Source: a bacterium
GTDB taxonomy: Bacteria; Actinomycetota; Acidimicrobiia; Acidimicrobiales; CATQHL01
Length of the DNA stretch: 43,731 nt
Assembly: GCA_026708055.1 (NCBI GenBank)
Contig: JAPOVS010000034.1
Coordinates: 1 to 43,731 of the forward strand
Reading direction: 5' to 3'
A model generated the notes under the pieces. It was not told the DNA's origin. It made no database searches and saw only the letters and a list, made by a program, of their open reading frames with translations. How positions within the stretch are numbered: the stretch's first letter is position 1; each line of letters starts with the position of its first letter. The position numbers and the translations under genes are program-made. Below are positions 1 through 43,731 of the stretch, in pieces.

Positions 1-1861
1 CGTGGCGGACGGCGAAGCGGCGGCCGGTCGTGGCCTCCAGCACGCTTCCGCTCCCGGCGGAGAGCAGCCCGTGTGCGTCCTCGACGACGAGCGTGTGCCC
101 GGCTTCGAGCGCCTCGTACGGTCCCGGACCGGCGAAGGTGAGGGGCAGGACGCCGAAGAGAACGAGGTTCTCGCGGTGTATCCGTGCGTAGGCCAGGGCG
201 ATGACCACGCGCAGCCCCAAGGACCGGGGTGCCAGCGCCGCCTGCTCCCGGCTGGAGCCCTGGCCGTAGTTCAGCCCGCCGATCACGGCGTGGTCTCCGG
301 TGGAGCGGGCCCGCTCGGGATAAGTGGGATCGACGCCCTCGAAGGCGAAGTCGCCCAGCCGCTCCACGTTCGACCAGAGCGGCATGGCGCGAGGCCCCGC
401 TGGCAGGATCTCGTCGGTGGAGACGTCGTCGCCCATCTTCAGCAGCACGGGGACCCTCAGCTGCTCCGGCAGCGCCTCGAAACGGGGCAGCGGCGGATGG
501 TTGGCTCCCTTGGCGAGCGGCACCCGGCGGGCCCGCTCGGCGGGCAGGGGAGGCACCAGCAGGTCGTGGTTGGTGAGCCATTCGTCGGGTTCGTCGATGC
601 TTGGTGCCGCCGGTCCGAGCGTCCGCGGGTCGGTGAGGACGCCTGTGAGGGCCGAGGCCGCCGCCGTCTCGGGGCTCACCAGGTACACCCGGTCGTCGGC
701 GGTGCCGGACCGGCCCGGGAAGTTGCGGGGCACGGTGCGCAGGCTGATCCGGCCGGGCGCCGGCGCCTGTCCCATGCCGGGACAGCCGTTGCACCCCGCC
801 TGGTGCAGGCGCGCGCCGGCCGCCAGGAGCGCTGCGATGTGGCCCGCGCGGGCGAGGTTGCCGAGGGCCTCGCGGCTGGCCGGGTTGATGTCGAAGGAGA
901 CGCGGTCGTGCACCGTCCGGCCCGCCACGATCGCAGCGGCCACGGCCAGGTCGCGGAAGGCGGGGTTCGCCGACGAGCCGACGTAGGACTGGTGGATCTC
1001 GGCGCCGGCGGCCTCGGCGACCGGCACGACGTTGCCGGGGCTCGGCGGCAACGCCACGAGCGGCTCGACGGTACCCAGATCGATCTCGGTCAGGTGGTCG
1101 TAGTCGGCGTCGGGCTCGGCGTCGAGCCGGCGCCAGTCCCCGCCGCGGCCCTGGCGGGCGAGGTAGCGGCGCACCTCGTCGTCGGAGCCGAAGATCGAGG
1201 TCGTGGCCCCCATCTCGGCCCCCATGTGGGCGATCACGTGGCGGTCCCACACCGACAGCCCGGCCACACCCGGACCGTGGTACTCGATGAGCCGGCCCAC
1301 CGCACCGTCGGTGCCGTGGCGGCGTAGCATCTCCAGGATCACATCCTTGGCGCTCACCCAGGGACCGAGTCGCCCCACGAGGCGGACACCCCAGATCTCC
1401 GGCATCGTCACATGCAGCGGCTCGCCGGCCAGAACGAGCGCGACTGCCAGCCCGCCGGCGCCGATCGCCAGCATCCCGAGAGCGCCCGCTGCGCAGGTGT
1501 GGCTGTCCGAGCCGACCAGGCAGGCGCCGGGCCGGCCGAAGGACTGCTGGTGCACGGCGTGGCAGATGCCGTTGCCGGCCCTGCTGAACCAGAGCCCGTA
1601 GCGCTCGCAGGCGCTGCGCGTCATGAGGTGATCGGCGGGGTTGCGTTCGTCGGCCTGCAGCAGCAGGTGATCCACGTACCCGACGGCCAGATCCACCTGC
1701 GCCCGGTCAACCCCCATGGCCTCGAGTTCGAGCGCGATGAGAGGCCCGACCGAGTCGTCGATGAACACCTGATCAGCAGCGAGGGCGATCTCGGTACCGG
1801 CGACCGGTGTTCCGGCGACCAGGTGCGACTCGATGAGTCGGCGTGCGAGCGATCGTCCCAT
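1..1861 (-). CDS. Aconitate hydratase, Aquifex-type (3' end cut by window edge)
   Basis: The gene runs off the left edge and is open for 620 codons. It belongs to the aconitase superfamily, which isomerises citrate and isocitrate through a [4Fe-4S] cluster. The translation shows GSDSHTCAAGALG near residue 118, GSSANPAFRDLAVAA in the middle, CNGCPGMGQAP (Cys357 and Cys360), NFPGRSG and VYLVSPETAAA. A C-terminal swivel domain carries GGLNYGQGSSREQAAL. The usual first cluster cysteine (GSCTN) is serine (GSSAN), which I recall for the single-chain Aquifex-type aconitases of about 640-660 residues. Only the last 20 or so residues should be missing. ATG at 1861 has an AGGG about 9 nt upstream. Isopropylmalate dehydratase is less likely because the swivel domain is fused on. 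Confidence 0.88.
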   Translation of the reverse strand, partial: MGRSLARRLIESHLVAGTPVAGTEIALAADQVFIDDSVGPLIALELEAMGVDRAQVDLAVGYVDHLLLQADERNPADHLMTRSACERYGLWFSRAGNGICHAVHQQSFGRPGACLVGSDSHTCAAGALGMLAIGAGGLAVALVLAGEPLHVTMPEIWGVRLVGRLGPWVSAKDVILEMLRRHGTDGAVGRLIEYHGPGVAGLSVWDRHVIAHMGAEMGATTSIFGSDDEVRRYLARQGRGGDWRRLDAEPDADYDHLTEIDLGTVEPLVALPPSPGNVVPVAEAAGAEIHQSYVGSSANPAFRDLAVAAAIVAGRTVHDRVSFDINPASREALGNLARAGHIAALLAAGARLHQAGCNGCPGMGQAPAPGRISLRTVPRNFPGRSGTADDRVYLVSPETAAASALTGVLTDPRTLGPAAPSIDEPDEWLTNHDLLVPPLPAERARRVPLAKGANHPPLPRFEALPEQLRVPVLLKMGDDVSTDEILPAGPRAMPLWSNVERLGDFAFEGVDPTYPERARSTGDHAVIGGLNYGQGSSREQAALAPRSLGLRVVIALAYARIHRENLVLFGVLPLTFAGPGPYEALEAGHTLVVEDAHGLLSAGSGSVLEATTGRRFAVRH

Positions 1862-1923
1862 GGACAGGCCCTAGGAGTGTGCCGGACAACCCGTCCGCGA
1901 GCGCGAACCGGGCCACCGGAAAG

Positions 1924-1973
1924 TGGACTCCGGTCCTGGATCGAGTCCAGGGCCGGCTCCCCGTCGGAATGAC
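1924..1973. repeat. Interspersed palindromic repeat, copy 1
   Basis: It lies between the aconitase and enoyl-CoA hydratase genes. Outer arms resemble GGACTCCGG and CGGAATGAC, and the inner hairpin is CCTGGA...TCCAGG. The same layout recurs at 6816-6865 and 6900-6949. Shorter forms are at 7687, 10911, 36418 and 39741. Confidence 0.7.
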
Positions 1974-2007
1974 TGGAGGGAGTCTCGCAGCACTGTTCAG
2001 CGGACTC

Positions 2008-2847
2008 CTAGCGCCCCTGCAGGCCGTAGCGCTCGTCGAATCGCGGATCCCGCGTGCAGCGCACCTGTCGCTCGGCCTCCCGGTCGAGCACCTCGGCGAG
2101 CGGGAGGCGCAGCCCGTCGTTGAGGTTCTGCTTCATGGCGACGAGCGCGCCGGGAGCGGCCGAGAGCAGGCGTTCGGCAACCCTCTGGGCGTGGGGGAGC
2201 AGCTCGTCGTCGGACACCACCTCCGACACCAACCCGATGCGCTCCGCCTCGGGCGCCTCGACGACTTCGGACAGCAGGTAGAGCTCGCGCGCCTTGGCGG
2301 GACCCAGCACCCAGCCCATCGTCGCCGTGCCGCCGAAGTCGCCCGAGAGGCCCACCCTGGCGAACGCCGTCACGAACCGGGCCGATGCCGCGGCGTAGCG
2401 CAGGTCGCAGGCGCAGACCAGTGACAGAGCGCCCCCGGCGCACGGGCCGTTGACCGCCGCGATGGTGACGGCGCCCATCTCGTGCAGCAGCAGCGAGGAC
2501 TCCATGAAGCGCCGCAGCAGAGCGGTGTCGGCCTCCAGGCTCACGCCCCACGGCTCGCCGGTCTCGTCGCGGTCGCCGCCCGCCGAGAATGCCCGGCCGG
2601 CGCCGGAAAGGATGACGACCCTCACCGCGGGGTCGCCCGCAACCCGTTCCAGAGTCTCGGTGAGCGCTCCCAGCAGCCCGGTGCTCAGCGCGTTGAGCCG
2701 CTCGGGCCGGTTGAGCGTCACATGCGCGATGCCGCCGGCGGTCTCCACCAGGACAGGTTCGGTGCCCTCCTGCGGGGTCGCCGCCCGGCCCCCGGAAGTC
2801 CCGGGCCGCTCCGGCGGTGCGGGTTCAGCCACCGAGGTTCGCTCCAT
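2008..2847 (-). CDS. Enoyl-CoA hydratase/isomerase family protein
   Basis: This is a crotonase-fold enzyme acting on acyl-CoA substrates, normally hydrating 2-enoyl-CoA. Seen: an N-terminal ETAGGIAHVTLNRPERLNAL, the oxyanion-hole motif GAGRAFSAGGD, a second one at NGPCAGGALSLVCACDLRYA, and FGGTATMGWVLG followed by the usual helix ARELYLLSE. The acidic residues used for hydration in classic hydratases are not clearly in place, so isomerase or another crotonase reaction is possible. The open frame extends upstream to a TTG at 2880. I prefer the ATG at 2847, which has AGGG just ahead and overlaps the hyuB stop by 23 bp. That overlap suggests it is the last gene of the hyu operon. The CoA substrate cannot be told from sequence. 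Confidence 0.85.
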   Translation of the reverse strand: MERTSVAEPAPPERPGTSGGRAATPQEGTEPVLVETAGGIAHVTLNRPERLNALSTGLLGALTETLERVAGDPAVRVVILSGAGRAFSAGGDRDETGEPWGVSLEADTALLRRFMESSLLLHEMGAVTIAAVNGPCAGGALSLVCACDLRYAAASARFVTAFARVGLSGDFGGTATMGWVLGPAKARELYLLSEVVEAPEAERIGLVSEVVSDDELLPHAQRVAERLLSAAPGALVAMKQNLNDGLRLPLAEVLDREAERQVRCTRDPRFDERYGLQGR

Positions 2848-4693
2848 GGGCCCTACCGTCGGTGCCGCCGACACCGTCAACCGGGCTGCTCCGGGAGCGG
2901 TCCGCCTGGACGGATGCCCGCAACTCCGCCGTTGCGGCCTCGTCTACCTGGAGGTCCCCGGTCAGGGCGACGCCGTAGTGGCGCCGCGCCGCCTCCGGCG
3001 ACACGAGCCCGCCGCGCACGTCGCGGAGCACTGACTCGACGGGGCGCTGGAGGGGGTCGCCCAGCCCGCCCGCACCCGCGGTGATGAACGCCAGGGAGTC
3101 GCCGGCCTCCACGGCCACCACGTCGCACTTGGACGGCAGATCCTCGGTCTCCCCGCCGGCGCGGTGAAGCAGCTTGCGGCTGAGGTCGCCGGGCAGGCCG
3201 CCGGCCCATCCCCAGGGCCGGCTCTGCCAGCGGTCGTCCTGGATGGTGATCTCGCCGTCGCTGTCGAAGCGGTACACCTTCTCCACCCCGTTGCCGCCTC
3301 GATGGTGCCCAGGCCCGCCGCTGTCGGGGATCGAGCGATACCTCTGCACCGTTACCGGGAAGTAGCTCTCGATGTACTCGGTGGGGATGTTGGTGAACAG
3401 CGGCCACCAGGAATGCCCGTCCATGCCGTCGCCCGCCGGGCGGCCGGGAAGCCCCCCGTAGCTGATCTCGCCGAGCTGGAAGTACTCGCCGCGGTCGTCG
3501 GTGCCGCTGTAGGTCAGCGCGGGGCTGGACCCGTAGCCCGCGCCGGCGGCGAACTCGGGGGCGCAGAGCGCCAGCACGCCCTGGATGACGTCGAAGTGCC
3601 GGGCGAGGGTGATGTTCAGCAGGCCCAGGGGGGCGGGGAACTCGGGACTCACGAGCGAACCGGGCGCCAGGATCACCTCGATCAGGTCGTGGAACCCCTC
3701 GTTGAACGAGATCTCGGGGTCGAAGGCCATGATGAGGTAGATCCCCACGAACATCTTGAACATTCCCTCGTGGGTGGCGAGGTTGATGGGGCCGGGCGCC
3801 TGGGGATCGGTGCCCGTCCAGTCGAAGTAGGCCTTCTCGCCCTCCCGCCACACCGTGAGTCTCATCTCGAAGGGTCCGTTGCCCTGACCGTCGTCGTCCA
3901 CCACATCGCCGAAGCTCACCGGTTCGGTGGGGATGTGGCGGGCGATGATGGCGGCCATGGCGTCACGCGTGCGCTGCAGCAGGGCGTCGCAGGCGCGGCG
4001 GTAGGTGTCGGCGCCGAATCGGGCGCACAGATCCTGAACCCGCGTGGCGGCCGTACGGCAGGCGGCGACCAGAGCCATGAGATCGGCCTCGTTCATCTCC
4101 GGTGTGCGGCTGTTGTTACAGATGATCCGGAGCACGTCGGCGTTCAGGCGGTCCTCGGCGAAGAGCTTCACCGGCGGGATGCGGATGCCCTCGTCCCAGA
4201 TGGACGTGGCGGTGGCGGCCATGCTGCCGGGCACGGTGCCGCCGCAGTCCAGCACGTGCCCGAACATGGAGGCGTAACCCACCCGTTCGCCGTCGAAGTC
4301 GATGGGGGACAGCACCAACCAGTCCGGCGTGTGCTGGATGGCGCCGCCGCACAGGTAGGGGTCGCTCTGCAGGATGACGTCGCCGCTGCGGATCTCGTCA
4401 CCGAACGTCTCCAGCAGCAGCGGTACGTACGAGCCGAACTGGCCCACGAGCATGTTGCCGGCGGCGTCGGTGACGAGGGGGAACTCGTCGTGCTGCTCGC
4501 GGATGATCGGCGACATCGCCGACTGGAGCACCACGGCGTCCATCTCCTCGCGGATGTTCAGGAGCGCGCTCTCGATGATCTCCAGCGTCGCCAGATCGAC
4601 CGAGGCGTCGGGGTCGCTCACGCGGGCTCCTCGGAGGTGATCAGCAGGTTCGGCATTCGCGTCGTAGGGCCAGCCGACGGCCGTGTGCGTCAT
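2825..4693 (-). CDS. hyuB: Hydantoinase/oxoprolinase subunit B (N-methylhydantoinase B type)
   Basis: This is the large subunit B of an ATP-dependent hydantoinase/5-oxoprolinase, which with HyuA opens a cyclic amide ring. The 622-aa chain is HyuB-like throughout: TLEIIESALLNIREEMD at the N-terminus, SPIIREQHDEF, DPYLCGGAIQHTPD, WDEGIRIPPVKLF, GPINLATHEGMFKM, and a glycine-rich SGGPGHHRGGNGVEK followed by TAGAGGLGDPLQRP. The ATG at 4693 overlaps the hyuA stop (ATGA) and has GAGGAG 5 nt upstream. A second start, GTG at 4621, also has GAGGAG 6 nt upstream and would remove a 24-residue, poorly conserved extension. Both ribosome sites lie in a duplicated 26-bp element. N-methylhydantoin is a candidate substrate because of the neighbours; oxoproline or acetone-type substrates remain possible. 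Confidence 0.9.
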   Translation of the reverse strand: MTHTAVGWPYDANAEPADHLRGARVSDPDASVDLATLEIIESALLNIREEMDAVVLQSAMSPIIREQHDEFPLVTDAAGNMLVGQFGSYVPLLLETFGDEIRSGDVILQSDPYLCGGAIQHTPDWLVLSPIDFDGERVGYASMFGHVLDCGGTVPGSMAATATSIWDEGIRIPPVKLFAEDRLNADVLRIICNNSRTPEMNEADLMALVAACRTAATRVQDLCARFGADTYRRACDALLQRTRDAMAAIIARHIPTEPVSFGDVVDDDGQGNGPFEMRLTVWREGEKAYFDWTGTDPQAPGPINLATHEGMFKMFVGIYLIMAFDPEISFNEGFHDLIEVILAPGSLVSPEFPAPLGLLNITLARHFDVIQGVLALCAPEFAAGAGYGSSPALTYSGTDDRGEYFQLGEISYGGLPGRPAGDGMDGHSWWPLFTNIPTEYIESYFPVTVQRYRSIPDSGGPGHHRGGNGVEKVYRFDSDGEITIQDDRWQSRPWGWAGGLPGDLSRKLLHRAGGETEDLPSKCDVVAVEAGDSLAFITAGAGGLGDPLQRPVESVLRDVRGGLVSPEAARRHYGVALTGDLQVDEAATAELRASVQADRSRSSPVDGVGGTDGRAHGANLGG

Positions 4694-4724
4694 GTGAACT
4701 CCTCGGGGGTGATCAGCAGGTTCG
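4627..4724. repeat. 26-bp direct repeat carrying two alternative hyuB ribosome sites
   Basis: Copies at 4627-4652 and 4699-4724 differ at one base and are offset by 72 bp. Read on the minus strand, each encodes NLLIT-x-EE and holds GAGGAG, followed by a start codon (ATG 4693 or GTG 4621). At both copies a TGA overlaps the start codon, as if the hyuA-hyuB junction had been copied. Confidence 0.75.
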
Positions 4725-6738
4725 ACCAGGCGTCCGTGACGGCGACGTGGCCGGGAAACACGAACGTGGTCGTGTCGGTCTGGGTGATGATGGCCGGCCC
4801 GGAGACCGCGTCGCCCGGCCGCAGGTGGTCGCGCTCGTAGACGCCCGCCTCGGTCCAGCCGCCCTGCTGGTAGACCTGCTCGGTCGAGGCCCGCGCATGA
4901 TCGCCGTCGCCGCGTACCGCGGCCCGGGGTTTGGGCGCGATGTACGCGGCCGGGCCGCGCGCTTCGACGCGCACGTTGACGATCTCGATCGGGGCATCGG
5001 GAATGAACTCATAGAGCCGGTGGTGCTCGGTCCGGAAGATGTCCGCCAGGGCCTCCAGCCGGATGTCGCCACCGCGGTCCACCGGTACGTCGACCTCGAT
5101 CTCGTAACCCTGGCGGAGGAACCGGAGGTCGCAGGAATGCGCGAGCGTGCCACCGGTGAGGCCCTGGGCGGCCAACCAACCCTCCGCCCGGTCCACCAAC
5201 TCCCCGAACGCCTCGGCGGCCTCGCTGCGGTCGTCGTCCCGCAGTTCGGTGATCAGCGTGCGGCTGAAGGTGTTGCGATGGCCGACCGTGTGGTAGCCGT
5301 ATGCGGACAGCACCCCCGGGGCGGGCGGCACCAGCACCGGGAAGCAGCCGAGCAGTGCCGCCAGGGCGTTGCCGTGCAACGGACCGGCACCGCCGAAGGC
5401 GACGAGGGCGTAGTCGCGCGGGTCGAGGCCGCGCTCCACCGAGATGATCCGGAGCGCGCCGGCCATCTTCTCGTTGGCGATGTCCACGACGGCCTTTGCG
5501 GTCTCCTGCGGGGTCAGTCCGAGGGGGGAGCCGAGCAGGTGCAACGCCCGCTCGGCGGCGTCGCGGTCGAGTGTGATCTCGCCGCCGAGCAGGCCGGCCG
5601 GCAACCGGCCCAGGACGAGGTTGGCGTCGGTGACGGTCGGCTCGGCGCCCCCCTGCCCGTAGCACACCGGCCCCGGATCGGCCCCGGCGGAGCGGGGGCC
5701 GACGCGCAGGCCGCGCAGCAACTCGGGCACGAAGGCGATCGAGCCGCCCCCGGCGCCGATGCTGCGGACGTCCAGGCTCGGTGACCGGACCGGTAGATCT
5801 CCCACGACCGTGTCGCGGGAGATCTGGGCTGTCCCGGCGGTGCAGAGCGAGACGTCGGTGGACGTGCCGCCCATGTCGAGCGTGAGGATGTCGTCGAGAC
5901 CGCTGGCTGTGGCTACCGCCAGCGCCCCGGCGACCCCGCCCGAGGGGCCCGAGATGATCGTCTCGACCGGCCGGACGGCGGCGGCTTCGCTGGACATCAG
6001 CCCGCCGTCGGAGCGGACGATGTTCACGGCGCAGTCCACGCCGTCGGCGCGCAGCCGGTCACCGAAGTCGGCCAGCGAGCGCGACACGGACGGCGAGATG
6101 TAGGTGTTGACGACCGCCGTCATGGCCCGCTCGTACTCGCGGTACTCGGGGAGCACCTCGTGCGACAGCGTCACGTGGAGGTCCGGTGCCACCTCCTCGG
6201 CGATGCGGCGCACCTCCAACTCGTGTGACGCGTTGGCGTAGCTGTGCAGGAAGACCACGGCGATGGCCTCGACTCCGCGTGCTGCCATGTCGCCGACGGC
6301 GCCGCGGGTGGCCTCGACGTCCAGGGGGATCTCGACGGTCCCGTCCGAGCGCACCCGTTCGGGGATCTCTCGGGTCAGCTCGAGGGGCACCAGCGGGTCG
6401 GGCTTCACCCAGTTCAACCAGCCGACCAGCGGCCCCGGCGTCTGCGAGCGGGCTAGGTGGAGAATCTGCCCGAACCCTGCCGTCGTCACCAGGCCGATGC
6501 GGGCGCCCTGGCGGGTCAGCAGGACGTTCAGAGCGGCCGTCGAGCCGTAGTGCATGGCGACGATGTCGCCGCGGGCGGTGCCGCTGTTCTCGCAGACGCG
6601 GGCGATGCCGGCCAGGACCGCCTCGGTGGGATCGGCCGCGGAGGGGGTCTTGGCGATCCACGTGTGCCCGGAGGCGGTGTCCGTCAGGACGAGGTCGGTG
6701 AACGTGCCGCCGGCGTCGACCGCGAGCGAGAGGCTCAT
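4690..6738 (-). CDS. hyuA: Hydantoinase/oxoprolinase subunit A (N-methylhydantoinase A type)
   Basis: This is the ATP-binding partner of HyuB, of the acetate/sugar kinase-Hsc70 fold, which phosphorylates the cyclic amide for ring opening. At 682 aa it is the family's usual length. The nucleotide-binding motif VDAGGTFTDLVL is at residues 7-18. SDGGLMSSEAAA, SGPSGGVAGAL, LDMGGTSTDVSL and SIGAGGGSIAF follow in family order. VAFGGAGPLHGNALA lies in the oxoprolinase domain, and a C-terminal beta region ends in GPAIITQTDTTTFVFPG. ATG 6738 is the only sensible start. The gene is upstream of hyuB with a 4-base overlap and 243 bp downstream of the isochorismatase-fold gene, a gap holding two 84-bp repeats. 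Substrate preference is unknown. Confidence 0.92.
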   Translation of the reverse strand: MSLSLAVDAGGTFTDLVLTDTASGHTWIAKTPSAADPTEAVLAGIARVCENSGTARGDIVAMHYGSTAALNVLLTRQGARIGLVTTAGFGQILHLARSQTPGPLVGWLNWVKPDPLVPLELTREIPERVRSDGTVEIPLDVEATRGAVGDMAARGVEAIAVVFLHSYANASHELEVRRIAEEVAPDLHVTLSHEVLPEYREYERAMTAVVNTYISPSVSRSLADFGDRLRADGVDCAVNIVRSDGGLMSSEAAAVRPVETIISGPSGGVAGALAVATASGLDDILTLDMGGTSTDVSLCTAGTAQISRDTVVGDLPVRSPSLDVRSIGAGGGSIAFVPELLRGLRVGPRSAGADPGPVCYGQGGAEPTVTDANLVLGRLPAGLLGGEITLDRDAAERALHLLGSPLGLTPQETAKAVVDIANEKMAGALRIISVERGLDPRDYALVAFGGAGPLHGNALAALLGCFPVLVPPAPGVLSAYGYHTVGHRNTFSRTLITELRDDDRSEAAEAFGELVDRAEGWLAAQGLTGGTLAHSCDLRFLRQGYEIEVDVPVDRGGDIRLEALADIFRTEHHRLYEFIPDAPIEIVNVRVEARGPAAYIAPKPRAAVRGDGDHARASTEQVYQQGGWTEAGVYERDHLRPGDAVSGPAIITQTDTTTFVFPGHVAVTDAWSNLLITPEEFT

Positions 6739-6802
6739 GGCCTGCCGTCTCGACCCGCGCCGGCGAAGAGACTCATCGGCGATCCTCCGGCAGAAGCAAG
6801 CC

Positions 6803-6970
6803 GAGCGCCGGGAACTGGATTCCGGCCCTGGATTGAGTCCAGGACAGGCTCTTCGCCGGAATGACGAGGCTGGGCAGCGGAGTTGCGAGCGCCGGGAACT
6901 GGATTCCGGCCCCGGATCGGGGTCCGGGACATGCCTTCGCCGGAATGACGAGGCTGGGCAGCCGAGTTGC
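6803..6970. repeat. Two 84-bp tandem units of the palindromic repeat (copies 2 and 3)
   Basis: Two units start at 6803 and 6887, and a third begins at 6971 and stops after a few bases. Each has outer arms GGATTCCGG and CCGGAATGAC. The inner stem is CTGGA/TCCAG in unit 1 and CCCGGA/TCCGGG in unit 2, so both sides changed together and pairing was kept. The repeats separate hyuA from the upstream amidohydrolase gene. Confidence 0.85.
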
Positions 6971-6981
6971 GAGCGGCATGC

Positions 6982-7614
6982 TCACTGGCTTCCGAGGTCC
7001 GCGAGTCTCGCCAGGACGGCGTCCAGATCCACGACATCGCCGTACTTGGCGTCGATGTCGAAGAGGTTGGCGTCGTGGGGCTCGGCGGCGATGTCGGCGA
7101 CGCACTGGCGGGGAACGATCGTCCGGAAGCCGCTCTGCATCGAGTCGATCGCCGAGGCGCGCACGCACCCGCTCGTCGTACACCCCGCCAGGATCACCGT
7201 GTCAACGCCCAGGCCCGTGAGGTACGACGCCACCGTGGTGCCGAAGAAGGCGCTGGCGAAACTCTTGACGACGACCGGCTCGCCGGGTCGGCGCCCGAGG
7301 CGCTCGTCGAGTTCGACCGTCTCGCTGCCGGCCACCGCGTACTTCAATGTCGGGCACTTGTCGATGAACCGGCCGGCGTCCCGTGCCGGATCGTCGTAGG
7401 CGACAACCGTGTACACGATCGGCACCCCGCGCGAGCGGGCGGCTGCCAGGAGCCTCGCTGTCGCTTCGATGGCGTCGGAGAAGTCGCCCCCACCCGGGAT
7501 GGACGGATCGACGAAGCAGCGCTGGAAGTCCACGACGACCACGGCGGCGCGGCCGCCGAAGCCGACGCGGCCACCGAGTTCGGCCTGCTCGTAGATCCGG
7601 TGCTTGTCCTCCAT
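6982..7614 (-). CDS. Isochorismatase-fold cysteine amidohydrolase (N-carbamoylsarcosine amidase-like)
   Basis: This 210-aa enzyme belongs to the isochorismatase/cysteine hydrolase superfamily, which cleaves C-N bonds with a Cys-Asp-Lys triad. The triad is visible as Asp29 in VVVVDFQRCF, Lys117 in VVVKSFASAFFGT and Cys150 in GCTTSGCVRASA. The last segment is typical of carbamoylsarcosine and nicotinamidase-type members. Its place just upstream of hyuA/hyuB matches the route N-methylhydantoin to N-carbamoylsarcosine to sarcosine plus CO2 and ammonia; that assignment is an inference from context. Other ureido acids, or maleamate, are alternatives. ATG 7614 is well placed before the conserved core. 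Confidence 0.88.
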   Translation of the reverse strand: MEDKHRIYEQAELGGRVGFGGRAAVVVVDFQRCFVDPSIPGGGDFSDAIEATARLLAAARSRGVPIVYTVVAYDDPARDAGRFIDKCPTLKYAVAGSETVELDERLGRRPGEPVVVKSFASAFFGTTVASYLTGLGVDTVILAGCTTSGCVRASAIDSMQSGFRTIVPRQCVADIAAEPHDANLFDIDAKYGDVVDLDAVLARLADLGSQ

Positions 7615-7686
7615 GCGGATCAGATCTTCTCACGCATCGGCGTGCGAGAAGTTTCCGGGCCAGGAACCGTTCTCTTCGCCCCACCA

Positions 7687-7713
7687 TGGATTCCGGCCTT
7701 CCCCGGAATGACC
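7687..7713. repeat. Interspersed palindromic repeat, short copy 4
   Basis: This short form has arms GGATTCCGG and CCGGAATGAC and no inner hairpin. It lies between the isocitrate-lyase family gene and the amidohydrolase gene. Confidence 0.6.
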
Positions 7714-7732
7714 GGCGGGTTCCCTCGCGCCA

Positions 7733-8608
7733 TTACTCCGCAGTGTTCGGGGCGGCGTACCTGCGTTCCGTCTCCCGCCAGTCGTCGAGCCCGACGAACG
7801 TGTTGAAGGCGTCGAATCCGGTGAGGAGGTCGCGCAGTTCATCGGGCGAGTCGATCTCCGCGAGTCGTTCGTAGAACCCTGCGGCGGCTCGGTGGACCGC
7901 CAGTGCCACGTCGGCGAAGAGGATCCAGGCGAAGCCGAGTTCCTCGAGCAGGCGGCGGGAGACGTGCGGGGTTCTGCCCTCGTAAGCCCAGTTGAACAGC
8001 TGCGGCCCGGGCGACTCCGTGGCGATGCGGCGGATCTCGTCGACCGACTCGGGGGCCTCCACGAAGAGCACATCCGCGCCGGCGGACGCGTAGGCGTGCG
8101 CCCGCTCGAGGGCGGCGTCGAGGCCCTCGGGCGCACGGGCGTCGGTGCGAGCGATGATCACGAAGTCCTCATCACGGCGGGCGTCGACCGCCGCGGCGAT
8201 CTTGACGACCATCTCGGCGGTCGGGATCACCGCCTTGTGGGCCATGTGGCCGCAGCGCTTGGGCGTGACCTGGTCCTCGAGGTGCAATCCCGCGGCTCCG
8301 GCCGTCTCCAGCGCCCGCACGGTGCGCATCACGTTGAGCGGGTTGCCGTAGCCGCAGTCGGCATCGGCGATCACGGGGCGCTCGACGGCGTCGCAGATCC
8401 GGCGCGTGGCCTCGACCGTCTCCGTCATGGTCACGAGGCCGATGTCGGGACCGCCGGTGAGCGCCGCGGCCGACCCGAACCCCGTGACGTGCAGGATCTC
8501 GAACCCAGCGGCCTCGGCGGTGCGGGCGGTCAGCGCGTCGTAGGCGCTGACGACCAGCCTGCTGTCGCCGTCGCCGAGCGTGCCGCGCAGCGTCGCGGCA
8601 GGTGTCAC
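7733..8608 (-). CDS. Isocitrate lyase/PEP mutase family enzyme
   Basis: This 291-aa TIM-barrel enzyme makes or breaks C-C or C-P bonds next to a carboxylate, with Mg2+. Seen: SAYDALTARTAEAAGF near residue 21, the metal-site motif ADADCGYGNP (Asp82, Asp84), LHLEDQVTPKRCGH (Glu111, catalytic-loop Cys119, His121) and FVIIARTDA. The KRCGH loop points to lyases of the methylisocitrate or dimethylmalate type rather than PEP mutase. Its length also fits the short branch. It may supply C4 or pyruvate units from the breakdown products handled nearby, but the substrate cannot be named. The stop is 118 bp upstream of the amidohydrolase start, and the gap holds palindromic repeat copy 4. Confidence 0.87.
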   Translation of the reverse strand: MTPAATLRGTLGDGDSRLVVSAYDALTARTAEAAGFEILHVTGFGSAAALTGGPDIGLVTMTETVEATRRICDAVERPVIADADCGYGNPLNVMRTVRALETAGAAGLHLEDQVTPKRCGHMAHKAVIPTAEMVVKIAAAVDARRDEDFVIIARTDARAPEGLDAALERAHAYASAGADVLFVEAPESVDEIRRIATESPGPQLFNWAYEGRTPHVSRRLLEELGFAWILFADVALAVHRAAAGFYERLAEIDSPDELRDLLTGFDAFNTFVGLDDWRETERRYAAPNTAE

Positions 8609-8656
8609 CGGAGGCTCTCCGCGCCGCGCGGGAGATCCCCTGTGGCACGGCGCCGG

Positions 8657-8697
8657 GCGCCCCGCGGCGGCACGGCCTCCATGCGCCGGCGGGGCGC
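8657..8697 (-). terminator. GC-rich hairpin downstream of the solute-binding protein gene
   Basis: A perfect 9-bp stem (GCGCCCCGC at 8657-8665 and GCGGGGCGC at 8689-8697) with a 23-nt loop. It lies 35 bp after the solute-binding protein stop on the minus strand. There is no U-tract, so it may protect the 3' end rather than terminate. Confidence 0.35.
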
Positions 8698-8731
8698 TGT
8701 GATCAGGTCGCCCGCCCGCGGGGTGCCCCCG

Positions 8732-10771
8732 TCATGGGGTGACGTCCTGCAGGTAGAGGGCGCCGAGCGGGTTGGGTGCAACGCCGCCGTACTCGCCGAG
8801 GTGCACCCACGGCAGCACGGTCTCGACCAGCGGCACGTACGGCACGTCGCTGGCCAGCAACGACTGCATCTTCGACAGCAGGGCGTCCCGGGCCGGCCCG
8901 AGGGGCTCGGCCACGATCCGGCCGAGCAGGTCGTCCACCGCCTCGCTGCCGTAGCCCTCGAGCTTGACCGACATCGGTCCGACGGCCAGCAGCAGGAAGT
9001 AGGCGACGTCGTTCACCAGCGGCCGGGTTCCGAAGAGCCAGGCCTCCAGTTCGCCGCCGCGGGTTGCGGTGTTGAAGTCGGCCGGCGAGCTGATCAGGTC
9101 GATGTTGACGCCGATGCCCACGTCGCGCAGCTGATCCTGGATCAGCACGGCCACCTGCTCGGCGTAGGGCCCCGGACCCGAGCTGGGGTTGATCGACAGC
9201 GTGAAGTCGAAGCCGTCGGCCAGCCCCGCCTCGGCGAGCAGCGCCCTCGCCGCCTCCGGGTCGTGGCGGGCCGCCACGTCGGTCGGCGGATCGGGCTGCG
9301 GGATCGCCGTCGAGATCGGGTAGAGCCCGGGCTTGCCGAGACCGGCGTACGCCCCGGCGATGAGGGCGTCACGGTCGATGGCCAGCGAGATGGCCTGGCG
9401 CACGCGCACGTCGTCGAACGGCGCGAAGCGGGTATTGAGCGACAGCTTGTCCAGGTTCACGTCCAGCCCGGCGATCGGATCGATGCCGTCGCCGCCGGCC
9501 GCCACGACGCTCTGGAACAGGTCGAATGTGAGGCCGCCCACGAAGTCCACCTCGCCGGAGCCCACCAGTAGCATGCGGTTGCCGGCGTCGGGCACTGCCC
9601 GCATGACCACGTTCTCGATGGCCACGCTGCCGGCGTTCCAGTAGTTCGGGTTCTTGGTGAGACGGATCTCCTCGCCGGGGATCATGGACTCCACCTGGTA
9701 GGCGCCGTAGCTGGCCGAGTTGGTGGCCATCCACTCCTGTGCCCACGGGTCCTCGTCGGTGGCGTGGGCCTGCGCCTCGACGCTGTCGATGATGCCCATG
9801 CCGTACCAGGTGAGGACCGGCAGCGTGAGTGAGTTGGCCGACGGCGCCACGAGCCGGAAGGTGCGGTCGTCGATCACCTCGATCGGGTTCTCGCGGTCGA
9901 TGCCGCCGACGCTCAGCAGGAACGGCGTGATGAAGTCGGTCTCCAGGCCTCGCTGGAAGGTCCACAGCACGTCCGAGGCCGTCGCATGGTTGCCTGCCGG
10001 GCTGAGCGCCTCGCGCAGCGTGAAGACATAGCTGCCGCTGTCCTCCTGCGTCCAGGATTCGGCCAGTTCGGGCTGCAGGTCGGCCGGACCCTGCAATGCC
10101 GTGGCCCCGGCGGGCAGCGGCACGTAGCGCACCAGCGTGCTCACCACGCTCTGGGTGGTCTCCCCGGTCGGCCGGCCCTGGTACACCGCCGGGTCGACGT
10201 TGGACGGGACGGCCGGGAAGATCATCGTGAACGTCACCGGCTCGGGTTCCGGCGGGGGAGGTGGCGGCGGTGGCGGGTCGGGCGCGGCTGCGGCCTCAGC
10301 CTCTGCTGCCGCCTCCTCGGCTGCGGCCCGGGCCTCCTCGGCCTCGGCCCGGGCCTCCTCGGCCTCGGCTTGGGCGGCTGCGGCCTCGGCTTGGGCGGCT
10401 GCGGCCTCGGCCTGGGCGGCTGCGGCCGCGTCCTGCGCCTCCGCCAGCGCCGCTCGCGCCGCCTCGACGGCGTCCTCGTTGCCCTCGGCGGTGGCCTGGG
10501 CCAACTCGGCGGCGGCGATCGCCTCCTGCGCTCGGGCCGCGGCCGCCGAGGCTTCAGCGTCCGCCGCGGCCGCGGCGGCGTCGGCGGCGGAGGCAGCGCT
10601 GTCGGCGGCGGAGGCCTCCGAGCGTGCCGCCTGCGCCTCGGCCAAGGCGTCCGCAGCGGCAGCGGCTGCGGCGTCGGCCTCGCCGGTCTCGGCCTCCGCG
10701 CATGCCGCGGCCACGAGCGCGAGCGCGGCTGCGAGCGCGGCAAGTCGATAGCTGATCTTCCGTGGCCTCAT
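8732..10771 (-). CDS. Stalked ABC-importer solute-binding lipoprotein (SBP_bac_5 family), copy 1
   Basis: This predicted lipoprotein captures peptide- or opine-like solutes outside the cell. The 679-aa chain has a signal peptide with lipobox AAAC (Cys24). Residues about 31-163 are almost pure Ala/Glu/Gln helix with a 7-residue period. A proline spacer covers residues 164-178, and the family-5 binding domain starts at about 180 (SNVDPAVYQGRPTGE, LAESWTQEDSGSYVFTLREAL, VRQAISLAIDRDALI). The open frame begins 63 codons upstream, but ATG 10771 has GGGGGAG about 7 nt ahead and leads directly into the signal peptide. No permease or ATPase is adjacent, so it may feed the transporter at 35378-39675, whose own binding proteins have the same build. 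The DNA of the stalk carries 21-bp tandem repeats. Confidence 0.9.
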   Translation of the reverse strand: MRPRKISYRLAALAAALALVAAACAEAETGEADAAAAAAADALAEAQAARSEASAADSAASAADAAAAAADAEASAAAARAQEAIAAAELAQATAEGNEDAVEAARAALAEAQDAAAAAQAEAAAAQAEAAAAQAEAEEARAEAEEARAAAEEAAAEAEAAAAPDPPPPPPPPPEPEPVTFTMIFPAVPSNVDPAVYQGRPTGETTQSVVSTLVRYVPLPAGATALQGPADLQPELAESWTQEDSGSYVFTLREALSPAGNHATASDVLWTFQRGLETDFITPFLLSVGGIDRENPIEVIDDRTFRLVAPSANSLTLPVLTWYGMGIIDSVEAQAHATDEDPWAQEWMATNSASYGAYQVESMIPGEEIRLTKNPNYWNAGSVAIENVVMRAVPDAGNRMLLVGSGEVDFVGGLTFDLFQSVVAAGGDGIDPIAGLDVNLDKLSLNTRFAPFDDVRVRQAISLAIDRDALIAGAYAGLGKPGLYPISTAIPQPDPPTDVAARHDPEAARALLAEAGLADGFDFTLSINPSSGPGPYAEQVAVLIQDQLRDVGIGVNIDLISSPADFNTATRGGELEAWLFGTRPLVNDVAYFLLLAVGPMSVKLEGYGSEAVDDLLGRIVAEPLGPARDALLSKMQSLLASDVPYVPLVETVLPWVHLGEYGGVAPNPLGALYLQDVTP
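10324..10428. repeat. Five 21-bp tandem units coding for the stalk heptads
   Basis: Units begin at 10324, 10345, 10366, 10387 and 10408. The first two are identical to each other, as are the third and fourth. Each unit codes for seven residues of the Ala/Glu helix, so gain or loss of a unit changes stalk length by one heptad without a frameshift. Confidence 0.85.
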
Positions 10772-10910
10772 CGGGCAATCTCCCCCTCTGGACGAATGGA
10801 AATCGCCGGACACCTTACGCGCTGGCGCCCGGTCGTTCCCGTGGAAGCTCGTGCGCACTGTCGGGCCGTCCGGGCAGCGACCCCGGTGGCGCTCCCGCGG
10901 CCTCCGTCCC

Positions 10911-10936
10911 GTCGTTCCGGCGGAAGCCGGAACCCA
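10911..10936. repeat. Interspersed palindromic repeat, copy 5 (opposite orientation)
   Basis: GTCGTTCCGG and GCCGGAACCCA arms are the reverse complement of the other short copies. It lies in the 201-bp gap upstream of the solute-binding protein gene. A weaker partial copy may sit near 10831-10849. Confidence 0.55.
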
Positions 10937-10972
10937 TCGGTCTGCGACCGGGCTCACCATGACCGGCGGGGC

Positions 10973-12685
10973 CTACGAGCCGGTCAGGAATTCGTCGTAG
11001 AGCGCGGCCGCTCCGGCGATGTCGTCGGGAAGGGCATCCCAGCGGCCGCCGGGGACGAGGCCTGCCGCCTCGGCGCTGTGGGCTTGCAGCGGGTCGTCGG
11101 GATGTGCGGCGATCAGCGTCGGAACACCGACCTGCGGGAGGCGGTCGGCGGTCGGGTAGGCGAGCGCGGCCCGGTACGGGAGGTGGTAGGTGTCGAGCCG
11201 CTTGGCGACTTCTACGAAGCCGCGGTGGAAGGCCGGCAGTTCGACCATCGGGACCCAGCGGATGCCGTCGCGGGTGCGCCGGAACCACGGCCAGTAGGTG
11301 GTGAACGCCCGGCGGAAGTGCCACGCCGCCAGCAGGTGCGTGCCGTCCCAGGTCGGCTCGAACGTGGGGAGGTAGCTGGCCAAGAGCTCGGCGCGGGGCA
11401 GGAGGTCGGGCCGGTCGCCGTCATCGAACATGGTGACGCCCTCGAGGATCAGCCGGTGGATTCCGGGGCGAGCCAGGGCGACGTCGGTGGCGATCAGCGC
11501 GCCGGTATGCGTGCCGTAGAGGTCGAGTTCGCCGACCTCCAGGACGTCCAGGGCCTCGTTGACGATGGCCGCGAACTCCCCGATGTCGAACGGCCCGTCG
11601 CCGGGGGGCGGGTCGGAGTCGCCGTTGCCGGCCGTGTCGAGGGCGATCACAGGACGGTCCCCGGCCAACTCCCGCATCAGGGGTTCCAGCAGTGCCGACG
11701 ATGTCGGCGAGGCGTGGAGCATGACGAGCGGCCGGCCGGTGCCGGCTGTCCGGCGCACCAGCAGTTGGCCGCTAGTGGTCGTCAGGTAGCCGCGTTCGAT
11801 GGCTCTCGCCGCCGATGTTCGCGCCGGGATCTGCAGCGAGCGATCGGCACTGCCGGTCGCATCGAAGAGTGCGCGCAACTGCGACCACCGGTCCGGGCCA
11901 GGCGGCAGGTCGATCACCGTTCCGTGCCGGCCGGGCGCCGGAATACGCCCGCCGGGCGGCGTGAGCGGGTCGGCGGGGGACGTGACCAGAGTCCATGGGA
12001 TCTCGAGCCGGCTCAGCGAGCCGGCCGCTGAGTGGGCGAAGGCGGCGCGGAGCCCGTCCCCGTAGCCATCGCCGGCGCGGAGCACGTCGGCGGCTCGGCG
12101 TTGCAGCACGCCGGGTGGCGGCTCGTCGGCGTCCAGGCGTGTCTCCGCCCCCGGCCAGTACCACGGCCGGAACAGGGATTGCTCGTGGCACCACCACCAG
12201 ATGGCGGCGATGTGGGTCCCGTCCCACGACGGGTCGAGCCGGGGACAGAACCGCGCCGCCAACTCGCTCCTCTGCGAGTCTTCCAGGAGGGGGAGTTGGT
12301 CGAGGACCACGTCGGCGACCCGCTCGGGGTGCTGGACCGCGACCTCCAGAGCGACCTGTGCCCCGGTACCGGTGCCGTAGAGATGGCAGCGGTCGATGCC
12401 CAGGGCGCCGAGGTTCTCCGCCACGGCGTCGGCGTAGTCACCGAGGGTGGGGGGGCCGCCCAGGGAGTGCGAGTTGCCACAGCCGGGGAGATCCAACACG
12501 ACGACCGTGAACTCGCCGGCCAGCGCCTCCGCGAGGGGGGCCAGCGATCCCGCCGACCACGGGAAGGATGGCAGGAGCACCACGACCGGCCCCGATCCGC
12601 TGCGCAGGTAGTGGAACTCCCGGCCGGCCACGTCGGCGAAGTGCCGGGACAGACCGCTGGGATGTGACGCCGCGCCCTCTGTCAC
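10973..12685 (-). CDS. Tandem twin alpha/beta-hydrolase-fold protein lacking nucleophile serines
   Basis: Two alpha/beta-hydrolase domains are fused in one 570-aa chain, about residues 15-290 and 310-570. They are homologous to each other: both have a WDGTH segment (DPSWDGTHIAAIWWW and EPTWDGTHLLAAWHF) and a matching elbow region. The elbow, usually G-x-S-x-G, reads YGTGTGA in the first domain (Gly106 at the nucleophile site) and YGTHTGA in the second (His393). Neither has Ser, Cys or Asp there, so ordinary ester hydrolysis is doubtful. The start is chosen at GTG 12685, just before the first domain; the frame extends 47 low-complexity codons further. It lies between the amidase and the solute-binding protein on the same strand. 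Substrate and activity are unknown. Confidence 0.75.
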   Translation of the reverse strand: MTEGAASHPSGLSRHFADVAGREFHYLRSGSGPVVVLLPSFPWSAGSLAPLAEALAGEFTVVVLDLPGCGNSHSLGGPPTLGDYADAVAENLGALGIDRCHLYGTGTGAQVALEVAVQHPERVADVVLDQLPLLEDSQRSELAARFCPRLDPSWDGTHIAAIWWWCHEQSLFRPWYWPGAETRLDADEPPPGVLQRRAADVLRAGDGYGDGLRAAFAHSAAGSLSRLEIPWTLVTSPADPLTPPGGRIPAPGRHGTVIDLPPGPDRWSQLRALFDATGSADRSLQIPARTSAARAIERGYLTTTSGQLLVRRTAGTGRPLVMLHASPTSSALLEPLMRELAGDRPVIALDTAGNGDSDPPPGDGPFDIGEFAAIVNEALDVLEVGELDLYGTHTGALIATDVALARPGIHRLILEGVTMFDDGDRPDLLPRAELLASYLPTFEPTWDGTHLLAAWHFRRAFTTYWPWFRRTRDGIRWVPMVELPAFHRGFVEVAKRLDTYHLPYRAALAYPTADRLPQVGVPTLIAAHPDDPLQAHSAEAAGLVPGGRWDALPDDIAGAAALYDEFLTGS

Positions 12686-12899
12686 GGGCGGACCGCCGGG
12701 TCGGGCCGGAAGCGGCTCGGGACTCCGTGGGCATCGGGTGTCGCTCCGGCTGAGAGCCTGCGGCGCGCTCGGCTCCGAGAGGGATCGCCTCGCCCGCTCG
12801 TCGCCGCGACGGGGGCCGGAAAACACGACGGGGCGCCTCGTCCGGCACCGCCGCCGGCGCGTCCCGTGCTCCCGCCGCGGCGTGCGGGGCCGTCCTCGA

Positions 12900-14357
12900 T
12901 CACCGGAGCGCCGGCGGCGGCTCGTAGCCGCCGGTCACGTCGGTGAGGCGCCGGGCGAAGTCGATGGTGCTGCGATCGTGCAGGTACGGGCCGACGATCT
13001 GGATGCCGACCGGCAGGCTGTCGGATGCGAGGCCAACCGGGGCGACGGTCGCGGGCAGCCCCGCCATGCTCGCCATGCCCGGCCAGATGATCTGATCCCA
13101 GTAGTCGCGGACCTCGCCGTTGACGGTGATCGTCCGGTGGTTGATGTTGGAGTGGTCGTGCGGGATGGCGGTCGTCGGAACCGTGGGGCACAGCAGGATG
13201 TCGCAGTCCCTGAAGAAGTCGCGCCAGCGTTCCCGGTAGCCGGCGCGCTCCTCGTCGGCGGCGAGCCAGTCACGGTGCCGGGCGGTGCCGTCGCGCAGGT
13301 AGCGGGCGTTGCGCCCGTCGTCGTCGGGTGCCAGTTCCTCGGCCTTCGCTAGGAGGGTGCCGTAGACCCGGTTGGCGAGCCCCGCGGTCGTGGCGGCGTA
13401 GAGCAGGCGCTGGTAGGTGCGGTGGGCGTCGGCGAGGGTGAAGTCGGGCCGCAGCCGCGCGTCGATCGCAGCGCCCGCGCTGGCCAGCGCGTCGACGGCG
13501 TCGCTGAGGACGGCGCCGACGGCGCTCTCGACGGGGCACGCCGGATCCTCCAGCCACACCGCGACGCGGTAGTCAGCGAGTGCCCGCCCTCGCGGAGGCG
13601 GCAACGCCAGGTGCCAGGCGGCGCCGTCGGCCTCGTCGGGACCGGCGAGCACGTCCAGTGCCAGCGCCAAGTCCTCCGCAGCACGTCCCAGCGGCCCGAC
13701 GACGGCGAGATCCACGGGGCTCAGCGCCCCCGGTGGCGGGGGGATGTGCCCGCGGGTCGGGATGATGCCGAAGCTGGGCTTGTGCCCGTAAATGCCGCAG
13801 TAGTGCGCCGGGTTCCGGATCGAACCCCCGATGTCGCTGCCGAGCTCCAGCGCCGTCAGCCCGGCGGTCAGCGCAGCGGCCGAGCCGCCCGACGAACCGC
13901 CCGGTGACCGGTCGGTGTTCCACGGGTTGCCGGTCGTGCCGAAGACCACGTTCTCGCTCTGGGCGTCGCCGCCGTAGAGGGGGCAGTTCGTCTTGCCGAA
14001 CACGATGGCCCCGGCGGCCTTCAGGCGGGCGACGGCGGTCGCGTCCCGATCCGGCACGTGCCCGCCCAGCCAGGGGGCCCCCGCCGTCGTGCGCAGCCCC
14101 TCGGTCTCGATGGTGTCCTTGATCGTGATCGGCAATCCGTGCATCGCCCCGGCCGTCTCGCCGCGGGCCAGTGCGGTATCGGCCTCGGCCGCCAGCCGTC
14201 GCGCCCGCTCAGCATCCAGCGTCACAACCGCGTTCAGAGCCGGATCGGCTACGTCGATCCGGCTCAGGTAGAGGTCCAGCAACTCCCGGCTCGACACCTC
14301 ACCGGCCTTGAGCGCGGCCACGAGACGTGCGGCACCTGCGTGCGCCCAGTCGGCCAT
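12900..14357 (-). CDS. Amidase signature family enzyme
   Basis: This 485-aa enzyme hydrolyses amides with a Ser-cisSer-Lys triad. Lys80 lies in LPITIKDTIE, the cis-serine in SPGGSSGGSAAA (Ser155) and the nucleophile Ser179 in ELGSDIGGSIRNPAHYCG. KTNCPLYGGDAQSENVVFG and NPWNTDRSPGG also fit the family, as does the C-terminal AGLPATVAPVG. The gene is unlikely to be gatA: it stands alone without gatB or gatC and sits in a catabolic cluster. ATG 14357 opens a conserved N-terminus (ALKAGEVSSRELLDLYL). It is divergent from the flavoprotein genes across a 220-bp gap. It could release ammonia from an amide or ureido compound, but its substrate cannot be read from sequence. Confidence 0.9.
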   Translation of the reverse strand: MADWAHAGAARLVAALKAGEVSSRELLDLYLSRIDVADPALNAVVTLDAERARRLAAEADTALARGETAGAMHGLPITIKDTIETEGLRTTAGAPWLGGHVPDRDATAVARLKAAGAIVFGKTNCPLYGGDAQSENVVFGTTGNPWNTDRSPGGSSGGSAAALTAGLTALELGSDIGGSIRNPAHYCGIYGHKPSFGIIPTRGHIPPPPGALSPVDLAVVGPLGRAAEDLALALDVLAGPDEADGAAWHLALPPPRGRALADYRVAVWLEDPACPVESAVGAVLSDAVDALASAGAAIDARLRPDFTLADAHRTYQRLLYAATTAGLANRVYGTLLAKAEELAPDDDGRNARYLRDGTARHRDWLAADEERAGYRERWRDFFRDCDILLCPTVPTTAIPHDHSNINHRTITVNGEVRDYWDQIIWPGMASMAGLPATVAPVGLASDSLPVGIQIVGPYLHDRSTIDFARRLTDVTGGYEPPPALR

Positions 14358-14577
14358 CGCCCCACGATATGCGCCCGGCGCGCGGAGACCCGGGGTTGAG
14401 CACCCTGTGGAGAGCGCCGGAACGTTGCGCCCGGCTACCGCTCAGGCACTGCAGGCCGCGGCCGGCGGGGCGCCGCCACCGCCGCGCGCCGGCGGCCCAC
14501 GGGTCACCGCGACCACCGCCCGCCGGTGCCTATGGCAGGACCCAACAGCTAGCGTTGCCCGCGTGGCGGCGGAGGAG
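14358..14577. promoter_or_regulatory. Divergent intergenic region, amidase/flavoprotein
   Basis: This 220-bp gap must hold promoters for both directions. On the plus strand TAGCGT at 14550-14555 fits the actinobacterial -10 pattern TANNNT and lies 7 nt before the in-frame GTG at 14563, which would give an almost leaderless message. No clear operator was found. Confidence 0.35.
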
Positions 14578-16614
14578 ATGACACCGGACGGCCTGCTCTG
14601 GACGCCGCTGCGGATCGGCGCCACGACGGTGAAGAACCGGATCATGCTGTCGCCTCACCGCCAGGCCTACGGCGACGACAACCAGCCCACCGACCGCATG
14701 ATCGCCTACTACGTCGAGCGGGCCAAGGGTGGTGTGGCGCTGGTCGACGGGGAGTCCACGTCGGTGAGCCGGCGCCTTGCCCGTGCCAGTGCCGAGTCCG
14801 GGCCGTCGGGGTGGCGCCTCACCGCCTGGGAGGAGCGGGTGATCCCGGCCTTCGCCCGGCTCGCCGAGGCGCTGCACGCCCACGACTGCAAGATCTTCAT
14901 GGAGTTCAGCACGTTCGGCGTGAACCAGGGCGCCCGCATCGACTTCGACGACTGGTACCCGGTGCGGGGACCCTCGCGGGTGCCATCGCCGGGTGGTACC
15001 GAGATCCCCTGGGAGATGGACCAGGAATACATCGACGAACTCGTGGAGGACTACGGCCGCTCGGCGGCCAACATGAAGCGCGCCAACATCGACGGTGTCG
15101 AGGTTCATGCCGCGCACGGCTACCTGCCGATGCAGTTCCTGAGCCCGGCGTTCAACAAGCGCAGCGACCGTTACGGCGGCTCGCCGCGGCGCAACGCGCA
15201 GCTCCTCGTCGAGATCGGCGAGAGCATCCGCTCCCAGGTCGGCGACGACTACACGGTCGGCATGCGCTTCTCCTTCGACGAGTACATCGGCGACGCCGGC
15301 GTCACCCCCGAACTGGCCGAGGAGTACCTCGACATCTTCGCCGCCACGGGCTTCTATGACTTCTTCAGCATCTCCAGCGGCAGCTACCACAGCTTCCACT
15401 ACGCCGTGCCGGCCATGGGGTCGGTGCCGCAGGCGTTCCTGGTCGACTACGGGCGGCGCGCCAAGCAGGTCGTCGGCGACCGGGCCAAGATCTTCCTGGC
15501 CGGCCGCATCCTGGATCTCGCCACCGCCGAGCGGGTGATCGCCGACGGCGCCGCCGACATGGTGGCGATGGTGCGAGCCCACATGGCCGACCCGTTCCTG
15601 ATCGCCAAGACGCTCGAGGGCCGGGAGAGCGAGGTGGTCCGGTGCGTGGGTGCCAACGAGTGTCTCGCCACCGGGTTCCGGGGCCGGCGGATGCACTGCG
15701 TGATGAACCCGGCGGTCGGCAGGGAGCGACTTTGGGGGGAGGGGACGCTGCAGCCCGCCCCGGTGGCCAAGCGGATCGCCGTGGTCGGTGCGGGCCCGGC
15801 CGGTCTGCGTGTGGCCGGCGTGGCGGCCCGGCGTGGCCACCGCGTCACGCTGTTCGAGGAGAACACCGACGTGGGCGGGCATCTGGACCTGTTGAAACGC
15901 CTGCCCACCCGCGGCGACTGGCAGAAGATGATCGACAACCTGATGATGGTCGTCGAGGCCAACGGTGTGGAGGTGCGGATCGGCGCCGCTGCCACGGCGG
16001 GGGACATCGGCGGCGGCCGGTTCGATGAGATCGTCTGCGCCACGGGTTCGGTCTGGGATCGCAGCGGGTTCTCCGGCGGGCGGGCCGACCGCGCCGGAAT
16101 CCCCGGAGCCGAGGCACCGAGCGTCCTGGACGTCGCCACCGCCGTGCGCCGGGCGCTCGACGATCCGACCGCGCTGGGGCGCAAGGTCATCATCCTCGAC
16201 GACTGCGGCGCCTACCTGCCGCTCGGGCTGGCGGAGGTCCTCGGTGGAGCGGGCGTCGACGTGGAGGTCGTCAGCCGCTTCGCCGTCATCGGGCAACACT
16301 TGGTGGAGACGCTGGAACTGCCGTGGATGCTGCCGCGGCTGGCCACCGCCGCAGTGACGCTCACACCGAACCACTTCGTGGAGGAGATTCGCGACCGGCA
16401 GGTCGAGGTGTACACCACCTGGAACCGCCGGACCCGCCTCGTGGACGACGTCGACGCGGTGGTCCTGGCGATGATGCGCAATCCTCGCGACGAGCTCTAC
16501 TGCGAACTGCGCGCCAGCGGGGATGTCTCCGTGCACCGCATCGGCGACGCCGTCTCGCCGCGCACCACCTCCGACGCCACCTACGAGGGCGAGAAGCTCG
16601 GCAGAGAGCTCTGA
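14578..16614 (+). CDS. Trimethylamine-dehydrogenase-like FMN/FAD oxidoreductase, copy 1
   Basis: This two-part flavoenzyme of about 678 aa is related to trimethylamine dehydrogenase and 2,4-dienoyl-CoA reductase. The N-terminal Old Yellow Enzyme barrel has LRIGATTVKNRIMLSP, the active-site segment EVHAAHGYLPMQFLSP and NKRSDRYGGSPRR. The C-terminal half has the dinucleotide fold IAVVGAGPAGLRVAG. In the cluster-binding loop, CVGANEC...CVMNP has Ala where the second cysteine of the usual C-x2-C motif stands, so the [4Fe-4S] centre may be altered. ATG 14578 aligns with ATG 16701 of its neighbour; GTG 14563 is an alternative. It may oxidise an N-methyl group of compounds made nearby; that is an inference. 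Confidence 0.85.
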   Translation: MTPDGLLWTPLRIGATTVKNRIMLSPHRQAYGDDNQPTDRMIAYYVERAKGGVALVDGESTSVSRRLARASAESGPSGWRLTAWEERVIPAFARLAEALHAHDCKIFMEFSTFGVNQGARIDFDDWYPVRGPSRVPSPGGTEIPWEMDQEYIDELVEDYGRSAANMKRANIDGVEVHAAHGYLPMQFLSPAFNKRSDRYGGSPRRNAQLLVEIGESIRSQVGDDYTVGMRFSFDEYIGDAGVTPELAEEYLDIFAATGFYDFFSISSGSYHSFHYAVPAMGSVPQAFLVDYGRRAKQVVGDRAKIFLAGRILDLATAERVIADGAADMVAMVRAHMADPFLIAKTLEGRESEVVRCVGANECLATGFRGRRMHCVMNPAVGRERLWGEGTLQPAPVAKRIAVVGAGPAGLRVAGVAARRGHRVTLFEENTDVGGHLDLLKRLPTRGDWQKMIDNLMMVVEANGVEVRIGAAATAGDIGGGRFDEIVCATGSVWDRSGFSGGRADRAGIPGAEAPSVLDVATAVRRALDDPTALGRKVIILDDCGAYLPLGLAEVLGGAGVDVEVVSRFAVIGQHLVETLELPWMLPRLATAAVTLTPNHFVEEIRDRQVEVYTTWNRRTRLVDDVDAVVLAMMRNPRDELYCELRASGDVSVHRIGDAVSPRTTSDATYEGEKLGREL

Positions 16615-16676
16615 GATGTCCGACCGCGCCCGATCCCGCAGTCGCCTCGGCCGAACCGCCACGACCGGAGTCGGTG

Positions 16677-18737
16677 ATGGCACCCGCGGGTTCAGTTGAT
16701 ATGGCCGGACTCGAACTGATCTGGCGGCCGCTGCAGATCGGCGCCACCACGGTCAAGCACCGCATCATGGTCGCGCCGCACGGGCAGGCCTACGGCGAGA
16801 ACCACGCGCCGGGCGACCGCATGATCGCCTACTTCGCCGAGCGGGCCAGGGGAGGCGCAGCGCTTGTGGGCGTCGAGGCGACCTCCGCCAGCCGGCATCT
16901 CAGCGGCGCCCAACCCGGCGGGGCCACCTCGGGCTGGCGGCTCACCGCCTACGAGCGACGCACGATCCCCGCCTACGCGCGGCTTGCAGAGGCGGTGCAT
17001 GCCCACGAGTGCGGGATCTTCGTGCAGCTCAGCACCGGCGGCGTCAACGACGTCGGGCGGGCTTGGACCGACAACTGGCACCCGGTGCGGGGCCCGTCGC
17101 GGGTGCCGTCGCCGATCATGAACGAGACACCGGTCGCTCTCGGCAAGGCCGACATCGACGAACTGACCGGCGACTACGGCCAGTCGGCCGCCAACCTTCA
17201 CGAGGCCGGCATCGACGGCGTGGAGATCCACGCCGCCCACGGCTACCTCGGCATGCAGTTCATCAGCCCCGCCTTCAACAAGCGCACCGATGCCTACGGC
17301 GGGTCGGTGGCCAACCGCTGCCGCTTCTCCATCGAAGTAGCCGAGGCGATCCGCCGCCGTGTCGGGGACGCCATCACCGTGGGGTTGCGGCTGTCCTTCG
17401 ACGAGTTCATCGGCGACGCCGGCGTGACCCCCGAACTGGCGGAGGAGTGCCTCGAGGTCCTGGCCGCCACCGGTCTCTTCGACTACTTCAGCATCTCGTG
17501 CGGGAGTTGGTACTCGCTGCACCGCACGGTCCCGCCGATGGGCTCGGCCCCCGAGGCGTTCCTGGCGCCGTACGCCAAGCGCGCCAAAGCGGTGGTGGGT
17601 GACCGGGCCAAGGTGTTCGTGGCGGGTCGGGTGCTGGACCTGGCCACCGCCGAGCGGGTGATCGCCGACGGTGCCGCCGACATGGTGGCGATGGTGCGCG
17701 CCCACCTCGCCGACCCGTTCCTGGTGACCAAGACGAGGGAGGGCCGCGAGCGGGAGATCGTGCGCTGCGCCGGGACGAACGAGTGCATGGCCGCGCCCGC
17801 CAAGGGACGTCAGGTCACCTGCGTCGTCAACCCGGCCACCGGCCGCGAGCGCGACTGGGGCGAGGGCACACTCCGTCCGGCCACCGAGCCGAAACGGATC
17901 ACCGTCGTGGGCGGCGGACCGGCCGGGATGCGCGTGGCAGGGGTTGCCGCCAGGCGCGGCCACGAGGTCACGCTCATCGAGCGCGGACCGAGGCTCGGTG
18001 GCCATCTGGACCTGCTGCGGCGGCTGCCCACCCGGGGCAACTGGCAGGTGGTCGTCGACGATCTGGCGACTGTGCTCGACATGAATGGCGTCGAGGTCCG
18101 CCTCGGCCAGACGGCAACGGCCGAGGGGCTGGTCGCCGCAGCGCCCGACGCGGTCGTCTGCGCCACCGGTTCGACGTGGGATCGCACGGGATTCTCAGCC
18201 GCCCGCCCCGATCGGGAGACGATGCCGGGAGCCGACGGGGACCGCGTGCTGGACGTCGCAACCGCGACCCTGGCCGCACTCGACTCCCCCGAGGCACTGG
18301 GCGCCAAGGTCCTGATCCTCGACGACACCGGCACGTACCTGCCGCTGGGGTTGGCGGAGGTCCTGGGCGAGGGGGGCGTCGAGGTCGAGGTCCTCAGCCG
18401 GTTCCCCGTCATCGGCGAGTTGGTGGCGGGCACCCAGGACCTCCCCTGGCTGCTGCCACGCCTGGCGAAGCTCGACGTCCGTCTCTCACCCAACCACTTC
18501 ATCGAGTCCATCGACGGACGCCGCGTCGACGTCTACGAGACCCTCACCCGCCGGCCGCGGCACGTTGCCGGCGTCGACACGGTCGTGCTCTCGATGATGC
18601 GCAGCCCGCAGGACGCCGTGTTCCGGGAACTGAGCGACACCGGTCCGATCCCCACCTACTGCATCGGCGACGCCGTGGCCCCACGCTCGGTTGCCGAGGC
18701 CATCTACGAGGGCGAGAAACTCGGCCGCGCCCTATAG
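16677..18737 (+). CDS. Trimethylamine-dehydrogenase-like FMN/FAD oxidoreductase, copy 2
   Basis: This tandem paralogue of the upstream gene is about 686 aa, with the same order of motifs: LQIGATTVKHRIMVAP, EIHAAHGYLGMQFISP, NKRTDAYGGSVANR, then ITVVGGGPAGMRVAG. The cluster loop reads CAGTNEC...CVVNP, so the second cysteine is again missing, here replaced by Thr. The two share long identical stretches, among them LDLATAERVIADGAADM, and must come from a duplication. They differ in the region before the active site (EIPWEMD against MNETPVALGK), which hints at different substrates or a heteromer. ATG 16677 has GGAG 6 nt upstream; ATG 16701 aligns better with copy 1. The genes are 62 bp apart and probably co-transcribed. 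Confidence 0.85.
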   Translation: MAPAGSVDMAGLELIWRPLQIGATTVKHRIMVAPHGQAYGENHAPGDRMIAYFAERARGGAALVGVEATSASRHLSGAQPGGATSGWRLTAYERRTIPAYARLAEAVHAHECGIFVQLSTGGVNDVGRAWTDNWHPVRGPSRVPSPIMNETPVALGKADIDELTGDYGQSAANLHEAGIDGVEIHAAHGYLGMQFISPAFNKRTDAYGGSVANRCRFSIEVAEAIRRRVGDAITVGLRLSFDEFIGDAGVTPELAEECLEVLAATGLFDYFSISCGSWYSLHRTVPPMGSAPEAFLAPYAKRAKAVVGDRAKVFVAGRVLDLATAERVIADGAADMVAMVRAHLADPFLVTKTREGREREIVRCAGTNECMAAPAKGRQVTCVVNPATGRERDWGEGTLRPATEPKRITVVGGGPAGMRVAGVAARRGHEVTLIERGPRLGGHLDLLRRLPTRGNWQVVVDDLATVLDMNGVEVRLGQTATAEGLVAAAPDAVVCATGSTWDRTGFSAARPDRETMPGADGDRVLDVATATLAALDSPEALGAKVLILDDTGTYLPLGLAEVLGEGGVEVEVLSRFPVIGELVAGTQDLPWLLPRLAKLDVRLSPNHFIESIDGRRVDVYETLTRRPRHVAGVDTVVLSMMRSPQDAVFRELSDTGPIPTYCIGDAVAPRSVAEAIYEGEKLGRAL

Positions 18738-18745
18738 GTTGGCGG

Positions 18746-18880
18746 ATGGATCGAAACGCTATGTGCAGTCCGTACGAATTGCCCGATTTGCGCGTCGGTG
18801 ACCGGCAGGAGCCCGACCCGCTGGAGCGCTACTCCTGGCCGGAGTTGCGAGAGCTGATCTACGGCGGCGACGGGCCCTGA
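18746..18880 (+). CDS. Small 44-codon ORF after the flavoprotein pair
   Basis: ATG 18746 lies 8 nt after the flavoprotein stop. The product has 44 residues with a varied, acidic composition (MDRNAMCSPYELPDLRVGD, then a WPELRELIYGG tail) and ends at TGA 18880. The composition looks like a real protein rather than a GC-rich shadow, and the position suggests coupling to the upstream gene. No family was recognised. A chance ORF cannot be excluded. Confidence 0.4.
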   Translation: MDRNAMCSPYELPDLRVGDRQEPDPLERYSWPELRELIYGGDGP

Positions 18881-18926
18881 TGCTCGAGATTGACACCCGC
18901 ATCGCCAAGTGCGGAGTGCCGGATCG

Positions 18927-20474
18927 CTAGGAGCCAGCTTTCCGCCTGAACCACTCGGAGGCGTCGATCCCGGCGCGGGACGCTGCCGATGTGAGTCCCT
19001 GGACGGCTTGGGATGCCAGTTCAGGCCGTAGTCGGGTGACCGCTCGGTACTCGGTCGCTCGGCGCTCGGCGTCATCGACGGATGTGAAGCGCCAGTCCGA
19101 GGGTTGGCCGTGGGCGACCACTGCGCCGGCACAAGTCGGCTTGAACTTAGGCATGGCAAGTTTGTGCGGAGCCGTGTCGAACCGAATGCGGACCAGTGTG
19201 TTCTCCGGGGAGCGAATCACGGCTTCCGGGTTTTGCTCGTCCGGACGGAGTCGCAGCATCGGAAAGGCGCGGCAACCTTTGAGTCGAACGCTGTCGCACA
19301 GAGGCTGTATGCACAGCCAGTAGCTGCCGGACTCATCGCGAAGGACCACGCCGAGTTCGAGCCGTGGCGCTTTCTGGCCGAAGTCACTGGAACTCATCAT
19401 GACGGCGAGTGTCTCGCTTGAGGCCTCACCATTACCGAACGCGGCCGTCAGATCATCGACCGCCTTGGTTACCGCCGAGTCGCCCAAACCGATTCCCGGC
19501 AGGCCACTGACGATTGCCTCTCGCGCCAATAGCTCGTCAGCAAGGGCCTTCACGTCCGACGAGACGCTTTCCGACCGCCTCAGCCGCTCTGCAAGTTCGC
19601 TTGGACTCCCGCCGCTCGTTGTCCGCGTCAGTGACTCAGCCACAGAATCGATGGTCCAGACGTCACCCACGAGCGCGTCGTGCAGTGCTCGCTCGAGGTC
19701 GCCGGCGAGCAGGCGGATGAACTGGGGTCCGGCGTCGTCGGCTTGCGGCAGCAGAGCTCGGTGCACGAGCCCTCCGGCGTCCAGATCGGACCCGAAGTTC
19801 GTAAGAATCCTCGGAGTGGAGTCGCGCACTGCGTTGACGCCGCGAAAAACGAACTGAGGCATGAGCCCCCCGACGATCATCTCAAGGTCGTCTCGTATCC
19901 GCGCCGGAAGATCGCTATATGGGGCAGTCCTCCAATCCTCGCCGCCGACCAACGTGATTCCCGGCTTCCCGAAGACGAGCACGACCGTGTTCTCGCATCG
20001 CAGTACGAAGTCGTGAGTCTCCTCGAAGTCCGTTTCCTCCGTGAGGCGGTCGACGATGGCACTCAGCCGTGGCGCTCCGGTGAAGATGACGACGACTGTC
20101 AGACGACCCTTGTTCGCCTCGGCGACTTCGGAGATCATCCCGATTGTCCTGGTGTCGTCTCCGAACAGCAGCCAGTCGAGTATCAGCAGGTCGGCAATTT
20201 GAGCACCCTGACGAGCCAGAGCCATGAGATCGGACTCACTATCGTGTGGCTGGAGGACACCGCACACGATTCCCTCGGCGATGAACGCATTGACAAGCTC
20301 CGCTGGGTGGACCGGTGTTGCGTCATCAGCCGGAGGGGAAACGAGGCCGGGCTGCGGCTCGACGGGGAGGCCAGCTGTCTCGTCGGCGCCGAGTTCCTCC
20401 AGCGGGCTGTGGTAGCCCTGCACGCGATCGTCTATGACCAGCGCTGTGCGGAAGTATTCGCTGATTGCGGTCAT
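18927..20474 (-). CDS. Receiver-domain protein of the vsr/methyltransferase/GHKL operon
   Basis: This 515-aa protein has an N-terminal receiver-like domain with all expected residues: the acidic pair Asp15-Asp16 in ALVIDDR, the phosphoacceptor Asp100 in DLLILDW, Thr132 in VVVIFTG and the Lys170-Pro171 pair in VLVFGKPG. The gap between the acidic pair and Asp100 is about twice that of standard receivers, so it is a divergent form. I recall a Pfam family called Response_reg_2 that this may match. Residues about 180-515 match no DNA-binding or enzyme family I know. ATG 20474 overlaps the stop of the kinase-like gene by 4 bases, so the two are made together. The likely role is output of a phosphorelay tied to a DNA modification system. 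Confidence 0.7.
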   Translation of the reverse strand: MTAISEYFRTALVIDDRVQGYHSPLEELGADETAGLPVEPQPGLVSPPADDATPVHPAELVNAFIAEGIVCGVLQPHDSESDLMALARQGAQIADLLILDWLLFGDDTRTIGMISEVAEANKGRLTVVVIFTGAPRLSAIVDRLTEETDFEETHDFVLRCENTVVLVFGKPGITLVGGEDWRTAPYSDLPARIRDDLEMIVGGLMPQFVFRGVNAVRDSTPRILTNFGSDLDAGGLVHRALLPQADDAGPQFIRLLAGDLERALHDALVGDVWTIDSVAESLTRTTSGGSPSELAERLRRSESVSSDVKALADELLAREAIVSGLPGIGLGDSAVTKAVDDLTAAFGNGEASSETLAVMMSSSDFGQKAPRLELGVVLRDESGSYWLCIQPLCDSVRLKGCRAFPMLRLRPDEQNPEAVIRSPENTLVRIRFDTAPHKLAMPKFKPTCAGAVVAHGQPSDWRFTSVDDAERRATEYRAVTRLRPELASQAVQGLTSAASRAGIDASEWFRRKAGS

Positions 20475-23371
20475 CGGCGCCTCTCTCGCTCCTTAATTCT
20501 TGGACGGATCAGGAACTCCGTGCCGCCATCGCGGTCGCCGAGGTGGATCGACCACCCGGCACGTTCGAGGACCTGGCTCGCAATTGCCAGACCGAGGCCG
20601 CTTCCGCCGGGCTTGGTGGTGAAGCCGAAGTCGAACACCCGGTCGGCTATGTCCGCCGTAATCCCGGGACCGCTGTCTCGGTAGACGAGCGTGTCGCCGC
20701 GCTTGTCGAGTTCAATGACCTGGGTCGATCCGGCCGAGTCTCGCTGGATCCAGTACAGGCTGTTGTCGACCAGGTTGATGAACACCGGATAGAAGGTGGA
20801 GGTGTAGCCCTCGAGTCTGGCGGCTTGAAACTCCCGGCTCGGACGGATCTCGACGCCCACGTCCGCCAAGCGGTCTCGGAATAGCTCGTCGAGGTAGCGC
20901 GAGATGTCGCTTCCCTTGATGGTCGTCGGGGTGCGCCGCAGCCGCCGCTGCATTGGCGTGAGCAGCGTGAGATAACTCTCGAGATGGTCGATGTCTCGTC
21001 GCAGGTCTTCGTAGAGTCTGACGAGTTGCGGGTTCTTCTTCGCCCACGCCCCAACTCTTCGCACGTCGCTGCGGATACTGGAGATGGTGGCCTGGAACTC
21101 GTGGTCGACGACGGCCAGAGCCATGCCGAGTTGCACGAGTTCCAATTGCGCGTCCGCTTGGGCGCGTAGTTCGACGATCTCGGCGTCTGCGGCGGCGGCG
21201 AGTTCGGTGGGATCGGGTGCCCCGCTGCTGAAGACGAGCCTGCTCGATTGGACGAGGTTGACGACCCGTATGAGCGCTCTCCTGGATTCGGTTGCCAACG
21301 CGTCCACTGCCTGCTCGAACCGGGCCTGATCCTGGATCCATCCGCTGCTGGTCGAGGTAGTTGGCACGGCTATGGCGTCGAGTTGCCTGTTGAAGTCCTC
21401 GCGGAGTCCCGCCAGAGTGGCGCGCACGGCGGTGGCCAGTCCCGCCAATGCGCTACCGGCCTCTCCTTGGGCTTCGCTGACTCGGCTCCTCGCCTGCGAG
21501 ATGCGGCCCTCGACGAACTCGCGCCGTTCCCTCTCGTCCGCTTCGAGGGCGGCCAGCCGCTTCTCGGTGGTCGCGACCAGGTCGTCGACGGTCTCCAAGG
21601 CCGGCCGGACGTACGATCTCTCGATCTCCTCGATGCCGCGTTCGAGGGTCGTCATGTCCCGGCGCATCGGCTCGGTCGGAGCGAAGCCCTCGGGCTCGTC
21701 GAATTCCAACGACATTGTGAGTTGACGTAGTGCCCACCTCGCAGCGGCAACACGCTGAGAGGCGGGTTGAAGTCGGTCACAAGTGTCGAGTTCCGCCGCG
21801 AGCGTCTGCACGATCCCCGCCGTCTCCTGTTGGAAGTTGGTCTCGTTGAGGTACTGCACCCCGCCAGCAAGCTGGGCGCGCAGTCTTCGCCGTCCCTCCC
21901 TGGCTCGCTTATCGCGTTCCTTGCGTAGTGCATCCTCCCTCGCGAGCCGCTGCCGGCCCTTCTCGTAGGCCCCGACCCGAGGGCTCTCGGCCCGGAAGAA
22001 CGTTGCCGCGAGTTCCACGAAGAGGTTGATAAGTAGACCCCTGAAGTCCGAGTATGCGCGACCCTGGGTGAATCCCTCCCTACCCGCCTTCTCTTGCAGG
22101 GTGTTGTTGTGTTCGGTCGACAGACTGACGGCACCGAACATCCGCCTGTAGGAGAAGTAGTAGTAGCCAGCACCCAGCGTTCGCCGTTCCTCGATTTCCA
22201 GATAGTCCACGTCGGGGCGGCCATACGGCTGGACGCGGATGCCGTCCATGTAGACGTAGAGGCCGCCGAGTTGGCGAAGCCGGGTTGTCATCGTCGCGAA
22301 CGCGTCCGGTTCGAGTCGCGATTCACTTCGTTCGCCCTGAACGACTCCGAGTTCGAACGCGAAGCACCCGCATCGTGGCCGCAACGGTTTCGGACACGGG
22401 ATGTCGACGTCGGTTGGTTCTTCGTCGAAGATCCGGATCGTTCCCAGGAAATTGCCGTTCTCGTCGAATTCGCCGAGGACGTGGTGATCTGCTGACTCGA
22501 AGTCGGACGTGCCGAAGAAGTCGCCGGGCTGCAGGAGGCTCTCGTCGTCGCCGCCGTAGCGGTGATCGACGAAGTCGACCGAGAACTCGGGCGTGGTCGG
22601 GCTCCCGAGCCACACGTCGGTGAAGCCGTGCAGCGTCCTTTCCAATGACGAGGCGTCCTCTGCTCGTGGGCTCTCGAGTTCGGGGGGTAGGTCCTCGGAC
22701 ACCGGGGAGATGAGGAACACCGTGCCGCTCGTCCTGATCGGTTCCAGATCGGGCAGTGCCCGGTAGGGATCGTCAGGTATGGCGTCGAGGGCCGCCAGGA
22801 TCTCGTCCATCCGGTGTGACCACGAGGCCGAGGTGTCCAGCGCACGGAAGTTCGCGACGGCCTCCGCGATCGGTGTCTTCAGCTGGCCCACGTCAGCCGC
22901 AGTGAGGTCGCCGGAGTCCAACTCGACGAGCCCGACGGGCACCTCATCCAGGTCCACACGCGGCAGCTCGAACATCTTCCAGCTGACGAGCGCGGCGACC
23001 GCGGGATGACCGTCCCGCTTGGATACGACGAGCACCTGGCTGCCGAGAGCGCCGATGGCGAGACGCCCGATGCCCTTCTCGCCGAGTTGGACCCTCGGCC
23101 GCATTCCCGGCGGTGCCGACGTCGAGCCGCGTTCCAACTTCGACTCGGTGGCGATGGTGAGCCAGTGCTTCTCGAAGGTCTCCCGATCCATGCCGACGCC
23201 GTCGTCGCTCACGACGAGCACGTTGTGGGATCGGAAGAAGTCCGCGATCGCAACGGTGGCATACGCGTCGTAGGAGTTCTTGAAGAGTTCGCTCAGCGCG
23301 GTCGGCAGGCTCGCGATCTGCTGCCTCCCGAGCATGTCAACCGCCCGCGCTCGGGCACGGAAGCGAGTCAT
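20471..23371 (-). CDS. Dual-GHKL protein: MORC/MutL-like ATPase plus histidine-kinase module
   Basis: This 966-aa protein has two separate GHKL ATP sites. The first, residues about 20-180, is MORC/MutL/Hsp90-like: ELFKNSYDAYA (Glu28, Asn32), DDGVGMD (56-62) and GEKGIGRLAIGALG (97-110). The second, about 857-966, is a kinase catalytic domain: NLVDNS, DSGPGI, FDFGFTTKPGGSGLGL. Between them are a beta-rich part and a long Arg/Glu/Ala coiled coil (about 490-740), then DHEFQATISSIRSD with His757 as the likely phospho-acceptor. The HEF motif fits a Pfam family I recall as HEF_HK. The open frame extends upstream, but ATG 23371 overlaps the methyltransferase stop (ATGA) and begins the ATPase domain. 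MORC-type ATPases are known beside restriction-modification genes. A role in defence is inferred. Confidence 0.82.
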   Translation of the reverse strand: MTRFRARARAVDMLGRQQIASLPTALSELFKNSYDAYATVAIADFFRSHNVLVVSDDGVGMDRETFEKHWLTIATESKLERGSTSAPPGMRPRVQLGEKGIGRLAIGALGSQVLVVSKRDGHPAVAALVSWKMFELPRVDLDEVPVGLVELDSGDLTAADVGQLKTPIAEAVANFRALDTSASWSHRMDEILAALDAIPDDPYRALPDLEPIRTSGTVFLISPVSEDLPPELESPRAEDASSLERTLHGFTDVWLGSPTTPEFSVDFVDHRYGGDDESLLQPGDFFGTSDFESADHHVLGEFDENGNFLGTIRIFDEEPTDVDIPCPKPLRPRCGCFAFELGVVQGERSESRLEPDAFATMTTRLRQLGGLYVYMDGIRVQPYGRPDVDYLEIEERRTLGAGYYYFSYRRMFGAVSLSTEHNNTLQEKAGREGFTQGRAYSDFRGLLINLFVELAATFFRAESPRVGAYEKGRQRLAREDALRKERDKRAREGRRRLRAQLAGGVQYLNETNFQQETAGIVQTLAAELDTCDRLQPASQRVAAARWALRQLTMSLEFDEPEGFAPTEPMRRDMTTLERGIEEIERSYVRPALETVDDLVATTEKRLAALEADERERREFVEGRISQARSRVSEAQGEAGSALAGLATAVRATLAGLREDFNRQLDAIAVPTTSTSSGWIQDQARFEQAVDALATESRRALIRVVNLVQSSRLVFSSGAPDPTELAAAADAEIVELRAQADAQLELVQLGMALAVVDHEFQATISSIRSDVRRVGAWAKKNPQLVRLYEDLRRDIDHLESYLTLLTPMQRRLRRTPTTIKGSDISRYLDELFRDRLADVGVEIRPSREFQAARLEGYTSTFYPVFINLVDNSLYWIQRDSAGSTQVIELDKRGDTLVYRDSGPGITADIADRVFDFGFTTKPGGSGLGLAIASQVLERAGWSIHLGDRDGGTEFLIRPRIKERERRR

Positions 23372-24495
23372 GCTGCGGCGTGCATCAGCGGCCCCGAGAC
23401 GGAAGCGCCGGGAGAGTCCTCGTCCCTGGAGTCGTCCTCGGCCACACGTCGGGCCTGTGCGACGTGCTCCACTAGGTGCCGCCCGAAGTGCCGCGCGAGG
23501 ACGACCGGTACCGCATTGCCGATCTGCCTGGCCTGGGAGGTCAGGCTTCCGGCGAACTCGAATGAGGTGGGGAAGGTCTGTAGTCGCGCTGCCTCCCGAG
23601 CGCTGAGTGCCCGATCCTGGGATGGGTGGCCGAAGCGCCCGTTGCTGTAGCTGATGCACCTCGTGGTCAGCGCCGGTGCCGGCTTGTCCCAGTTGAGTCG
23701 GCCGTATACGTCGGTGTGACCTTTGAAGCCGTCTCGATGGCAGTCGGACCAGAGTCGTGCTGGCCAGTCCCGGCGGTCGCCGCCCTCCGGCGTCGCCCGG
23801 ATCCGCTCGAGGTTCAACTTCGAGAGCCTCATGGATCGATGGCTGCTGATGTCGGACTCCCTCTGCCCGGCCGTGATCGGAGGAAGCGAACCGATCCACT
23901 CCCTCACCGTCGAGTGCGAGCATCCGGCTGCCGGGCCGTGAGAGGGACCCGGCAGATCGATCGGTCCGAGGCGGCTGGCCACGAGCACGAGCCGGCGTCT
24001 CGTCTGGGGCACGCCGTAGTCGGCACTGCAGACGGTGCCGTAGCTCACGTGGTGCGTCCTGCCCAACTCCTCCACGAAGTCGGCGAACGGACCCTCCGAA
24101 GCTGATACCCGCTGCATTCCGGGCACGTTCTCCACGAAGATCAACTCGGGGTTGAGGGCCGTCACGAACCGGAGGAACTCGATCAGCAGGAACGATCGGC
24201 TGTCTTCGGCCAACGGCTGCTGCCGGTGTCCGGCGAACGGCTGGCACGGGGCGCACCCCGCGAAGAGCATGACCGATTCCGATGCCGGCTGCAGCAACTC
24301 GCCCACGTCGGCGACGCGTACTTCACGGATGTCTTGCTCGATGACAGGTGTGGCCGGGAAGTTCATCCGGAAGGTCGTCACCGCGTCGCGATCCCAGTCG
24401 ACTGCCAGCATCGGGGAGATGCCCGCGTCGGCGAATCCACGCGTCGTGCCTCCACAGCCGGAGAAGAAGTCCGCGAGGGCGATATCGACGCTCAT
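23368..24495 (-). CDS. C5-cytosine DNA methyltransferase (Dcm family)
   Basis: This 375-aa enzyme transfers methyl from SAM to C5 of cytosine. Motif I is DFFSGCGGTTRGF (9-21), the catalytic motif IV is FAGCAPCQPFAGH (Cys84), motif VI is FVENVPGM (Glu122), motif VIII is QTRRRLVLVA, and motif X is near RQIGNAVPVVLARHFG. The recognition region lies between about residues 185 and 300. The frame runs upstream to a TTG at 24555; ATG 24495 has GAGG about 8 nt ahead and begins directly before motif I. It sits between vsr (154 bp upstream) and the dual-GHKL gene (4-base overlap). Vsr repairs T:G mismatches left when such methylated cytosines deaminate. The target sequence is unknown and no classical restriction nuclease is adjacent. 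Confidence 0.92.
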   Translation of the reverse strand: MSVDIALADFFSGCGGTTRGFADAGISPMLAVDWDRDAVTTFRMNFPATPVIEQDIREVRVADVGELLQPASESVMLFAGCAPCQPFAGHRQQPLAEDSRSFLLIEFLRFVTALNPELIFVENVPGMQRVSASEGPFADFVEELGRTHHVSYGTVCSADYGVPQTRRRLVLVASRLGPIDLPGPSHGPAAGCSHSTVREWIGSLPPITAGQRESDISSHRSMRLSKLNLERIRATPEGGDRRDWPARLWSDCHRDGFKGHTDVYGRLNWDKPAPALTTRCISYSNGRFGHPSQDRALSAREAARLQTFPTSFEFAGSLTSQARQIGNAVPVVLARHFGRHLVEHVAQARRVAEDDSRDEDSPGASVSGPLMHAAA

Positions 24496-24649
24496 TTCGG
24501 GTGCCTCGGTGGTGCTCAGCACGGAAGTTCGCCCCTTGTCATCACGGCCTGCCAAGCTACTTCACCAGATGGGTGTGACATCACGCGCTGCATGGACCCG
24601 AGCGGCTGGAACCCCGTGCCCAGCGGTGCCGAGAGGCCAACGATGGTGC

Positions 24650-25075
24650 TCACCGCTGGAGTTCCAGTCGGCGCCGAGTGTGCGCCACCTGCACGCGGTC
24701 GGCAGCGGTTGCAATCTCGTGCTCCCACAGGCGCAGGGACTCCCAGCCGTGCTCTCGGAGGAGGCGATCGGTGTCCGCGTCGCGTGTACGGTTCATCTCG
24801 ATCTTGTCCCGCCACCACTGCGAGTTGGTCATCGGCCATGTCGCATGTGTCGGGCAGCCGTGCCAGAAGCAGCCATCCACGAAGACAGCGAGCCGGATCC
24901 CGACGAACGCGATGTCGATTGACCTCTGGGGGTTACCTGGAACCGGGTATCCCACTCGATAGCGCATGCCGCGGCGATGGAGTGCGCGTCGAAGCACCAA
25001 CTCGGGCTCAGTGTCGCGGGTGCGCTGCCGCGACATCCGTGACGAGGCGGGTGCTCTGGTGCGACTGTCGATCAC
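24650..25075 (-). CDS. vsr: Very short patch repair endonuclease (Vsr)
   Basis: Vsr nicks DNA at T:G mismatches within methylated sites. Family motifs are clear: MSRQRTRDTEPELVLRRALH, then SIDIAFVGIRLAVFVDGCF with Asp54 as the likely catalytic residue, then WHGCPTH with zinc-site Cys69, His72 and Cys74, and WWRDKIEMNRTRDADTDRLL. GWESLRLWEHE ends the core. The length of about 141 aa from GTG 25075 is normal. The frame continues to 25150 and an ATG at 25036 is also possible. The gene precedes the cytosine methyltransferase on the same strand, the usual pairing. In this operon it is the only obvious nuclease, so it could also serve as a restriction arm; that is an inference. Confidence 0.92.
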   Translation of the reverse strand: MIDSRTRAPASSRMSRQRTRDTEPELVLRRALHRRGMRYRVGYPVPGNPQRSIDIAFVGIRLAVFVDGCFWHGCPTHATWPMTNSQWWRDKIEMNRTRDADTDRLLREHGWESLRLWEHEIATAADRVQVAHTRRRLELQR

Positions 25076-25349
25076 TGCGACAGAGGCAGCGTAGCCGGAG
25101 CCGGGGCAGTGTTCCGTCGGGTGCGCGGCCTGCCGGGGAGTCGCATGCACCGGGAAGACCCCTCGATCGAGTGCCGTCGCCAGTCGCTCTCGGCTCGGCC
25201 CGACGGCGTTCGCTAGTTTCTAGGGCTTGTGAGGACGCAACTCGCCAGGACGAGACGTTGCGTTGCTTCCGGGTGCCGTCTCGGCAGTGCGATCCTGTCA
25301 TTATTGCCGAGATCTCCGCGTTAGATCAGAAGTCATCGGGGTGATCAGC
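25076..25349. promoter_or_regulatory. Divergent promoter region between vsr and hsdM
   Basis: The two defence systems fire in opposite directions from this gap of about 270 bp. It has short AT-rich patches on the plus strand (TAGTTT near 25213, and TTATTGCC near 25308) that could belong to promoters. GGGGTG ends 6-8 nt before GTG 25350 and likely sets the hsdM start. No operator repeat was seen. Confidence 0.4.
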
Positions 25350-28019
25350 GTGGGTGGAGATGTAATCAATAATCACGCTGGGTTCATCTGGTCTGTGGCG
25401 GACTTGCTTCGGGGTGTGTACAAGCAGTCGGAGTACGGGCGGGTGATCCTGCCGTTGACGGTGCTGCGTCGGTTGGACTGCGTCTTGGAGCCGACGAAGG
25501 CCGACGTGCTGGAGTTGGTCGAGGAACTGCCGGTCTCGCTGCAGAACCGGGATCCGCTGCTGAAGCAGGCGGCGGGGCAGTCGTTCTTCAACACGTCGCG
25601 GCACACGTTTGCGACGCTGCTGGGTGATCCGGACAACGTCGCGGGGAACCTGCGCAATTACATCGCGGGGTTCTCGGAGTCGGCTCGGGACATCGTCGAC
25701 AAGTTCAAGTTTGACGTGCAGATCGACCGGCTTGACGACCGCAACCTGCTGTATCTGGTGGTGTCTAAGTTCGCCGACATCGATCTGAGTCCCGAGACGG
25801 TGTCGAATCTGGAGATGGGGTACCTGTACGAGGAGTTGATCCGCAAGTTCTCCGAACTGTCGAACGAGACTGCGGGCGAGCACTTCACGCCGCGCGAGGT
25901 GATCCGGCTGATGGTGAACCTGCTGTTCGTCGACGACGACGAACTGCTGACCAGGCCCGGCGTCGTGAAGACCCTGCTCGACCCGGCGTGCGGCACCGGC
26001 GGGATGCTCTCGGTCGCCGAAGACCACCTCCGCTGGCTCAACCCGCAGGCCAGTCTGAAGGTGTTCGGCCAAGAGTTGAACGACGAGACCTACGCCACCT
26101 GCCGCGCCGACATGCTGATCAAGGGTCAGGAGGCCGCCAACATTCGCTTCGGCAACTGCTTCGACGATGACCAGCACCAGGGCGAACGGTTCGACTACCT
26201 GCTGGCCAACCCGCCGTTCGGGGTGGAGTGGAAGATGGTGGCCGACATGGTTCGGGACGAGCATGCTCTCCAGGGCTTCGCGGGCCGCTTCGGTGCCGGT
26301 CTGCCCCGCATCAACGACGGCAGCTTCCTGTTCCTGCAGCACATGATCTCGAAGATGAAGCGGCCCGAAGAAGGCGGCGCCCGGCTGGCGATCGTGTTCA
26401 ACGGCTCCCCGCTATTCACTGGCGGGGCCGGATCCGGCGAGTCGGAGATCCGACGCTGGATCATCGAGAACGACTGGCTCGAAGCCGTCGTCGCTCTGCC
26501 AGATCAACTCTTCTACAACACCGGCATCTCCACCTACTTCTGGATCATCACCAATCGCAAGGCTTCCAAGCGCCGGGGCAAGGTTCAACTCATCGACGCT
26601 CGCGAAAGCTTCACCAAGATGCGCAAGAGCCTCGGCGAGAAGCGGAAGGAGATCTCCGACGCGCAGATCGACGAGATCACCCACCTTTACGGAGCCTTCG
26701 AGGAGAGCGCGCAGGTCAAGATCTTACCCAACGAGTCATTCGGGTTCCTGCGTATCACCGTCGAACGCCCTCTACGCCTCCGCTGGGAGATCACTGACGA
26801 CACGCTCGCCGCCGTCAAGGACAACGGGAAGCTCGCAAGGATCGGCGCGGAACAGCGGGAGGCCCTACTCAAGAAATTCCGAGCCTGCCACGGCGCGGCC
26901 CGCACCAGCGAAAAGGCTGCCCGAGAACTCGCCGAAGAAGTGCTGCTATCAGCAGGTATAGACAAGACCGCGGCGCGCGTCAAAGCTGTCATGGGCAGTC
27001 TCGCCATCCGAGATCCCGAAGCTCCGATTCTCATGGACCGCGCTGGCGATCCTCAACCCGACCTTGATCTGCGAGACTACGAGAACGTCCCGCTGCCCAA
27101 AGTCAGCGTGACCTTCGAAGCTGATCCGACCGCCCGACTTGACACGGTCGAATACCACACGGCTGTCGACGACTACATGGCCTGCGAAGTCATACCCTAC
27201 GTTACGGATGGATGGTACGAATCCACCAAGACAAAGATCGGCTATGGAATCCCCCTCACCAAATATTTCTACAATCAGATTGTACTTCGCTCCCTAGTTG
27301 AAATCGACGCAGAGATGGTTGCGCTGGTCGAGCGCTTGCGACAACGACACGCATCGTTAGGTTCCGAGACGCTGCAGCAAACGAAAAACAAGACGAGAGC
27401 AGTACGCCTAAAGAATGTTGCAGATATTCGCGTTAGCAATGTTGACAAGAAGACTGTTGAAGGCGAGCTGCCTGTCCGCCTAATGAACTATACGGAGGTC
27501 TACTATGGCGACCGGCTAGTTCCGGAGTTAGACTTGATGAACGCGACCGCCAGCAAGAGCCAATTGAAGTCATTTCGCCTCATACCTGGTGACGTTATCA
27601 TTACAAAGGATTCGGAGACACCTGATGATATCGGAGTCGCCGCATATGTTGAGAGATCATCGGACAATCTCGTGTGTGGGTATCACCTAGCTATTATCCG
27701 TCCGAACCCGGATCTTATCGATGGCAGATACCTCTATTGGTCGATGTGTTCTGCCGATGTAGCTCGACAGCTGTCGTCTAGTGCAACTGGGATTACGCGG
27801 TTCGGGCTTCGAATTGATGCAATTGCGGACGTAGAGATTGAGATCCCATCACTGACAGTACAGCGCGAGATTGCGGATCACCTCGATGCGCAGACGACTC
27901 GAATCGATGCCTCTATCGATGAATTGCAGACACAAATCGAACTCTCGCGCGAATACCGGCATGTACTAATCACAGATGCGATAGCTGGCGAACCGCCGAG
28001 CGCGAGTGATCCGGGATGA
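25350..28019 (+). CDS. hsdM: Type I restriction methyltransferase fused to a single-TRD specificity domain (HsdM-HsdS)
   Basis: This 889-aa fusion methylates adenine and should also choose the DNA site. The N-terminal HsdM part has SVADLLRGVYKQSEYGRVIL, GEHFTPREVIRLM, the SAM motif DPACGTGG (211-218) and the catalytic NPPF (287-290). The HsdM end is seen at PLTKYFYNQIVLRSL. From about residue 680 a type I specificity domain follows: RLKNVADIRV, FRLIPGDVIITKD, IPSLTVQREIADHLDAQTTRID. Only one target-recognition domain is present, so two copies or a dimer would be needed for a two-part site. This last third drops to about 50% GC (29 and 31 of 60 in two lines counted) against 77% in a line of hsdR. 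GTG 25350 is chosen by its ribosome site; GTG 25341 is possible. Confidence 0.88.
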   Translation: MGGDVINNHAGFIWSVADLLRGVYKQSEYGRVILPLTVLRRLDCVLEPTKADVLELVEELPVSLQNRDPLLKQAAGQSFFNTSRHTFATLLGDPDNVAGNLRNYIAGFSESARDIVDKFKFDVQIDRLDDRNLLYLVVSKFADIDLSPETVSNLEMGYLYEELIRKFSELSNETAGEHFTPREVIRLMVNLLFVDDDELLTRPGVVKTLLDPACGTGGMLSVAEDHLRWLNPQASLKVFGQELNDETYATCRADMLIKGQEAANIRFGNCFDDDQHQGERFDYLLANPPFGVEWKMVADMVRDEHALQGFAGRFGAGLPRINDGSFLFLQHMISKMKRPEEGGARLAIVFNGSPLFTGGAGSGESEIRRWIIENDWLEAVVALPDQLFYNTGISTYFWIITNRKASKRRGKVQLIDARESFTKMRKSLGEKRKEISDAQIDEITHLYGAFEESAQVKILPNESFGFLRITVERPLRLRWEITDDTLAAVKDNGKLARIGAEQREALLKKFRACHGAARTSEKAARELAEEVLLSAGIDKTAARVKAVMGSLAIRDPEAPILMDRAGDPQPDLDLRDYENVPLPKVSVTFEADPTARLDTVEYHTAVDDYMACEVIPYVTDGWYESTKTKIGYGIPLTKYFYNQIVLRSLVEIDAEMVALVERLRQRHASLGSETLQQTKNKTRAVRLKNVADIRVSNVDKKTVEGELPVRLMNYTEVYYGDRLVPELDLMNATASKSQLKSFRLIPGDVIITKDSETPDDIGVAAYVERSSDNLVCGYHLAIIRPNPDLIDGRYLYWSMCSADVARQLSSSATGITRFGLRIDAIADVEIEIPSLTVQREIADHLDAQTTRIDASIDELQTQIELSREYRHVLITDAIAGEPPSASDPG

Positions 28020-31000
28020 ATTCAACTAGTGAGGTGGCGTTCGAGGAGCACGTCGCGTTCTGGCTCGTCTCACATGGCGGCTATCGTCGGGTGAAGGTCG
28101 GCAACGTGGGGGTTGGGCCGCGGGACTTCGATGCTGAGGCGGGCGTCGATACTGCTGATCTGTTCGAGTTCATCGGGGCCACGCAGGGGCGCGAGTGGGG
28201 TCGGCTTGTGGATTCGGCGTACGGGGGTGACCCGGACGGGGCGCAGGCGGGATTCGTACAGCGGCTCGCGTCGGAGTTGGATCGGCGGGGGACGGTGGAC
28301 GTGCTGCGTCGCGGCGTGGTGGATCGCAACTTCAAGATCCGGTTGGCGTTCTTCAAGCCCGCCCATGGGCTGACGCCGGAGTTGGCGCAGCGCTACGAGG
28401 CGAACGTGCTGTCGGTGACCCGGCAGTTGCCGTTCGATCCGTCGAGTGCGCGGACTGTTGATCTGGGGCTGTTCGTGAACGGGATTCCGGTGGCGACGGC
28501 TGAGTTGAAGAATCCGCTGACGGGCCAGACCGTCGAGAACGCCATTGCCCAGTACCGAACCGACCGTCCAGACACGAATAGGACGCTGGGCCGGCTGGGG
28601 ATGGTGCACTTCGCGGTCGATCCGTTCTTGGTGGCGATGACCACGCGTCTCGCCGGCAGGCAGACTCGGTTCCTGCCGTTCAATCGGGGCCACAATCTCG
28701 GCGCGGGGAACCCGCCGAACCCCGGTGGGCATGCCACTGCCTATCTGTGGGAGCAGGTGTGGTCTCGGGATGCGTGGATGGACATCCTGGGCCGGTTCAT
28801 CCATGTGGAGAAGCCGTCGAAGGGGTCCAAGGCTCGCCCGGAGGTGATCTTCCCGCGGTTCCACCAGTGGGACGCGGTACGGCGGTTGGAGGCCGACGCC
28901 AAGCAGCGGGGGACGGGCCGGAGTTGTCTGGTGCAGCACTCGGCAGGGTCGGGCAAGTCGAACTCGATCGCTTGGTTGGCGCACCGGCTGTCGTCGCTGC
29001 ACACCGACGACGACGTGAAGGTGTTCGACAAGGTGGTGGTGATCACCGACCGTGTGATTCTCGACAGGCAACTGCAGGACACCATCGGCCAGTTCGAGCA
29101 CGCCGTCGGCGTGGTGCAGCGCATCGACGAGGACTCCGCGCAGCTCGCCGCGGCGCTGGCCGGGGAGCAGGCCCGCATCATCGTGACGACGCTGCAGAAG
29201 TTCCCGTTCATCTTCGACAAGATCGAGTCGTTGCCTGACCGCAGCTACGCGGTGATCGTGGACGAAGCGCACTCGTCGCAGACCGGCGAGGCGGCCACCG
29301 AGTTGCGCCGGGTGCTGGGCACCGCCGAGCCGGACATCGACCCCGACGCCGAGACGACCGACGCGGAGACGCTGCTGGCCGCGGCGGTGGCGGCGCGGGG
29401 CCACCAGCCCAACCTGTCGTTCTTCGCGTTCACCGCCACGCCCAAGGGCCGCACCCTGGAACTGTTCGGCGAAGTCGGCGCCAGCGGCAGGCACGAGCCG
29501 TTCCACCTGTATCCCATGCGCCAGGCCATCGAGGAAGGGTTCATCGAGGACGTGCTGGCCCGCTACGTGACCTACAACCAATACGTCCACCTGGAGAAGA
29601 CGATCCTGGAGGACCCGGCCTACGACACCGCCAAGGCCCGCAGCGCGCTGGCCAAGTACGTGGCCTTCCACCCCGAGAACCTGGCGCAGAAGGCCGAGAT
29701 CATCGTGGAGCACTTCCGCACGAAGATCGCGGGTCAGATCGGCGGGCAGGCCAAGGCGATGGTGGTGTGCTCGTCGCGGCCTCACGCTGTGCGGATGTGG
29801 GAGGCGCTGCGCCGCTACGCCGCCGACTTGGGCTACGGGCTGGGGGTGTTGGTGGCGTTCTCGGGGGAGGTGGAGGGCCTGACCGAGACGAAGGCCAACG
29901 GCTTCGGTGAGTCGCAGACCGCCGAACGCTTCGACACCGGCGACTGGCAGATCATGGTGGTGGCCGAGAAGTTCCAGACCGGCTTCGACCAGCCGAAGCT
30001 GGCGGCCATGTACGTCGACAAGACCCTCACCGGCCTCGCTGCGGTGCAGACCCTGTCGAGGCTCAACCGCACCCACCCCGACAAGTCCGGCACCTTCGTG
30101 CTGGACTTCGTCAACGACGCCGACGCCATCGGCGAGGCGTTCGCCGTGTACCACGGCAAGACCGTGGCGCCGCCCACCGACCCGAACCTGCTGTTCGACA
30201 CCCGCCGCGGCCTCGATGCCTTCGGCGTGCTCGACACCGGCGAGACGGCGCGGACCGCCGCGCTGGTGCTCGGCGACGGCAACCACGCGCAGGTCCACGC
30301 TGCGCTGCAACCCGCCGTCGACCGCTTCGACGGACTCGACGAGGACGACCAGGAGGTGTTCCGGGACGCGCTGGCGCGGTTCGTGCGCGTCTACAGCTTC
30401 CTTTCGCTGGTGGTGCCGTTCCGCAACGCCGACCTCGAACGCGACTACCTGTACTGCCGGGCGCTGGCCGCGCTGATCCGGGGCCGCCCGCCCGGCCAGG
30501 GCATCGACCTGGGCTCGGAGGTGGAACTCACCCACCTGCGCCACGAACTGACCTTCGAGGGCTCCGTCGGGCTGCCCGCCGGCGAGGGCGAGGTCAGCAC
30601 CATCTACTCCGGCACCGGGCCGCAGACCGATCCCGAACAGGAACCCCTGTCGCAGATCATCGCCCGCATAAACGAGCGCTTCGGCACCGACTGGACCGAC
30701 GAGGACCGCCTCGTGTTCGAGGCCGCCGCCGGCGACCTTGTCGACGACGCCGAGATCCAGAACCAGGCCCTCAACAACGACGAGGCCACGTTCCGGGACC
30801 ACGTCTTCCCCGAGCGCTACCAGAAAGCGCTGCTGTCACGCGGCGACCGCAACAGGCAGCTCGTCTACGACTACCTCGACAGCGCCGACCTGCAGGCCGA
30901 GATCGTCGCCATCTTCGCCGCGAGCGTGCAGCAACGAGCCATCGTCGCCCGCCAGCGGACCTGCCCCATCGGCGACCTCCTCGGCACCGACCGCGAGTCG

Positions 31001-31468
31001 CAGTTCCTCGAGTACAAGTCCACGCTGCGCTGGGACATCAACCGTCAGAGCAAGGGTGGCGCTCCTGAGGACGCGGCCATCAAGACTGTCGCCGGCTTCG
31101 CCAACTCCGAATTCGGCGGCACCCTCCTCGTCGGCGTCGCCGACGACGGCACCGTCTGTGGCCTTGAAGACGACTACGCCACCTTCTCTGAGCGCGGCCA
31201 GAAGGGGGACCAAGACCTCTGGGGCCAGCACCTCCAGAACCTCATCCGCAGCCGCCTCGGCGACTCCGCCCTCGCGCTCGTCACCTGGCAATTCCACACC
31301 ATCAACGGCGACCAACTGGCCCGCATCAGCATCGGCCCCGCCAACCACCCCGTCCACGAACGCACGGGCGAACAGCGGATCCTCTGGCACCGAACCCCCA
31401 CATCCACCATCGCCGTCACCGACCCCCAAGAACAAGACCGAATCATCGCCCGCCGCTGGCCGGCGTGA
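28016..31468 (+). CDS. hsdR: Type I restriction subunit HsdR with C-terminal Schlafen/AlbA_2 domain
   Basis: This is the translocating and cutting subunit, 1150 aa. The N-terminal nuclease has Asp149, Glu163 and Lys165 in ATAELKNP. The helicase has Walker A HSAGSGKS (308-315), DEAH (416-419), FFAFTATPKG and EKFQTGFDQPKL. After the usual HsdR C-terminus, residues about 985-1130 form an AlbA_2 (divergent AAA-4/Schlafen core) domain: ESQFLEYKSTLRWD (Glu994, Glu999, Lys1001), GFANSEFGGTLLVGVADDG, and GDQLARISIGP. Such domains bind or cut nucleic acids in other proteins, so a second effector is possible. ATG 28016 overlaps the hsdM-hsdS stop by 4 bases. A copy of its last 30 or so codons lies at 33783-33873. 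Confidence 0.9.
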   Translation: MNSTSEVAFEEHVAFWLVSHGGYRRVKVGNVGVGPRDFDAEAGVDTADLFEFIGATQGREWGRLVDSAYGGDPDGAQAGFVQRLASELDRRGTVDVLRRGVVDRNFKIRLAFFKPAHGLTPELAQRYEANVLSVTRQLPFDPSSARTVDLGLFVNGIPVATAELKNPLTGQTVENAIAQYRTDRPDTNRTLGRLGMVHFAVDPFLVAMTTRLAGRQTRFLPFNRGHNLGAGNPPNPGGHATAYLWEQVWSRDAWMDILGRFIHVEKPSKGSKARPEVIFPRFHQWDAVRRLEADAKQRGTGRSCLVQHSAGSGKSNSIAWLAHRLSSLHTDDDVKVFDKVVVITDRVILDRQLQDTIGQFEHAVGVVQRIDEDSAQLAAALAGEQARIIVTTLQKFPFIFDKIESLPDRSYAVIVDEAHSSQTGEAATELRRVLGTAEPDIDPDAETTDAETLLAAAVAARGHQPNLSFFAFTATPKGRTLELFGEVGASGRHEPFHLYPMRQAIEEGFIEDVLARYVTYNQYVHLEKTILEDPAYDTAKARSALAKYVAFHPENLAQKAEIIVEHFRTKIAGQIGGQAKAMVVCSSRPHAVRMWEALRRYAADLGYGLGVLVAFSGEVEGLTETKANGFGESQTAERFDTGDWQIMVVAEKFQTGFDQPKLAAMYVDKTLTGLAAVQTLSRLNRTHPDKSGTFVLDFVNDADAIGEAFAVYHGKTVAPPTDPNLLFDTRRGLDAFGVLDTGETARTAALVLGDGNHAQVHAALQPAVDRFDGLDEDDQEVFRDALARFVRVYSFLSLVVPFRNADLERDYLYCRALAALIRGRPPGQGIDLGSEVELTHLRHELTFEGSVGLPAGEGEVSTIYSGTGPQTDPEQEPLSQIIARINERFGTDWTDEDRLVFEAAAGDLVDDAEIQNQALNNDEATFRDHVFPERYQKALLSRGDRNRQLVYDYLDSADLQAEIVAIFAASVQQRAIVARQRTCPIGDLLGTDRESQFLEYKSTLRWDINRQSKGGAPEDAAIKTVAGFANSEFGGTLLVGVADDGTVCGLEDDYATFSERGQKGDQDLWGQHLQNLIRSRLGDSALALVTWQFHTINGDQLARISIGPANHPVHERTGEQRILWHRTPTSTIAVTDPQEQDRIIARRWPA

Positions 31469-31656
31469 CCAGGACGCGGGTTCTCCGTCGCACAGCGGGG
31501 GTCACCGCGTCGGCTGTATCGGGGGTCACCCCGGCGACTCCGTTCCTCCATCATCTCGGTGACGGTGCGCATCTCCTGGCGGTCTTCGCCGTCGGATTCC
31601 AGTGCCTCGACCTCGGTGGCGAGCGCTCGGTTCTCCCGGGGCCAGCTGCCGGTCAT
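31174..31656 (-). CDS. Doubtful small ORF overlapping the DUF4143 ATPase stop
   Basis: ATG 31656 overlaps the ATPase stop as ATGA. The first 38 or so residues (MTGSWPRENRALATEVEAL, then DGEDRQEMRTVTEMMEE) have protein-like composition. The frame then runs antisense into the hsdR end for 295 bp, where it is probably not coding. Positions 31486-31519 resemble the 3' part of the OppF-like gene in the same orientation. It is most likely gene debris, or a short gene that lost its stop. Confidence 0.2.
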   Translation of the reverse strand: MTGSWPRENRALATEVEALESDGEDRQEMRTVTEMMEERSRRGDPRYSRRGDPRCATENPRPGHAGQRRAMIRSCSWGSVTAMVDVGVRCQRIRCSPVRSWTGWLAGPMLMRASWSPLMVWNCQVTSARAESPRRLRMRFWRCWPQRSWSPFWPRSEKVA

Positions 31657-32939
31657 TGGTCTCCGCCCAGCGCGCCCGCCGGGGTCCAGAGGGCGTCGAG
31701 GGGGAGGAGGGTGAGGCGGTCGCCGAGGCTGAGGCGGTGGGGCCCCGTGTGCAGCACGAAGCCGTGGACGAAGTCGGCACCGATGCGGTCGAGTCGGTCT
31801 CGCAGCCAGGCGAGCCACCGGAAGGCGTCGGGTCCCGGTGAGATGGCCGCCTTCACCTCGATGGCGACGATGCGCCCGTCGGGCCGTTCGAGAATGAGAT
31901 CGATCTCAGGCCCGTTACGGTCGCGGAAGTGGTGGAGTCGTGCGCCGCTTTCGTCCCAGGTGAGTTGCTTGGCGATCTCGTTGGCGGCGAACGTTTCGAC
32001 GAGTTGCCCGACGGACGTGTCGGTGGGGCGCGCCAGGGCGGCGGGGTCCTTGTTGGCGAGCGTCGCCGCGAGGCCGCTGTCGCTGAGGTAGAGCTTGGCG
32101 GCTCTGGCTGCCTTGTTGGACAGGTTGCGTGACCACCGGGGGACGTGGTGTACGAGGAAGACGGTTTCGAGCCAGGCGAGGTAGGTGGCCACGGTCCGAG
32201 CGTCGAGACCGACTCCGCGGGCGAGGCGGGCGATGTTCAGTTCTTGGCCGGTGAGTGCCGCCACAGCGCTCAGCGCGGGCGCGATGGCGTCGGCGCGCCG
32301 GATGTCGGCCAACTCCACGATGTCCCGCCGGGCGACGGTGTCGACGTAGTCGCGATGCCAGCGGCGGCGCTGGGCGGGGGAGAGTTCCCTGGTGGTGGGA
32401 TAGCCCCCGGCGCAGATCAGTTCCAGGTACCGGTCGCGGGTGTGCGCGCCCGGCGGTCCGGCTCGGAGAGCGTCGGGATTCTCGAAAGCCAGGCGGGTGA
32501 AGGTCTCGGGGCCGCCCCGGGCGAGTTCGCCCTGCGAGAAGGGCCACAACTCGAGGATGCCGACTCGCCCGGCGAGTGACTCCGACAGGGTGGGCACGGT
32601 CAGGAAGTTCGTCGAACCGGTGATGAGGAACCGCCCCGGTACCGGATCGAGGTCGACCGCCATCTTGATGGCCCTGACGAGCGGGTCGCCTGCTCGCTGA
32701 ATCTCGTCGATCACGAGCGGAAGGGGTTGAGCGACGAAACCGACAGGGTCGTTGCGGGCCGCGTTGAGCAGTGCCGGGTCGTCGAGGGTGACGAACGTGC
32801 CGCCGATCCGCTCGGAGGTGAGACGCGCCAGGGTCGTCTTGCCTGCCTGGCGGGGACCGTGGATCAGCGTGACACGGGAGGCTCCGAGCACGGCGTCCAG
32901 TGAGATCGAAGCATGCCGGGGCAGCAGGGACGTGGACAT
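31653..32939 (-). CDS. AAA_14/DUF4143 ATPase
   Basis: This ATPase of about 428 aa belongs to the widespread family with an N-terminal AAA_14 core and C-terminal DUF4143. Walker A is GPRQAGKTTL (28-37), Walker B is LPLVIDEIQ, and sensor-like RFLITGSTNF follows. A winged-helix region (LTGQELNIARLARGVGLDA) precedes the DUF4143 part, which ends in a nuclease-like strand set, GPEIDLILE and RIVAIEVKAA. The biological role of the family is not established. ATG 32939 is chosen; GGGAGG abuts it, and TTG 32948 is an alternative. TACATT, a possible -10, lies 13 nt upstream inside the first unit of the repeat array at 32951-33039, so those repeats probably control this gene. A collapsed copy lies at 35158-35280. 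Confidence 0.85.
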   Translation of the reverse strand: MSTSLLPRHASISLDAVLGASRVTLIHGPRQAGKTTLARLTSERIGGTFVTLDDPALLNAARNDPVGFVAQPLPLVIDEIQRAGDPLVRAIKMAVDLDPVPGRFLITGSTNFLTVPTLSESLAGRVGILELWPFSQGELARGGPETFTRLAFENPDALRAGPPGAHTRDRYLELICAGGYPTTRELSPAQRRRWHRDYVDTVARRDIVELADIRRADAIAPALSAVAALTGQELNIARLARGVGLDARTVATYLAWLETVFLVHHVPRWSRNLSNKAARAAKLYLSDSGLAATLANKDPAALARPTDTSVGQLVETFAANEIAKQLTWDESGARLHHFRDRNGPEIDLILERPDGRIVAIEVKAAISPGPDAFRWLAWLRDRLDRIGADFVHGFVLHTGPHRLSLGDRLTLLPLDALWTPAGALGGDQ

Positions 32940-32950
32940 CCCTCCCAAGG

Positions 32951-33039
32951 CTAATGTAGGAATTGTCGGGCTGCTAATGTATGAATCGTCGGATAGTTGA
33001 CGCGTGATTCGTCGGCGATCTCAGACGCGAATGGTCAGG
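32951..33039. repeat. Four-unit iteron-like array A at the DUF4143 ATPase promoter
   Basis: Units of about 19 bp start at 32951, 32974, 32997 and 33022, so spacing is 23, 23 and 25 bp. The first two begin CTAATGTA and most end in ATTCGTCGG or AATCGTCGG. The array begins 11 bp upstream of the ATPase ATG. On the minus strand the first two units carry TACATT, a possible -10. Spacers are only 4-6 bp, which rules out CRISPR. Autoregulation by a bound protein is an inference. Confidence 0.75.
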
Positions 33040-33114
33040 CTAAGCGGCACCGCCGAGCCGGTCGAATGTTGGCGGGGAGTGACGCCGACGAGGAGAGCCC
33101 CGGCCGTTTGCTTC

Positions 33115-33165
33115 CTTTGCGAAATGGCAGTACTGCCTCTTTTGCATCTTTTGCAAAATGATCAG
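33115..33165. promoter_or_regulatory. AT-rich region with a perfect 12-bp palindrome
   Basis: GGCAGTACTGCC at 33126-33137 is a perfect palindrome. It is flanked by TTTGCGAAAT and TCTTTTGCAT, which roughly pair with each other. CTTTTGCA then occurs again in CTTTTGCAAAATG. In DNA this GC-rich, such a site between divergent genes could be an operator or recombination site. Confidence 0.45.
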
Positions 33166-33187
33166 TTTGGGCTGTCGCCTGAACGAC

Positions 33188-33222
33188 GAGACCGGGCGAG
33201 ACGCTGAGACCGGGCGAGACGA
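33188..33222. repeat. Two 17-bp tandem units
   Basis: GAGACCGGGCGAGACG occurs twice with a 17-bp period, just before the ribosome site of the collapsed ATPase copy. No function is evident. Confidence 0.5.
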
Positions 33223-33243
33223 GACAAGATCGGGGAGTCGGCA

Positions 33244-33873
33244 GTGGCGATCGTGCGGCATCCGAACCCGTTCCACCCGACTTTCGGTCGTCCGCCGCAC
33301 ACCCTGGCGGGTCGGGACGAGGCCATGCGTCGCTGCCGTGCCGCCATGTCCGCCGGCCCTGACCATCCGGACTACTCCATGCTGCTCAAGGGCCCTCGCG
33401 GTTCTCGAGGCGATGAGCGCCTTCGACACCCCGGAGATCAAGCTCAGCGACCTCGCGCGGGCCACCGGCAGGACGTCGAACTATCTCAGCGTCTACATCG
33501 AGCGTCTCCGCGGGGCCGGGGTGATCGACCGGCCCGCGCGGGGACGTGTGCGGTTCACGCATACGACGATGCGCGGCTGGCTTCACCGGCAGCGCGTCGA
33601 GCGCGGCGCAGCGGTGGGCGGCTTCGGCCCCCCGGAGACGACCACCACCGTCAAGGAACGCATCATCGCCACCTGCCGCGCCAACCCCGAGGCCACCCAC
33701 GCCGCCATCGCGGCGCGCCTCGGCACCAGCCCGGACTACGTGGGCCGCGTCCGCCGAGCCGACAGCGCTCCGTCACGCAGATCTTCTGGCACCGAGCCCC
33801 CATCCCCACCTCCAACATCGCTGTCGACCTCCAAGAACAAGACCGAATCATCGCCCGCCGCCGGCCAGCGTGA
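33244..33873 (+). pseudogene. Collapsed AAA_16 ATPase copy joined to an HsdR tail
   Basis: GTG 33244 has GGGGAG 7 nt upstream. The first 50 or so codons match the intact AAA_16 gene at 33966: NPFHPTFGRPPHTLAGRDEA against NPFSPSFGTTPPLLAGRDGV. Similarity stops at the P-loop (KGPRG). From about 33395, in the next frame, it resumes at the C-terminal winged helix: LSDLARATGRTSNYLSVYIE, GVIDRPARGRVRF. About 700 bp, most of the ATPase core, is lost. A second helix-turn-helix (KERIIATCRANPEATHAAIA) follows. The frame then returns to that of the start and ends with a near copy of the HsdR C-terminus (IFWHRAPIPTS, QEQDRIIARRRPA). No working ATPase can be made. Confidence 0.8.
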
Positions 33874-33887
33874 CCCGCGTGCGAATA

Positions 33888-33950
33888 AGCGCGGAGAAAC
33901 GAAAAGAAGCGCAGAAACGAAGAGGAACGAATAGACGAACTGGAGCGAAG
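33888..33950. repeat. Purine-rich imperfect repeats (GCGxAGAAACGAA-like)
   Basis: Short repeats such as GCGGAGAAACGAAA and GCGCAGAAACGAA fill the gap before the intact AAA_16 gene. It is almost all purine on the plus strand. It may be an unstable tract; no gene or known element was recognised. Confidence 0.4.
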
Positions 33951-33965
33951 CGATGAGCCGGTAGC

Positions 33966-35117
33966 ATGTTTGCCGTGGCCGGGCTGTCTGTGAAGAACCC
34001 GTTCTCGCCTTCGTTCGGGACGACTCCTCCGCTGCTGGCGGGCCGCGACGGGGTGATCGAGCGGTTCGTCGAAGCGGTCGCGACCGGTCCGACGCATCCC
34101 GACTACACGTTGCTCGTGACCGGCGACCGCGGCACGGGCAAGACAGCGGTGCTGAACGCGCTGGAGGCGGTCGCCGCCGAGCGGGGCTGGCTGACCATTA
34201 CGGCAGCCGCGTCGTCGGAGTCGCTGTCGAGCAGGATCACCGGCGAAGCCGAACGCTGTATTCGGAGCCTGTCCGGGGGGCGACGACGCGCTCGGCTGGC
34301 GTCGGTCAGCGCCCTCGGCGTCGGCGTGGGATGGGAGACCGACAGCGGCGACTCGGGAGGCGAGCCCAGCCTGCTTACGCTGCTGGAGCGGTTGGGCGAC
34401 ATGCTCACGGAGCGCGGCAAAGGGCTGCTGCTCACAGTCGACGAGATGCACGACGTGTCCCGCGACGAGGTCCGCAACGTCGCCGCCGCGGTGCAGATAG
34501 TCACCCGCCGGCGGCTCAGGCCGCTGGCGTTCGCAGCCGCCGCGCTTCCGCTGATCGAGCACACGCACCTTGCGGACCCCAACATGACGTTCCTGCAACG
34601 ATGCGCCCGGGCGCCGCTCGGCCCGCTCACACCCGCAGAGACCCGCCGCGCGCTGCACGAGCCGATCACTCGCAACGGCAGAGCCATCGACCAAGACGCC
34701 CTCGCGGAGGCGGTGGACGCCACGCTCGGCTACCCCTACATGATCCAGCTCGTCGGCTTCCACGCGTGGCGCGGACAGGAGGCAGCCGAGGCGCCGATCA
34801 GTCTCACCAATGTCCGAGCCGGGATCCTGGAAGCAGAGCAGACCATGGTGGACCAGATCGCAGGACCGGTCTGGAACCGCCTCTCAACCATGGACAAGCG
34901 ATTCCTGGTGGCGATGCTCGCTGACCCCGACGATTCGGCGCTCGCCGACGTCGCAGCCAGACTGGGGCGCTCACTCCAGTACGCCCGCACCTACCGGAGG
35001 CGCCTCGCCGCGGCGGGGGCGCTGAGCCCGGCATCCAAGGGCCGCGTCCGCTTCCGCGACAACGCACTCAGACGCCGCGCCGCAAACGCCGCCCGCGACG
35101 ACCCTGCCCTGTCATAG
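33966..35117 (+). CDS. AAA_16/Orc1-like ATPase with C-terminal winged helix
   Basis: This 383-aa STAND/Orc1-like ATPase has Walker A TGDRGTGKTAVLNAL near residue 53 and Walker B LLLTVDEMHDVSRDEV. A lid region with LGPLTPAETRRALHEPI follows, and a C-terminal winged helix (ADVAARLGRSLQYARTYRRR, then KGRVRFRDNALRRRA) probably binds DNA. Such proteins are often found as many paralogues in actinomycete genomes and their role is not established. ATG 33966 is used; GTG 33975 is possible. It is convergent with the collapsed DUF4143 copy and downstream of its own collapsed paralogue. This suggests that the two ATPase genes travel as a pair. Confidence 0.82.
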   Translation: MFAVAGLSVKNPFSPSFGTTPPLLAGRDGVIERFVEAVATGPTHPDYTLLVTGDRGTGKTAVLNALEAVAAERGWLTITAAASSESLSSRITGEAERCIRSLSGGRRRARLASVSALGVGVGWETDSGDSGGEPSLLTLLERLGDMLTERGKGLLLTVDEMHDVSRDEVRNVAAAVQIVTRRRLRPLAFAAAALPLIEHTHLADPNMTFLQRCARAPLGPLTPAETRRALHEPITRNGRAIDQDALAEAVDATLGYPYMIQLVGFHAWRGQEAAEAPISLTNVRAGILEAEQTMVDQIAGPVWNRLSTMDKRFLVAMLADPDDSALADVAARLGRSLQYARTYRRRLAAAGALSPASKGRVRFRDNALRRRAANAARDDPALS

Positions 35118-35157
35118 GAGACTGCCCAGCTGGACTCCAGAGCCGGGAATGCGTTGA

Positions 35158-35280
35158 GGGGTCCAGAGGGTGTCGAGGCCGACTCCGCGTGCGAGGCTGC
35201 CGATGTTCAGTTCTTGGCCGGTGAGCGCCGCCACAGCGTTCAGCACGGGCGCGACGGCGTCGGCGCGCTGGATATCGGCT
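35158..35280 (-). pseudogene. Collapsed remnant of a DUF4143 ATPase gene
   Basis: 35158-35178 matches the end of the intact ATPase gene (31681-31701). 35179-35280 matches its middle (about 32209-32310). The join falls on GTCGAG, present at both ancestral points, so about 500 bp was lost by a short-homology deletion. The 5' part, about 640 bp with the Walker motifs, is also gone. The repeat array that precedes the intact gene follows directly at 35283. Confidence 0.8.
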
Positions 35281-35282
35281 CC

Positions 35283-35370
35283 CTAATGTAGGAATCGTCG
35301 GACAACTAATGTCGGAATCGTCGGAAGCCTGACGTGTGATTCGTCGGCGATTTCAGGCGTGAATCGTCGG
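35283..35370. repeat. Four-unit iteron-like array B
   Basis: Units start at 35283, 35306, 35329 and 35354, with the same 23, 23 and 25-bp spacing as array A. Unit sequences nearly match, for instance CTAATGTAGGAATCGTCGG. The gene it would control is the remnant at 35158-35280. Confidence 0.78.
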
Positions 35371-35377
35371 CATGGTC

Positions 35378-36346
35378 TCAGGCTGGCTCCGCGGTGCTGC
35401 CGACGTTGCAGAAGGTGGCGGCCCAGTGGCCGGGGCCGACCTCACGTAGGGGCGGGTTCTCCGAGGCGCAGCGGGGGTCGCCGCGGTAGTTGCAGCGGCT
35501 GTAGAAGAAGCAGCCCTCCGGTAGCTGGGTGGGGCTGGGGATGTCGCCGGTCAGCGCGATGTGTGGCGGCTGCTCGGTGGGGTCCGCCGGCAGCGCCGCC
35601 GACAGGAGGGCTTCGGTGTAGGGGTGGCGCGGGGTGTCCAGTACGGCGGCCTTCGGGCCGGTCTCCACCACCTGGCCGAGGTACATGACGGCCACACGGT
35701 CGGAGAAGTAGTCGACCGTGCCGATGTCGTGGGAGATGAACAGGTAGGCCAGGCCCAGATCCCGCTGCAGGTTCGCCAGCAACTCCAGGATGCCGGCCTG
35801 CACCGACAGGTCGAGGGACGACGTGGGCTCGTCGAGGACCACGAACTTGGGGCCCGTGACGATGGCCCGCGCCACGCCGACGCGTTGCTGCTGGCCGCCG
35901 CTGAGTTCGCGGGGCCGGCGCTCGTAGAGGCCCGGGTCCAGGATCACACGCCGCATGGTGTCGGTGACGCGCTCGCGGCGCTCGGTGGGAGTCAGGGAGG
36001 GCTCGTGGATGACCAGCGGCTCCTCGATGATCCGCCCGACGCTCATCAGCGGGTCGAGGGACTGGAAGGGCTCCTGGAACACGATGGTCATGTTCCGCCG
36101 GGCGGCCTGCAGCGTCTTGCGGTCCAGTCCGTCCAACTGCATTCCGTCCACGGTGACGTGGCCTTCGTCGGGCTGGATGAGGCCCAGCGCCAGGCGGCCC
36201 ACGGTGGACTTTCCCGAGCCGCTCTCGCCGATGAGCGCCAGCGTCTCGCCCGCTTCGATGTGCAGGTCCACGCCGTTGACGGCGTGCACCTCGCTGCGGC
36301 CTCGCCGGAACGTCTTGCGGACCTCGCTGAGCGTGACGAGGGCCAT
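35378..36346 (-). CDS. Oligopeptide-type ABC importer ATPase (OppF-like)
   Basis: This 322-aa cytoplasmic ATPase drives uptake through the permeases upstream. Walker A is GESGSGKST, Q-loop VFQEPFQSLDP, signature LSGGQQQR, Walker B FVVLDEPTSSLD and switch His in FISHD. The C-terminal OppD/F extension has HPYTEALLSA and four cysteines (CFFYSRC, CNYRGDPRC and a final Cys about 19 residues on). That pattern could hold an iron-sulfur cluster, as reported for some Dpp ATPases. ATG 36346 opens the conserved start MALVTLSEVRKTF; the longer frame upstream is not coding-like. It is the last gene of the operon, 118 bp after the OppD-like gene, with a palindromic repeat between. Confidence 0.9.
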   Translation of the reverse strand: MALVTLSEVRKTFRRGRSEVHAVNGVDLHIEAGETLALIGESGSGKSTVGRLALGLIQPDEGHVTVDGMQLDGLDRKTLQAARRNMTIVFQEPFQSLDPLMSVGRIIEEPLVIHEPSLTPTERRERVTDTMRRVILDPGLYERRPRELSGGQQQRVGVARAIVTGPKFVVLDEPTSSLDLSVQAGILELLANLQRDLGLAYLFISHDIGTVDYFSDRVAVMYLGQVVETGPKAAVLDTPRHPYTEALLSAALPADPTEQPPHIALTGDIPSPTQLPEGCFFYSRCNYRGDPRCASENPPLREVGPGHWAATFCNVGSTAEPA

Positions 36347-36417
36347 CACGCACTCACCGTGGCACGGCCGGACCGCGCTGGACTCGCCGGCAGGTCCGAC
36401 CCGATACCTCGACGCAC

Positions 36418-36444
36418 ATGGATTCCGGCCTCCGCCGGAGTGTC
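36418..36444. repeat. Interspersed palindromic repeat, copy 6
   Basis: ATGGATTCCGG and CCGCCGGAGTG arms, between the OppD-like and OppF-like genes. Confidence 0.55.
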
Positions 36445-36464
36445 GGGGGAGGTGGCCCGCAGCA

Positions 36465-37655
36465 TCATGTCGGCGTCTCGGAGGTCGGGGACGGCGCGGC
36501 GACGCTCGTGGGCGCCGCGGGCAGGCGGATCCCGGTGCCCTTGTCGTAGTGGACCGCCGCCCAGTGTTCCGGTCCGACCTCCCGGAGGCCGGGTGCCTCG
36601 GTGGCGCAGCGCGGGTCGGAGCGGTACTGGCAGCGGTCGTAGTAGAAGCAGCCCGGCGGCAACTCCAGCAGCGTCGGCACCGTGCCCTGGGCACCCACCA
36701 GGCGTTCGCCGCGCCGGGGCACCGCGGCCAGCAGCGCCTCGGTGTAGGGGTGGGCGGGCTCGGTCAACACCCGCCGCACCGGACCCGATTCGACGACTTG
36801 CCCGGCGTACATGACCAGGACGCGGCTGCAGTACTGCGCCACGACGCCGACGTCGTGGGTGACGAGCAGCATCGAGCGCCCCTCGGTCTCGGCCAAGTCG
36901 CGGATCAGGTCCAGGATCTGGCGCTGGATGGTCAGGTCGAGACCGGTCGTCGGCTCGTCGGCCACGACAAGCCGGGGGTTCAGGACCATGGCCAGGGCGA
37001 TCACGACCCGCTGCGCCATGCCCCCGCTCAGCTCGTGGGCGTAGCCCCGCAGGACGCGTTCGGGATCGGCGATGCCGACGGCATCCAGCATGTCGAGCGC
37101 CGTGCTGCGGATCTCGCCGCGCCGGCCGCGGCGATGCGCCCGGACGACGTTGGCGAACTGGCGCTCGATCCGCAGCACAGGGTTGAGCGCCCCGAACGGG
37201 TTCTGCGGGACGAACCCGATGCGCGCCCCCCTGATCCGGCGGAGTTGCCCTGGCGGGAGTCCGACGAGGTCGGTCCCCTCGAGGCGGACCGACCCCCCGG
37301 TGACGCGCCCCGGCGACTTCAACAAGCCGATGACCGCCCGCACGGTGGCGGACTTGCCGCAGCCCGTCTCGCCCACGAGACCCACCGTCTCGCCCTCGCC
37401 GACGGCGAACGACACGCCGTTGACGGCGTGCACCGTGCGGCGCCGGCTTCGGAACTGGACGTGGAGGTCGCTCACCTCCAGCAGCGGGGGAGCGGCGCCC
37501 GGCTCGGCCTGCACGGACCGCCCCGGCGCCGTCCCTTCCGGCCGGCGGGGAGCAGCCTGAGCCGGCGCCCGGGGCGACGCCTCCGGCGGCGGGCAAGTCC
37601 CGCCCCGCGCTGCTGGCACGGGGCCCTGCCGGGACAGGGAGGGCGCGGCGCTCAT
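36465..37655 (-). CDS. Oligopeptide-type ABC importer ATPase (OppD-like)
   Basis: This is the partner ATPase, 396 aa. Walker A is GETGCGKSATV, Q-loop FVPQNPFGALNP, signature LSGGMAQR, Walker B LVVADEPTTGLD, and switch His is in LVTHDVG. The OppD/F extension has CFYYDRC and CQYRSDPRC but no fourth cysteine, unlike the OppF-like protein. The first 60 or so residues are an unusual Pro/Ala/Arg-rich, probably disordered extension before LLEVSDLHVQF. ATG 37655 overlaps the OppC-like stop by 4 bases, so the extension is probably real unless a later start is used. Confidence 0.9.
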   Translation of the reverse strand: MSAAPSLSRQGPVPAARGGTCPPPEASPRAPAQAAPRRPEGTAPGRSVQAEPGAAPPLLEVSDLHVQFRSRRRTVHAVNGVSFAVGEGETVGLVGETGCGKSATVRAVIGLLKSPGRVTGGSVRLEGTDLVGLPPGQLRRIRGARIGFVPQNPFGALNPVLRIERQFANVVRAHRRGRRGEIRSTALDMLDAVGIADPERVLRGYAHELSGGMAQRVVIALAMVLNPRLVVADEPTTGLDLTIQRQILDLIRDLAETEGRSMLLVTHDVGVVAQYCSRVLVMYAGQVVESGPVRRVLTEPAHPYTEALLAAVPRRGERLVGAQGTVPTLLELPPGCFYYDRCQYRSDPRCATEAPGLREVGPEHWAAVHYDKGTGIRLPAAPTSVAAPSPTSETPT

Positions 37656-38557
37656 TCCTCGGCCCGCCCGATGAGGCGGGTCACGCCGTCGGCCACCATG
37701 TTGAAGGCGACGATCGTTGTGAACACCATCGCGCCGGGGAAGAACGACACCCACCACTGGCCGGTGGCGATGTTCTGCGACCCCACCCTGATCATGACGC
37801 CCCAGGAGGCGTCGGGAGGCGTGATGCCGATGCCCAGGAAGCTCAACCCGGCGATCACGATGATGGCGTGGGCGGCGGCCAGCGACGCCTGGGCCAGCAC
37901 GATGCCCATCGTGTTGGGCATCACGTGGCGCAGCATCACCCGGCTGCGGCTGGCGCCGATGGCCGTCGCCGCCTCGATGAAGCGGCTCTCCCGCAGCACC
38001 AGCGCCTCGCTGCGCACCAGGCGGATGAAGCGCGGCACGTTCACCAGGGCGATGGCGAAGATGATGTTGCGCAGGGTGTTGCCGGTGAGCGCCACGATGG
38101 CGAACGCCAGCACCAGCAGGGGGAACGACTGGAACATGTCCAGGCCGCGCATGATCCGCTCCGACCAGCGGGACTTGTTGGAGGCAACCAGACCCACCGG
38201 GATGCCCACGGCGATCGACAGCAGCGTGCCGGCGAGGGCGATCGGCAGGTCCAGGCGTGCCGAGGCGAACACCCGTGAGAACACGTCGAAGCCGAAGCGG
38301 TCGGTCCCGAACCAGAACTCGCCGTCGGGGGACTGCAGCGTGCTCTCGGGGTTCGGCTGGATCGGGTCGTGGGGGAGGGGCGCGAAGAACCCGGCGAGGA
38401 GGATCAGCAGGATCACCACGAACCCGATCGTGAGTCCCTTGTGCGAGTGTGCGCCGCGCCCGGCGGCGCGCAGGGCGCGGCGGGGGGCGCTGTCGCTCCC
38501 CGATGTGCCCGCGACCCTCGACGAGGCCCGGCGCAGGGCGAGGAGCGCCCTACTCAT
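37652..38557 (-). CDS. Oligopeptide-type ABC importer permease (OppC-like)
   Basis: This inner-membrane permease is 301 aa. The N-terminal tail is about 40 residues, then a first helix (LTIGFVVILLILLAGFF). The OppC domain FGTDRFGFDVFSRVFASARL follows and then five hydrophobic segments. The cytoplasmic EAA loop is EAATAIGASRSRVMLRHVMPN. Typical late motifs are AGLSFLGIGITPPDASWG and WWVSFFPG. It overlaps the OppD-like start by 4 bases and follows the OppB-like gene by 98 bp. Confidence 0.92.
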   Translation of the reverse strand: MSRALLALRRASSRVAGTSGSDSAPRRALRAAGRGAHSHKGLTIGFVVILLILLAGFFAPLPHDPIQPNPESTLQSPDGEFWFGTDRFGFDVFSRVFASARLDLPIALAGTLLSIAVGIPVGLVASNKSRWSERIMRGLDMFQSFPLLVLAFAIVALTGNTLRNIIFAIALVNVPRFIRLVRSEALVLRESRFIEAATAIGASRSRVMLRHVMPNTMGIVLAQASLAAAHAIIVIAGLSFLGIGITPPDASWGVMIRVGSQNIATGQWWVSFFPGAMVFTTIVAFNMVADGVTRLIGRAEE

Positions 38558-38655
38558 CGGACACCGGTCCTCTCAGTGGCCGTGCCGGCGAGCACCCGGC
38601 CCACTCCGGGGGGCGCCCACGATGGGCGATGAGGCGGCCCGCCCGACTCGCCTCG

Positions 38656-39675
38656 CTACTCATAGGACACCCTCGGATCCAGCGCCACGACGATCAGGTC
38701 CAGGAGCAGGTAGACGAGCAGGGTCAGCAGGCCCACCACCAGGATGAAACCCTGGATTGCGGGCACGTCCAGCTTCAGCATCGCGTCGATGGCCCACTGG
38801 CCGAGGCCGCCCCAGGCGAACACCGTCTCGACGATGGCGGCGCCGCCGAACAGCGCGGCGAACAGGATGCCGATGTAGGTGACGACGGGGGTGCGGGCCT
38901 CGCGGAAGGCGTAACCCACCACCCGCAGCTCCGACAGCCCGCATGCCCGGGCGAACTCCACCTGGTCGGAGTTCAGCGCCCGCGACAGCACCGCTCTGGT
39001 GGTCTTGGCGAAGTGCGACGAGTAGAACAGCGCCAGCGTCACCACCGGCAGCATGGCGTGGTGGAGGGCCGTCTTCAGCAGCCCCCAGTCGCGGGCGATG
39101 AGGGTGTCGAGGATCACCGCGCCCGTGACCCGTTCCGGCGGGCGGTCCAGCAGGCCGATGCGTCCCACCGGTGCCGGAGCCCAGCCGATGATGTAGAAGA
39201 TCACGTAGATCAGCAGCAGGCCCATGAAGAAGTCGGGGATCGACTGGGTGATCGTGACGCTGGTTCTCGAGAGGGTGTCGGGCCAGCGGCGGCGGAAATA
39301 GGCGCTGAGCGTGCCCAGCAGGCTGCCGTAGAGCACCGCACCGAGCAGTCCGAGGACCACCAGTTCGAGTGTGTCCGGGAAGCGCTGGGTGATCTCGTCC
39401 CAGATGGGCAGCTTGGTGAAGAACGACGTCCCCAGGCTCCGCTCGGTGAACAATTCCCGGATGTAGGCGGCGTAGCGCTCCGGGAGCGGCTTGTCGGTGC
39501 CCAACTCGGCGCGGATCTCGGCGACCTGCTCCTCCGCGGCGAGGTCACCGGCGATCACCAGCGCCGGATCGCCCGGCGTCAGGTTGACCAGCCCGAACGC
39601 CAGCGTGATGACGATGAACACCGCGACGGGGATGAAGAGCAGGCGCTTCGCTATCGCTCCCGTTCGGTATCTCAC
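38656..39675 (-). CDS. Oligopeptide-type ABC importer permease (OppB-like)
   Basis: This first permease is about 339 aa. The N-terminal helix is AKRLLFIPVAVFIVITLAFG, followed by NLTPGDPA and a periplasmic loop ending in SLGTSFFTKLPIWDEI. The EAA loop lies in EFARACGLSELRVVGYAFRE. Late helices include GILFAALFGGAAIVETVFAW and a C-terminal LDPRVSYE. The frame extends to 39741, but GTG 39675 with GGTGAG upstream begins just before the first helix. It lies 198 bp downstream of the binding-protein stop, beyond a strong hairpin. Confidence 0.9.
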   Translation of the reverse strand: MRYRTGAIAKRLLFIPVAVFIVITLAFGLVNLTPGDPALVIAGDLAAEEQVAEIRAELGTDKPLPERYAAYIRELFTERSLGTSFFTKLPIWDEITQRFPDTLELVVLGLLGAVLYGSLLGTLSAYFRRRWPDTLSRTSVTITQSIPDFFMGLLLIYVIFYIIGWAPAPVGRIGLLDRPPERVTGAVILDTLIARDWGLLKTALHHAMLPVVTLALFYSSHFAKTTRAVLSRALNSDQVEFARACGLSELRVVGYAFREARTPVVTYIGILFAALFGGAAIVETVFAWGGLGQWAIDAMLKLDVPAIQGFILVVGLLTLLVYLLLDLIVVALDPRVSYE

Positions 39676-39740
39676 GTGCCGCTCACCGCTGGGAATGTGT
39701 CGAGTCTCTAATGGCGGACCCGGTCGGATCTGCTGGGCCA

Positions 39741-39766
39741 TGGATTCCGGTCTGCGCCGGAACGAC
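39741..39766. repeat. Interspersed palindromic repeat, copy 7
   Basis: TGGATTCCGG and CGCCGGAACGAC arms, in the leader of the OppB-like gene. Confidence 0.55.
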
Positions 39767-39817
39767 GCGCGAGAGGATCAGCAGCATCGGCCGGCAGTCT
39801 CGTGGATTGACCGGGGC

Positions 39818-39850
39818 ACCGCGGGCGGCTCTCGCTGGGCCGCCCGCGGT
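39818..39850 (-). terminator. Strong hairpin between binding-protein and permease genes
   Basis: ACCGCGGGCGGC at 39818-39829 pairs perfectly with GCCGCCCGCGGT at 39839-39850: a 12-bp stem with a 9-nt loop. It lies 24 bp after the binding-protein stop on the minus strand. There is no U-tract. It could act as a partial terminator or 3'-end block, so that binding protein is made in excess of permease. Confidence 0.6.
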
Positions 39851-39873
39851 CGTTCCGTCCGGCGACGGTCGGA

Positions 39874-41922
39874 TCAGTTCTTGGCGAGTTCCTCCGGGAT
39901 GATCCGGCGGAAGATGTCCATGCGGAACGACTCGACGTCGGGCCCGAGCGAGATCGGGTTCACGAGTTCGATGAGCGGCACCCAGGGCACCTCGTCGATG
40001 AGGATCTGGTGCGCCTCGAGCACCATGGCGTCGCGGTCGGGTCCGTACTGGGTGAACGCCATCAGGTCGATGAGTTCGTCGATGCGGGGGTTGTTGTAGC
40101 CGTGGGCGTTCTCGAACGCCTTGGCCGAGTGGTGCACCAGCAGCCAGGCGAACTGCGGGTCGCTGATCCCCGGCGTCTGCGAGGAGAGCCAGGCCTGCAG
40201 CGCACCCTCCTGCAGCTTCGTCTGGAAGTCGGCGGAGGACGCCATGACCTCGATGCTCATGTCGACTCCGACCTCCGCCAGCTGGGCCTTCATGAGGACC
40301 GCGATGTCCTCGGAGAACGGCCCGGGACGGACCGGGTTGATCGTCATCGTGAACGCCAGACCGTCGCCGTAGCCGGCCTCGGCGAGCAGCGCCCGCGCCC
40401 GCTCCGGGTCGTAGGTCGCCGGATCGCCCGGTGGGGGCGGCTGGGGAACCTCGCTCAGCACCTGGTAGAGCGCCGCCTTGGCCGAGCCCTGCATCGGACC
40501 CTGCACCAGGGCCTCCCGGTCGATCGCCGAGGAGATCGCTTGACGCACCCGCACGTCGGCGAACGGCTCGAAGCTCGAGTTCAGCACCAGCGGCACCGTG
40601 GTGTTGCCCTTCGCGGCGATGGCCTGCAGGTCGCCGCCGAGGCCGGCGAACTGTGCCAGCGTCAGCTTGTCGGCGAAGTCCACCTCGCCGGCCTGCAGGA
40701 GTTGCAGCCGGCCCGCTGCTTCGGGGATGGCCCGCACGACGATCAGATCGATGTCGGGTGCGGTGCCCCACCAGTTGGGGTTCGGCACGAGGCGCAACTC
40801 CTCGCCCGGCGTGATCGACTCGAGCATGTACGAGCCGAAGCTCGCCGAGTTGGTGGACAGCCACCCGGCGCCCCACGGGTCGTCGTCAGTGGCGTGCGAG
40901 AGCACCTCGACGCTGTCGAGCGGACCCATGTGGTGGTAGGTGAGAACGGCCAGGGAGTACGGGTTGTTCGTGTCGAGCACCACCAGGTCGAAGGTGCGGT
41001 CGTCGATGACCCTGATCGGCTCCTCGAGGTTGATGCCGCCGCCCCAGCTCAGGAGGAAGCGGCCGACGCCGTCATTGGCGATGATGCGATCGAACGACCA
41101 GCGCACGTCCTCGGAGGTGATGGTGTTGCCGTACGGGCTCACGGCGTCGTCGCGCAGCACGAAGCGGTAGCCGTCGGAGATCGGGGTGACGGATTCCGCC
41201 ACGTACGGCTCGACGTCCGCCGGGCTCGGCCAAGTGGTGGCACCCGGGTCCGGCTTCACGTATTGCAGGAGAGTCCCCGCGAACATCGGATTGAGTTCGG
41301 TGCTGGGCTTGCCCTCCGTCACGGCCGGGTCGGCGTTGGAGGCCACCGCCGCCACGGCCATGACGAAGACCTCGGGTTCGTCGGCCGGCTCCGGCGGCGG
41401 CGGTGGCGGCTCGGGTGGCGGGGGTGGAGGCTGTGCGGCTGCGGCTTCCGCCTCCGCTGCCGCCCGCTCGGCGACCGCCCGCGCCTCTTCCGCCTCGGCT
41501 TGGGCGGATGCGGCTTCCGCCTGGGCTGCGGCCGCCTCGGCTTGGGCAGCGGCCGCCTCGGCCTGGGCGGCCGCTGCGGCCTCCTGCGCCTCCGCCAGCG
41601 CAGCCTCCGCGGCCGCCACGGCGTCCTGATTGCCTGCGGCGGTGGCCTGGGCCAGCCCGGCCGCCGCTATCGCCTCCTCGGCGAGCGCTGCTGCCGCCTC
41701 GGCGGCCGCGGCAGCGGCGTTGGCGGCGGCGGCCGCCGCCGAGGCCTCGGCCCCGGCCGCGGTGGCCTCGGCCCGCGCCGCAGACGCCTCGGCGTTCGCG
41801 CTCGAGACGTCGGCGTTGGCGCCGTCGAGGATCGGGCTGTCGTCGTCGCTCGCGCACGCCGCCGCCAAGAGCAGCAGCGCGCCCAGCGCCAGCGATGCAC
41901 CGAAGAGCCGTGAAGAGATCAT
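39874..41922 (-). CDS. Stalked ABC-importer solute-binding lipoprotein, copy 2
   Basis: This 682-aa lipoprotein has signal peptide LALGALLLLAAAC (lipid Cys23) and a short acidic linker. An Ala/Glu/Gln heptad helix spans about residues 35-165. A proline spacer (PPPPPPEPPPPPPEP) follows, then the family-5 binding domain: ASNADPAVTEGKPS, VRWSFDRIIANDGVGRFLL, VRQAISSAIDREALV. The ribosome site AGGAGG is 7 nt before ATG 41922. It starts 11 bp after the stop of copy 3, so the two binding proteins are co-transcribed and differ enough to bind different solutes. The permease genes follow after the hairpin. Confidence 0.93.
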   Translation of the reverse strand: MISSRLFGASLALGALLLLAAACASDDDSPILDGANADVSSANAEASAARAEATAAGAEASAAAAAANAAAAAAEAAAALAEEAIAAAGLAQATAAGNQDAVAAAEAALAEAQEAAAAAQAEAAAAQAEAAAAQAEAASAQAEAEEARAVAERAAAEAEAAAAQPPPPPPEPPPPPPEPADEPEVFVMAVAAVASNADPAVTEGKPSTELNPMFAGTLLQYVKPDPGATTWPSPADVEPYVAESVTPISDGYRFVLRDDAVSPYGNTITSEDVRWSFDRIIANDGVGRFLLSWGGGINLEEPIRVIDDRTFDLVVLDTNNPYSLAVLTYHHMGPLDSVEVLSHATDDDPWGAGWLSTNSASFGSYMLESITPGEELRLVPNPNWWGTAPDIDLIVVRAIPEAAGRLQLLQAGEVDFADKLTLAQFAGLGGDLQAIAAKGNTTVPLVLNSSFEPFADVRVRQAISSAIDREALVQGPMQGSAKAALYQVLSEVPQPPPPGDPATYDPERARALLAEAGYGDGLAFTMTINPVRPGPFSEDIAVLMKAQLAEVGVDMSIEVMASSADFQTKLQEGALQAWLSSQTPGISDPQFAWLLVHHSAKAFENAHGYNNPRIDELIDLMAFTQYGPDRDAMVLEAHQILIDEVPWVPLIELVNPISLGPDVESFRMDIFRRIIPEELAKN
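41490..41580. repeat. 21-bp repeats in the stalk of copy 2
   Basis: Imperfect units such as CGCCTCGGCTTGGGCGGATG and CGCCTCGGCTTGGGCAGCGG recur about every 21 bp or a multiple, coding for the heptad helix. They are more diverged than those at 10324-10428. Confidence 0.6.
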
Positions 41923-41933
41923 GGTGAAGCCTC

Positions 41934-43731
41934 CTAGGGGATTGCCAGATCTTGCGGGTAGAGGAAGCCGGTCGGGTTGGGCCGCGCTCCTTCGAGGTCG
42001 TCGCGGAACACCCAGGGAATCACCGTCTCCACCAGCGGCACGAACGGGAACTCCGTGGCCAGGATTCTCTGTACCTCAGCGATGAACTCGTCGCGGGCCG
42101 CTCCGGGAAGCTCGGCGAGTATCTGGCTCGACAACTCATCGACACGATCGTTCGTGAAGCCCTCGTATCCCAGCCCGTCGGCTGCGAAACCGTTGGATGT
42201 GAACAGCAGCGGGATCGTGTAGGCGGGCTCGCTGAGAATCGGGCGCACCGAGTACAGCCACGCCTCCATCTCGCCGCCGCTTACTGCCGCGTTGAAGTCG
42301 GCGGGCGAGGCGATCGTCTCGATCGTGGCGTCGAGGCCCACCTCGCGCAGTTGCGACGCGAGGATGACGGCGACGGCCTCGGCGTGGGGACCGGGCCGTG
42401 TCGGGTTGATGGTCAGGGTGAAGGAGAATCCGTCCGAGTAGCCGGCCTCGGCCAGCAACTCCCTGGCGCGATCGGCGTCGTAACCCGCCGCCACGTCGGC
42501 CGGCGGCTCGGGCTGGGGGATGGCCGTCGAGAGCGGGTAGCGCCCCGGCGTGCCGAATCCGCCGTATGCGCCGGCAATGAGCGCCTCCCGGTCGATGGCC
42601 AGCGAGACAGCCGCCCGCACCCGCGGATCGTCGAAGGGCGGGAAGCGGTTGTTCAGCGACAACTCGTCCAGGTTGGTGTCCCGGGCGTCCTCGTAGGCCA
42701 GCGCGTACTCCCCGGTGCCGGCCACGCTGCCGAAGAGATCGAACGTCAGGTCGGCCACGAAGTCCACGCTGCCGCTGCCGATCAGCAGCAGGCGGTTGCC
42801 GGAGTCGGGGATGGATCGCATGATGATCCGGTCGATGTCCACCTCGTCGGCGTTCCAGTAGTTGGGGTTCTTGACGAGCCGCAGTTCCTCGCCCGGCGCG
42901 AGGCTCTCGACCCGGTAGGGGCCGAAGGTGGCCGAGTTGGAGGCCAGCCATTCGGCGGCCCACGGGTCGTCGTCGGTGGCGTTGGCCTGCGCCTCGACGC
43001 TGTCGAGAATGCCGAGCGCGTAGTAGGTCAGCACGGGCACCGTGAGGATGTTGCGGCCCGTGACGTTGAGCGTGAACGTCCGATCGTCGATCACGGTGAT
43101 GGGCGCTTCCCGGTCGATGCTCGACAAGAACATCAGGAAGCGCGCGATGCCGTCGAGGGCGATCATGCGGTCGAACGACCACGCCACGTCGGCGGACGTC
43201 ACGGTGTTGCCGTACGGGCTCATCGCCTCGCGCAGCGTGAAGGTGACGCTTCCGTCCTCGTGGACCTCGAACGACTCGGCCAGTTCTCCCATCACGTCGT
43301 TCGGGCTGTGCAAACTCAGCCCGGGTGAAGGCTCGTGCGTGTAGCGCACCAGCGTGCTCACGACGCCCTGTGCCGTCACGAGACTGGGCCGTCCCTGGAG
43401 GACCGCCGGATCCACGTTCGTCACCAGTCCCGAGAGCGCCATCGTGAGGTTCTTCTCGGCAGGTTCGGGAGGTGGCGGTGGTGGCGGCTCGGGCGCCGGG
43501 GGAGGCGGCGCGGCCGCTGCGGACTCGGCCTCGGCGGCCGCCTGCTCGGCGGCGGTCCGCGCCTGCTCCGCTTCGGCCTGCGCGGCGGCGGCTTCGGCCT
43601 GCGCCGCCGCCGCTTCCTCCTGGGCGGCCGCTGCCTCGGCCTGGGCGGCTGCGGCCGCTCCCTGGGCGTCCGCCAGGGCGGCTCGGGCCGCCGCGACGGC
43701 GTCCTCGTTCCCCTCGGCGGTCGCCCGGGCC
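41934..43731 (-). CDS. Stalked ABC-importer solute-binding lipoprotein, copy 3 (5' end cut by window edge)
   Basis: The frame is open to the right edge, so the signal peptide is outside the window. Visible at the edge is ATAEGNEDAVAAARAAL, as in copy 1 (ATAEGNEDAVEAARAAL). The heptad helix with AQAEAAAAQ units, a proline spacer, and the family-5 domain follow (TNVDPAVLQGRPSLV, LAESFEVHEDGSVTFTLREA, VRAAVSLAIDREALI). The domain is closer to copy 1 than to copy 2: NRLLLIGSGSVDFVADLTFD against NRMLLVGSGEVDFVGGLTFD. Copy 1 therefore probably moved or was copied from this locus. It is upstream of copy 2 by 11 bp and heads the part of the operon seen here. Confidence 0.9.
   Translation of the reverse strand, partial: ARATAEGNEDAVAAARAALADAQGAAAAAQAEAAAAQEEAAAAQAEAAAAQAEAEQARTAAEQAAAEAESAAAAPPPPAPEPPPPPPPEPAEKNLTMALSGLVTNVDPAVLQGRPSLVTAQGVVSTLVRYTHEPSPGLSLHSPNDVMGELAESFEVHEDGSVTFTLREAMSPYGNTVTSADVAWSFDRMIALDGIARFLMFLSSIDREAPITVIDDRTFTLNVTGRNILTVPVLTYYALGILDSVEAQANATDDDPWAAEWLASNSATFGPYRVESLAPGEELRLVKNPNYWNADEVDIDRIIMRSIPDSGNRLLLIGSGSVDFVADLTFDLFGSVAGTGEYALAYEDARDTNLDELSLNNRFPPFDDPRVRAAVSLAIDREALIAGAYGGFGTPGRYPLSTAIPQPEPPADVAAGYDADRARELLAEAGYSDGFSFTLTINPTRPGPHAEAVAVILASQLREVGLDATIETIASPADFNAAVSGGEMEAWLYSVRPILSEPAYTIPLLFTSNGFAADGLGYEGFTNDRVDELSSQILAELPGAARDEFIAEVQRILATEFPFVPLVETVIPWVFRDDLEGARPNPTGFLYPQDLAIP
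43560..43665. repeat. 21-bp repeats in the stalk of copy 3
   Basis: Units such as TTCGGCCTGCGCGGCGGCGG recur at 21-bp steps through the stalk coding region. They code for Ala/Glu/Gln heptads. Confidence 0.6.

Follow-up and report, generated by a model that had tools for sequence, protein, structure and literature searches.

A MORC-like ATPase/histidine kinase, its receiver partner and a C5 DNA methyltransferase: a conserved three-gene unit with a predicted phosphorelay and a candidate effector domain

Introduction

We consider an operon in a stretch of 43,731 bases (the window), which is an entire contig from a genome of 87 contigs. All of its genes lie on the minus strand, in the order vsr, C5 DNA methyltransferase (MTase), MORC-like ATPase/histidine kinase (the GHKL protein, 966 aa) and receiver protein (515 aa). 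From their sequences and predicted domain folds, it is nearly certain that the kinase protein and its partner belong to the predicted HEF_HK/Response_reg_2 paraMORC family linked to C5 MTases. The conserved unit is made of three genes: MTase, kinase and receiver. The best explanation for this unit, to which we give an even chance, is a methylation-guided defence or restriction system that is gated by a phosphorelay.

The window locus is a member of a published, genome-predicted system, and the discovery itself is already published. The HEF_HK/Response_reg_2 pair, including its association with C5 MTase and Vsr, was described by Bellieny-Rabelo et al. in 2021 (PMC8011034), in a search restricted to Bacteria; its authors state that the receiver partner had gone unnoticed until then. 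They report a linkage of 91.6% over 644 regions, with upstream C5 methylases dominant and Vsr in 20 genera, suggest a two-component system tied to restriction-modification (R-M), and speculate on signalling cascades that control R-M. What is new here is the three-gene core, the near-invariant phosphorelay residues, the conserved MTase target region, the C-x4-C-D motif of the output domain, the count of copies in E. coli, and a second family.

Results

The operon and its neighbourhood

An earlier reading made from the letters of the window (the sequence-only reading) described four minus-strand genes of which the last three overlap by 4 bases. The open reading frames, frames and overlaps are exactly as given there, and both junctions are ATGA (Table 1). 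About 154 bases separate vsr from the MTase start codon. A type I R-M pair identified by Pfam, divergent and on the other strand, adjoins the operon (HsdMS, 25263-28019; HsdR, 28016-31468); this neighbour, which lies beyond the region taken up by the sequence-only reading, brings its own nuclease subunit. HsdR (plus strand) carries a Schlafen AlbA_2 domain at its C-terminus; the gene paired with it encodes an HsdM-HsdS fusion. Also near these defence genes are a DUF4143/AAA_14 ATPase (31656-32948, minus strand) and an AAA_16 protein with weak nSTAND1 similarity (33966-35114, plus strand), and the window contains three SBP_bac_5 solute-binding proteins (8735-10960, 39877-41922 and 41937-43442, all on the minus strand). 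The nearest named relatives of the locus in our survey of GTDB contigs are Acidimicrobiia MAGs.

Table 1. Coordinates of the genes, junctions and protein modules of the operon in the window
Feature	Position	Strand	Start codon or landmark	Basis or description
vsr	24650..25075	-	GTG start at 25075 (from the sequence-only reading); longest frame from 25150	very-short-patch-repair endonuclease
C5 cytosine DNA methyltransferase, 375 aa	23368..24495	-	ATG at 24495	Pfam DNA_methylase
MORC-like ATPase/histidine kinase (GHKL), 966 aa	20471..23371	-	ATG at 23371	HATPase_c_3 + HEF_HK + HATPase_c
Receiver protein, 515 aa	18927..20474	-		Response_reg_2 in Pfam
ATGA 4-base overlap, C5 MTase stop / GHKL start	23368..23371	-		sequence
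ATGA 4-base overlap, GHKL stop / receiver start	20471..20474	-		sequence
N-terminal MORC/MutL-like ATPase + S5 module, residues 1-470	21962..23371	-		VIA-align fold match and conservation
HEF_HK phosphoacceptor helices + kinase catalytic domain, residues 745-960	20492..21139	-	His757 codon 21101-21103	Pfam HEF_HK + HATPase_c
Receiver domain, residues 7-202	19869..20456	-	Asp100 codon 20175-20177	VIA-align and conservation
Output domain, residues 203-515 (313 residues)	18930..19868	-		helical then beta-rich (from model); conservation

The kinase protein and its receiver partner

The GHKL protein matches three Pfam models above their curated cut-offs (HATPase_c_3, 4.4e-15; HEF_HK, 2.5e-23, 82.8 bits against a cut-off of 24.1; HATPase_c, 4.9e-17), and the adjoining gene, with its 4-base overlap, matches Response_reg_2 (1.6e-19, 71.2 bits against a cut-off of 27), so that the two profiles anticipated by the sequence-only reading are both found. 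In the AlphaFold model of the GHKL protein (mean pLDDT 80), residues 1-470 align by VIA-align with MORC3 (Z 21.9, rmsd 3.6, 334 residues) and also match MORC2/4, SMCHD1, Hsp90 and MutL, while residues from about 745 to 960 match solved histidine kinases with a Z of about 17-18. These matches bear out the earlier description of a dual-GHKL protein with a MORC-like ATPase and a kinase module. The ATPase residues E28, N32, D35, D56, G58, G60, K99 and K428 are invariant in 78 homologues, and so, in 78 of 78, are H757, E758, N866, D869, N870, F913, G923, G925 and G927 of the kinase module, which include the N-box and the G-rich loop. The DHEF box occupies residues 756-759, with His757 at the place that had been read for it.

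With a GHKL domain and an S5 module, intact ATP-binding motifs and a position beside R-M genes, the protein has the defining properties of a paraMORC. The S5 motif of the MORC proteins proper (GhXhhpXXRhl) is absent: read by eye, residues 370-380 are GLYVYMDGIRV with the Arg one place late, and the homologue consensus shows the same deviation.

The receiver protein is modelled by AlphaFold with a mean pLDDT of 91, and its residues 7-202 match solved receivers of the CheY/OmpR type (VIA-align Z about 11). The acidic pair, phosphoacceptor, Thr and Lys listed by the sequence-only reading stand at the positions given and are invariant or nearly so across homologues (D15 and D100 in 75/75, D16 and K170 in 74/75, T132 in 72/75). 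With H757, E758 and the N-box kept in all 78 kinases and D15 and D100 in all 75 receivers, the relay looks active, as far as conservation of residues can tell. Such canonical residues would also suit a regulatory two-component system, as suggested in PMC8011034, where the GHKL-receiver pair would sense the state of the cell or a shortage of MTase and control the expression or activity of the MTase or of nearby R-M genes, with no effector role; the speculation there on signalling cascades over R-M points the same way. The receiver protein, however, gives no match in Pfam to a helix-turn-helix or other known DNA-binding output domain, and the nearby R-M genes vary by locus, which leaves the MTase as the one possible constant target. 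We consider the regulatory explanation unlikely.

Survey across genomes

A scan of GTDB contigs with a kinase profile gives 238 relatives; the 80 best of these, together with the window and an order-mate, make 82 loci, the top third by similarity, in which distant variants are under-represented. Across this set (best 80 of 238, plus 2) the receiver gene is adjacent downstream of the kinase in 82/82 loci and a C5 MTase lies directly upstream in 76/82; the pairing is therefore not chance, and what the sequence-only reading had observed is confirmed. Its expectation of a four-gene order stands in part: MTase, kinase and receiver recur together elsewhere, and vsr, near 35 of the 82 loci, does not belong to the constant set. 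Many phyla are represented among the survey loci, and three of the loci lie on archaeal MAG contigs, from Methanosarcinaceae (L048), Methanoperedens (L058) and Methanosarcina (L064), with contamination possible. Two MAGs carry two copies of the operon each (L011 and L020 in p16x63bins.58; L049 and L054 in Albidovulum bin36). Within the phylum of the window, a Response_reg_2 gene is present in 3 of 396 genomes. In phage records the kinase finds no more than partial or weak matches.

The Vsr of the window is a true family member (Pfam, 2.8e-17; TIGR00632, 99.7 bits against a cut-off of 97.85) and aligns to E. coli Vsr (1cw0). Its position near other cores is variable, upstream on the same strand in 15 loci; among the 11 closest acidimicrobial loci (L010-L020) it occurs in L015 only, and it is absent near the two E. 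coli copies examined. The sequence-only reading had named Vsr as a possible effector. Because it is found at just 35/82 loci, Vsr is optional and so probably not the effector, and we discard it as a candidate on this patchy occurrence. It may instead be an optional repair companion of the MTase, which would remove T:G mismatches left by deamination. The same counts bear on the idea of a DNA maintenance unit, in which MTase, Vsr and a MutL-like ATPase would sense deamination damage and the relay would signal repair. While a genuine Vsr and a MORC/MutL-like ATPase fold agree with it, Vsr is not seen in 47/82 loci nor in most close relatives, and the patchy distribution, on islands and plasmids, is not what such a unit would lead one to expect; we regard it as very improbable.

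The genes flanking the core are diverse and often of defence type, matching models of Hma, GajA/PtuA, and type I and type III R-M systems (Pfam, PADLOC). No recurring separate nuclease gene is seen beside the core among the neighbours scanned with Pfam and PADLOC, and a separate neighbouring nuclease is therefore set aside as the effector, which is probably inside the GHKL/receiver pair. In one locus (L026) an HNH gene lies immediately downstream of the core. The setting is defence-like, with the type I R-M neighbour, defence-type flanks, patchy distribution and a mobile context such as the integrase and tRNA near the operon of E. coli A19 (L126:7900-13640).

The A19 genes are annotated as DNA cytosine methyltransferase, ATP-binding protein and "response regulator receiver domain". 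The operon, at least 80% covered at one place, is present in 194 of 5,426 complete E. coli genomes, UTI89 among them. The MTase and receiver queries each match 195 genomes, and the genes are therefore co-inherited. Several copies are disrupted. In STIN_95 an IS1 lies in the GHKL gene and the receiver is lost, in AHB2 an IS1 truncates the receiver gene, and in NCTC10444, 1446, 1447 and 1442 the GHKL or receiver gene is split (possibly by sequencing error); all of these keep the MTase. In E. coli E14 (L130), an IS1 has deleted the MTase gene's 5' half and left GHKL and receiver intact, with the promoter possibly lost too. This copy is a natural test of whether the kinase-receiver pair is toxic without the mark. 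That the disrupted copies mostly keep the MTase fits the logic of R-M, a point that this sample of copies makes only suggestive.

The methyltransferase and its target

The MTase of the window (Pfam DNA_methylase, 5.8e-50) keeps the residues of the PCQ, ENV, Q-x-R-x-R and GNAVP motifs. It supplies the DNA methyltransferase component of a type II R-M system; for the cognate endonuclease, Pfam recognises no nuclease domain in the GHKL or receiver protein. Of 75 linked MTases, 69 fall in one clade, which has one unlinked control inside it (support 0.895); the six outside (L006, L042, L062, L063, L075, L083) may be replacements. In ordinary R-M methylases the region between motifs VIII and IX sets the target specificity and diverges most, and our control MTase pairs agree, with 16-20% identity in this region. 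The linked pairs have 37-39% there (linked and control pairs are compared at 30-40% identity of their catalytic parts). The window MTase has 61.5% identity to the distant L028 in the target-recognition region against 48.9% in the catalytic part, and 51.9% against 46.6% to the E. coli MTase. Clustering gives a main group of 52 and a second group of 17. Since conservation is as high in the recognition region as in the catalytic part, the linked MTases probably recognise one or very few DNA sites across phyla, as would be expected if the partner proteins depend on one fixed mark. We found no published 5mC methylome of a carrier E. coli; an ST131 methylome paper deals with other MTases.

The identities of the three proteins can be compared over 52 non-acidimicrobial loci, with shared ancestry inflating all values: the Mantel Spearman correlation is 0.62 for GHKL and receiver, and 0.33 and 0.30 for MTase with GHKL and with receiver (all p 0.001). 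The output domain of the receiver protein tracks the kinase module more closely (partial correlation 0.43, controlling for the MORC module) than it does the MORC module (0.10). The recognition region of the MTase likewise tracks the kinase module (partial 0.35) and not the MORC module (-0.07). The candidate signal that we looked for, co-variation between the MORC module and the MTase recognition region over and above what the kinase module accounts for, is thus not there, and reading of the methylation mark by the MORC module is not supported by the co-variation test.

The output domain of the receiver protein

The domain that follows the receiver has the invariant residues D232, G375, C388, C393 and D394 and the near-invariant residues R217, R397, R500, E507 and R510, which give it a motif of an invariant C-x4-C-D followed by a near-invariant Arg. 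Pfam finds nothing above cut-off in the output domains of six homologues, a PDB sequence search with the receiver-protein profile finds no match, and PDB and BFVD fold searches with the whole model, in which the receiver part dominated the results, return only receiver-type or weak matches. Across the 396 genomes of the phylum, a search for output domains that lack a receiver gives only the three genomes already known to have Response_reg_2. In a genome of the same family, the receiver gene (L009:1252-3012) consists of two separate open frames, seemingly the result of a frameshift. We take the output domain as a candidate for a new effector.

The invariant D232, D394 and C388/C393 could also be those of a nuclease, the GHKL-receiver pair then being a two-subunit ATP-dependent restriction enzyme in which kinase and receiver are structural or allosteric. 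This would agree with the missing separate nuclease gene and with a match of GHKL residues 10-129 to the BbrUII/HgiDII restriction enzyme model NF050001 (2.7e-16), though at 59 bits against a cut-off of 550. Against it, neither protein has a nuclease domain or motif recognised by Pfam, nor does the whole receiver model, and the complete active sites of both kinase and receiver are retained from phylum to phylum, more than an allosteric role would require. We therefore find this enzyme rather improbable.

A second family on plasmids

A tblastn search of plasmids with a HEF_HK kinase also matches Campylobacter plasmids. The Campylobacter kinase (736 aa) has HATPase_c_3 and HATPase_c but gives no match to HEF_HK; its gene overlaps that of a receiver protein of 340 aa and faces that of a C5 MTase; an example is L136:5986-10451 on the Campylobacter jejuni plasmid NZ_CP044170.1. 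The plasmid-type receiver protein occurs in 44 plasmid records, of which Campylobacter accounts for 41; likewise 41 of the 44 are predicted to be conjugative. None of the viral contigs searched has it. A Hymenobacter plasmid has the order vsr, C5 MTase, kinase, receiver protein, and an Enterobacter mori plasmid has the kinase-receiver pair with no annotated MTase nearby. A Fusobacterium record also carries a relative of this kinase/receiver set.

The kinases of this family have a common H-E-G-R box where the others have HEF. In the output parts of their receiver proteins a P-x-C-D is invariant, which resembles P391-x-C393-D394 of the window protein. By hhalign, the output domains of the two families align at the P-x-C-D motif and the C-terminal helix with a probability of 7-27% (P 0.0007-0.005), which is only suggestive of homology. 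Built on the same logic, the second family makes it more credible that a MORC-type ATPase, a kinase, a receiver and a C5 MTase go together.

Discussion

Relation to known systems

The window locus shares with the published HEF_HK/Response_reg_2 system both domains, their adjacency, the group 1 architecture (HATPase_c_3+HEF_HK+HATPase_c) and the link to C5 MTase and Vsr, and differs in that vsr leads the operon and that a type I R-M system, divergent from it, lies alongside (PMC8011034). To that work we add the conserved MTase recognition region, the conserved output domain, the archaeal MAG loci and the HEF_HK-less sister family. The sequence-only reading had pointed out that MORC-like ATPases are known beside R-M genes; indeed, R-M operons that contain MORC or paraMORC ATPases, together with Vsr, were reported by Iyer et al. 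(2008, PMC2292703). The window protein has the N-terminal GHKL ATPase with S5, the MORC-like fold and the nearby C5 methylase and Vsr of that group, but is without the MORC-defining S5 motif and adds a histidine-kinase module and a receiver partner. The likeness to BbrUII/HgiDII is confined to the N-terminal GHKL ATPase, and no restriction-enzyme domain is found in the window protein. VcSduA (Shedu, paraMORC3; PMC12137116) also has a GHKL ATPase, proposed there to control a defence effector, and its antiphage activity was shown; it has, however, its own PD-(D/E)xK nuclease, and neither a histidine-kinase module nor a receiver partner is described for it. In a literature search over published, mostly open-access papers, only two papers mention both domains by name, and neither an experimental test of the HEF_HK/Response_reg_2 system nor a description of the HEF_HK-less family was found.

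A proposed mechanism

We infer phosphotransfer, DNA sensing by the MORC module, an effector role of the output domain, and a function in defence. In the phosphorelay-gated system that we prefer, the MTase would mark a single, constant site in the DNA of the host. A dimer of the MORC-like ATPase would clamp DNA and, coupled to ATP binding, tell marked from unmarked (foreign) DNA; the state of the MORC module would set the autophosphorylation of His757 in the fused kinase. The phosphate would then pass to Asp100 of the receiver partner, and phosphorylation would free the C-terminal domain to act on invader DNA or on the cell, so that a His-Asp relay would stand between recognition and effector. 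This mechanistic part is plausible and held with somewhat less than even confidence. More tentative is the full statement that a His-Asp phosphorelay, and not direct cleavage, may link a MORC-like clamp sensing unmethylated DNA to the new effector domain with its cysteine motif, with one near-universal target, and that this arrangement may have evolved in at least two families (the HEF_HK type and the shorter type of conjugative plasmids).

Three observations count against the defence system. No nuclease or other effector fold is identified by Pfam or by the whole-model fold searches. E. coli E14 keeps its kinase-receiver pair with half of the MTase gone, which lethal restriction would forbid unless the same event silenced the pair. 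The MORC module, finally, lacks the co-variation with the MTase recognition region described above.

If the relay is active, restriction or defence would here be gated by phosphotransfer, an arrangement that no paper found in the literature search just delimited describes. The occurrence of the operon in well-studied E. coli strains opens phosphotransfer, the target site and the phage phenotype to direct testing.
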